Shown piece after piece: positions 1 through 64,000 of a stretch of 64,000 bases of DNA. The stretch's first letter is position 1. Each line of letters opens with the position of its first letter. Origin of the DNA: Haliclona indistincta (taxonomy: Eukaryota; Porifera; Demospongiae; Haplosclerida; Chalinidae); the NCBI GenBank assembly GCA_964017065.1, contig OZ024785.1, positions 12,727,086 through 12,791,085 of the forward strand, written 5' to 3'. Both the position numbers and the translations under genes were made by a program. The notes beneath the pieces were generated by a model. That model was not told the DNA's origin, ran no database searches, and was given only the letters and a program-made list of their open reading frames with translations.

Positions 1-2321
1 CATCACTTAACAGAATACACTTTAATTTAGTATTCACATGAAAGTTTTGAATTATAAATTATTATTATTGGATGTGGCTTCAAAATTATAATTATTACTG
101 CCTCAATTTTACCGCCCTGGGGCCCTTTGCACCCTTGGGCAGTAAAATTATCGTCCGGCTACATGGTTTGGTTGGTAGACACATAACTGGAGTATAGGGT
201 CAGTCTAGTGTGGTCTACTGTGTAGACTGTAGAGAGTGAACCCCTGACACAACAAGCAACTGGGGACTAAGCATGAATAATTAATGATGAATTATTGACT
301 TCCCACTTACAAGGTGGGAAAAGCTGAGTTGTTATGAAACTGAATAGTACATGTAGTTTCAGTTCTTGGTTTTTAGCAGTGATAGTTAATGGTTCCATCA
401 TGTGGAATAAAGTTGAATAGTGCTGCATCTGCAGGTGCCACTGGCACATGCACAAGAGGCATATAAAATTATCATGGTCTCTTCATTCAAATTTAATTTA
501 ATTGCATGATCTGTTCACATTAATGCTAGAATAATTTTATAGCAATTGCTGTTTTGTATTGGTGTATCTTGTTCATTGGCCCCACTTACCCTAAATTTTA
601 AGAGAAACATGCAAGAAATGGACATATTAGTCGGTTTACCTAACAAACCTTTATTTGGTAACAAAACTATAATGCTCTTACTAGACTGCTTTAAATTTTA
701 TCTCACTAGGAGAGAAGGGCCCAGCATTCAATGTTCAACAAATTCTAGCAATGCCACTATTATTCTTTGTTATGTGGTCTCTTTGAATAGCTACAAAGCT
801 TTACAGACATTAGAAGTCTGACTAGAAAAAAACCACATTAAAATTTAAAGACCTTAGCTATCATCTTAGTTGTCTTTGCTGTGGCTAGTGTTTTCCATGA
901 ATTTAATTAATAGCTCTTTTTAGTGGTTGGCTTATATAATTAGTTGTTACACCTTTCAAGCACAATTTTTTTTATTCTTGAGGTTGTACTGCAGGGAGTC
1001 CAGACAGATACTGCAAAAAGCTTCTGTCATGTGAACAAAGATGGTTGCATGGCGAAAAAGTTGTTTATCTAAGACTTTTCAATGTACACAGAACAACATT
1101 TGCTACTCAAAAAATAATAGTTAGATCCCGACAATGTGTTACTTTCATGATGCTGAATATAGAAGTGTCCATCGCCAGAAATGTAACACATTTACGGAGG
1201 AGGAAACGGATAGCAAGTCTAAAAGTTGTTTACTTTTGCTATTATATAATCAATGGAATTTATGCTCGATGAACAAACAAGCCACAGCACGTACACCTTT
1301 CAGCTTCCTGACAAACCATGGCATCTAGAACACAATCATCATGCATACAGTGCCAGAAGACAGTTAAGAGCCTATTGCTGTATCACAGCCAACTACATTT
1401 GTATGACCTGGCAAAATATCTTTAGCCAAGTACTTTTCTAACAAAGAAATATTGAAATCGTTAAGTGAAAGGATGAAGGAATGGCTACACAGTTTGGTAT
1501 AGAGCTAAAATAAACTTGCACAAATCATGGCCTTACATAGGGGTTTGGAGTGTAGATATTTGTGTCACACCATTAGGTCATGATCACATGTCAGAGTGAG
1601 CCACTTTCATAAGGTTGCATAATGTTCACCCAACCACACCCACTTTTGCAAAGTCGACTAGTTTGGCCTGACTGCGGCTAATAGGGCACCCCAAAAGGGA
1701 GTTTGTAATGCTAGTATGGCTCCTGACCACAACAATTATAAGCACAAGGTTTTATACTAGTTTTGTTGTATTATTATTACACGTGCATTTTTGGAATGAT
1801 AATACAGCACTAGCTCTCTAGTGCTCCAATAGCCACACAGTCATACCCGTGTATCTATCATAGGCATACCTGATCAGCAGATCGAGCATTGTCCAGTCCA
1901 GAGATCGAGATTGCTTGACCTCATATTGTACGGTGCGCGCGCCTGTAGTCACGTGCACGTAAACTGCAATTGTTGCAGCACTAGCATTAGATGCAGCATT
2001 AGTCAGGCGTGCAGCACAGCTTGCTAGGCATATTACGCAGATTACGACAGATATAAAGTTGGAGTCATATCTGCGTTCCCACTGGCATTATAATTACCAA
2101 CTACTTCTATGTGTTATCAATTTTTTGCTTTCGTTGGCGCCGCAGGCTGCACTGATACATGTAACTTGAATCGATTACTGCATGATTACAACTAGTGTAG
2201 ATTCTCAGTACTACACAGCAAATAATTTTACTCTTAGCATGTCTGACTTCACACTATCTATTATGAATAAAATTAACTTTGTTTTGATATACAATCTCCC
2301 TTGAGATCATGCCGAGTTTGG
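1..2321. other. Gene-poor AT-rich upstream region
   Basis: I see no supportable gene here. Open frames are short, lack family signatures and do not join across good splice borders. The stretch near 90-160 (a CCCTGGGGCCC palindrome between similar TTTTAC/GTAAAA flanks) looks like a small inverted-repeat element. The last few hundred bases are probably the 5' flank of the transposase-like gene that begins at 2449. Confidence 0.5.
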
Positions 2322-2328
2322 TATAAAA
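2322..2328 (+). promoter_or_regulatory. TATA box of the KDZ-like gene
   Basis: TATAAAA lies 121 bases upstream of the first ATG of the 13-exon gene at 2449. Distance and strand fit a core promoter with a short 5' UTR. No initiator or start-site data can be read from sequence. Confidence 0.5.
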
Positions 2329-2448
2329 GAGAGTCAGCTCTCCCAGTTGTAGCAGTCGTTATTTAGTTGGATGATCGAGCAGTATAGACCAGGGTTCTCC
2401 CAGTAGCAGCTGCAGCATTCAGTTCTCCAGCAGTTCTTCTAGTTGACT

Positions 2449-5400
2449 ATGGATGCAAGAGAAGCCACTGAACTTTCGAGGCCACTGGTAAATATTGCCT
2501 AGTAACACAATGAGTGAGCAAGTGATGTGTATTATTTTTAGAAAAAGAAGTCTAGATTGCATATAGAGAGATCATGGAAAGCAGTCAAAGAGGACAAAGA
2601 AGACAGTTATCAGTTTTCTTCTCCAGTGCTGTTACGTGTTAGGAAACCCTTTAATGCTCCAAAACATTCAGGACCTAGAATTGGTATGTTAACAATAATA
2701 TTGATGTGTGTTAATGATGTGGTTTACCATTATAAGGTGCAGGAACATGTTCGAATGATTCAACTGGGCATTTATTTACCACACATGATGTCCCACAAAA
2801 TACAACCACAATGCTGCAGCTGCAGACTGCAAGAATTGAAGAACAATTCATAACTGATGAAGAGCAAATTGAACCATTCAATGCAGATGGACCATTCAAC
2901 TCGGATTATATAACCATTGCTGTAAGATAAAATGTCACATCAATTTTGATTATGTTTGTAGCACATGCAGAGTAGCTCTGAAAATAGTGCTGGTGCTCTT
3001 TCATCCCTAGAAGCATACGTGTACCATCTGAAGTCCAACGATGCTGTTGCTTCCCTTGATAGTGCATTACATGATTTTGTGATGCAAGAAATTAATACAG
3101 CTGACTTATCTTTGAAGGTAAAGGTATTATACTGCAAGATATCTGGTGATATTTGCTGCCTTTATAGCCTTATCATTATCTATTTGTTTCCCGAACCGAA
3201 AGATGCTTTAAAAATGATTTCCATTGGGTATACTGGTGCAGCTGTGACAATCCTAGGGCACACCTTCTTAACAGTATTTTGCCTGTACTTGAGTCTGAAT
3301 ACACTGAATTCTGCAAAACAATTCCACCAAAGTGTATTCACATACTTGCTCTTCAAGAGATCTTATCTACAAGCGACAATACTCAGAGCATATTTCCCGA
3401 ACAAGACTTTTCTGGTATTTTAGTAATATTTTCAGTTTTTAAAACTGCTGTATGTTTTGTAGATCACTGGTATGGCAGCCGAGAAACTTTCCATGGCCCA
3501 GAGGTATGAAATAATTCTGTACACTATACGGTGCTTAATTATTTTGGTACCTGCAGGCTGTTGCTTCATTCGGCCAGCCACCAGTTGTCTGTATACGTAC
3601 GGATTCTGGATATGGTGTTGTTAGTGTTTCAGACTCTCAGAAAATCAAGTGTACAACTTGCAAGTACAAGAAATATAACTGTGACCATGTCAAGTTTGTT
3701 GAAGGGATGGCATCCACAATTCCAGATCCTGACATGCCTGATGCCATATCAGAATTCCTGCATCAACTGCATCAGAGGACCGGGCGAAAACCAAAAAAGG
3801 AATGGTGCAGTTGTGTCTCAAGTTTGAAAATTCCTTTCGTATTATCATCTTCACTGTCAGAGGTGCTTAATCTACCAACCATAATTCGATTCAATATTAC
3901 AGAGAATGTCGCAAATTTGACTCCTGATCTACCAACAAACTGCAATGGTTGTGGCTCCATCATGTGTGCTGAAATATTGCAACAATCCGAACGCCTAAGT
4001 AAAATTATACTAACAAACTCAGTCATCGATGCAAAAGGTATGTATTTATTATAAATTTTAAGATGTAATTGATATTGTGTATGTACCTATTATAGTTATA
4101 ACAGGAAAGTGCACTAAGTGTAATGAAGAGTATTGGTTTGATGGACTATCATGCTGCCTACTCAATATGGGAAAATTTTGTGTCTCATACGAAGTTTTGA
4201 GGGGAATGATGCATCAGTTTCTCATAGGACGGTATGTCTCAATTTTAAAGATGGCTTGTATCATTAATAAAATAATTTTAGGACAACAATACATACGCAG
4301 TACAGTGTCCTTGTGAAAGCACATGAAGACACTGGAAATTACAGTTTTCAGAAAGAGTTCACGTACAATCACTTTCGTTGGAGTTGGTACTCATTTTTAA
4401 AGCTACTGGATATTGATACATCATCAGCCTTTATGTGTCCTGAATGTGGGACAGCTCCTGATATTGTTCTGATGGATGCGACTTCTTTGTCATTTCGCAA
4501 GGAATTTCTGCAATGGAAAGTTGACAAGGCACCTTTGAGAGTGCAAAGTGAATTTGGAAGATAAGCTAGCCTGCTGATTTTTTGTTCCTTAACTGACAAA
4601 AATGTTTTCATTCTATACTAGATTCCAGGAACGTGTTTTTATACCAGACAAAACCACAAGGAAGATGTTCTACAAATTTTCTACTACCGCCATTTCTCAA
4701 GTGGATTTTATGGAGTTGACCAAAAAGTTGAAGTCAAATGTTCCGTGTCTTGTCGACCTGGTAACAGCCATAAAAGTTGTCAGTCAAAATTGTGTTCAAT
4801 GTCCTCAAGAATGGCAAGAATTCTGTAAGGCAATTTCGACAGCATCGCCAGTGTGTGCACTAGTTCGACCAGTACCAGATGTTATCGAACTGTTACAGAA
4901 AATGTTACAGGCATCTATTTTGAGTGACGCTACATCGCTTAGGCTTCTTCAACATGAAGTGCCAGTATTATTTATACTACTAGAGAATATGCCACATCAT
5001 CCAAAAGATGTACTAGAACCAGTCATTCACAGGCTTATAGCTGTATCGCTTGCTCCATTTACAGCACCTGCAGTAGATTCTTACCTGGAGCCAACTCAAG
5101 CAGAAAACTCATTAGCTTATTTTCCCCAGTTAAAGCCACTACGTGCTCGAAGAAGATACACAGCAGATAGAAGTAGCAGCAAAATTTGCACAAAAAAAAA
5201 CTCCGGGCATCCGTCACTACTTCCAGGAATTTTTACTCTTTTTTGCCAGCACGGTACCTACAATACACACAACTATAATAAGTAAGTATTCAAATACCTT
5301 CATTGATTCTGTAGGAATTTGCTATGGATATGAAGTGATGCAGGTGCAAGAATCTCCCAACATAGCTTTCAGCATACTCTATGAACGATTTTCCTCAGGT

Positions 5401-5809
5401 AATTTTAACTATAAAATTAATGTGTTATATGTGTAATAAATTATTACAGCTCCAAAGGTTATAGTGTATGACAATGGATGCAACCTACACCAATACTGTT
5501 TAAACCGAGAGCCAGACTTTTTCCGTGGATCGAGATTTTTAGTTGACCGATTTCACTGGCCAAACCACAATGGTATTCATATCAATGTTTTGTTTCTTTA
5601 GATTATTTCAATGAACAGGATGTAGCATTGCCTACAAAATGAATTGCTATCCACAGTATCAGGATCTAAACAGTGAAATAGTTGAACAGAGAAATTCATC
5701 ATTGAAGAGGATCAAATCTTCCCTATCATACATGAACAAAGAGAACTTTATGTTACATTGCTCTTTCTTTTTATGGTATCGTAATTACAAGAAAATAAAC
5801 AATTTCTAA
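2449..5809 (+). CDS. KDZ-type transposase-derived protein, 13 exons, 902 aa
   Basis: Exons: 2449-2487, 2542-2683, 2737-2921, 2962-3117, 3168-3414, 3463-3503, 3557-4037, 4096-4231, 4282-4540, 4629-5253, 5315-5398, 5450-5572, 5619-5809. All junctions are GT-AG and lengths sum to 2709 nt, giving an open 902-aa product. Cysteine-rich parts come first: a W-x-x-W-C-x-C segment near residue 195, CTTC...NCDHV at 302-314 (SWIM-like spacing) and a CPEC knuckle at 528-531. The C-terminal half resembles the RNase-H-like core of Kyakuja-Dileera-Zisupton transposases: LMDATS (D541), GHPSLLPGIFTLFC, VYDNGC (D806), DRFHW (831-835) and a late E (E862 in IVEQRN), a plausible D-D-E triad. I found no terminal inverted repeats near the gene, so it may be a domesticated host gene or an active element with distant ends. 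Family call is from motif memory. The exon 9/10 junction was chosen by phase; other borders are straightforward. Confidence 0.72.
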
Positions 5810-5939
5810 AAAATTATCTTCAATATACTTCTTAACTCAATCAATAGTTAGAGCTTGTAAAACAACGGAGTGCTGCTTTGTATGTAATGCCTGTAATATC
5901 TCACTCTTAACTAACTAACATCTCATCAAGGTGTTACAC

Positions 5940-6950
5940 TAATTATTTACGGCTATACCACAAGAAACAACATACACAAATATCATGGTTATCTGCAAGA
6001 TATCTCAGCATATTTTTATGATATCTTCAATTATTTATTAAGTGCATATCTTGGGATATTTTTAACTTATCTCTCTGTTATCTTCATCTATTACCAAGTG
6101 GAGAAAAATTTACTGACTATTATTACTTTATTATCGAGCATTAAAATGATGCAATTAGTACTGTGCTATGGACTTTGAACTTGTAGTAGTGTGTATGCTT
6201 GGTCCAAATGTGACCAGTCTTAGCTACAGATGGACCAACAACGTTACTACATTTCCTAGTTACAGTCGTGTAGGCGATACTCATCATAAAGCATTTCAGT
6301 TAACATGGAGTGTAATTGCAGGAACATTGGACGTACTGACTGAGTGACTGATTGTGACTGACTGAGTCATTGACTACTTGAATGAGCTACTGATTGATTG
6401 ATTGAGTGAGTGAGTGCATGTGTGTGTCACTGATTAAGTTACTGCATGAGTGAGTGACTGTCAAAGTGATTGACCGAGTGACTCATTGAGTAAGTGAGTG
6501 AGTGAGTGTGTGAGAGAGGGATGGGGGAGGGAGTGTTTACATAAGTATATTTTTGTTGGCAAGTCGAAACCATTACGATAAATTATGCAAGGAGCAAAAT
6601 TATTCGTGTGTTTTACTAACATCTTTCTCACTGATATCGTTCACTGTGTCTCACCATTATCCTAGTCTATACGAGAGTATAAGAAAGGTTTGAGCAGACC
6701 AGTAATAGCTACATTACAGTGATGTTGCCAATCTTTGATGTGACAATTATTTTAGTGCATTGGTCCATCTGTAATAAAATTGTTCACGTTTGGACCATTT
6801 ACTTGCTGTTCTGCAAAGTATGTGGCATTGTCATGCTGAGAACAACCTCATATTGAACGACAATATTCAACTCAAATATCTTGGTTATTTCCATGATATC
6901 CCAATATATCTTTGATATCTTTAATTATTTCAAGGATATGTAATATATAA
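5940..6950. repeat. Degenerate satellite monomers with a GAGT microsatellite
   Basis: Two diverged copies of the satellite monomer occupy about 5940-6300 and 6630-6950. Both carry recognisable blocks (ATATCTTGGGATAT, ACTTTGAACTTGTA, CTTGGTCCAAATGTGACCAG). Between them, 6330-6530 is an imperfect GAGT/GACT repeat. No gene is seen. Confidence 0.75.
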
Positions 6951-7135
6951 ACCATGGCTTGGAGGTGTGTATGCCGAATATACCACCCGAGGTCGAGGTC
7001 AGAGGAAGTTTGCAGCCGAGATAAACCCCGAGCGAAGCGAGGGGTTTATCGAGGCTGCAAACTTCCGATGACCGAGACCGAGGGTGGTATATTCGGCATA
7101 CACACCGACAAGCCATGGTTCATATGTTATATACC
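6945..7135. mobile_element. Foldback element (hairpin) in satellite edge
   Basis: CCATGGCTTG at 6952 is mirrored by CAAGCCATGG ending at 7118. The arms pair almost throughout (GTATGCCGAATATACCACC against GGTGGTATATTCGGCATAC) around a centre rich in GAGCGAAGCGAG. Short open frames on both strands here only reflect the palindrome. Confidence 0.75.
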
Positions 7136-7675
7136 TTAGCGTGTGGGCGTCGCTTCTTGCTCGCGTTCGCGTGGATCTCGATTTAGCGGTGAGTCACGGG
7201 CCGAGAGGAGGCCCCAAGTGTGTACGCGTACCTGAGTAGAGTGTGTGGCAAAGACTTGGACAGCTTTGTGCTTCTAGAGCGAAAGAGCGATCGCCAAGTT
7301 TTACAAATTGTTCTTGCAATATTCAACATGACTTGGGCGGGGTTTGTCACATGCTTGCCAATTTAATACCCACTAGTGTCAGGATGATTGTACACTATAA
7401 ATCTCAGCCACTTCTGCGCATCGTCGCCCTGCAACTGGGTGCTGCTAGTTGCAAGGCGAATAACTTTCCGAGGATGCCGTCGTGCAACCTCAACCTGGTC
7501 ACGTGACCAGGGCACACCTCTTGGTTAACCCCTTGAGGAGTGTATTTCTCGTATACCACCATGGTGGTATATATCACATAATCTCCATGGTAGATTATGC
7601 GATATATACCACCATGGTGGAATATGAGAAATATACCACCTGTGCCTTGTATTGAGACGCCCACACACTATGGTA
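7130..7675. mobile_element. MITE-like element with ~20-bp terminal inverted repeats
   Basis: The left end ATACCTTAGCGTGTGGGCGT is mirrored by the right end reading GACGCCCACACACTATGGTAT, with two mismatches. Inside, a second palindrome (7550-7640) is built of CACCATGGTGG blocks. It interrupts the satellite array: monomer sequence resumes directly at 7676. No transposase is present. Confidence 0.65.
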
Positions 7676-8877
7676 TATCTTCTGATATTATTATGCCACT
7701 GTCTGTTCATGAATTACCAAATAGATCAAAGTTATTAATTGAGTATAATTTTAACTTGAACTTTAGTAGTAAATAGACACATTTGTAATCTGCATTGACT
7801 TTGAACTTGTAATGCTGTGCAGTGTGCATGCTTGCTCCAATGGTGACCAGTTTTAGTTACGGATGGACCCAAAGTTACTGCATATCCTAGTTACGGTCAG
7901 GTAACTTTCAAAGAAATAGCATTACTACTAGTCTACTCAGACCCATCACATGCGCTCACTGTATCACTAGTATGTGGCATTGTCATGACGAGAACAACCT
8001 CATTATGGATTGAGCGACAATATTCAACTCAAATATCTCTATGATATATCCCATTATATCTTTTGATATCTTTAATTATTTCAAGGATATCTTCTGATCC
8101 ACTATTATCTTCATCAATAATCACCCACTGGATAAAACATTTAACTACAATTTTACACTTGAATTCTAGTACATTTGTAATCTGCATAGACTTTGAACTT
8201 GTAATACTGTGCATGCTTGGTCCAAATGTGACCAGTTTTAGTTACGGATGGACCAAAAGTTACTGCATATCCTGGTTACAGTCAAGTAACAATTAGGTGC
8301 TTTCACAAAAGTAGTATTACTATTAGTCTACTCAGACCCATCACATCAGTGCTCACTGTATCACTAGTATGTGGCATTGTCATGCCGATAACAACCTCAT
8401 ATGATTGAACGACAATATTAAACTCAAATATCTTGGTTATTTCCATGATATCCCATTATATCTTTTGATATCTTTAATTATTTCAAGGATATCTCCTGAT
8501 ATTATTATGCCACTGTCTGTTCATGAATTACCCAATGGATCAAAGTTATTATTTGAGTACAATTTTAACTTGAATTTTAGTAGTAAATTGACACATTTGT
8601 AATCTGCATAGACTTTGAACTTGTAATGCTGTGCATGCTTGGTCGAAATGTGACCAGTTTTAGATGTACGGTGGACCTGCATATCTTGGTTACAGTCATG
8701 TAAGAATTACGTGCTTTCAATTAAAGAAGGATTATTACTACTAGTCTACTCAGACACATCACATGCTCACTGTATGACTGGTATGTGGCATTGTCATGCC
8801 GAGAACAACCTCATATGCATTGAACGACAATATTCAACTCAAATATCTTGGTTATTTCCATTATATCCCATTATACC

Positions 8878-9308
8878 ATAGGAAGCCATAAGATCAAAGG
8901 ATTTCTCGGTATATTTGACATATACCACTCGAGAACAAAAGAAAGAGGAATTCCTGCCTCTTCCACTAGTTAAGTTCATATATCCCTAGGGATATAATTA
9001 TATCAGATATATGCCCTAGGGCAGTATATGAACTTAACTAGTAGGAGGGGTCGAAACACCCTCCTTGGTCACTTTGTGCAAGTGACCTACCTTCCCCTAA
9101 GTCTAAAAAAAATGGGAAGGGTAGGATGCCCTACCAGCTAAAAGGTTTGCTCACTCCCACTTACGGCTCCCTCTTATGCTCACTAAGAGTACTGGTACTA
9201 GTGGGACTTTCAAGCACGTGACAGTCAATCTAGAAGATTCTAGATTAACTAAATCCTCCAATCATATTCTAGACACTCATACAATCATGTGATCTTATGG
9301 CTTCCTAT
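8878..9308. mobile_element. MITE with 19-bp terminal inverted repeats inside the satellite
   Basis: ATAGGAAGCCATAAGATCA at 8878-8896 is mirrored perfectly at 9290-9308. A nested palindrome (about 8975-9045, centred on CCCTAGGG motifs) sits inside. No coding capacity is seen and the satellite is interrupted on both sides. Confidence 0.8.
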
Positions 9309-9322
9309 GCAGTATAAACCAG

Positions 9323-9462
9323 TTAGAACATGCCTACCTAGGGGCATACAGCAGGTATACCTCAAATGATATTCATAATCCATTGGGCTACGCCCTTGGG
9401 ATTATGAATATCATTTTTGGTATATCAGCTGTATACCCCTCGGAGGTATGTTCTAACTATAA
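9323..9462. mobile_element. Foldback element inside the satellite
   Basis: AGTTAGAACATGCCTACC at the left is mirrored by GGAGGTATGTTCTAACT at the right, and ATGATATTCATAATCC by GGATTATGAATATCAT around a short centre. It follows the 8878-9308 element closely, and satellite sequence resumes at about 9463. Confidence 0.75.
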
Positions 9463-12400
9463 CTTATATCTTTTAATATCTTTAAATAATTTCAAGGATA
9501 TCTTCTGATATTATTATGCCACTGTCTGTTCATGAATTACCCAATGGATCAAAATTGTATAATTTGACACATTTGTAATCTGCATTGACTTTGAACTAGT
9601 ATTACTGTGCATTCTTGGTCCAAATGTCACCAGGTTTAGTTACGGATGGACCAAAAGTTAATGCATACAGTCAGGTAACAATTAGGTGCTTTCAAAGAAG
9701 TAGCATTACTACTAGTCTACTCAGACACATCACATCCTCACTGTATGACTTGTATGTGACATTGTCATGCCGAGAACAAACTCATATGCCTTGAACGACA
9801 ATATTCAACTCAAATATCTTGGTTATTTCCATGATATCCCATTATATCTTGGGATATCTTTAATTCTTTCAAGGATATCTTCTGATCCACTGTTATCTTC
9901 ATCCACTGGATAAAAATTTATTGACTGTAACAAAAAATTATTAATTGAGTATAATTACCTTAACTTGAATTCTAGCACTAAATTGACACATTTGTAATCT
10001 GCATTGACTTTGAACTAGTAATACTGTGCATGCTTGGTCGAAATGTGATCAGTTTTAGTTACGGATGGACCAAAAGTTACTGTATATCCTGGTGAAAGTC
10101 AACTAACAATTAGATGCTTTCAAAGAAGTAGTAGTACTACTAGTCTACTCAATGCTCACTGTATCACTAGTACATGGCATTGTCATGCCGAGAACAACCT
10201 CATATGCATTGAACGACAATATTCAACTTACATATCTTGGTTATTTCCATGATATCTCATTATATCTTGGGATATCTTTGATTATTTTTGACAATATCTT
10301 GGGATATCTTAAATTATTTCGAGGATATCTTCTGATATTATTATCCCACTGTCATCTTCATTAATTACCAAATGGAACAAAAAATTATTAATTGAGTATA
10401 ATTACCTTAACTTGAATTCTAGCAGTAAATTGACACATTTGTAATCTGCATTGACTTTGTACTAGTAATACTGTGCATGCTTGGTCGAAATGTGATCAGT
10501 TTTAGTTACGGATGGACCAAAGTTACTGTATATCCTGGTGAAAGTCAACTAACAATTAGATGCTTTCAAAGAAATAGTAGTACTACTAGTCTACTCAATG
10601 CTCACAGTATCACTAGTACATGGCATTGTAATGCAGAGAACAACTTCATATGCATTGAACGACAATATTCAACTCACATATCTTGGTTATTTCCATGATA
10701 TCTCATTATATCTTGGGATATCTTTAATTATTTCGAGGATATCTTCTGATTTTATTATCCCACTGTGATCTTCATCAATTACCCAATGGAACAAAAATTA
10801 TTAATTGAGTATAATTACCTTAACTTGAATTCTAGCAGTAAATTGACAGATTTGTAATCTGTACAGACTTTGAAATTGTAATACTGTGCATGTTTGGTTC
10901 AAATGTGACTAGTTTTAGTTACGGATGGACCAAAAGTTACTGCATATCTTGGTTACAGTCATGTAACAATTAGTTGCTTCAAAGAAGCAGTCTACACAGA
11001 CCAATCACAATCTCACTGTATCACTAGTATGTGGCATTGTCATGCCGAGAACAACCTCGTATGCATTGAACGACAATATTCAACTCAAATATCTTGGTTA
11101 TTTCTATGATATCTCATTATATCTTGGGATATCTTTACAATATCTTGGGATATCTTTAATTATTTCGCGGATATCTTCTGATATTATAATCCCACTGTTA
11201 TCTTCATCAATTATTCAATGTAGCAAAAGATTATTAATTGACTGTAATTACTTACACTTGAATTCTAGCAGTAAACTGACACATTTGTAATCTGCATTGA
11301 CTTTGAACTAGTAATACTGTGCATGCTTGGTCCAAATGTGACCAGTTTTAGTTACGGATGGACCAAAAGTAACTGTATATCCTGGTGAAAGTCAAGTAAC
11401 AATCAGATGCTTTGAAAGAAGTAGTAGTACTACTAGTCTACTCAATGCTCACTGTATCACTAGTACATGGCATTGTCATGCCGAGAACAACCTCATATGC
11501 ATTGAACGACAATATTCAACTCAAATATCTTGGTTATTTCCATGATATCTCATTATATCTTGAAATATCTTTGATTATTTTCGACAATATCTTGGGATAT
11601 CTTAAATTGTTTCGAGGATATCTTCTGATATTATTATTCCATTGTCATCTTCATCAATTACCCAATCGAACAAAAAAATATTAATTGAGTATAATTACCT
11701 TAACTTGAATTCTAGCAGTAAATTGACACATTTGTAAGATGCATTGACTTTGAACTAGTAATACTGTGCATGCTTGGTCAAATTGTGACCAGTTTTAGTT
11801 ACGGATGGACCAAAAGTTACTGTATATATCCTGGTGAAAGTCAAATAACAATTAGATGCTTTCGTGATACTAGTAGTCTACTCAATGCTCACTGTATCTC
11901 TAGTATACATGGCACTGTCATGCCGAGAACAACCTCATATGCATTGAACGACAATATTCAACTCAAATATCTTGGTTATTTCCATGATATCTCATTATAT
12001 CTTGGGATATCTTTGATTATTTTCGGGATATCTTAAATTATTTCGAGGATATCTTCTGATATTATTATCCCACTGTCATCTTCATTATCCAATGGAACAA
12101 AAAATTAATAATTGGGTATAATTACCTTAACTTGAATTCTAGCAGTAAACTGACACATTTGTAATCTGCATTGACTTTGAACTAGTAATACTGTGCATGC
12201 TTGGTCCAAATGTGACCAGTTTTAGTTACGGATGGACCAAAAGTAACTGTATATCCTGGTGAAAGTCAAGTAACAATCAGATGCTTTGAAAGAAGTAGTA
12301 GTACTACTAGTCTACTCAATGCTCACTGTATCACTAGTACATGGCATTGTCATGCCGAGAACAACCTCATATGCATTGAACGACAATATTCAACTCAAAT

Positions 12401-15400
12401 ATCTTGGTTATTTCCATGATATCTCATTATATCTTGAAATATCTTTGATTATTTTCGACAATATCTTGGGATATCTTAAATTATTTCGAGGATATCTTCT
12501 GATATTATTATTCCATTGTCATCTTCATCAATTACCCAATCGAACAAAAAAATATTAATTGAGTATAATTACCTTAACTTGAATTCTAGCAGTAAATTGA
12601 CACATTTGTAAGATGCATTGACTTTGAACTAGTAATACTGTGCATGCTTGGTCAAATTGTGACCAGTTTTAGTTACGGATGGACCAAAAGTTACTGTATA
12701 TCCTGGTGAAAGTCAAATAACAATTAGATGCTTTCGTGATACTAGTAGTCTACTCAATGCTCACTGTATCTCTAGTACACATGGCATTGTCATGCCGAAA
12801 ACAACCTCATATGCATTGAACGACAATATTCGACTCAAATATCTTGGTTATTTCCATGATATCTCATTATATCTTGGGATATCTTTACAATATCTTGGGA
12901 TATCTTTAATTATTTCGTGGATATCTTCTGATATTATAATCCCACTGTTATCTTCATCAATTATTCAATGTAGCAAAAGATTATTAATTGACTGTAATTA
13001 CTTACACTTGAATTCTAGCAGTAAACTAACACATTTGTAATCTGCATTGACTTTGAACTAGTAATACTGTGCATGCTTGGTCCAAATGTGACCAGTTTTA
13101 GTTACGGATGGACCAAAAGTAACTGTATATCCTGGTGAAAGTCAAGTAACAATCAGATGCTTTGAAAGAAGTAGTAGTACTACTAGTCTACTCAATGCTC
13201 ACTGTATCACTAGTACATGGCATTGTCATGCCGAGAACAACCTCATATGCATTGAACGACAATATTCAACTCAAATATCTTGGTTATTTCCATGATATCT
13301 CATTATATCTTGAAATATCTTTGATTATTTTCGACAATATCTTGGGATATCTTAAATTGTTTCGAGGATATCTTCTGATATTATTATTCCATTGTCATCT
13401 TCATCAATTACCCAATCGAACAAAAAAAGATTAATTGAGTATAATTACCTTAACTTGAATTCTAGCAGTAAATTGACACATTTGTAAGATGCATTGACTT
13501 TGAACTAGTAATACTGTGCATGCTTGGTCAAATTGTGACCAGTTTTAGTTACGGATGGACCAAAAGTTACTGTATATATCCTGGTGAAAGTCAAATAACA
13601 ATTAGATGCTTTCGTGATACTAGTAGTCTACTCAATGCTCACTGTATCTCTAGTATACATGGCATTGTCATGCCGAGAACAACCTCATATACATTGAACG
13701 ACAATATTCAACTCAAATATCTTGGTTATTTCCATGATATCTCATTATATCTTGGGATATCTTTGATTATTTTTGAAAATATCTTGGGATATCTTAAATT
13801 ATTTCGAGGATATCTTCTGATATTATTATTTCACTGTCATCTTCATTATCCAATGGAACAAAAAATTAATAATTGGGTATAATTACCTTAACTTGAATTC
13901 TAGCAGTCAATTGACACATTTGTAATATGCATTGACTTTGAACTAGTAATACTGTGCATGCTTGGTCCAAATGTGATCAGTTTTAGTTACGGATGGACCA
14001 AAAGTTACTGTATATCCTGGTGAAAGTCAACTAACAATTAGATGCTTTCAAAGAAATAGTAGTACTACTAGTCTACTCAATGCTCACTGTATCACTAGTA
14101 CATGGCATTGTCATGCTGAGAACAACTTCATATGCATTGAACGACAATATTCAACTCACATATCTTGGTTATTTCCATGATATCTCATTATATCTTGGGA
14201 TATCTTTAATTATTTCGAGGATATCTTCTGATATTATTATCCCACTGTGATCTTCATCGATCACCCAATGGAACAAAAATTATTAATTGAGTATAATTAC
14301 CTTAACTTGAATTCTAGCTGTAAATTGACAGATTTGTAATCTGTACAGACTTAGAAATTGTAATACTGTGCATGTTTGGTTCAAATGTGACTAGTTTTAG
14401 TTACGGATGGACCAAAAGTTACTGCATATCTTGGTTATAGTCATGTAACAATTAGTTGCTTCAAAGAAGCAGTCTACACAGACCAATCACAATCTCACTG
14501 TATCACTAGTATGTGGCATTGTCATGCCGAGAACAACCTCGTATGCATTGAACGACAATATTCAACTCAAATATCTTGGTTATTTCTATGATATCTCATT
14601 ATATCTTGGGATATCTTTACAATATCTTGGGATATCTTTAATTATTTCGCGGATATCTTCTGATATTATAATCCCACTGTTATCTTCATCAATTATTCAA
14701 TGTAGCAAAAGATTATTAATTGACTGTAGTTACTTACACTTGAATTCCAGCAGTAAACTGACACATTTGTAATCTGCATTGACTTTGAACTAGTATTACT
14801 GTGCATGCTTGGTCCAAATGTGACCAGTTTTAGTTACGGATGGACCAAAAGTAACTGTATATCCTGGTGAAAGTCAAGTAACAATCAGATGCTTTGAAAG
14901 AAGTAGTAGTACTACTAGTCTACTCAATGCTCACTGTATCACTAGTACATGGCATTGTCATGCCGAGAACAACCTCATATGCATTGAACGACAATATTCA
15001 ACTCAAATATCTTGGTTATTTCCATGATATCTCATTATATCTTGAAATATCTTTGATTATTTTCGACAATATCTTGGGATATCTTAAATTGTTTCGAGGA
15101 TATCTTCTGATATTATTATTCCATTGTCATCTTCATCAATTACCCAATCGAACAAAAAAATATTAATTGAGTATAATTACCTTATCTTAAATTCTAGCAG
15201 TAAATTGACACATTTGTAAGATGCATTGACTTTGAACTAGTAATACTGTGCATGCTTGGTCAAATTGTGACCAGTTTTAGTTACGGATGGACCAAAAGTT
15301 ACTGTATATCCTGGTGAAAGTCAAATAACAATTAGATGCTTTCGTGATACTAGTAGTCTACTCAATGCTCACTGTATCTCTAGTATACATGGCATTGTCA

Positions 15401-18400
15401 TGCCGAGAACAACCTCATATGCATTGAACGACAATATTCGACTCAAATATCTTGGTTATTTCCATGATATCTCATTATATCTTGGGATATCTTTGATTAT
15501 TTTTGAAAATATCTTGGGATATCTTAAATTATTTCGAGGATATCTTCTGATATTATTATCCCACTGTCATCTTCATTATCCAATGGAACAAAAAATTAAT
15601 AATTGGGTATAATTACCTTAACTTGAATTCTAGCAGTCAATTGACACATTTGTAATATGCATTGACTTTGAACTAGTAATACTGTGCATGCTTGGTCCAA
15701 ATGTGATCAGTTTTAGTTACGGATGGACCAAAAGTTACTGTATATCCTGGTGAAAGTCAACTAACAATTAGATGCTTTCAAAGAAATAGTAGTACTACTA
15801 GTCTACTCAATGCTCACTGTATCACTAGTACATGGCATTGTCATGCCGAGAACAACTTCATATGCATTGAACGACAATATTCAACTCACATATCTTGGTT
15901 ATTTCCATGATATCTCATTATATCTTGGGATATCTTTAATTATTTCGAGGATATCTTCTGATATTATTATCCCACTGTGATCTTCATCGATCACCCAATG
16001 GAACAAAAATTATTAATTGAGTATAATTACCTTAACTTGAATTCTAGCTGTAAATTGACAGATTTGTAATCTGTACAGACTTAGAAATTGTAATACTGTG
16101 CATGTTTGGTTCAAATGTGACTAGTTTTAGTTACGGATGGACCAAAAGTTACTGCATATCTTGGTTACAGTCATGTAACAATTAGTTGCTTCAAAGAAGC
16201 AGTCTACACAGACCAATCACAATCTCACTGTATCACTAGTATGTGGCATTGTCATGCCGAGAACAACCTCGTATGCATTGAACGACAATATTCAACTCAA
16301 ATATCTTGGTTATTTCTATGATATCTCATTATATCTTGGGATATCTTTACAATATCTTGGGATATCTTTAATTATTTCGCGGATATCTTCTGATATTATA
16401 ATCCCACTGTTATCTTCATCAATTATTCAATGTAGCAAAAGATTATTAATTGACTGTAGTTACTTACACTTGAATTCCAGCAGTAAACTGACACATTTGT
16501 AATCTGCATTGACTTTGAACTAGTATTACTGTGCATGCTTGGTCCAAATGTGACCAGTTTTAGTTACGGATGGACCAAAAGTAACTGTATATCCTGGTGA
16601 AAGTCAAGTAACAATCAGATGCTTTGAAAGAAGTAGTAGTACTACTAGTCTACTCAATGCTCACTGTATCACTAGTACATGGCATTGTCATGCCGAGAAC
16701 AACCTCATATGCATTGAACGACAATATTCAACTCAAATATCTTGGTTATTTCCATGATATCTCATTATATCTTGAAATATCTTTGATTATTTTCAACAAT
16801 ATCTTGGGATATCTTAAATTATTTCGAGGATATCTTCTGATATTATTATTCCATTGTCATCTTCATCAATTACCCAATCGAACAAAAAAATATTAATTGA
16901 GTATAATTACCTTAACTTGAATTCTAGCAGTAAATTGACACATTTGTAAGATGCATTGACTTTGAACTAGTAATACTGTGCATGCTTGGTCAAATTGTGA
17001 CCGGTTTTAGTTACGGATGGACCAAAAGTTACTGTATATCCTGGTGAAAGTCAAATAACAATTAGATGCTTTCGTGATACTAGTAGTCTACTCAATGCTC
17101 ACTGTATCTCTAGTATACATGGCATTGTCATGCCGAGAACAACCTCATATGCATTGAACGACAATATTCAACTCAAATATCTTGGTTATTTCCATGATAT
17201 CTCATTATATCTTGGGATATCTTTGATTATTTTCGGGATATCTTAAATTATTTCGAGGATATCTTCTGATATTATTATCCCACTGTCATCTTCATTATCC
17301 AATGGAACAAAAAATTAATAATTGGGTATAATTACCTTAACTTGAATTCAAGCAGTAAACTGACACATTTGTAATCTGCATTGACTTTGAACTAGTAATA
17401 CTGTGCATGCTTGGTCCAAATGTGACCAGTTTTAGTTACGGATGGACCAAAAGTAACTGTATATCCTGGTGAAAGTCAAGTAACAATCAGATGCTTTGAA
17501 AGAAGTAGTAGTACTACTAGTCTACTCAATGCTCACTGTATCACTAGTACATGGCATTGTCATGCCGAGAACAACCTCATATGCATTGAACGACAATATT
17601 CAACTCAAATATCTTGGTTATTTCCATGATATCTCATTATATCTTGAAATATCTTTGATTATTTTCGACAATATCTTGGGATATCTTAAATTATTTCGAG
17701 GATATCTTCTGATATTATTATTCCATTGTCATCTTCATCAATTACCCAATCGAACAAAAAATATTAATTGAGTATAATTACCTTAACTTGAATTCTAGCA
17801 GTAAATTGACACATTTGTAAGATGCATTGACTTTGAACTAGTAATACTGTGCATGCTTGGTCAAATTGTGACCAGTTTTAGTTACGGATGGACCAAAAGT
17901 TACTGTATATCCTGGTGAAAGTCAAATAACAATTAGATGCTTTCGTGATACTAGTAGTCTACTCAATGCTCACTGTATCTCTAGTATACATGGCATTGTC
18001 ATGCCGAGAACAACCTCATATACATTGAACGACAATATTCAACTCAAATATCTTGGTTATTTCCATGATATCTCATTATATCTTGGGATATCTTTGATTA
18101 TTTTTGAAAATATCTTGGGATATCTTAAATTATTTCGAGGATATCTTCTGATATTATTATCCCACTGTCATCTTCATTATCCAATGGAACAAAAAATTAA
18201 TAATTGGGTATAATTACCTTAACTTGAATTCTAGCAGTCAATTGACACATTTGTAATCTGCATTGACTTTGAACTAGTAATACTGTGCATGCTTGGTCCA
18301 AATGTGACCAGTTTTAGTTACGGATGGACCAAAAGTAACTGTATATCCTGGTGAAAGTCAAGTAACAATCAGATGCTTTGAAAGAAGTAGTAGTACTACT

Positions 18401-21400
18401 AGTCTACTCAATGCTCACTGTATCACTAGTACATGGCATTGTCATGCCGAGAACAACCTCATATGCATTGAACGACAATATTCAACTCAAATATCTTGGT
18501 TATTTCCATGATATCTCATTATATCTTGAAATATCTTTGATTATTTTCGACAATATCTTGGGATATCTTAAATTATTTCGAGGATATCTTCTGATATTAT
18601 TATTCCATTGTCATCTTCATCAATTACCCAATCGAACAAAAAAAGATTAATTGAGTATAATTACCTTAACTTGAATTCTAGCAGTAAATTGACACATTTG
18701 TAAGATGCATTGACTTTGAACTAGTAACACTGTGCATGCTTGGTCAAATTGTGACCAGTTTTAGTTACAGATGGACCAAAAGTTACTGTATATCCTGGTG
18801 AAAGTCAAATAACAATTAGATGCTTTCGTGATACTAGTAGTCTACTCAATGCTCACTGTATCTCTAGTATACATGGCATTGTCATGCCGAGAACAACCAC
18901 ATATACATTGAACGACAATATTCAACTCAAATATCTTGGTTATTTCCATGATATCTCATTATATCTTGGGATATCTTTGATTATTTTTGAAAATATCTTG
19001 GGATATCTTAAATTATTTCGAGGATATCTTCTGATATTATTATCCCACTGTCATCTTCATTATCCAATGGAACAAAAAATTAATAATTGGGTATAATTAC
19101 CTTAACTTGAATTCTAGCAGTCAATTGACACATTTGTAATATGCATTGACTTTGAACTAGTAATACTGTGCATGCTTGGTCCAAATGTGATCAGTTTTAG
19201 TTACGGATGGACCAAAAGTTACTGTATATCCTGGTGAAAGTCAACTAACAATTAGATGCTTTCAAAGAAATAGTAGTACTACTAGTCTACTCAATGCTCA
19301 CTGTATCACTAGTACATGGCATTGTCATGCCGAGAACAAATTCATATGCATTAAACGACAATATTCAACTCACATATCTTGGTTATTTCCATGATATCTC
19401 ATTATATCTTGGGATATCTTTAATTATTTCGAGGATATCTTCTGATATTATTATCCCACTGTGATCTTCATCGATCACCCAATGGAACAAAAATTATTAA
19501 TTGAGTATAATTACCTTAACTTGAATTCTAGCTGTAAATTGACAGATTTGTAATCTGTACAGACTTAGAAATTGTAATACTGTGCATGTTTGGTTCAAAT
19601 GTGACTATAGTTTTAGTTACGGATGGACCAAAAGTTACTGCATATCTTGGTTACAGTCATGTACAGTCATGTAACAATTAGTTGCTTCAAAGAAGCAGTC
19701 TACACAGACCAATCACAATCTCACTGTATCACTAGTATGTGGCATTGTCATGCCGAGAACAACCTCGTATGCATTGAACGACAATATTCAACTCAAATAT
19801 CTTGGTTATTTCTATGATATCTCATTATATCTTGGGATATCTTTACAATATCTTGGGATATCTTTAATTATTTCGCGGATATCTTCTGATATTATAATCC
19901 CACTGTTATCTTCATCAATTATTCAATGTAGCAAAAGATTATTAATTGACTGTAGTTACTTACACTTGAATTCCAGCAGTAAACTGACACATTTGTAATC
20001 TGCATTGACTTTGAACTAGTATTACTGTGCATGCTTGGTCCAAATGTGACCAGTTTTAGTTACGGATGGACCAAAAGTAACTGTATATCCTGGTGAAAGT
20101 CAAGTAACAATCAGATGCTTTGAAAGAAGTAGTAGTACTACTAGTCTACTCAATGCTCACTGTATCACTAGTACATGGCATTGTCATGCCGAGAACAACC
20201 TCATATGCATTGAACGACAATATTCAACTCAAATATCTTGGTTATTTCCATGATATCTCATTATATCTTGAAATATCTTTGATTATTTTCGACAATATCT
20301 TGGGACATCTTAAATTGTTTCGAGGATATCTTCTGATATTATTATTCCATTGTCATCTTCATCAATTACCCAATCGAACAAAAAAATATTAATTGAGTAT
20401 AATTACCTTATCTTGAATTCTAGCAGTAAATTGACACATTTGTAAGATGCATTGACTTTGAACTAGTGATACTGTGCATGCTTGGTCAAATTGTGACCAG
20501 TTTTAGTTACGGATGGACCAAAAGTTACTGTATATCCTGGTGAAAGTCAAATAACAATTAGATGCTTTCGTGATACTAGTGGTCTACTCAATGCTCACTG
20601 TATCTCTAGTATACATGGCATTGTCATGCCGAGAACAACCTCATATGCATTGAACGACAATATTCAACTCAAATATCTTGGTTATTTCCATGATATCTCA
20701 TTATATCTTGGGATATCTTTACAATATCTTGGGATATCTTTAATTATTTCGTGGATATCTTCTGATATTATAATCCGACTGTTATCTTCATCAATTATTC
20801 AATGTAGCAAAAGATTATTAATTGACTGTAATTACTTACACTTGAATTCTAGCAGTAAACTGACACATTTGTAAGATGCATTGACTTTGAACTAGTAATA
20901 CTGTGCATGCTTGGTCAAATTGTGACCGGTTTTAGTTACGGATGGACCAAAAGTTACTGTATATCCTGGTGAAAGTCAAATAACAATTAGATGCTTTCGT
21001 GATACTAGTAGTCTACTCAATGCTCACTGTATCTCTAGTATACATGGCATTGTCATGCCGAGAACAACCTCATATGCATTGAACGACAATATTCAACTCA
21101 AATATCTTGGTTATTTCCATGATATCTCATTATATCTTGGGATATCTTTGATTATTTTCGGGATATCTTAAATTATTTCGAGGATATCTTCTGATATTAT
21201 TATCCCACTGTCATCTTCATTATCCAATGGAACAAAAAATTAATAATTGGGTATAATTACCTTAACTTGAATTCTAGCAGTAAACTGACACATTTGTAAT
21301 CTGCATTGACTTTGAACTAGTAATACTGTGCATGCTTGGTCCAAATGTGACCAGTTTGAGTTACGGATGGACCAAAAGTAACTGTATATCCTGGTGAAAG

Positions 21401-22440
21401 TCAAGTAACAATCAGATGCTTTGAAAGAAGTAGTAGTACTACTAGTCTACTCAATGCTCACTGTATCACTAGTACATGGCATTGTCATGCCGAGAACAAC
21501 CTCATATGCATTGAACGACAATATTCAACTCAAATATCTTGGTTATTTCCATGATATCTCATTATATCTTGAAATATATTTGATTATTTTCGACAATATC
21601 TTGGGATATCTTAAATTATTTCGAGGATATCTTCTGATATTATTATTCCATTGTCATCTTCATCAATTACCCAATCGAACAAAAAAATATTAATTGAGTA
21701 TAATTACCTTAACTTGAATTCTAGCAGTAAATTGACACATTTGTAAGATGCATTGACTTTGAACTAGTAATACTGTGCATGCTTGGTCAAATTGTGACCA
21801 GTTTTAGTTACGGATGGACCAAAAGTTACTGTATATCCTGGTGAAAGTCAAATAACAATTAGATGCTTTCGTGATACTAGTAGTCTACTCAATGCTCACT
21901 GTATCTCTAGTATACATGGCATTGTCATGCCGAGAACAACCTCATATACATTGAACGACAATATTCGACTCAAATATCTTGGTTATTTCCATGATATCTC
22001 ATTATATCTTGGGATATCTTTGATTATTTTTGAAAATATCTTGGGATATCTTAAATTATTTCGAGGATATCTTCTGATATTATTATCCCACTGTCATCTT
22101 CATTATCCAATGGAACAAAAAATTAATAATTGGGTATAATTACCTTAACTTGAATTCTAGCAGTCAATTGACACATTTGTAATATGCATTGACTTCGAAC
22201 TAGTAATACTGTGCATGCTTGGTCCAAATGTGATAAGGTTTAATTACGGATGGACCAAAAGTTCAGCACTGCATATCCTGGTTTAGTCATGTAACAATTA
22301 GGTGCTTTCAAAGAAGCAGTCTACTCAGACCCATCACATGCTCACTGTATCACTAGTATGTGGTATTGTCATGCTGAGACCAACATCATAATTATGTATT
22401 GAACGACAATATTCCAAACACAATATCGTAGTTTCCCTTG

Positions 22441-23425
22441 CTATCTTAGTAGTTATTTAAAATAATATCAGCTGATAGCTTGTATATCTCACTATTAACT
22501 TAATCATTACGTGCAAATATAGGCTTGTCATACTATGCTTGGTCGATATGTGACCAGTTTACATACAGATGGACCAATAAAAATGCACTTGATTAATATA
22601 ATGACCAACACGACTGACATAGCCACTGTTTCTTTTCGTACTATAGGCTTCATCAGTCATCTCATCTGCAATTGGAATGTCCACAGGTATCCTTTCCTAT
22701 TGCTGGAACGAGTTCAGTTCGCGGCGATCGCACCGGATCCGGCTGCGTCGTACAGTGCCAGAATATATGATAAGAAAGCCCTCAAAGTTAAGCGAGGGTA
22801 TTATCTACTCGACATGGAAGTAGAAGTAGTGTGAAATCAGCACGAATCGAATCGTGGGCGCAGCAAGCAAGTAACTACAGTTATTCCGCCATTTTGACGT
22901 TGGTCCATAAAGCGGGTCCGTATCCTATTTTCAATTACTATAATAGCTCTGAGTTTGGTTGAATGGTTCGCATGCATCGAACGTCAGACAAACAAGCTGT
23001 TAGTTCCTTTGTTGCACTGAGTCACAAGGATACGTCTAGTAAGTACATTCTTTCTCAGAAAGGAGTCGCCTGGATCGTATGCTAGGCAGCAAAAGTTATC
23101 CGTTATCTACATGTACAAGGGCTGCACAAAGGGTCATAAAAATTCTCGTAATTAAACGGGCGTGCCATGACGTCACGTTGATTTATACAGAAAGTTACTT
23201 AGAGGCATAGCTAAAAGGTACCTTCTAGGACAGCGTACGTACCTTCTAAAACGTGTAATTAAAATACAGGCCATTGTCTATGCTAGTTGTCTCTAGTGTA
23301 ATACAACTTGAGAGGAAAAGGGTAAACATTGGGATCAAAATAAATTTTTATTACCAGGTTCCGTACTACATTAATGTTGCATAAAGACTGAGACGAGTCA
23401 TTGTATGATCATTTGGTGTGTCGCA
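22441..23425. other. Satellite edge and intergenic sequence
   Basis: The first 120 bases hold decayed satellite fragments. The rest has no gene I can support: one 99-codon open frame (22535-22834) has no recognisable domain and starts in satellite-derived sequence. The last few hundred bases are the likely promoter region of the receptor gene starting at 23426. Confidence 0.45.
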
Positions 23426-24807
23426 ATGAAAGTGACTGCAGTTATTCTGTTTGTCCTCATACAAACAATTTACTTGTACATAGCAGGTAAGATTTATTAT
23501 TGTTATACTATAAGGTTCAAAAATCAAATATGGACATGCAACTAATTCAGCTGCTCAAGACACAGTAACACTCCTCCCTATTCAACCAGCAAGTGGAGTA
23601 TCAGCCTGTCCTGGACAAAATATCACTATCAACTGCACTATTGTTAGAGTAACCGATATACCAGGAGTGGTACCACCAATATTAACATGGGTGTATAAAG
23701 GAGATTCCATTGCAGCCAATGACCTATCACCTAGCAACAGTGTCTACTATTCTGCTGTATTTCATACCATGGACTTGACAGTGACATCGACTGCAGTGAT
23801 TAATAGTGTTCTAGTTTCTCAACATAACAGTACAATTGAATGTTTTTCACCTCAGACACTTAGATACTCTGAGACTATCAAAATTGCAGGTAAGAAGATT
23901 AGTTCAATCAGTTGCAATTGCGATTATAACATACACTTAGGTGTGGATAGTTCTCCATCTAATCTGAGTATCAATACTGTCAGCAACCTATCACAAGTAT
24001 CACTAACATGGCTAGCTCCTCCTAATGGACCCACAGACTGTGTCTTCAACTACACTATCAATATCACTAACTACAGTAGCTCTAGCTCGTGCTACAGTAC
24101 TAGCAACACTGAGTCACTGATACTGACTGATGACCTGATCACTCATGGACACAACTACTCATTTGCTGTGGCTGTTACTGACAGTACAGGACAACATGGA
24201 CCATGGAGTGATCAACTCACAGTCACATATGATGGTATTTAACATAATCATGATGGTATGATTATGCATTAATGACCAACTGCATGTGTACAATCATGTA
24301 GTTCCTGGCACAGTGACCTTCATAACTCAGTTAGATCAGAGCATCATAAATGTGACATGGCAGGTACGAATAAAATTATATTACTATAATAATATGGTTA
24401 ATGTGTGCACTCTTATTAATTTTTCAGCCTTCACTGATAGCTGGTTTCCCAGTCTTTCACTATGTAGTGTCTTATAATACCAGTGATAACAGCACACTGA
24501 TACACACACAAGTGAACTCTTCTATGACTAGCTACACAGTGTCTGGTGTACCAGGAGTAACCTACTATTAGGGAGTCACGGTAGTGACTCCCTATGTAGG
24601 GATGAACGAGAAAAGAAGATGGCGGCTACATACAATGTATTAGCGTTCAAACGCTGATATTTCGCCTGGTGATGAATTGTATACGTCCAAAGACACTTAG
24701 ATCTGCTCTCTGGCGTTGCCCCATCTTACAGTAGCAAGGAGATTGCTCGAAGTTGTTGCTAAAGTGACGAACCTGGAAACGGTGAAAATCGACTTTCGTC
24801 ATCTTCG

Positions 24808-25080
<273 letters not shown>

Positions 25081-25180
25081 GAGCAGTGTCGAGACCAAAA
25101 CACCCACGAATAGTCATGAAATTCTCCTGGCATGTGCCTTTTGAACTTAGTTTTTAGCGAAACGACGATATACATTTGAC

Positions 25181-26033
25181 CATAGATAATAACCATAAGA
25201 GGATTGGGCACTAGGCACATTCTAGCACATTAACGCGGGCACTCCGTGTTTAGTCAGTTTTTAACCCGGAATCATTTAATTTTCATGAAAATTATAGTAG
25301 AATTACAATACGAATGTGAGACAACTGTTGAAATAGACACCATATGACAGAGGAATAGACATAGCATAAGCTCCATATGACTAGACACAGTAAGCACAGC
25401 ACGGTAAGCTCCATATGACCATAATGACAGAGGAATAGACACAGTAAGCTCCTTCGGGTTTCCTTTCATTCTCTCTAAATTTTTCCTGTGATCAAATCGA
25501 AACTTCCCTCTTCTCATATCTATAGATGAAATAAAATGAACACATTGCCTGATGTTCTAGCTATATTTCATACACACAATGATAGGATACCAATACCATG
25601 CCTTTAAAACTTGGTATTCAGCTTAAACAACAAAATACAAGAACCAAACTATATCTACGCAACAATAACAACCACATTCTTCAAAAAAATCGTTTCAGTG
25701 AGTCAATACGTTGTTGCAAAAAAGAGTTACAGTCTGGAAAAGTCAGTGACCTCAGGTAAGCTAGCATAAAAGTATTCAAATCGGCAAACAGCCGTGAGTT
25801 ATCGCTTTTAAACATCGCTCACCGTCGACTACAACTTCTGCTCCACAGTTTCTCGAGTTCCTAGCTTTCTCCACTGACTCCAAAGATAGATATCAGCCGA
25901 AAAGATATGGTATATCCTCGGAACAACCGTGACCTCTGAAGGTGCGAAGGTGCGAAATTCTTAAACACGGACGGGCCGCGACTAAATGTATTGCAGCATG
26001 CAGTTTCCTATCCTCTTATGGTTATTATCTATG
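25181..26033. mobile_element. Nested DNA transposon, 23-bp TIRs, 7-bp target duplication
   Basis: A perfect 23-bp inverted repeat (starting CATAGATAATAACC) bounds 25181-26033. ATTTGAC occurs directly before the left end and directly after the right end, a clean 7-bp target-site duplication. The host is the older element at 24569. The homologous stretch near 30985 lacks this insert, supporting nested insertion. No coding frame of note. Confidence 0.88.
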
Positions 26034-26334
26034 ATTTGACGAGCTCACGATCACGAACAGTTGTCAGCTAAGTGTTTGACGCCATTATTGTGATTACGTA
26101 ATACGCACGTGACCAAACACACTTATAGAGTATCGCCGTATGGAGAGCGCATATTGGCGTCTGGAGTCTTCAAAGAACAACTCACAGAGTAAGCTCGTGT
26201 AGTATCACCGTTCTGCTGCTTGCCAGATAGTATCACAGCCATACAGAAAATTCTAAACCAGAGTGGGCGGGGCTCGTATGCTGTGCATCCAGGTTGCAGC
26301 ACTCATGAATGCATGAGCTAGTTTCAGTATTTAG

Positions 26335-26873
26335 GAGCTACAAGTTAAGAAGCAATTATCAAGAAAAGCAAAACAAACCAATGATGGAAACAAAAAAGAG
26401 ATACATTATCTTGCCGAATTCGAACTGCACCAAAAATTTGAAATTCACTGTAAAAGAAAAAAGGACACAAACAAGAAAATAAAAAGATTTCTAACGAAAT
26501 CAAAAGGATGTAGGGATAAAGAAATCTGCTACTGGTCCACAATGTAAACCAACAAGGAGCAACCATGGAATGGTAACACGATTGACTTGCTAACAGACCA
26601 TAGATCCCTACATCAGTGGCTGACTAAAGCAGTTCTGCTAGTTGCTATTGACTGACACCTGACATGCATTGAATTGGATTTAGCTTGTGAACAATTATTA
26701 TAGTATAGTCAAAATGTTATGTACAGCCACTGATGTAGGGATCTATGGTCTGTTAGCAAGTCAATCGTGTTACCATTCCATGCTTGCTCCTTGTTGGTTT
26801 ACATTGTGGACCAGTAGCAGATTTCTTTATCCCTACATCCTTTTGATTTCGTTAGAAATCTTTTTATTTTCTT
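26335..26873. mobile_element. Foldback element, copy 1
   Basis: Arms of about 140-150 bp (26473 onward and about 26730-26873) are near-perfect reverse complements, containing GATGTAGGGATAAAGAAATC and the TAGATCCCTACATCAGTGGC block. About 135 bp of unpaired flank (26335-26472) matches the flank of the second copy at 29727-30224 in reverse orientation, so the mobile unit is longer than the hairpin. Confidence 0.8.
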
Positions 26874-27671
26874 TATTACAGTGATTGCTGTCAATGCTGT
26901 GGGACCAGGACCTATCAGTGTTTACTCTTTAGTAAATGGTAAAACCTGGAATTACTCATTGTCATAAGCTCATTCATCTTCAGTGTCATCGATCATGTTA
27001 ACTACTGCAACACAAGTCTCGACCTCTGATGCATTTATGACTAGTCGCTTCACTAATCATTCAACTACAAGTAAGTCATCCTATTTGTCAAAACTGTTGC
27101 TCACAAACATCATAGCAGTTGAGCAGGTATTCATAAAGTATTCAACTATGATAAGCAGTACAATCTATTCACAGACACCAACTGCTATAGAAAGCAGCTC
27201 TACTGTTATTAGTGAGTTCAACAACAACAACTTGATGACACAGAATACTGGAGTGTGTCATCATTAGTTATAATATTATGTTTTCCCACTACAGTTACAG
27301 TATCTGCGGTATTTGTTAGTATCTTGATAGTATCAGTGATCAGTACAGCTATTATCACTAGTATCATTGTGTGGTGTGTTATGAGGAGAAGGAGACCATC
27401 ATCACATGCTACAGCAACTACTGACCATGATAAAGAACAAGTCACTGAGCTAGCTACAGTGATCTATGACACACCTAATGTCACCACTGAACACACCATC
27501 ACTACTCAAGAGAATGTCAAGACAAATGGGAGATATAAGGTAACTGAGTCGTGACTGATGTCATGAATCGTCTGTTAGTAGTTAAAATTGCAACACTAGT
27601 ATCACACTCTGTCAATCCAGACTACCATAATCACCATGAAGTAAAAAATAAAAGCTTTACTAATTAATGGC

Positions 27672-28131
27672 TAGGGACGCGCACAATATTCCGAAATAAT
27701 TTTGGGAATAATGGGCTGATGTGGGAATAGAATAATTTTGAGAGGGAATTTTCAAGCCACGCCCTCACATGTGTGCTATACTATACTTACTACTAGATCT
27801 ACTGACAGTATGGCAGAGGCAGCTGAAGCAAGCGAGTCTACAGTGACTGTGACTCTCTCATCATCACCTCCGTCATCAGACAGTGAGGCAGACGCAGAAA
27901 TAACATCCTCGTTTGAGACGGGACCTCATACACAGTCGCCCGAGCCATCACTTCTGAGTCGCTTGCGTGCACCTCAGCTAGCAGAAATCGGAAGGAAGCG
28001 TTCTGTTCATCGTAATTTCAAAGAATAATATCGAGAATTTTGGGCAAGATGAATGGGAATAATGGGTGAAAAATTGAGAAGTTCCAGAAAGAATAATAGG
28101 CAGAACTTCAGGAATATTGTGCTCGTCCCTA
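27672..28131. mobile_element. hAT-like non-autonomous element
   Basis: Ends read TAGGGACGCGCACAATATTC and, inverted, TAGGGACGAGCACAATATTC (one mismatch). The flanking octamers TTAATGGC and CTGATGGC match at six of eight positions, as expected for an aged 8-bp hAT-type duplication. A 73-codon Ser/Glu-rich frame (27810-28028) ends RLRAPQLAEIGRKRSVHRNF and may be a transposase remnant, but I do not recognise it. Confidence 0.65.
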
Positions 28132-28139
28132 CTGATGGC

Positions 28140-28787
28140 TATAAGTAATACACGCCCCTTTGTTTATGGTTCAAGCTGGCCACCCCCAAATAGTCACTGC
28201 TTCAGGGATAGACTTAGTCTGGCCGCTGCCCCTCCCCGCCTATTGAGTGGGATCAAGGGCGTATAGAGAGAAGAGGGCATGCAACGCATAGAAACATCGA
28301 AATCCTAGTTGTTACTAAAAATTTTTTTTTACTGTAAATTTTTTTTTTTCAAAATGACAGCAAGGATATAATAATGCAGAATAAGAGATAATGCAGAATG
28401 AGAGAGTCTGTGATACAACGGATTTAGATTTTACGCCCACGCGGATGTGACATCACGCAAGGTTCATATTCGTGGACGCGTCATACAACGTACTTGTCGA
28501 GGCGTGCTCCATGGAAAACTAGCTGACAAATCTACAATCGACACGAAGCTGTGGATACTGGTGGTTGCCAATGTCGCGTATCACTGATGGCGTTGGCTGC
28601 CGCTTCCTGCTGATCGGCTGCTGAGTATTTTACCAGCAACAGGCGACGAGCAGTATCGGACAGAGGCGAAGTCAGGTCTTTCTCCGCTTTGACTGGCGTG
28701 GCTGTGATCCGCACGCGCAGCATGGTATTGTGCAGTGTTCTTCAGCTTGGTCTGCCATTACTTTGTGTAGTGACGTCAGTTTCCGTT
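28140..28787. other. Transposon debris with an inverted partner at 31.4 kb
   Basis: 28255-28320 (GGGCGTATAGAGAGAAGAGGG... to CTAGTTGTTACTAA) is the reverse complement, with changes, of about 31391-31470. No gene is seen. The minus-strand frame 28672-28890 overlaps the end of the next element and shows no known domain. Confidence 0.5.
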
Positions 28788-29713
28788 TAAGGTAACTCGG
28801 GGTATTTTGGAATACTCTTTGGAATTCTTCGCTGGTAAATATGCTGTGTAATGTTTCGGAAACTTTAACTACACAGCAAGCTTCAGCCACCTTCGGACTA
28901 TGTGCATACTGAGTTTGGTAGCTATCCGTTCTTGCTGTCGTTCTCCAGAGCGGTCAGAGCAAGTGCTACTAGAAAATACGTTATTTAGGATAATTCGGAA
29001 TAGTCCGTGTATTTCCCGTGTAACCTGCAGCCACGAGTGATGTGACTTCAGCTGTGACTGTGTTCAGCATGATTTCAGGTATTGTACATGTTTGCATGAT
29101 GATGGATCTGTGATTTGTGCGTTTCTTTCTGTCCTAGGTTGCTCCATAATTCACTTCCCGTGTAGAATGGTTGCTGGGATGTTGTACATCTTGCTGAGGA
29201 TATTTTGCCACTCCTTGAATATCTTGACAGCTGTTTCAAGCTGCAGTATTGTCTGCTTTGCTTTTTGGATTGTTATAAATACGAATTTCAACTTCCCACA
29301 CGCCTTTGTTTACAAGTGTTATATGGTTTCTGCATTAAATATTTGTGTTAATGCATTATTTTCTAATAATCTAGCAAACAGAATTTCATCAAATCGCCGT
29401 TGTAGAGTCTCTGCTACCTGGTGCACACTTTGATCTTTGTCTAACTTCAAGAGTCACCAGTGACCCCAGTACACAGCAAAGTTTCACTTGGTAGCTAGCA
29501 TGGAGGCGTGGCTAGTCGTGTCAACACTTTCCATTCTTACACCGTGAATAACTGCGTACTGCAGCCAAGCGAGTGCTCGTTGCAGAGCCAACAGATGCAC
29601 CTACCTCGTGGTGAAATAGTTTATCCAGGCGATCTGTAGTTTTGCAGTAGCTGGGGTCAATACCGGAATCATTCCGAATTACCAGGTATTCCAAAATACC
29701 CCGAGTTACCTTA
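28788..29713. mobile_element. DNA transposon with ~28-bp TIRs
   Basis: TAAGGTAACTCGGGGTATTT at 28788 is mirrored at 29713, with the repeat continuing through TTGGAATAC. The 870-bp interior has no convincing transposase. A 113-codon frame at 29092-29433 is hydrophobic but has no signature. No clear target duplication was found. Confidence 0.75.
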
Positions 29714-29726
29714 CCCTCCGTATACT

Positions 29727-30224
29727 ACAAGAAATTAAAAAGATTTCTATCGAAATCAAAAGGATGTAGGGTTGTGAAATCTACCACTGGTCCACATTGT
29801 AAACTAACAAGGAACAAGCATGGAATGGTAACACGATTGACTTGCTAACAGACCATAGATCCCTACATCAGTGGCTGCTGTGGTTGGTTATAGCTAGTTC
29901 AGCTAGTTGCTGTTGACTGACACCTAACGTGCATTCAGCTTGTGACAAAATATTGATCTTATGTACAGCCACTGATGTAGGGATCTATGGTCTGTTAGCA
30001 AGTCAATCGTGTTACCATTCCATGCTTGTTCCTTGTTAGTTTACAATGTGGACCAGTGGTAGATTTCACAACCCTACATCCTTTTGATTTCGATAGAAAT
30101 CTTTTTAATTTCTTGTTTGTGTCCTTTTTTCTTTTTCAGCGAAGTGCAGTTTGTTTCCACCATTGGTTTAGTTTTCCTGTTGTTGGTGGCTTTTCTTTAT
30201 TATTAAGAATTTTAAACTTGTAGC
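29727..30224. mobile_element. Foldback element, copy 2 (inverted relative to copy 1)
   Basis: Arms at about 29727-29880 and 29960-30117 pair closely and carry the same TAGATCCCTACATCAGTGGC block as copy 1. The trailing 110 bp match, in reverse, the leading flank of copy 1. No coding potential. Confidence 0.8.
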
Positions 30225-30225
30225 T

Positions 30226-30625
30226 AATTGGGGCGAGCCTGAGCGAGCCCCACATTGATGGTGATGTGCGTCCCACGTCGCGGGGAATGTTTGTATTATA
30301 TATGTATGTATCTGGCCGCGTGGTGCGTTTGTCCTCCCTATGTTCCCGAGAAGTCACGTGCGCGAACAAATTGACCGCGCCCCATGATGTAATCCTCACG
30401 TGGCGCGATTCAAAACAAGACAGCGCATTGGAGACGCCTGGATCGACTTCTACAAGGTAAGAGTACTGCCAGGAAGCGACAACGAGCAGCAGAGTCACCT
30501 GATCACAGAGCTCTACGACTGGAGCGACAACGGGAATACAAGAGCAGAGGGCTTACTGTTGTGCATATGTAGAAAAATGGATTGTTCTTGAATTGTGCAG
30601 GACATAAATCAGCTCAGGCTCGCCC
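30226..30625. mobile_element. GGGGCGAGCC-type MITE
   Basis: Ends read TTGGGGCGAGCCTGAG and, inverted, CTCAGGCTCGCCCCC. Related left ends occur at 31558 and 36275, and a related right end at 56506. Copy 30226 is the only one with both ends close together. No transposase is present. Confidence 0.7.
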
Positions 30626-30639
30626 CCAGTATTTTATAA

Positions 30640-31366
30640 ATGTACTAGTAATAATTGTTATGCTGTACATATCAGCTCGCCTACACATGCATGCATGCAG
30701 TGGATACGAGCCCCGCCCACAATTGTTTGTAGACATGTACGGCGGTTGTAATTATCTGGCAAGCGCAGAATGGTGATCCTATACGAGCTTACCGTTCTTC
30801 GAAGACTCCAGACAAATACATGTACATGTATGTGCTCTCCGTGATCCATAAGGCGCGCGGCGATACTCAAGCTAGTGCTCGGTCACGAGCGCTAACCACT
30901 GCTTGGTCACGTGCGCATTGCGCAATCACATCAATGGCGTCTAACACTTAGCTGACAATGGATCACAATCGAGAAATCGCGGAATTTATATCGACGTTTC
31001 GCTAAAAACTAAGTTCAAAAGGCACCTGCCAGGAGAATTTCACGACTGTTCATGGGTGTTTTGGTCTCGGCATTGCTCGCGTAAAGGCGCTAGGCGAGTG
31101 GAAGAAAGAAAGAAGAAGAAAACGAAGATGACGAAACAGGATTTTCACCGTTTTCAGGTTCGTCACTTTAGTAACAACTTCGAGCAATCTCCTTGCTACT
31201 GTAAGATGGGGCAACGCCAGAGAGCACATTTAAGTGTCTTTTGACGTATACAATTCATGACCAGGCGAAATATCAGCGTTTGAACGCTAATACATGTATG
31301 TAGCCGCCATCTTGTTTTCTCGTTCAACCCTACATAGGGAGGCACTACCGTGCCTCCCTAAATAAC
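30640..31366 (-). mobile_element. Second copy of the 24569-type element (reverse orientation)
   Basis: Read on the minus strand from 31366 it starts AGGGAGGCACGGTAGTGCCT and follows 24569-26300 closely (AGATGGCGGCTACATACA, CAAGGAGATTGCTCGAAG, GTGGGCGGGGCTCGTAT), without the long TTTC array or the nested 853-bp element. It serves as the uninterrupted reference for that composite insertion. Confidence 0.8.
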
Positions 31367-31390
31367 AATAATTGATAACGGAAAGTGCTA

Positions 31391-32160
31391 TTCTTAGTAA
31401 CAACTAAGATTTCGATGTTTTCACGGGTACTATTGCGTTGCAAGCCCTCTCCTCTCTATACGCCCTTGGTGGGATAGACTAAGTTCATCTAACCTGAGGT
31501 GCGGATGTGTGACGTCACGGGCAGAAAGCACGTGACATGACCGCGCATGTGTACTAATTGGGGCGAGCCTGAGCGAGTCCCACATTGATTGGCACAATGG
31601 CCCACGCGGCGGGGAATGTATCAATCAATCTATCTGTCACGGGGTAGCGTTTGTCCTTTTCAATGTTCCCGAGAAGTAGGAAACGCCCTTTTTAGCACGT
31701 GCGCACATTATAATTGGCGCTTGGTTTCAAACAAGACACCTGGCATTCTGAATTTCTGGCAATGATGCAGATGACTCCTGACAAGAAACAACTTTTACAC
31801 GACAAGGCCGCTACCAGCAACCAAAAATAATGCAATTTGTGCATAGCGTAAGGGAGAGCGAATAACCGTGGACGAATAGCTATTATCCGTGCACATCGAC
31901 AACATCTACACGAGCAACGTGGACCAGCAATGACTAGGATGTGAGATCCATTTCAAGCCAGTCAGCTCCGTGTGTACTCATCTTGTAAGCTGTAATCGGT
32001 CTCTCCCGCCACTGCTTGTACTTTAATCTCGTGATGAATATTATTATCTTACTCGTGATTTTATTTAACAGCGGTTTAATTGCATTGCCTAGCAACGTTT
32101 AACGTTTCATATCTTGGGTTCCAACTAAAAGTTCTGTTTACAGAAATTCTACAAACCAGG
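31391..32160. other. Transposon remnants upstream of the glycosyltransferase 3' end
   Basis: 31391-31470 is the inverted partner of 28255-28320. 31558-31625 is another GGGGCGAGCC left end without a recognised right end. The remaining bases show no gene. 32160-32201 is probably 3' UTR of the minus-strand gene. Confidence 0.45.
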
Positions 32161-32201
32161 AATATTGCTAACCACACTATATTAAAGCAAACAATAATAA
32201 T

Positions 32202-34823
32202 TCATATCACTTGGAGTTGTCTACTATTGTATAGCTTTTCAATTGCTTGAGTATAGTGCTGTGGAACTGTTCGTCCTTTTTGTATGACTTTTGTTGCTTG
32301 GCGCCAATTGTCCAAAAGTATCCTTCTTCTTTTTTTATTTTCCGCAACCATGAGTTTATGAATATGATTGTAATCTGCCTTGTTAAGCTTCACTTCGAGA
32401 TCTTGAAAATCGTCAAAGTACGTTACGTGAGGCATTTGATAAAAATCTGAAAACTGCAGCCAGTAATACTCCGACTCTTCATCTTCTTCTTTGGCAACAT
32501 TTGGGCTGTATGGATGAATACTGCTTGGATGTGGCTTAAGGTCCTTGTGCAAAAACAATCTGTCATTACCAAATCCACGGATATTCTTGTAAAACTTCAT
32601 GCTTGGCATGAAGAGGGGAAGTGCTAGAGAATACAGTTCTGTAAACTTGTATGACATCACAGAATAAGCAACGTACACCGCAGCTCGATGGTTCATGAGA
32701 TCAGACAGCTCATAGCGAGGATACAGCTTTCTCACACTCACGATCTTGATATTCTTGAGATTCGAATAGTTTAACTGTTCCAAGTTGTGCCCAAAAAGCA
32801 AAATCTCGGGACGATTTGGAGCGTATTCGTGTCCAGCAGTATAAAACCCGCTAAAGCTGTAGAGCTGTAGAGGTTTCAAGCCAGTGTAGTGCTGCAAATA
32901 TTCCTTATCATAAATACTCATAGCTCCGATCAGATGGTGAGGATTGTTCATGGATGCTAAGGTTTGAAGGTGGTTGTTTAACCGCTGCCAAGAATCTACA
33001 CTGCACCGTCCTAAATTGTAGCGGTGAGCAGGTAGAAAAACAATCGATTTGTTGAAAGGCATCCATAATTCACACATTGAAGCGGGATACGAACAAATGA
33101 AGGCATCAGTTGAAAGAATGTGACTGTTATTCTTGTAGAATTCAAAGTTATCCTGTATCATTTTTTCAGATAACTTGGTCTTAAAACTTGCTATCTGCTT
33201 CACTATTACTTTGGACCGTTTTAGATACTGACTGATTCCCTTCATCTTAAACACATATGGATAGGGACCACTATTTTTTGAACCAGAAACTGTTACATTG
33301 TGTCCGAGGCTCGCTAGTACTGTAGGAGTGTCAATGCGACAGCCATCATGTATATCGCTTGTCCAGAATGACAAAGGTCTTTCTGACGAAGAAGAAACAA
33401 TCTCATATTGCTCTTGAATTCGGGAATTCTGTGTTTTGTGTGCTTGAAAAGACGACATCTTTTCAGGTGTTGGAAATTCATAGCCTATCGCGATCAAGCT
33501 ATTCAACCAAAGCTGCACTAGTTCCACATCTTTAGCACCGATATAGTCATGTTCGTACAAAGCAATCCAAAGCTCCTCGATTAGTTCAGGTAAAGTGTTT
33601 ACTGTGCCTCTCCATGAACCTAGAAACTTGACCAGATGTTCACTTTTCATATAAAGATCTTGCTCGCCATTCAAGTCTCCTAAATTGTTATGATCATTTC
33701 GTTGATGCACGACAAGTGGTCTCGGTAAGAATCCAAATCGAAGATTAGTCTGCCAAAACAATCTTTGGGCAAAATAGCTGCGCCATATGTCACTGACTCT
33801 GCCGTGAACTGTACATGGTAATAAAAGAGCCCAAAAGCTCTTCTTGAAGTGAAGAGTTGCTTGAGCATTATAGGGAGTTAAAACTTGCTTTGGAACAAGA
33901 AGTGGTTTTGTCTCACTACTTCGCTTGAAGAAGAATGGGTTTGGCATAGTTATTCTGTAGATGGCATCAAGGTCAGGTTGATGGTCTGCTAGAGATTGTA
34001 ACACGCCGATAGACTCTGTGTCCACCTTGACGTCTTTCAATGTGAAGTTACTGCACTTTTTCACTTTAATGTCAACCAATGGTAGTCCACGTGGCCACGA
34101 GGGTAGTGATTCTGCACCAAGAAATGGATACGGGTTAAGTGTTGGATGAGAGTGGCTATCGGGCAGAAGAGCACGGATGGATGGAGATAAAGGTACGGCT
34201 GTGTTTAATGACGGAGCACCTTCTGGAGCAGCTCCTTCAATGAAATATTTCAGCATATTGTCATCATCAAAGTCCCAGATCACTTCAGCTCCATGAGCAA
34301 CAGCGTAAAGATAGCCAATGTTCTTGCGACCAAAGTGGTTCCAAGGAATGGCTTCTACAAAACGACTCGTCAGTTTTCTCTGTTCTTTCTCATCGAGGAA
34401 TACAACAGCTGTATTGCCAATCCCAGGAATCCATCCCGTATCGTACTCATGAGGAGTTTTCTTGTCTCCCACTATGACCAGACACCATCCGGGTAGTCGA
34501 ACCTGACGACGAACTGCTTCTGTTGCTGCGAAAATAGTAGTCATTACTGCCCAGCGTCTACACCTTGGCACATCAGTCAAAAACAAGTGATTGTTGGTAT
34601 TTGACAGCTTGCGCGGAAAAGATGATAACCTCAGCTTTGAAGAGTGGTTCTGTACTCGTTTACCAGTAAAAGTATTTCCCGTTGTAGCTGGCGCAAAACT
34701 GTCTGTGTCGACTGACACATTCCTTGATTGTAACGATCTGGAGGAATATAGATAAACAGCCAAGAAAGAAGCTGCAGCACACGCAAATAAGCAAATAGCC
34801 CAAGTTTTTAGACTAGGCCGCAT
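32202..34823 (-). CDS. STELLO/DUF288-like Golgi glycosyltransferase, intronless, 873 aa
   Basis: A single uninterrupted frame starts MRPSLKTWAICLF at 34823 and stops at 32202. A short cytoplasmic end and one hydrophobic segment (about residues 8-27) indicate a type II membrane protein with a lumenal catalytic part. Residues about 88-190 resemble the STELLO/DUF288 fold: RRWAVMTTIFAATEAVRRQV, LPGWCLVIVGDKKTP, FGRKNIGYLYAVAHGAEVIW and the acidic DFDDDN at 184-189, which would bind metal and nucleotide-sugar if the glycosyltransferase assignment holds. In plants STELLO proteins sit in the Golgi and act with cellulose synthase; the animal role is not known to me. The C-terminal half has further conserved-looking blocks (ALPLFMPSMKF) and N-glycosylation sites. 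The absence of introns contrasts with every other gene here and suggests a retrocopy, transfer, or a naturally intronless family; neither poly(A) tract nor target duplication is visible. Substrate is unknown. Confidence 0.78.
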   Translation of the reverse strand: MRPSLKTWAICLFACAAASFLAVYLYSSRSLQSRNVSVDTDSFAPATTGNTFTGKRVQNHSSKLRLSSFPRKLSNTNNHLFLTDVPRCRRWAVMTTIFAATEAVRRQVRLPGWCLVIVGDKKTPHEYDTGWIPGIGNTAVVFLDEKEQRKLTSRFVEAIPWNHFGRKNIGYLYAVAHGAEVIWDFDDDNMLKYFIEGAAPEGAPSLNTAVPLSPSIRALLPDSHSHPTLNPYPFLGAESLPSWPRGLPLVDIKVKKCSNFTLKDVKVDTESIGVLQSLADHQPDLDAIYRITMPNPFFFKRSSETKPLLVPKQVLTPYNAQATLHFKKSFWALLLPCTVHGRVSDIWRSYFAQRLFWQTNLRFGFLPRPLVVHQRNDHNNLGDLNGEQDLYMKSEHLVKFLGSWRGTVNTLPELIEELWIALYEHDYIGAKDVELVQLWLNSLIAIGYEFPTPEKMSSFQAHKTQNSRIQEQYEIVSSSSERPLSFWTSDIHDGCRIDTPTVLASLGHNVTVSGSKNSGPYPYVFKMKGISQYLKRSKVIVKQIASFKTKLSEKMIQDNFEFYKNNSHILSTDAFICSYPASMCELWMPFNKSIVFLPAHRYNLGRCSVDSWQRLNNHLQTLASMNNPHHLIGAMSIYDKEYLQHYTGLKPLQLYSFSGFYTAGHEYAPNRPEILLFGHNLEQLNYSNLKNIKIVSVRKLYPRYELSDLMNHRAAVYVAYSVMSYKFTELYSLALPLFMPSMKFYKNIRGFGNDRLFLHKDLKPHPSSIHPYSPNVAKEEDEESEYYWLQFSDFYQMPHVTYFDDFQDLEVKLNKADYNHIHKLMVAENKKRRRILLDNWRQATKVIQKGRTVPQHYTQAIEKLYNSRQLQVI

Positions 34824-35079
34824 GATACCAAGAAGGGAGAGTCAGTGGCGCAGCCAGGATTGATAGTTAGGTGCGGCACAAAAGTGGGCGCGCTTGCGCG
34901 ATCCCCCGCGAGCGCGTATTTTTTTGCAAACCACACCCATTTTTGGTAAACCGATAGAAAGCGGTTACCCAAATGTAACTTAGCGTACGAGCATATTTCG
35001 TGTCACTGGCGGTTCGACTGCACACAATCTACTAGTTTGCATAATAAACACTACTGTAACAAGTACAAAATTATACATG

Positions 35080-36275
35080 TAGTCAAATCAAGCACTCAGC
35101 ATCAGTTGATATAGATGACTTCGGTGTGAACTCTCACCTCATTAAACGCGAGGCAATCTTGGTAGGCGTGCCTAGGTCGAACGTTTAAGTTACACCCCTT
35201 TGGGGTCAGTGCTGCCTTCTTTCGTGTGTTAAAGCAAGAAAACTATAAAATCAGAGGCCTGGGTTGCTTGAAGAGCGATTACTACTCCGAAACTACAAAT
35301 CTGAGGCCTGACGAGCGATTGGTACACCCAAAAGCCACGCCTGTACTGGCGTGGCTTTTGGGTGTAGCCGCCGATCTTCAGGCCTCAGATTTGTAGTTTC
35401 GGAGTAGTAATCGCTCTTCAAGCAACCCAGGCCTCTGATTTTATAGTTTTCTTGCTTTAACACACGAAAGAAGACAGCACTGACCCCAAAGGGGTGTAAC
35501 TTAAACGTTCGACCTAGGCACGCCTACCAAGATTGCCTCGCGTTTAATGAGGTGAGAGTTCACGCCGAAGTCATCTATACACTTTTTGATAAGCCTCATT
35601 GTGTTTGAGTGGTATTGTCCCTCCATAAGCTACATTCTCTTGAGTAGTGATGGTGTGTTCAGTGGTGACATTAGGTGTGTCATAGATCACTGTAGCTAGC
35701 TCAGTGACTTGTTCTTTATCATGGTCAGTAGTTGCTGTAGCATGTGATGATGGTCTCCTTCTCCTCATAACACACCACACAATGATACTAGCAATAATAG
35801 CTGTACTGATCACTGATACTATCAAGACAATAACAAATACCGCAGATACTGTAACTGTAGTGGGAAAACATATAACTAATGATGACACACTTCCGTATTC
35901 TGTGTCATCAAGTTGTTGTTGTTGAACTCACTAATAACAGTAGAGCTGCTTTCTATAGCAGTTGGTGTCTGTGAATAGATTGTACTGCTTATCATAGTTG
36001 AATACTTTGTGTTGAATACTTTCTGGTTCAGCTTTCTGTAGCTGTCGGTGTTTGTGAATAGTTTACTTCATCATGTATTGTACTGCTTATCATAGTTGAA
36101 TACTTTGTGTTGAATGCTTTCTGGTTCAGCTTTCTGTAGCTGTCGGTGTTTGTGAATAGTTTACTTCATCATGTATTGTACAGCTTACCATAGTTGAATA
36201 CTTTATGAATACCTGCTCAATAGAGCCTATGATGTTTGTGAACAACAGTTTGACAAATAGGATTACTTACCCTTA
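35080..36275 (-). pseudogene. Inverted 3' fragment of the Ig/FN3 receptor (copy D)
   Basis: Read on the minus strand, 36270 to 35580 matches the stalk, membrane segment (VTVSAVFVIVLIVSVIS) and tail (VIYDTP, NVAYGGTIPLKHNEAYQKVY) of copies A and B. The last tail codons and the 3' UTR continue at 35109-35080 beyond an inserted foldback element. The stalk/intron segment is tandemly duplicated (about 36010-36195, unit about 100 bp, ending in GTTGAATACTTT blocks on the plus strand). No signal peptide, Ig or FN3 exons are present. The upstream end is cut at a GGGGCGAGCC element. Confidence 0.82.
35114..35575. mobile_element. Long foldback element, 462 bp, TATA target duplication
   Basis: Almost the whole element is one inverted repeat: GATGACTTCGG at 35114 mirrors CCGAAGTCATC ending at 35575, and pairing continues to a central CAAAAGCCACGCC/GGCGTGGCTTTTG hairpin. 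TATA flanks both sides (35110-35113 and 35576-35579). Receptor copies A and B have a single TATA at this tail position, giving an empty-site comparison. No coding capacity. Confidence 0.92.
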
Positions 36276-36796
36276 TTGGGGCGAGCCTGAGCGAGCCCCA
36301 CACTGGTCGAAAAGGCTCCCCCGCGATCTATGTATATGTATGTATATATACGTACGTCATTCCGTAAATGCCATCACGTTCTATTTTATCGAACACTTTA
36401 AATTTACCACGTGTGTTCAAAGTTACTAATACTCTGACTGACTACTTGTTGCCGAGCGCCTTAGCGCGAGGCAAGTAATCGCGACGGTGTGCGGGGGACT
36501 GGAGCGTCGTGCGTTTTCTCAGCAATGTTAATATGTATGTATGTATATTTAGATCGATGTCACGCTTAGGAATGCTAATCAGGGTTACGGCGAGGGCTCA
36601 TACTACGTATTATACTGCGGGGTCACGGGATCGCTGGACCCGGTTGCGTATGAGATAAGAATTTAACGGTGGGCTGAGACCATGGCGGATCAGATCCCAG
36701 AGTCTACTCCTGACAGAGCCAAGTGGCTAGCTCGGCTCAGAAAGAAAACAGAGAGCAGTGCCCGAGTCTAACGCCACAAAAGAAGCAAGGTAAGGT
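36276..36796. mobile_element. GGGGCGAGCC-type element, left end with unclear right end
   Basis: It starts TTGGGGCGAGCCTGAGCG and ends where receptor copy A sequence begins (GTGATCAACTCAC at 36803). It contains a 29-codon frame (36681-36770, MADQIPESTPDRAKWLAR...) that may be a transposon remnant. The element sits exactly between inverted fragment D and copy A, so it may mark the rearrangement junction. Confidence 0.5.
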
Positions 36797-37891
36797 TACT
36801 AAGGTGATCAACTCACAGTCACATAATATTATGGTATTTAGCATTATTATGATGGTATGATTATGCATTAATGACCATGTACGTAGTTCCTGGCACGGTG
36901 AGTTTCATAGCTCAGTTGCAACAGAGCATCATAAATGTGACATGGCAGGTACGAATAAAATTATATAACTATAATAAAATTATTGTTAATGTGTGCATTC
37001 TTTTTACTATAGCCTCCACTGATAGCTGGTTTTCCAGTCCTTTACTATGTAGTGTCTTATAATTCCAGTGATAACAGCACACTGATACACACACAAGTGA
37101 ACTCTTCTATGACTAGCTACACAGTGTCTGGTGTACCAGGAGTAACCTACTATATTACAGTGATTGCTGTCAATGCTCTGGGACCAGGACCTATCAGTGT
37201 TTACTCTTTAGTAAATGGTAAAACCTGGAATTACTCATTGTCATAAGCTCATTCATCTTCAGTGTCATCGATCATGTTAACTACTGCAACACAAGTCTCG
37301 ACCTCTGATGCATTTATGACTAGTCGCTTCACTAATCATTCAACTACAAGTAAGTCATCCTATTTGTCAAAACTGTTGCTCACAAACATCATAGCAGTTG
37401 AGCAGGTATTCACAAAGTGTTCAACTATGATAAGCTGTACAATCTATTCACAGACACCAACTGCTATAGAAAGCAGCTCTACTGTTATTAGTGAGTTCAA
37501 CAACAACAACTTGATGACACAGAATACCTGAAGTGTGTCATCATTAGTTATATGTTTTCCCACTACAGTTACATTGTCTGCGGTATTTGTTAGTATCTTG
37601 ATAGTATCAGTCATCAGTACAGCTATTATCACTAGTATCATTGTGTGGTGTGTTATGAGGAGAAGGAGACCATCATCACATGCTACAGCAACTACTGACC
37701 ATGATAAAGAACAAGTCACTGAGCTAGCTACAGTGATCTATGACACACCTAATGTCACCACTGAGCACACCATCACTACTCAACACAATGTAGCTTATGG
37801 AGGGACAATACCACTCAAACACAATGAGGCTTATGGAGGGACAATACCACTGAAAAACAATGAGGCTTATCAACAAGTGTATAGCAACTGA
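36797..37891 (+). pseudogene. Ig/FN3 receptor copy A, 5'-truncated
   Basis: Homology to copies B and C begins at the end of the first FN3 exon (GATCAACTCACAGTCACATA), so signal peptide, Ig domain and most of FN3-1 are missing. Remaining exons keep their borders and phases: 36887-36948, 37013-37217, 37263-37349 and 37569-37891. They encode the second FN3, stalk, membrane segment (TLSAVFVSILIVSVISTAII) and a tail with VIYDTP and two AYGGTIPLK repeats ending AYQQVYSN. Without an upstream start it should not make a receptor. A transcript starting in the adjacent transposon cannot be excluded. Confidence 0.8.
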
Positions 37892-38094
37892 TGCTGAGTG
37901 CTTGACTTGACTGCATGTATAATATAGTATTGTACTTTGTTACAGTAGTGTTTATTATGCAAACTAGTAGAGTGTGGTTTCTTTCAATGGACTATTGTGT
38001 AAAACTTTACTAGTGATCACTGTGAGATATGAAGTTATTCACTACATGCCTTCTCATTGAAGCTATGATTGAAGTGATGTATCTGTAACATTCC

Positions 38095-38413
38095 ATGGAG
38101 AAATTAGGCAAAATTAACACAAACGCGCTTTTATAGTTTCGCGCCAAATTCTTATTAGAGCTCACTTGAAGATTGGGTCTCGTGCCTGTGATCGGGCCTG
38201 TGTAAACATTTGGAGATGTTTACACAGAAGTGAGTTGCTGTTGATTGAGGTAGCTGTTGATATATGTGTGTAAGTGGTTGCAATCTTTTCCTCTTGAGTG
38301 ATCTAAGTGCTAGTGATGCCCACGTGTAAGGCGGGGCTCACTTGAGGCGTGGCTGCTCAGTTTCAGAAAGCACCGCCCCACTACTGAGCTAGAGAGACTG
38401 AAGCACTATTGTC
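38095..38413 (+). promoter_or_regulatory. Conserved upstream region of the 2A-death gene
   Basis: This stretch is nearly identical to 47578-47896 upstream of the paralogue, including ACGCGCTTTTATAGTTTCGC, the ATTTGGAGATGTTTAC block and the GGCGTGGCTGCTCAGTTTC block just before the ATG. Position makes it the likely promoter and 5' UTR. Conservation may only reflect recent duplication, and no single factor site is certain. Confidence 0.4.
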
Positions 38414-40680
38414 ATGGTTTCTGTCGAGTTTATATGGGCGGCTAGAATAGGCTGCTCGCGATCTCCTTCGTCTTTTATTGATCATGCTGATCGACTGTAC
38501 CTTACTGGTCGGTCTGATGTCGGGCTGTTCTCGTCCTCTCTGTGTCTGCTGCTCGGCATTATTGCTCACCTTCTGCTGTCGGCTGGTGACGTCGAACAGA
38601 ACCCTGGGCCTATAACCAAAAGTAAGCTTATAGTAAATCACGCTGCCTATGTCTTATCTTACTCAGATTCTAAGCCTACACTTCAATATCTACAGTACAT
38701 GTCTTACACTAGTGAGAATGGAAAGACTGTTCACTTCAGACTCATGGATCGAATTAAACCACGAGTAACGCAACTAGCTATAGCCTTGTGCTTCCCTCGA
38801 CACTTCATAGATGACCTGGAGACCAAAAGAAACCCAGTGTACAACATGCTGAGTGAGTGGTTGAAAGGAGGTAACCAGGAGCATGACCAGAGACCACTGA
38901 CCTGGGGAACACTGATCACTGCTCTACAGCATGCTGGTCTGCTCGAGGAAGCTGAGATAGTGAAGAAATATGTGTTAGCTACCCCACTAGTTAATGAATC
39001 GAGTACTCTGCCATTAACAAGTGAGTCAATGAATGTTGTCAGTATAAAGATTCAATGTGCTTGTCCTTGAATTAGTGAGTGGTCTACGAATTGCTCCTAA
39101 CGAAGGTTAGTATAATCATTGTATTATTATTAGTTATGTGGTTGTGTGTGTTGTAGTTCCTCTCAGTCCTCATACTGCATCGTCATCAGTAGTTCAAATG
39201 GACTCCACATGTGATGTTAACATTGGTTCTGTTAAAGCAGCTGGTGAGCATGCTACATACATGTACATGTATACTGTTAGTGATTGTTCTGTTCTTTTTG
39301 ATGCCTCATCTATTGTTGACATAGCCTCTGCATATAAACTCCATTTATTACATAGTACGTCATCTTTCACCAATCGGATTGCTCTATTCGAGGGCATTAA
39401 TGTAGGGTTATTGACCGCGTAGCGTCTTCTATAGCAACAGACCGTTGCGTCTTTGCGAGTTTGAAAAATTCGCGATGTTATTGCGCTCTCAGTGATGAAC
39501 TATGTAATAAATCATTTATTGCCCTACACAACTCGGGCAATAACCAACATTAATGACCTCGGGAAAGTCGGTTGCCCTCGTACAGTCTCGGGCTGCGCCC
39601 TCGACCGTTACTTGGGAAACCGACTTTCCCGCGGTCATTAATGTTGGTTATTGCCCTCGCGTGAGGGCAATAACTAATACTTATAGTTTCTGTCTCATTA
39701 TCATTTCTATGGTATTGTAGCTACATGTAGAGACATAACAAATTTATTATTGTAGCATAGTGATGTGCATTGACTATTGATTTTGTTGTCAGGTAATCCT
39801 CACAGTAGTGAGATGGTCCTGGCTATTAGGAGACAAAACGAGACTGAACTCATGGCAATAAAACCAGCTTATGAAGAGAACGTAAATCAAGGTTTAGCTA
39901 TCCAGCCTGTTCATAGTCTCTCCCTCTAGGAGGCATGCAAGCTCCTTCACCAGAAGGAGGAAAGTATCATCAGTCACTCAGCTACTGCTTCATCTGCACT
40001 ACCAGATTCAGGTGTTGTTTATTTACACATTCATCATTAGTTCAGCCCTAGCTACTGCTAGATAGTGTTACAGCAGTTTCGCAATTCGTGCATTGTGATA
40101 TCAAAAGTGAAATAAAATGGTACCACAGTGTACATGTATGAGTGTTTTTCAAGGCATTATTTTCTCAGGTAACCTGATGCAGAAAATACACTGTTTTAAG
40201 ACAAGTGGAAAAATATGTGATTTTAGGCTTTCTGACTCAGACGATGACTGCCATATTGTTGTGGTTATGAATGACATGGAAAAGACAGAGGTGTGTTTTT
40301 CCAGCAAGAGACTTGGAACACGGAGAGAGACAGAAAGTGCTATCATGCAGCAGGCAGTTGACTTTTTGTCTGACCATAAATTATCTGAAGTGGATATCGG
40401 TCCTCGTGGAGACTACCAGCAATCTACCCCAGACTTTATGAAAGGGATTTCAAAAAATGAATGTGTGAGTTTGCTTAATTCTCAAATGAGCAAGAATCAC
40501 AAATCACTACCAAAGTATACTGAGGCTAGACAAGTTTCAGAACAAGTCTATATATTCACTGTTAGTCACGAACTCTTTGGCACTATCACAAGTAATGCGT
40601 GTAAAGGAAAGAGCAGTGCCAGGCAGAATGCAGCCAGGAAAGCTATCGTGTATCTCAAGTCTACACAACAATGGAAATAG
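38414..40680 (+). CDS. 2A - death domain - dsRBD-like protein, copy A, 468 aa
   Basis: Exons: 38414-39020, 39076-39105, 39157-39243, 39793-39881, 39930-40011, 40169-40680. All are GT-AG, phases agree and the sum is 1407 nt. Residues 1-65 end in a hydrophobic stretch (LFSSSLCLLLGIIAHLLLSA) and a canonical 2A motif, GDVEQNPGP, predicting ribosomal skipping between G65 and P66. Residues about 108-187 look like a death domain (RVTQLAIAL, ETKRNPVYNMLSEWL, LTWGTLITALQHAGLLEEAE). A Ser-rich linker follows. The C-terminal 75 residues match the dsRBD pattern: ECVSLLNSQM, LPKYTEARQV, VYIFTVSHELFG and KGKSSARQNAARKAIVYL, with the basic helix expected to touch RNA. Residues about 302-370 may be a second, degenerate dsRBD. 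Likely an innate-immune adaptor or RNA sensor (inference). The paralogue at 47897 is equally open. Intron 3 carries a transposon insertion absent from copy B. Confidence 0.82.
38585..38611 (+). other. 2A-like ribosome-skipping motif, copy A
   Basis: Encodes GDVEQNPGP, matching the D-V/I-E-x-N-P-G-P core of 2A peptides with the usual Gly before Asp. It directly follows a Leu-rich segment, as in functional 2As. 2A-like leaders are known at N-termini of innate-immune proteins of sea urchin and other invertebrates, where the leader can act as a signal sequence when skipping fails. Confidence 0.9.
39344..39684. mobile_element. Hairpin element in intron 3 of the copy A 2A-death gene
   Basis: Copy B reads AAACTCCACTATTTATAG at the matching place (48834), while copy A has about 340 extra bases. 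The insert contains a strong hairpin at 39535-39656 (GGGCAATAACCAACATTAAT pairing with ATTAATGTTGGTTATTGCCC) and an outer related pair (GCATTAATGTAGGGTTATTG). It postdates the segmental duplication. It is intronic and leaves the frame unaffected. Confidence 0.8.
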
Positions 40681-41042
40681 GCAATACAGTACAGAGACAT
40701 ACAGTATTATCAATCAACTAAAAAGTGTTTTATCATCATTGTATAGTGTGTATTGTACACTGAAACACCTTGATCACTGCGAGATAGCAGGAGACTATCT
40801 AGATGCTTGAACATGGGTTGTATGTTTGCATTTTTTATCTCTAAACTGACTTAAAACTATTAATAGATGGCAACGATGAGCATCATACTAGAAGTATAGA
40901 TAGGTATAGACCAATGTTCATAATCCATGCACGGTACAATGCAAACAGATTCTCAAGTATTGATAAAAATACGTGGTTTAATTGCAGCAGAATTATTGAA
41001 TTATTTAATTCCTGGTACAATTTGATTTCGTGATTTTACTTG

Positions 41043-44297
<3,255 letters not shown>

Positions 44298-44602
44298 GAT
44301 AGCTAGCTACAGCAAAATGGGTGGGCTCACAAAATAGGTGTGGTAGTAACAGCAATTTCATGATTGGTTCTCTGTGAGCTATGTGTGTACTCAGATCGAT
44401 TTTCACTAGTTGAAAACACCCAAATACCTATTCAATAATCTTTGTACACACCTTATACACAATATAAAGCTGAGTATAATGCATGGAAACCAATGAAGAC
44501 CTATAGTGTACCACTGATCTAGTTATATATAATAGTGACTAGTTTTATCCACTATCAGTTGTAGTGTAGTCAAGTGCAGTTAAGAAGTATTCTTGTAACA
44601 CC

Positions 44603-45152
44603 ATGTTAGTCACTGTTGTCCAGCTACTGATGGTGTTGGTATCAACTAGCTTTGCTCAGCTAACCTTCATAGCTATACGAGAAGCTGTGCGGGGCATCAA
44701 TACGATTCGCATGAATTGTACAGACGCTATCACAGGACCTGATAAGTTTGCTAACTACTTCCGCAGAAATCCACAAGATGGGAGCGAACAATCTGTTTTT
44801 ACCCCAACCTTCGATTCTGTTTTAATTAGTATCTCAGTTAGCACAGAGGGATTTTACTTGTGCAACAACTCCATGGGGCAATCAAACATGCAGCCAATAA
44901 ACGGTAAAATTATCTATGATTGTAACTTTATTGCCTATATTCTTTCTTTGCTCTGCAGCATATCCTTCACCTAGTACACATACTAATCTAAATCCCCCTC
45001 CTGGTGAGTGGGGAGCCCCTTACACAGCCCAGTGCCCACACAAGTTTGGTCCACTGAGTCATGCAAGACCTGATCTCTACTCCATGACCTGGACTATTGT
45101 GTTTAGTAACGGCAATAACGTTGTTATTGATTCCAACTCAAGCACAATTTAA
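44603..45152 (+). CDS. Truncated Ig-like receptor, copy A (165 aa, no membrane segment)
   Basis: Exons 44603-44903 and 44956-45152. The signal peptide (MLVTVVQLLMVLVSTSFA) and first Ig-like domain (NTIRMNCTDA ... EGFYLCNNS) are as in copy B. In the second domain the sequence departs from copy B after VVIDSN and stops at 45150, about 170 bases before the next receptor gene begins. The missing part is the rest of domain 2, domain 3, stalk, membrane segment and tail. The breakpoint fits the edge of the segmental duplication. It could encode a secreted fragment or be a decaying pseudogene. Confidence 0.7.
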
Positions 45153-45320
45153 TCTGCATGCATGGTCATTATAATAGTCTTAGCTGAAGAACTATCTCAT
45201 TGTTGTGCATAAACTAAGTAAACGAACAAGCATTGTTATAGCCAGCCTCACTATTAGAGTATTCATGAGATGATCTAATAGGTGGGCGGAATAGTTATCT
45301 TATTTGGCTCGTGAAGTAAG

Positions 45321-47390
45321 ATGGTGCCACTAAAGAAAGCTTTATTTATTTGTAGTCTGATGCAAGTAGCTATAGGTAAGTCAATGAGTTTCATCTTTTT
45401 AAAACTTCATAAAGATCATGTGACAGCTCAAGATGTTGAAGACATGATCACACTTCAGGCTATAGAACCAGCTAGTGGACTATCAGCCTGTCCTGGACAA
45501 GATATCACTATCAACTGTACTGTTGTTAGGATGGGTGGAACTTTAATACCAGCATTGCAGTGGCGGTATAGAGGAGATAACATCATATTCAACACTGCAT
45601 CAGATAGCAGCGTCTACTATACTGCTGTATTTCATGCAGTGGGCCAAACAGTGTTGTCAAATGCAACTATAAACAGTGTTCAACTATCTCATCATGACAC
45701 TGTGATTACCTGCACATCCCCAGCATCAATTGGACACACAAGGACTATCAAAATAGCAGGTACAGCTCTAAGTAATAGTTACTAGTAGGGTGCACTAGGT
45801 ACTGTAGTGCTCTAGCAGATAGCATTTCAGTAATAAAATCTTGGCTGAAAACCATGATTAAATCACAAGTAGTCATCTGAGTGTGAGAAATCAACACACA
45901 CAATGTATGACCAACACTTTGGCTGTATACTGAGGTATCTTTTGAACATTCCATGTTCAAACTGGATACACCCTAAGACTATTTTTATGATTATAAAGAG
46001 TTATTTCTACTTAAACTACATACAAGGTGCAGAAAATTCTCTATCTAATCTGAGTATCACTGCCATCAAGCCACCAGTATCACTAACATGGCTAGCTCCT
46101 CCTAATGGACCCACAGACTGTGTCTTCAACTACACTATCAATATCACTAACTACAGTAGCTCTAGCTCGTGCTACAGTACTAGCAACACTGAGTCACTGA
46201 TACTGACTGATGACCTGATCACTCGTGGACACAACTACTCATTTGCTGTGGCTGTTACTGACAGTACAGGACAACATGGACCATGGAGTGATCAACTCAC
46301 TGTCACATATGATGGTATTAAACATAATCATGATGGTATGACTATGCATTAATGACTAACTGCATGCATGTAGTTCCTGGTGCGGTGAACTTCATAACTC
46401 AGTTGGATCAGAGCATCATAAATGTGACATGGCAGGTACGAATAAAATATACAACCATAATAATATTGCTAATGTGTGCATTCTTTTCACAATTAATTTT
46501 TTCAGCCTTCACTGATAGCTGGTTTCCCAGTCCTTCACTATGTAGTGTCTTATAATACCAGTACCGATAACAGCACACTGATACACACACTACAGACTAG
46601 CTACACAGTGTCCGTTGTACCAGGAGTAACCTACTATATTACAGTGATTGCTGTCAATGCTCTGGGACCAGGACCTATCAGTGATTACTCTATAGTGAAT
46701 GGTAAAACCAGAAATTACTCATTGTCATAAGCTCATTCATCTTCAGTGTCACCAATCATGTCAACCACTGCAACACAACTCTCAACCTCTAATGCATTTG
46801 TGACTAGTCTCTTCACTAATCATTCAACTACAAGTAAGTCGTCTTTTTTGTCAAAACTGTTGCTCACAAACATCATAGCAGTTGAGCAGGTATTCATAAA
46901 GTATTCAACTATGATAAGCAGTACAATACATGATGAAGTGAACTATTCACAAACATCAACTGCTATAGAAAGCAGCTCTACTGTTATTAGTGAGTTCAAC
47001 AACAACAACTTGATGACACAGAATACGGAAGTGTGTCATCACTAGTTATAGGTTTTTCTCACTACAGTTACAGTATCTGCGGTATTTGTTTTTGTCTTGA
47101 TAGTATCAGTCATCAGTACAGCTATTATCACTAGTATCATTGTGTGGTGTGTTATGAGGAGAAGGAGACCATCATCACATGCTACAGCAACTACTGACCA
47201 TGATAAAGAACAAGTCACTGAGCTAGCTACAGTGATCTATGACACACCTAATGTCACCACTGAGCACACCATCACTACTCAACACAATGTAGCTTATGGA
47301 GGGACAATACCACTCAAACACAATGAGGCTTATGGAGGGACAATACCACTCAAAAACAATGAGGCTTATCAACAAGTGTATAGCAACTGA
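45321..47390 (+). CDS. Ig/FN3 single-pass receptor, copy B, about 447 aa
   Basis: Exons: 45321-45375 (signal peptide, MVPLKKALFICSLMQ), 45427-45759 (Ig-like, SACPGQDITINC ... VITCTS), 46027-46314 (FN3-1, VSLTWLAPPNGPTDC), 46374-46435 and 46506-46701 (FN3-2, ending ALGPGPISDYSIVNG), 46747-46833 (Thr/Ser stalk), 47068-47390 (membrane segment VFVFVLIVSVISTAII, stop-transfer MRRRRP, tail). The sum is 1344 nt, phases consistent. The tail has VIYDTP, two AYGGTIPLK repeats and AYQQVYSN, so at least five tyrosines suited to SH2 or PTB docking (inference). Each domain shows the expected Cys or Trp landmarks and many N-glycosylation sequons. The stretch 46834-47067 is open for part of its length and may be an optional stalk exon. 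Ligand is unknown. Transcription runs toward the 2A-death gene 507 bp downstream. Confidence 0.8.
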
Positions 47391-47577
47391 TGCTGAGTGC
47401 TTGACTTGACTGCATGTATAATATAGTATTGTACTTTGTTACAGTAGTGTTTATTATGCAAACTAGTAGAGTGTGGTTTATTTCAATGGACTATTGTGTA
47501 AAACTTTACTAGTGATCACTGTGAAGATATGAAGTTATACACTACATGCCCTCTCATTGAAGTGATGTATCTGTAAC

Positions 47578-47896
47578 ATTCCATGGAGAAATTAAATTAA
47601 CACAAACGCGCTTTTATAGTTTCGCGCCAAATTCTTATTAGAGCTCACTTGAAGATTGGGTCTCGTGCCTGTGATCGGGCCTGTGTAAACATTTGGAGAT
47701 GTTTACGCAGAAGTGAGTTGCTGTTGATTGAGGTAGCTGTTGATATATGTGTGTAAGTGGTTGCAATCTTTTCCTCTTGAGTGATCTAAGTGCTAGTGTT
47801 GCCCACGTGTAAGGCGGGGCTCACTTGAGGCGTGGCTGCTCAGTTTCAGAAAGCACCGCCCCACTACTGAGCTAGAGAGACTGAAGCACTATTGTC
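47578..47896 (+). promoter_or_regulatory. Conserved upstream region of the 2A-death gene, copy B
   Basis: Counterpart of 38095-38413 with only a few substitutions and a small deletion near its start. It lies between the receptor stop and the 2A-death ATG, so it should contain that gene's promoter and 5' UTR. Confidence 0.4.
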
Positions 47897-49853
47897 ATGG
47901 TTTCTGTCGAGTTTATATGGGCGGCTAGAATAGGCTGCTCGCGATCTCCTTCGTCTTTTATTGATCATGCTGATCGACTGTACCTTACTGGTCGGTCTGA
48001 TGTCGGGCTGTTCTCGTCCTCTCTGTGTCTGCTGCTCGGCATTATTGCTCACCTTCTGCTGTCGGCTGGTGACGTCGAACAGAACCCTGGGCCTATAACC
48101 AAAAGTAAGCTTATAGTAAATCACGCTGCCTATGTCTTATCTTACTCAGATTCTAAGCCTAAACTTCAATATCTACAGTACATGTCTTACACTAGTGAGA
48201 ATGGAAAGACTGTTCACTTCAGACTCATGGATCGAATTAAACCACGAGTAACACAACTAGCTATAGCCTTGAGCTTCCCTCGATACTTCATAGATGACCT
48301 GGAGACCAAAAGAAACCCAGTGTACAACATGCTGAGTGAGTGGTTGAGAGGAGGTAACCAAGAACATGACAAGAGACCACTGACCTGGGAAACACTGATC
48401 GCTGCTCTACAGCATGCTGGTCTACTAGAGGAAGCTGAGATAGTGAAGAAATATGTTTTAGCTACCCCACTAGTTGATGAATCGAGTACTCTGCCATTAA
48501 CAAGTGAGTCAGTGAATGTTGTCAGTATAGTAAATACTCAATGTGGATGTCCTTGAATTAGTGAGTGGTCTACGAATTGCTCCTAATGAAGGTTAGTATA
48601 ATAATGATTATTTTATTGTATTATTAGTTATGTGGTTGTGTGTGTGTTGTAGTTCCTCTCAGTCCTCATACTGCATCATCATCATCATCATCAGTAGTTC
48701 AAATGGACTCCGCATGTGATGTTAACATTGGTTCTGTTAAAGCAGCTGGTGAGCATGCTACATACATGTATACTGTTAGTGATTTTCTGTTCTTTTTGAT
48801 GCCTCATCTATTGTTGACATAGCCTCTGCATATAAACTCCACTATTTATAGTTTCTGTCTCATTATCATTTCTATGGTATTGTAGCTACATGTAGAGACA
48901 TAACAATTTTATTATTGTAGCATAGTGATGTGCATTGACTATTGATTTTGTTGTCAGGTAATCCTCACAGTAGTGAGATGGGGATGGCTATTAGGAGACA
49001 AAATGAGACTGAACTCATGGCAATAAAACCAGCTTATGAAGAGAACGTAAATCAAGGTTTAGCTATCCAGCCTGTTCATAGTCTCTCCCTCTAGGAGGCA
49101 TGCAAGCTCCTTCACCAGAAGGAGGAAAGTATCATCAGTCGCTCAGCTACTGCTTCATCTGCACTACCAGCTTCAGGTGTTGTTTATTTACACATTCATC
49201 ATTAGTTCAGTCCTAGCTACTGCTACATAGTGTTACAGCAGTTTCGCAATTCGTGCATTGTGATATCAAAAGTGAAATAAAATGGTACCACAGTGTGCAT
49301 GTATGAGTGTAAATACCTTCAAGGCATTATTATTTTCTCAGATAACCTGATGCAGAAACTACACTGTTTTAAGACAAGTGGAAAAATATGTGATTTTACG
49401 CTTTCTGACTCAGACGATGACTGCCATATTGTTGTGGTTATGAATGACATGGAAAAGACAGAGGTGTGTTTTTCCAGCAAGAGACTTGGAACACGGAGAG
49501 AGACAGAAAGTGCTATCATGCAGCAGGCAGTTGACTTTTTGTCTGACCATAAATTATCTGAAGTGGATATCGGTCCTCGTGGAGAGTACCAGCAATCTAC
49601 CCCAGACTTTATGAAAGGGATTTCAAAAAATGAATGTGTGAGTTTGCTTAATTCTCAAATGAGCAAGAATCACAAGTCACTACCAAAGTATACTGAGACT
49701 AGACAAGTTTCAGAACAAGTCTATATATTCACTGTTAGTCACGAACTCTTTGGCACTATCACAAGTAATGCGTGTAAAGGAAAGAGCAGTGCCAGGCAGA
49801 ATGCAGCTAAGAAAGCTATCATGTATCTCAAGTCTACACAACAATGGAAGTAG
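47897..49853 (+). CDS. 2A - death domain - dsRBD-like protein, copy B, 471 aa
   Basis: Exons: 47897-48503, 48562-48591, 48653-48748, 48958-49046, 49095-49176, 49342-49853; sum 1416 nt, all phases consistent. It differs from copy A by scattered substitutions and three extra serines (an in-frame ATC/TCA expansion in exon 3). The leader and GDVEQNPGP motif are unchanged; the death domain keeps MLSEWL and HAGLLEEAE, and the dsRBD-like end reads KGKSSARQNAAKKAIMYL. The two dsRBD-region exons keep the same length and frame, and many changes are conservative (K/R, D/E), suggesting both copies are under constraint, although divergence is too small to prove selection by eye. Role as for copy A: putative death-fold adaptor or RNA sensor made with a self-releasing leader. 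Confidence 0.82.
48068..48094 (+). other. 2A-like ribosome-skipping motif, copy B
   Basis: Encodes the same GDVEQNPGP after the same hydrophobic leader as copy A. The whole 65-residue leader is identical in both copies. Confidence 0.9.
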
Positions 49854-50238
49854 GCAATACAGTACAGAGATACAGTATTATCAATCAACTTACAAAAATT
49901 AAGTGTTTTATCATCATTGTATAGTGTGTATTGTAAACTGAAACACATTGATCACTGCGAGACAGCAGGAGACTATCTCGATGCTTGGATTGTGTCTGAC
50001 CGGTTGTATGCTTGCATTTAATATCTCTAAACTGACTTAAAACTATTAATAGATGGCGGCAACAATGAGCATCATACAAGAAACAAGTATAGACAGGTAT
50101 AGACCAATGTTCATAATCCATGCACGGTACAATGCAAACAGATTCTCAAGCATATTGATAAAAATACGTGGTTTAATTGCAGCAGAATTATTGAATTATT
50201 TAATTTCTGGTACAATTTGATTTAGTGATTACTACTTG

Positions 50239-52589
50239 TTATTGTTGAGAGGAGAGAGAAGAGAATGATGAGGTTGATGAAGAGTCAGTGTCTACTCTAG
50301 CTACTGGGGTGGGTTGCTGAGAGGGTGTGGTCTCGGTGGTTGTGGCGATGGCTACCAGACTGTTCCTATGAGTGAACTGCATACTGAGGATGAGACTGGC
50401 TCCTGTCCGCTGAGAGAGGATCAGCTCTTTGCCCGGTGGAAGACTGGGAGAGAGATTATTATCAGTAAGAATTTATGTGATTCAGAAGTGGTAAGATAGA
50501 CTAGGAACACTAGCAAAAAAGGAACATGGAACTCGAATAGTCTCAATAATAGCTAGAACTATGTGTAGTATTTTTGATAAGTACGAGCCTTCTATTGCAG
50601 TATTGACTGTAGGGCCTTATAAGAAAACAGTTTTACAGTCTCAAGTACTTGTTAACAAGTTGGTAGACCATTGGAGACACAGTACCCATAGCTCTATAGA
50701 CTAAGTAATGGTGTACATACAGTCTAGAGTTATCTATTGCTATAGTAGCTATGAGCAGCAAGCAACTTTTTATAACAGTACGATCTCCAGCCCATACCTG
50801 GAGGTTGTTAGGATAGCCTTCATGTTCCATAGTCTAATAGTGTTATCATGAGCAGCTGATGCCAGCAATGTACCATCACTGCTATAGGCTAGAGCTGTGA
50901 CTGGTCCAGTGTGACCTTTCAACTCATGGATGAGCTTAGCGGAGCCAAGGTCCCACAAGTGGATGGTACCATCCTCACCTAGTGGAGAGAGGAGAGAAAG
51001 ATAATAGAGAAGGAGGCAAGAGTAGTAGAGGAGATGCTTACCACCACTAGCAAGCTGTCTGCCCATTGTTGCAAATCCCAATGATGATATTGATGCCTAC
51101 ATATCAATGGAAGGATATACACTTTAAAAGTAGACTTACAAATCACTGCACATACCAAACCACCAGATCTACCAACCATTGCAAATAAATATGAACATTG
51201 CTATGTAAGCTGAGGGTGCTATTTCTGCAGTTATACATCTAAATGGTAGTGATTTATAACTATTCTTGATCTTGCTCACCTTGCTGCCGGTAAAAACTCT
51301 CACACAGGCTCCATTGTTGATATCCCATAGTCTGCAGGTGTGATCACTAGAGCCAGTTGCTATATAACTACCATTAGGATGGATCCTGGCTACCTGAAGA
51401 ATTGTGCAATGTAAATAAAGTAAGACCAAAACTAGCATACAACAATAATAAACAACTCTACATGTTCAACACATGTGCATGCTCATAGATTTGGGTCCCA
51501 CAAAAATCAAAAAAATTTTTTTATAACATTCACTCCATTGTGTGTTGTTACAATGGTGTGAGATACAATAAAATGGATTGCTTACATCAACACTGGCTTC
51601 GTGACCCACTAATACCCTCAATGGATACACATACTCACTGCTCCAGAACCGAGCAGTCCTATCATAGGATGAAGACACGAAATAGCCATCAACTGGACTA
51701 GAGACAGAGAACAACACACAATGAATAAGTGAGTGCGTAGGTAGGTGAATGAGTAGGTAGGTGAATGAGTAGGTAGGTGAATGAGTAGGTGGGTGAATGG
51801 GTGGGTGAATGGGTGGGTGGGTGAATGAGTAGGTGGGTGAATGAGTAGGTGGGTGGGTGAATGGGTGGGTGTGTGAATGAGTAGGTGGGTGGGTGGGTGG
51901 GTGAATGAGTGGGTGGGTGAATGAGTGTGTGTGTGAATGAGTGGGTGTGTGAATGAGTGCGTGTGTGCATGAGTGAGAACCTAAATGCTACATCCCACAC
52001 GGGGTAACCATGACCACAGTAGCACACCAGACCTTTACCACTACTGACATCCCATAATCGAACTGTAGAAAAAGGTAGTACACTATTAAACCAGTAGTAC
52101 ACTATTAAACCAGTAGTACACTATTAAACAAGTAGTACACTATCAAACCAGTAGTACACTATCAAACCAGTAGTACACTATTAAACCAGTAGTACACTAT
52201 TAAACCAGTAGTACACTATCAAACCAGTAGTACACTATCAAACCAGTAGTACACTATTACACCAGTAGTACACTATCAAACCAGTATACACTATTAAACC
52301 AGTAGTACACTATCAAACCAGTAGTACACTATCAAACCAGTAGTGCAGCATCACACCATACTGTAATACACTATACCGGTAGTATCTTCAGAAGCTGATA
52401 GTAGGTGTTGTCCACTACTGGTGAATGACACTCCGTATACAGGTCCATGATGACCCTTCAGTACTGGGGAGGGGCTATGGGTGTGGTCATTGGTTGTGTG
52501 ACCAGAACTACTCCATAGAGATATGGAGGAATCATGCAGTCCAGCAGCATAGACCATGGACTGAGTGCACCACGAGGTACAGTGAGCAC

Positions 52590-52663
<74 letters not shown>

Positions 52664-52924
52664 GAGAGAGAGAGACACTATATCACCATGAATCAATACA
52701 TGGCTCATGCTATAATTGCTGGGCATGGAGCATCGTGCGTTTCTCGGGAATGTTGGGCATGTATTTATAATTTATGATTTGCTTAGGAATGCAATTAAGC
52801 GCTGGGACACTACACGCTTGGTGAGGCAATTCCCTGGGAGTCCGTACCTTCTAGTAATATTGATAGTGTACAAGTCATCATAAACTCCCAAGCTCTTCAC
52901 ACAGCTCTGTTGCTGAAGAATCAT
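50239..52924 (-). CDS. TAF5L-like WD40 protein lacking the TAF5 N-terminus, copy B
   Basis: Paralogue of the gene at 41043-44297 with matching exons: first exon MILQQQSC from 52924; exon 2 from 52588 ([34 protein letters not shown]); then [78 protein letters not shown]; and a last exon that starts [14 protein letters not shown] in copy A and has a matching acceptor here. It stops at 50239. All splice borders are retained, and I saw no frameshift in the exons read. The tail after the propeller is Thr/Ser/Gln-rich. As in copy A, the N-terminal TAF5 region is missing, so incorporation into SAGA or TFIID is uncertain. It is convergent with the 2A-death gene and divergent from the Ig receptor. Confidence 0.75.
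51725..51980. repeat. GGGTGAATGAGT minisatellite, copy B
   Basis: Shorter counterpart (about 250 bp) of the 42476-43340 array, in the same intron of the TAF5L-like gene. Confidence 0.9.
52070..52350. repeat. 19-bp intronic minisatellite, copy B
   Basis: About 14 copies of the CCAGTAGTACACTATCAAA unit, matching the array at 43460-43690 and slightly longer. Confidence 0.9.
52592..52674. repeat. (GA)n microsatellite at the exon 2 acceptor, copy B
   Basis: About 80 bases of GA with one GGGA interruption. It is the (CT)n tract before the exon 2 acceptor (CCAG, first exon base 52588) on the minus strand. Confidence 0.93.
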
Positions 52925-53219
52925 GATAGCTAGCTACAGCAAAATGGGTAGGCTCACAAAATAAGTGTGGTAGTAACAGCAATTTCATGATTGAGCTATT
53001 TCTGTACTCAGATCGATTTTCACTAGTTGAAAACACCCAAATACCTATTCAATACTCTATGTACATAGCTTATACACAATATAAAGCTGAGTATAATGCA
53101 TGGAAACCAATGAAGACCTATAGTGTACCACTGATCTAGTTATATATACTTGTGACTAGTGATATCAACTATCAGTTGTAGTGTAGTCAAGTGCAGTTAA
53201 GATGTATTCTTGTAACACC

Positions 53220-55271
53220 ATGTTAGTCACTGCTGTCCAGCTACTGATGGTGTTGATATCAACTAGCTCTGCTCAGCTAACCTTCACAGCTATACGTGAA
53301 GCTGTGCGGGGCATCAATACGATTCGCATGAATTGTACGGACGCTGTCACAGGACCTGATAGGTTTGCTAACTACTTCCGCAGAAATCCACAAGACGGGA
53401 GCGAACATTCTGTTTTTACCCCAACCTTCGATTCTGTTTTAATCAGCATCTCAGTTAACACAGAGGGATTTTACTTCTGCAACAACTCCATGGGGCAATC
53501 AAACATGCAGCCAATAAACAGTAAAATTATCCAAGATTGTAACTTTATTGCCTATAAATCTTTGCTATACAGCATATCCTTCACCTAGTACACATATTAA
53601 TCCAAATCCTCCTCCTGGTGAGTGGGGAGCCCCTTACACAGCCCAGTGCCCACATGAGTTTGGTCCACTGAGTCATGCACGACCTGATCTCTACTCCATG
53701 ACCTGGACTATTGTGTTTAGTAACGGCAATAACGTCGTCATTGATTCCAACACAACTGAATATCAACTCATTGGTTCATCATTGAGAATAACAACCTTCA
53801 CTCCTTTGATTCAATCGCTGGTGTGTAGACTGACAGTTAATGGTGAACCACCATTCCTGCAAACAACTGGAAATGAGGTGACACAAACTGGTACTCTTTC
53901 AAACATCAGAGTAGAAGAAGGTTAAAGACAAACTATAATGGTGGATAGCTCAAGTTATTGTTGTTCCACAGGTCCATTTACAGGTGCTTCTATTGTACAG
54001 TCTCCTCGGGATTATACAGCAGATATTGGAGGCAGCGCTGTGTTCCAATGCACAGTTGGTGCTCCAGACAAACAAACGATTGGATTTGAAATATTCAACG
54101 AGAACATAACAACTGCTGATAGTAACTGCATCACTACTTCCACGATCGGAGTCTGCAGTAGAGTGATTGAGTCTCATATTGTGAGTCTCACTTGTGACTA
54201 CAGTATTGGAAACCAAATCAACTGTATACTAAGTGTGCACGATTTGTCAAGATCCAGTGATGTGTTCTGTAGAGTACTAAACCAGTCTACTGTAGAGGCA
54301 ACGGAGAGGGCTGAGCTGATTGTGAGCGGAATGATAGAGACATCACAAGGTAATTAGAATTAACACACCCTAATCGATCGGGTTAAGGCCCAAAATATTT
54401 TCACAAGCCATAGGCACATATTCATAATTATAGTATTTAAGAAACCATGCAAGCAAGCAAGCATTTTCTGAACAGCAAAAAATTCGTTGAAACATGATTC
54501 ATAGAGTTCTTGGTACATATATCAGTTTACACACTCGAGAGTAACTAAATTCCATCACTTTCAGCCACTAAGTTACCTAGCAACACAGTATTGGCAACTT
54601 CATTAACAACATCAACTCCATTATTGGCAACTACAACCTTCAGCTCAACAGGGGTCGTGTACACAACACCAAGTCCAGTATTGGCAACTACAACCTTCAG
54701 CTCAACAGGGGTCGTGTACAGTAAGTCAATAGATCAATGTTAGAATTATGTATAATGCTTGTAAGATACATGTACAGTTGTCAAAAAATAGACAAACTAC
54801 CATAATTATACCGAGTCAAGTCTGCTTCCATAGTAGATAATAATAAATTATTATAATATCTAATTCACAAAGTGTATTCCTTTAGACACTAGCAACACAG
54901 TATTGGAAGCAACCTCCAGTCCTACAAGGACCATCAACAATACAACAACTACAGAGAGAACCTTCGATTCTACTGGGTTCATGTATGGTGAGTAGGTTTC
55001 TGCATCATCACTAAATGTTTATGTACACACAGGAATGATCGCTGCAATAGTCATCTTTATAGCATCCTCTCTGCTTCTCCTCATACTACTAATGGCTGTC
55101 TTATATCACTATAAGCATGGCAGACAAACAAAACAAGAACCAACTTATGAACACACATTTCCTCCTCAACTTCCACCTCGACGACTAACAACTAGTGAAA
55201 ATCCTGCCTATGGGAAAATTATAATAAATAAACATGCAGCAAGTGGATTGAATCCAGATCAACTACCGTGA
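53220..55271 (+). CDS. Ig-like single-pass receptor, copy B, 507 aa
   Basis: Exons: 53220-53520, 53573-53920, 53972-54349, 54565-54720, 54886-54987, 55033-55271. Sum 1524 nt with every intron in phase 1, a pattern typical of shuffled extracellular modules. Order: signal peptide (MLVTAVQLLMVLISTSSA), Ig-like domain 1 (RMNCTDA ... FYFCNNS), domain 2 (APYTAQCPHEF, TWTIVF, LVCRLTVNG), domain 3 (GGSAVFQCTVGAP ... DVFCRVLNQS), a Thr/Ser stalk with a tandem repeat (LATTTFSSTGVVY twice), membrane segment (MIAAIVIFIASSLLLLILLM) and a short tail. The tail has PTYEHTFPPQLPPRR (possible SH3-binding proline motif beside a tyrosine) and NPAYGK, close to an NPxY sorting or PTB motif. A start six codons upstream (53202) is also possible. 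Ligand unknown; an immune or recognition receptor is an inference from architecture and neighbours. Confidence 0.8.
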
Positions 55272-56505
55272 ACATCACAATCTCTGTCATAAATTATAAA
55301 TAGTACATGTATCAAGTTATAATAATGCATGCATTAGCTAGAGAACAGTCAATGTTGCTTGTCAGAGTATTGCCGCTCGGCAATGTTAGGGATGATTTGA
55401 GATGGCGGCTACTCATGTGTAAAAATGAGTTTTCGCAAATTATATTTTCTGTTATACATTTCTACTGCATTTTAACTATCTCTGAGGGAATCTGGAGTGT
55501 GAGCGCTTGTAGAAAGTCCATGAAAGTCGCCGGGATTGCTTGCTTGTCAACGAAAATCAGGATGGCGACTCTCAGAGAGCAAGTTGCAGATCTTCGCTGT
55601 TTTAGCGTTTATCGAGATTCCACACATCTAGGATTGATCAGACGATTGTTCTGAGCATGAACAAGCAGTATACTATGCCCTGGGTAACACTGATCTGTCA
55701 ATGCTGACATCATGACCCACGGCAGGCACGAACCGGACGACGGTGATGCTACCCGATCTAGCTAGGCTATAAAGTTTCTTAAACTACACGGCGTAAGCTG
55801 TACCCATAGGACCCCTGTGCTGTTGACAACTGGACATTGGTCATTGTAAAAAGCTAGAAGCCTCTGTGATCGTGATATCAACATCAACAATCTGGAGCGA
55901 CAAAGGCCGGGGAATATCCGAGGGCCTACCGGAGAAGCGGCGGAAAGCAGTAGAAAAGGAAAGAGCGTTAAACATGTAGCAACTACTGTAGAGAGCGACG
56001 AGCACAGGGAGGGCAGACTAAAGAGAACGAGACAACACGAGCGAAATGTTAGGTCTCTAGAGAGTGAGGGGCAAAGGAACAGTAGACTGGAGAGAATGAG
56101 AGAACATCGGCGAGAAGTTAGGTCTGTAGAGAGCAGACTACACATGGGCATGGCAAGAGCCACTGACAATTTAGACCATGAGCCATTCTACACACAGTCA
56201 GCTCTAAACAGTAACCTTTCCTCTCTCCTTCCATATCACCATATTTCAACATAACCAAACTATTGAACTGCACTGATTCTATTCACCATCAACAAACCCA
56301 TTAGTGTTGTCAAATAATACTAGTCTTATAATCAACATTATTGCACAAAACTCTGTGATAAATCTGCATGGCGTTCACATAATAGACACATGCGGAGTTA
56401 TCTGTTATCTACTAAAATCTGGACTCACCACATAACCTGGTGCAAATAATAATTGTAAGTTATACACAAAATAATAAACACTAACGAGGCTAAATTACAT
56501 CAATG
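55272..56505. other. Spacer with a decayed Arg/Glu-rich transposon frame
   Basis: No intact gene. At about 55970-56210 (+) an open stretch reads ESDEHREGRLKRTRQHE..., with a repeated R-L-x-R-x-R / E-S pattern ending DNLDHEPFYTQSAL. Such Arg/Glu repeats precede Helitron/PIF1-type helicase frames in many invertebrate genomes, so this may be a remnant of one. The minus-strand 135-codon frame over it is its shadow. I cannot confirm the family. Confidence 0.35.
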
Positions 56506-57969
56506 CTCAGGCTCGCCCCTGCCATTCCGTGAATGTACTAGTTGTGATCTATCATCACTTGTCTTCTTCCTGAACAGATCATACTGTGATGATCAAAGAC
56601 CTCCTGTGTTAGTACAGCATGCTGTAGCACGTTGACATGGTCATTTTAAGCTGCCTCAATAATCTCAGCTCCCTCTCTATGACGCACTAGGTTGGTCACA
56701 TGACCATATATCACTGCTATCACACCATCTCACTCCAGAGGACTAACACAAGGACAGCAATGAATAGAGTCACGTGACATGCACCGCACAGCTCCGGCTC
56801 TCTTTAAGCTAAACAGCCCTAATTTCGGACACGTTGTGCTATTATCGGAATTCCAGTAATTTCTACGGGCGAAAGTTCCAAGTGTTACACTTTAGTAGAA
56901 TCCTCGGGCCTTCTTCTTGACGACACTGTACAATTCTAGCAGTAATTGTTCGATTTGTAAACGAGCGGCAGGTTTGTTTGCCGCTTTTTGGAACTCTTCA
57001 ATTTCAGGGGGCGGACCCTAATTCCGGACACTTCTAAAGGTTGGTCTGTACAACTCTGCAAGCATGGTGCAAGTTGCCAAAGCTGTTACTTTCAATGTTA
57101 GCGATGAAAGACTCAATCAACTCACTGCAGTTGCCAAGACTACTAATCCAGGCTTGACTTTAGATTATTGAGCAACCGAATCAGGCTGGGAACGAACTTT
57201 TTGTGTAAAATGCCTGTAACAGCTGTTTGCATCAGTGAGTGGTTGAAAACCTTGCTGCTGCATACTTAACACCGTAACATCAACTACAGTTGGAGTATGC
57301 AACACAACTGCAGTGCAAAATAAGATAGAAATAGACGTAGGTTGAATTTTGACTCAGAAATTTACAGCAGTTGTTGACTCAACTCATGCCGCTCATTGCT
57401 ATCATGAAAGTTAGATTTAGTGTTATTGAAGTCTGTCAGCGTGCAAGATCACTCGCCGAAGCAATGGTAGCTAAGCTTGATGGCAAAACCAAATCACGTT
57501 GGTTGCGGTTTCGATCAGTAGGGCTAGACTAGTTCTACCCGTATTCCTGCACCACTGGTAATAGTTTAGTACTTATAACTCAGTGAGATGATGCTGCTAT
57601 GATAGCTCTACCTGCGTAGTGAAAATGGCTAAACTTCGTCAACGCGTTCTTGAGAAATGCAGTATAAAAAGTAGAGTGTCCGGAATTAGGAACCGTCCGA
57701 AATTCTGACCGTTATCAACCATGATCATTGATGCTCTGTAGCTCCTGGACACGTGATGATGCTGGCACAGTACAGTATACAGTGAGACGGACTGAGACTC
57801 CATCTACATGCATGTACATGTACACACGTAGTGAGAGAGAACACGAAAGATGCTCGTCACTGTTGCATTTTCGGTAAAGGCGGTGATGTTCTAAATATTG
57901 CGCACCCGAGAAGGGCGTGTCTGTTGTTTTGTATGTGGGAGTATCAACAACTCTTGGTATCAATCGATC
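56506..57969. mobile_element. Transposon remnants before the death-ankyrin gene
   Basis: CTCAGGCTCGCCCC at 56506 is the right end of a GGGGCGAGCC element. A perfect 16-bp inverted pair, CCTAATTCCGGACACT at 57017-57032 and its reverse complement at 57675-57690, bounds about 675 bp that includes a short frame (57064-57170, MVQVAKAVTFNVSDERL...) with no known domain. A related CCTAATTTCGGACAC lies at 56820. 57700-57969 is likely 5' flank of the next gene. Confidence 0.55.
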
Positions 57970-60182
57970 ATGTCTTCTTTCATCAATCTGACTGATCTCC
58001 TGGAGGAGACGGATCAATTGTCAGACTGGTATACTATGGGAGTATTCCTCAAGATGCCTACCAAAGATCTGGATGATATCGAAAAAAGATTCTCTATCGC
58101 TGGCGTGACGCGTTGCAAGATAGCCCTGTTCACTTTATGGCTCCAGAGAAACCCCAACGCCTCCTGGGATCATATCGCGCAGGCTCTTGAGAAGTGCGAC
58201 CAAATCGCGATGGCCGATCACATCCGCAAGTATCGTCTTCTTCCCGCCGCCTCCAAAATGCCGCCATGCCCAGAGCGACCATCAGGCCCGCAGCCAGTGC
58301 GCCGACTAGAGATCCCGATGGACCAGGTGGTTAAATTCAGGAATCTAGAATCATGCTATGCTCAGCTAGCCTTTAGTATCAAGACCTCCCTAAGTGAGAA
58401 ACAGGTTCCAATAGTGAATATAGGTGGTTTCTTAGAGGAACTGCTCGATCTAAATGATGGAGAGTTGTCAGAGGCTAGCACTGTTGGTCAGTTGTTCCAG
58501 CTGATCAAGCCGCACTATTGCTTCCTTAACACCGCCATACTTGGAGATATCACAGAGAGATTTATCGGAGAACCACTGAAGCACGAACTGAAAGAATACG
58601 AGCAACAACTAGAAGAATTCAAGAAGTGTATGAGTTTGGATCTTCTTAAGGAGCTTGGTCCGCAAAGGTCACTTGGCGTAGAAGCACCTCAAGTTACGAT
58701 CAAGTTGACCAGATGCTATCGGCCTGTCACTATCAGACGATTTCAGAAATTTGTTGAACAGATATTTGAAGAGAATTCTACTGCCCTCGCTAACATCAGT
58801 GTAAAGAAAGGTTGCATAAGTGTAACATGGCTGGCTCGAAGGTCAGCCATTCCCTCACTGATTACTCAGGCTCAAGATAAGACAGAGTTCATGCGTCTGG
58901 TCGGGGTCCTTAGGGTGAGTGTAGCTGGTATTGACATCTTGGAGCAGGAAGAGGAGGAAGACACGTTCCTCAGCTCAGCATTAGTTCGTGCTGCTAGTGT
59001 AGATAGTGTGGATGCTGTCGAAATGTTACTCAGCCTTGAAGCAGACCCGAACTCCTCTAATAGGAAAGGAGTCACACCTCTCATGATAGCGAGTTATCTT
59101 GGGAACATCAGAATCGCTACTCTGCTACTTCAAGCACGTGCTAACATCAACCAACTGGACAATAATGGACACACAGCTCTGATAGCGGTATGTCTCTCAG
59201 AGACACCTCTCAATGATCTAGTGAGGCTGCTGATAGAGTATGGAGCTAATATCAACATAAAGAGCACTAAGCTACAAAGAACAGCACTGATGGATGCAGC
59301 AGAACGGGGTCACACCAGCATCGTCCAATACTGGAGCAAGGTGCTCCAGTGAATACACAAGATGTGGATGGCGCTACTTCACTCATGATAGCAAGCAAAA
59401 ATGGTCACCACCCTGAAACAGTTCGTGTGCTCCTCGACTATGGAGCTGATGCCAACATGCTAGCATGGTCTGAAGAGATTTACCAAACAGCATTAATGTT
59501 TGCCTGCTTCAAACAGAGAACTGTATGTGTAGATCTCCTTCTAGATGGTGGGGCTGATCCAAACCTGTGTGATAATACAGATTCACCTCTCAGTACTGCC
59601 TGCTATACTACAGGTCATGATCAACCAATGGATCCTACTATACTAGAGAAGCTTCTGTCAGCCGGTGGCAATCCCAACACACAGATTGGTCAGTACGGTA
59701 GCACAGCTCTTATGGCGGCAGCACAGTATGGTTATGATAAAGGAGTTCAGGTTCTACTGAAGGCATCAGCTGATGTCAACATACAGAACTCAAATGGTGA
59801 TACAGCTCTTCATTACGCAGCATATGAGGGTCACCTAGGTATCTGTAAGATGCTCCTAGCATCAGGTGCTCGAGCCTCACTCACCAACAGTGATGGTAAT
59901 ACACCACTTTACTATGCTCAGAGCAATGGTCATCACGAAGTGTGTGAACTCCTTCGCTCAATCATGGACTCTACTGCAACTCAAGACAAGATCACTAAAC
60001 CAGTTCAAGACAGCTCACAACCTCACAAACCCTCTCGTCTCCTCCCAATCAAACCACGTCGTGGCATTCTCCCCTCAATTACTAGTATCGGTCGCTACTT
60101 CAAGGATCTGCTGTTGCCCGATCGAGCAATCAAACATCGCCATAGCAACCAAGCACAAGAGCTAACAACTACTAATGATTAA
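57970..60182 (+). pseudogene. Death domain - ankyrin repeat protein with one frameshift
   Basis: The frame is open from 57898; I take ATG at 57970 (MSSFINLTDLLEET) because the death domain starts right there. Residues about 5-90 fit a death domain (WYTMGVFLKMPTKDLDDIEK ... ASWDHIAQALEKC). A middle region of about 240 residues (FLEELLDLNDGELSEAS, HELKEYEQQLEEFKKC, SVKKGCISVTWLARRSAIP) resembles segments I associate with sponge and cnidarian death-ankyrin proteins, with no named fold. Ankyrin repeats follow (TPLMIASYLGNIRIATLLLQ, TALMDAAERGHTSIVQ). The frame ends at 59352, but ankyrin repeats continue at once in another frame (GATSLMIASKNGHH, TALHYAAYEGHLGICKMLL) to 60182. The shift falls near 59327 inside one repeat, consistent with loss of one or four bases. 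It may be a real null allele or an assembly error. The whole gene has no introns in this span. Likely cytosolic signalling role. Confidence 0.8.
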
Positions 60183-60458
60183 CCCCTCACACTACTTATT
60201 ATAACGACTTGCTTTTATCAATAGTTTGTTCTTAATTTTGTACGTAATCCATTTTGTTATTAACTGCTATACAATCAACTTTATTTCCTTGTTTTCTAAT
60301 TTTATTATTTTCATCCTCTGTGTGCCCTCATTTTAAAATTTGTACATTTCTCCAAGAATATATTTAACGTGCATCACTAGCAAGAAACAGAGGAGGTTGG
60401 AAGCATTAATATTCAGTCACGTGACATGTAAAACTCCAAGCAAGGCACAGGCGATGAT
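60183..60458. other. 3' flank of the death-ankyrin gene
   Basis: AT-rich sequence without open frames of interest; probably the 3' UTR and spacer. The end (GGCGATGATACAGTATAGA) matches the start of the 53-bp minisatellite unit found at 61304. Confidence 0.45.
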
Positions 60459-60656
60459 ACAGTATAGACAAGAGTATATAATTAAACAGTATAGACAAGA
60501 GTATATAATTAAACAGTATAGACAAGAGTATATAATTAAACAGTATAGACAAGAGTATATAATTAAACAGTATAGACAAGAGTATATAATTAAACAGTAT
60601 AGACAAGAGTATATAATTAAACAGTATAGACAAGAGTATATAATTAAGAAGAGTGT
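60459..60656. repeat. 27-bp tandem repeat spanning a transposon-host junction
   Basis: Seven copies of a 27-bp unit made of ACAGTATAGA (host minisatellite sequence) plus CAAGAGTATATAATTAA (the first 17 bases of the adjoining transposon). The open frames over it on both strands are artefacts of a unit length divisible by three. Confidence 0.93.
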
Positions 60657-61301
60657 CGAACTGCCAATACCTGCGTAGAAACACTGTGAACAAAGTAACG
60701 TGACTTCCGGTCAGTTTCACGTGAGCCTGACTGACGTCAGAGTGTTTGCTAGCTAGAGCCAATGGACGTCGTCGACGATGAAAGTGAAGGTGAAGATGGG
60801 GGCTTCGATTGCTTATATCTGGATGACTACTGTGAGGAAATAGAATGCGAGGAAGTAGAACATGACGAACAGCAAATGACTGAGCCGTGCGCTACTCCAA
60901 AGCGCCGTGGTGGTAAAGGCAAAGGTAGAGCAAAAGACAAGCAGGGAGGTCCTAGGGCTAAGAAGCGGCGCTTGACGTTAAACAAGGACGAGAAGGCGAG
61001 AGTCTAGCATTGGCAGTTACTAGCATTGGTCGTTTTACTACTGTTCCTTGTACATCGTGATCGCTTTTCCTTTTTCTTCCCTGCTCCATTCCACTAAGTT
61101 TGATGGCGAGCGGCTGCTGCGAGTGACGTTTCAGGCTGACCACGTATCCTTGCTATACGTATCACTTAGTTATACTAGCAGATTACGAACGAATTTACGG
61201 CGTTTTTCTCACGTGAAACTGACCGGAAGTCACGTTACTTTGTTCACAGTGTTTCTACGCGGGTATTGGCAGTTCGACACTCTTCTTAATTATATACTCT
61301 T
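60630..61301. mobile_element. DNA transposon with ~90-bp TIRs
   Basis: CAAGAGTATATAATTAAG at 60630 mirrors CTTAATTATATACTCTTG ending at about 61301, and pairing continues about 90 bp inward (AGAGTGTCGAACTGCCAATA, ACTTCCGGTCAGTTTCACGT). GTATAGA flanks both ends, a 7-bp (or, with C, 8-bp) target duplication. The interior holds one 81-codon frame (60762-61007) and no transposase. Confidence 0.85.
60762..61007 (+). CDS. Small acidic-basic protein inside the transposon, 81 aa
   Basis: Starts MDVVDDESEGEDGGFD. The first half is strongly acidic (DDYCEEIECEEVEHDE); the second is basic (KRRGGKGKGRAKDKQ, AKKRRLTLNKDEKARV), like a nuclear-localisation or DNA-contacting tail. It fills the middle of a non-autonomous transposon and may be a transposase N-terminal remnant. 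Not recognised; could be non-coding. Confidence 0.35.
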   Translation: MDVVDDESEGEDGGFDCLYLDDYCEEIECEEVEHDEQQMTEPCATPKRRGGKGKGRAKDKQGGPRAKKRRLTLNKDEKARV

Positions 61302-61302
61302 G

Positions 61303-62275
61303 GTATAGACCAGTAGTGACATGCATGTACTAACGTGTTGTTAGGCGATGATACAGTATAGACCAGTAGTGACATGCATGTACTAACGTGTTGTTAGGCG
61401 ATGATACAGTATAGACCAGTAGTGACATGCATGTACTAACGTGTTGTTAGGTGATGATACAGTATAGACCAGTAGTGACATGCATGTACTAACGTGTTGT
61501 TAGGCGATGATACAGTATAGACCAGTAGTGACATGCATGTACTAACGTGTTGTTAGGTGATGATACAGTATAGACCAGTAGTGACATGCATGTACTAACG
61601 TGTTGTTAGGCGATGATACAGTATAGACCAGTAGTGACATGCATGTACTAACGTGTTGTTAGGCGATGATACAGTATAGACCAGTAGTGACATGCATGTA
61701 CTAACGTGTTGTTAGGCGATGATACAGTATAGACCAGTAGTGACATGCATGTACTAACGTGTTGTTAGGCGATGATACAGTATAGACCAGTAGTGACATG
61801 CATGTACTAACGTGTTGTTAGGTGATGATACAGTATAGACCAGTAGTGACATGTATGTACTAACGTGTTGTTAGGTGATGATACAGTATAGACCAGTAGT
61901 GACATGCATGTACTAACGTGTTGTTAGGTGATGATACAGTATAGACCAGTAGTGACATGCATGTACTAACGTGTTGTTAGGTGATGATACAGTATAGACC
62001 AGTAGTGACATGCATGTACTAACGTGTTGTTAGGCGATGATACAGTATAGACCAGTAGTGACATGCATGTACTAACGTGTTGTTAGGCGATGATACAGTA
62101 TAGACCAGTAGTGACATGCATGTACTAACGTGTTGTTAGGCGATGATACAGTATAGACCAGTAGTGACATGCATGTACTAACGTGTTGTTAGGCGATGAT
62201 ACAGTATAGACCAGTAGTGACATGCATGTACTAACGTGTTGTTAGGGGATGATACAGTATAGACCAGTAGTGAAG
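61303..62275. repeat. 53-bp minisatellite, about 18 copies
   Basis: Head-to-tail units containing TATAGACCAGTAGTGACATG, CATGTACTAACGTGTTGTTA and GGCGATGATACAG. Units are nearly identical; the main difference is GGCGATG against GGTGATG. The first unit is split by the transposon at 60630-61301. Confidence 0.96.
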
Positions 62276-63517
62276 GCGCTGTCGGATCAAGCTGTGACAC
62301 AGCGTTATTCAGTCTCTCTTTGAACTCCGCCTTAGCAGGGGACGGTTCTCTTAGTGTAGGAGGCATGGCTGGCGTCATGTACATGACAGCTGGTCTCTAT
62401 GGAAGGCAGTAGAATATGAATTTTTGGATATTTACTTACTTTTGGAGGAAATCCGAACAAATCAATTCTCGGCTTCATCAGCAGAAATGTATCTATAGTG
62501 AGTGGGTGAGTGAGTGGGTGAGTGAGTGAGTGAGTGAATGAATGAGTGAGTGAGTGGATGAGTGAGTGAATGAGTGAGTGGGTGAGTGAGTGGGTGAGTT
62601 AGTGAGTGGGTGAGTGAGTGAGTGGGTGAGTGGGTGAGTGGATGAGTGAGTGGGTGAGTGAGTGAGTGGATGAGTGAGTGAGTGGGTTAGTGAATAACTT
62701 TGTTTGCTAACTTCGTTTGTTGTCAGTCTTGTTTTCCCCATTGCTCTGTGTACTGCTACCAAATACTGGAGAACAGACCAACACAAAAAGCAATAATACA
62801 CACACACTGCTGGGTATGTGGTATTTAAGTTTTCAAAGCTGATAAGCTTGCAATGCAGGCAGTGGAAGTGTGTGCCTACAAGTCGTCAAGTTTGATCTGT
62901 GTAGCATATTTCAAAGTCTACAAGCAAGTGCCCGATTATGGATTGTGACCGACTTTCTCTACTGAAATACAGACTTTCACGTGGTTCCCAAAATAGCCCA
63001 CTGAAATTTTTTTCTAATAATAACCAGTACTTAAAATTATGAAAATAAACAAAAGCTGTTACCAAAGAATGAACACAAAAGAATATTGAACAGGATGAAG
63101 GCAACTAAAACATACATGTGTTCTCAGCATCCCCACATTCACTACATTGTGCTGTTACCTTCTATTTGAATATACTTCTGAATAATATTGATTAATACTG
63201 GAGTCTGATTGGTCTAGAGAAAGAAATAGTGCAACCTGATTGGTCAACTCAATTCGACCCCGCCCGCTTACTTGTAGAAAGGTAATCAGTAGTACAAATG
63301 AAGAATGTGACATTCTCACAAAATATTTGTGACTTCTGTAGATAAAAGAGACAAGCACCGAATCCTTGCTGTGTATCCGTACTCTCATCTTACCTGAATT
63401 TCTCTGCTAGTGACGACTGAGTGAGATCCTCTAGTGATGATATTTGCTCTAGTTCACGCACCTCAGGACTGCCTTTGTTAGCTACCGTGTCAGCAAAGTG
63501 ACGATACAGCTTGTGTG
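62276..63517 (-). CDS. Unidentified multi-exon gene, 3' part
   Basis: Four segments join in phase on the minus strand: 63517-63394 (HKLYRHFADTVANKGSPEVR, LEQISSLEDLTQSSLAEKF), an exon around 62745-62710 (TQSNGENKTDNK), one around 62490-62435 (TFLLMKPRIDLFGFPPK, followed by GTAAGT) and one from about 62399 (RPAVMYMTPAMPPTLREPSP, KAEFKERLNNAVSQLDP). The last runs into the 53-bp minisatellite, where the frame stops at 62178. I do not recognise the family. Upstream exons lie beyond 63520 or outside the window. The exon at 62745 is the least certain because an alternative acceptor would introduce a stop. Confidence 0.45.
62495..62695. repeat. GTGA/GTGG microsatellite in an intron
   Basis: About 200 bp of GAGTGAGTGG-type repeats between two putative exons of the unidentified minus-strand gene. 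The Ser-Leu-Thr-His frame on the minus strand is an artefact. Confidence 0.9.
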
Positions 63518-63519
63518 CT

Positions 63520-64000
63520 AGAGGAGAAACGAGAGATATACAATAAACATTGTACTGTAAACTATGATCAAGTTAAAATATTATACTTAAATTCACTTGC
63601 TAGGCTCATATTTTCATGCTAAAACTATTATAAGTGCAGTAGGTGCAAATGAGTCAATAGAGAGTCTTAGTTTATGCCTGGTACAATGATGTCACCACTT
63701 ATCTTGTAACTAGTGTACATGTGAAGACAAAGAAGGTGGGATTTTGCAAAACACAAGTAAAACACAAAAACAGAACCTAAACCGCGCCTTTGTGCTAGCT
63801 TGTGACTAACATGCAGGAAAGCTAGCAAGAGAAGCAGAAGTCTTTGAAAGACGAAAACCAGGTGCCAGCCATTGTAACCGGGAAAATCGAACACGAGGCT
63901 GGGGTTACTGGCGGATGATGTGCTAATTTCTGACATCATCACAGCCAGATGTTAGCTGTTGGTGCAAATAAACATGTAACTGTAACTCTCTAATGGCTCT
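63520..64000. other. Window end, no supportable gene
   Basis: A minus-strand frame (63667-63942) begins MMMSEISTSSASNPSLVF but turns hydrophobic and low-complexity without a domain. The region is probably intron or 5' flank of the unidentified gene. Confidence 0.35.

Follow-up and report, generated by a model that had tools for sequence, protein, structure and literature searches.

Does the sponge Haliclona indistincta encode proteins in which a death domain is joined directly to double-stranded-RNA-binding domains (dsRBDs), and might such proteins sense RNA? Two neighbouring genes within a 64,000-nucleotide stretch of its genome (the window) raise this question.

Gene models of the two copies

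As the original prediction stated, both genes (copy 1, 38414-40680; copy 2, 47897-49853) can be closed as six exons. The introns are GT-AG, the copies lie in tandem, and the proteins have 443 and 446 aa, respectively (Table 1). In sequence and gene model, each copy has a 2A motif in a hydrophobic leader, followed by a death domain and a linker, and its last exon holds two dsRBD-like folds. Two other forms are likewise open: a five-exon form (in copy 1, exon 4 plus 10 nt) and one that retains intron 1, which is in frame (458 aa for copy 1, 461 aa for copy 2). The residue numbers first given for the domains, which ran up to 468, fit none of the 443/446 or 458/461 aa models.

Table 1. Coordinates of the gene models and duplication units within the window
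Feature	Position	Strand	Basis
Copy 1 exon 1: leader, hydrophobic stretch, 2A motif GDVEQNPGP (38585-38611)	38414-38621	+	sequence, gene model
Copy 1 exon 2: death domain, Pfam stretch about 38741-38971	38667-39020	+	gene model, Pfam
Copy 1 exon 3: Ser-rich linker	39157-39243	+	model only
Copy 1 exon 4: linker	39793-39881	+	model only
Copy 1 exon 5: linker	39930-40011	+	model only
Copy 1 exon 6: dsRBD-like folds a (about 40171-40377) and b (about 40453-40662), stop	40169-40680	+	model, Pfam, hhalign, AlphaFold2, VIA-align
Copy 2 exon 1: leader, 2A motif (48068-48094)	47897-48104	+	sequence, gene model
Copy 2 exon 2: death domain, Pfam stretch about 48224-48454	48150-48503	+	gene model, Pfam
Copy 2 exon 3: linker	48653-48748	+	model only
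Copy 2 exon 4: linker	48958-49046	+	model only
Copy 2 exon 5: linker	49095-49176	+	model only
Copy 2 exon 6: dsRBD-like fold a (about 49344-49550), dsRBD b (about 49626-49835), stop	49342-49853	+	model, Pfam, hhalign, AlphaFold2, VIA-align
First unit of tandem segmental duplication, with copy 1	36804-45141	.	self-BLAST
Second duplication unit, with copy 2	46288-53755	.	self-BLAST

Exon 2 reads on to an in-frame stop about 50 nt beyond its donor (39070 and 48556), and exons 3-5 have no match at E 0.1 in the fetched loci outside the window copies, as might be expected if a 2A/death-domain gene ended at that stop and a separate dsRBD gene followed. Against such an arrangement stand the phase-compatible exons of both copies and the pattern of indels between them: the sole exon indel is 9 nt long, in frame and within exon 3, and the introns contain eight indels, four of which are not multiples of 3. 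Just 5′ of the exon-6 acceptor, a net 8-nt change (5 + 3) shifts the upstream frame; because this change breaks the frame between the copies, the stretch before the acceptor is unlikely to be coding. We consider two neighbouring genes quite improbable, and the fusion of death domain and dsRBD holds, at the level of the gene model, as one phase-compatible gene per copy.

The two duplication units share three matching blocks that are 89-93% identical by self-BLAST. Between the copies, 32 of 1329 coding sites are different, exon 1 is identical over its 208 nt, and dN/dS is near 0.5. The few coding differences and the identical first exon would also suit an assembly artefact, in which the second copy is an uncollapsed haplotype of a single gene. 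We find this very improbable, since the two follow each other on a single 16.5-Mb contig, at a distance of 8.6-9.5 kb along the unit, the unit's receptor part recurs a third time near 26871, and the indels differ.

The 2A leader and the death domain form a repeated module

Both copies carry GDVEQNPGP, which fits the 2A pattern D(V/I)ExNPGP, and in copy 1 ribosome skipping is predicted between residues 65 and 66. Genome-wide, this pattern occurs 184 times (0 for a reversed control), a count that may include mobile-element 2A motifs. Of 20 fetched loci, the window copies included, 14 have a 2A motif 5′ of the death-domain exon (12 of 18 outside the window), and the splice contexts of these loci read as the same phase-1 junction; the other six (L020, L021, L022, L024, L025 and L028) have no 2A within 1.2 kb. 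Because of this upstream 2A and shared junction at the 12 of 18 other loci, we judged retention of intron 1 unlikely. Judged from these loci, 2A motif and death domain recur together in this genome as a module. The death-domain family is large here, with varied neighbours.

The death-domain exon alone scores 23.8 and 24.7 bits in the two copies against Pfam Death (PF00531), above the gathering cut-off of 22.6 bits, and the whole 443-aa protein falls under it at 20.7 bits. A relationship of this exon to PPR proteins was rejected, as the PDB matches consist of one ~19-residue stretch repeated over designed PPR arrays. Pfam finds only Death and dsrm in the 443-aa protein, with no kinase, helicase or CARD; the caspase family PF00656 is absent among its matches up to E 5. 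TRADD-N likewise has no Pfam match in the window protein, and the published sponge version may fall outside Pfam models.

The last exon contains two dsRBD-like folds

The C-terminal fold (dsRBD-b) is detected by sequence, and the N-terminal fold (dsRBD-a) by an AlphaFold2 model. Against Pfam dsrm (PF00035; gathering cut-off 23 bits), dsRBD-b is borderline: the last 79 aa of copy 2 alone reach 23.3 bits, and other framings give 21.0 and 18.8 bits for the last exons and 16.7 bits for the whole protein. When the whole genome was searched with dsrm at E 0.001, the window copies were not among the matches, and dsRBD-a has no Pfam match. Profile-profile comparison (hhalign) with eight dsRBDs of the same genome provides stronger evidence for dsRBD-b than the Pfam scores do, with a score of 35.5 (probability 91.5). 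The maximum among 150 column shuffles was 16.4, none reaching the observed score, a profile similarity beyond chance. Of 2184 open frames in the fetched DNA, not counting the reference loci L001-L008, the loci of this exon, three in number, score 15.9, 15.6 and 12.4 bits, and the next scores 7.4. The best PDB sequence match of dsRBD-b is a dsRBD of DRB2 (E 0.006).

The suggestion that a second, degenerate dsRBD precedes the last one gains support from both approaches. In the same hhalign test dsRBD-a scores 21.0 (probability 21.6) against a maximum of 13.2 in 150 shuffles, and AlphaFold2 models residues 1-70 of the exon as alpha-beta-beta-beta-alpha with block pLDDT of 74-87. The same element order, on which the call of a C-terminal dsRBD had been staked, is present in the model of dsRBD-b, but this last domain is at low confidence (block pLDDT 39-50), so that only the first half of the exon is confidently modelled. 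In a VIA-align search with the dsRBD-a model, rows 1-15 are all chains of dsRBD-carrying proteins; for HEN1, DCL3 and DHX29 we take the matched region to be a dsRBD. The modelled fold of dsRBD-a appears most like the protein-binding dsRBDs of TRBP, Loquacious and Staufen, proteins that are not known to carry a death domain. No similarity between dsRBD-a and dsRBD-b was found on comparison of the halves. Exon models, Pfam, hhalign and AlphaFold2 thus point to a 2A leader, a death domain and a C-terminal dsRBD in one gene model, much as originally proposed.

A third cassette copy lies behind a caspase

In the window genes the tandem dsRBD is a cassette of 169 aa. Its exon is rare: 144 Mb yielded three open copies. 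The only one found outside the window (C2) is 52-53% identical to the window copies and scores 14.9 and 16.9 bits against Pfam dsrm. It sits, in a phase-compatible gene model, about 0.9 kb downstream of a caspase domain (PF00656 at 3.9e-27, with AGHG and DACRG). Because of this position, a death-domain adaptor and a caspase probably share one dsRBD cassette. The C2 cassette exon joins at phase 1, as in the window genes, and upstream of the acceptor we saw by eye no similarity between C2 and the window copies; both points also speak against a separate dsRBD gene. No further open copies were found in this genome. A weak cassette match on contig 4 (E 0.04) has five stops.

Relatives of the cassette occur on ENA contigs; one of them, P0004, shares 65% identity with the window copies and 57% with C2. 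Decay of the window genes, or their being lineage-specific shuffled genes without function, would accord with the dN/dS near 0.5 and with the large death-domain family and its varied neighbours. We give this little credence, given that neither copy has a stop or frameshift in its coding sequence and that P0004 keeps the cassette at 61-65% identity. No full-length relative appeared in the protein database, where one search returned only P0001 and another nothing. Orthology of P0001 with the window gene found no support: a 21-row tree, in which 12 of 17 inner branches stay open, did not resolve its placement. Gap columns are numerous in the A6 and A7 alignments because these include P0001 at full length.

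RNA contact or protein pairing

Canonical RNA-binding dsRBDs carry a GPxH loop and a KKxAK motif at helix 2. GPxH is absent in every cassette copy covering that position and present in three of the eight reference dsRBDs of the same genome. The KKxAK site reads KSSAR, KGCAK or KTSAR, which is two of three basic positions. From these residues, the RNA-contact motifs of the cassette look eroded, and dsRNA binding is an unproven, candidate function. Because the 2A/death-domain module is repeated, the cassette also sits behind a caspase, its contact motifs are eroded and dsRBD-a looks protein-binding, "RNA sensor" is one of two live readings of the window genes.

The other is a protein adaptor in which RNA plays no part, the tandem dsRBDs acting as dimerisation modules through which the death-domain protein pairs with the caspase that shares its cassette. 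Such dimerisation is known for dsRBD3 of TRBP and Loquacious and dsRBD5 of Staufen. We regard this as possible but doubtful: the first K and final K/R of KKxAK are kept in all four distinct sequences covering dsRBD-b, and the DRB2 match of this domain likewise argues against it.

A possible route from dsRNA to cell death

Our main reading, to which we assign a probability of roughly 40%, is that the dsRBDs cluster, on dsRNA or by pairing with one another, and so gather death domains and caspases. The window genes would encode adaptor-like proteins. Ribosome skipping at the 2A would free a cytosolic death-domain/dsRBD protein, and read-through would retain the signal-like leader. The protein would then be clustered by its dsRBDs, dsRBD-b through contact with dsRNA and dsRBD-a through pairing with another dsRBD. 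Clustered death domains may recruit death-domain partners, the cassette-bearing caspase being brought to the same dsRNA or the same dsRBD dimer, and the outcome could be cell death or immune signalling upon foreign dsRNA. A fuller version seems to us rather unlikely: a sponge dsRNA-triggered death pathway, operating without RIG-I, MAVS or PKR and built on one shared tandem-dsRBD cassette in a 2A-released adaptor and a caspase, both assembled by dsRNA or by dsRBD pairing on dsRNA. The title of one report claims dsRNA-induced apoptosis for the cnidarian/bilaterian ancestor (PMC11251625).

If correct, one of the oldest animal lineages would provide another animal way of converting dsRNA into a death or immune signal, one that unites sensor and death fold in a single chain and has a caspase to match. 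How dsRNA-triggered apoptosis arose could then be tested with two small proteins. Even without RNA binding, the genes would show a dsRBD cassette wiring an adaptor to a caspase. The cassette's occurrence in the adaptor and beside a caspase hints that, in early animals, RNA recognition may have been tied directly to cell death.

Relation to known systems

PKR and RIG-I/MAVS link dsRNA with death or antiviral signalling. The window genes would share this coupling to dsRNA but differ in that the 443-aa protein has no kinase, helicase or CARD by Pfam.

The closest known proteins are the DSRM-caspases of bivalves and those Death-domain proteins of sponges whose C-termini vary. Crassostrea gigas caspases with two DSRM prodomains, for which the authors suggest viral detection (excerpts of PMC7836458), resemble the window genes in joining paired dsRBDs to cell-death machinery. 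In the oyster proteins, as excerpted, the dsRBDs precede the caspase, whereas the window genes have a death domain and no caspase, and in the C2 relative the dsRBDs lie behind the caspase. PMC8195603 names RNA-related partners for other animals and describes, in its main text, Amphimedon proteins in which Death-like domains and TRADD-N go with variable C-termini. Like the window genes, they combine an N-terminal death-fold unit with shuffled C-terminal domains in a sponge; unlike them, the window genes show no TRADD-N match by Pfam. That main text mentions no such dsRBD sponge protein ("dsRBD" 0 times, "dsRNA" once, in a reference). Nor did published titles and abstract openings among the matches listed name a death-domain/dsRBD sponge protein, which does not prove absence from print.

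Sea-urchin NLRs carry N-terminal 2A signal sequences, and a signal-like leader on read-through was tested there (excerpts of PMC4981915). On that partial account they share with the window genes an N-terminal 2A with a signal-like leader before a death-domain protein, and carry NACHT and LRRs where the window genes have dsRBDs instead.

Two tandem gene models join a 2A leader, a death domain and dsRBD-like folds

Both gene copies were read from the DNA and spliced by script. As the original prediction had stated, each closes as six exons. Every intron is GT-AG, and the products are 443 aa (copy 1) and 446 aa (copy 2) long; five-exon and intron 1-retaining forms are also open. The predicted fusion of a 2A leader, a death domain and dsRBD-like folds likewise holds as a gene model, and the death-domain/dsRBD architecture, well supported at that level, is unusual. 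The death-domain exon alone scores above the Pfam cut-off in both copies, and the whole protein below it.

The coding sequences differ at 32 of 1329 aligned sites; of the codon changes, 11 are synonymous and 20 non-synonymous (dN 0.020, dS 0.041). One indel (9 nt) separates the exons and eight the introns, four of the eight not being multiples of three; a net 8-nt change directly upstream of the exon-6 acceptor puts the preceding sequence of the two copies in different frames. A 333-nt insertion, present in intron 3 of copy 1 but not of copy 2, contains inverted stretches (by eye) and may be a small mobile element.

The dsRBD cassette also lies behind a caspase frame

The last exon (exon 6), a cassette of two dsRBD-like folds (domains a and b), was found open three times in this genome: in both window copies and on contig 2, where it is 52-53% identical to them. 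About 0.9 kb upstream of the contig 2 exon lies a 274-aa caspase-domain frame (E 3.9e-27) with AGHG and DACRG. By DNA reading, the caspase exon ends at a phase-1 GT donor and the cassette exon begins in phase 1, with linker exons possible in between, so that a caspase-linker-dsRBD-dsRBD gene is phase-compatible. The locus is likely, as a gene model, to encode a caspase with C-terminal dsRBDs; the death-domain exon has no match in this 8-kb locus up to E 10.

Outside this genome, the cassette occurs in P0004 and P0005, which lie on a 12.3-kb and a 14.9-kb ENA contig, with alignment-dependent identities of 61-65% and, for the incomplete P0005, 49-59%. P0004 resembles the window copies (65%) more closely than the contig 2 copy (57%). 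The GPxH loop is absent from the cassette, the KKxAK position reads KSSAR, KGCAK or KTSAR, and domain a looks like protein-binding dsRBDs.

The 2A/death-domain module recurs with different downstream sequence

This genome (144 Mb in 46 contigs, the window being on contig 3) holds 65 matches to the death-domain exon (several can be fragments of a single exon), 184 2A motifs versus 0 in the control, and 102 NACHT matches scored of 631 candidates. Of 20 loci compared, made up of the window pair plus 18 more, 14 carry a 2A motif in the 1.2 kb preceding the death-domain exon and six have none in that interval. Splice contexts of the 2A/death loci read as one phase-1 junction, and the sequence downstream differs from locus to locus: one (L018) has a second death domain, another (L084) a caspase frame ~5 kb downstream (proximity only), and a third (L053) clusters 2A, caspase and death-like frames (by eye). 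Two further downstream frames, death-like by eye, have no Pfam match. The 2A/death protein P0001, on an ENA contig, is 51% identical to its best match in this genome.

In the same window, ankyrin repeats spread over two overlapping frames come after a death domain (2.3e-7); we read this as a further death-fold gene whose C-terminus differs. On contig 4, 13 2A motifs fall within ~15 kb, sometimes just 250-600 bp apart, perhaps a multi-2A gene or array.

Relation to known systems and possible role

Oyster caspases with two N-terminal DSRMs, described there as previously unreported for caspases, were proposed as viral detectors (PMC7836458), and DSRM is also among Mytilus caspase domain combinations (PMC10967218); the contig 2 gene model has the opposite order. 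Amphimedon has 357 NCOA6-clade TRADD-N proteins, most architecture types carrying 1-3 Death-like domains, with variable C-termini including caspases (PMC8195603). About 35% (85/241) of sea-urchin NLRs have 2A-like sequences at or near the N-terminus (PMC4981915), and dsRNA-induced apoptosis is reported in Nematostella (PMC11251625). The text of a 2026 sponge NLR paper contains none of the terms dsRBD, DSRM and 2A-like (PMC12909245), and the titles and abstract openings surveyed on death-domain/caspase/dsRBD combinations and 2A yielded no death-domain/dsRBD sponge protein. The window genes are a variant among shuffled death-fold proteins, not a new category.

What the sequence shows is the architecture as a model, the shared cassette and the open frames; the function, though plausible, is inferred. 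2A skipping would yield a cytosolic death-domain protein, which the dsRBDs, in the view we favour, would cluster through RNA or dsRBD contact. The clustered protein would then recruit death-domain partners (several caspase loci have death-like frames upstream, by eye) and the cassette-bearing caspase; the outcome is equally conjectural.

Positions of features (bare coordinates are window positions)
Feature	Position	Remarks
Copy 1	38414-40680	
Copy 2	47897-49853	
Insertion, copy 1 intron 3	39345-39678	
Caspase frame with catalytic motifs and tandem dsRBD cassette	G000:C2:2966639-2968841 (= L033:3240-5442)	
Third open cassette	C2:2968368-2968838	
2A motif cluster	G000:C4:10637345-10652479	
Death domain and ankyrin repeats	57895-60179	
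Tandem repeat, ~13 kb	9464-22464	~440-bp unit; 73-93% identity among self-matches
Receptor-like gene (by eye), part in three copies	26871-27580, 37150-37854, 46634-47353	
WD40-repeat-like gene (by eye)	41500-44000 and about 50700-52900	minus strand
53-bp satellite	61197-62397	central copies 98-99% identical to reference

Other features of the window

By eye, the receptor-like copies combine a membrane-spanning segment with a tail in which Tyr motifs recur; upstream of the third copy, one frame matches Ig below threshold. The WD40-repeat-like gene was duplicated along with the segment that carries the death-domain/dsRBD gene, and an intron of it holds an 8/16-bp repeat whose open frames read THSPTHS.
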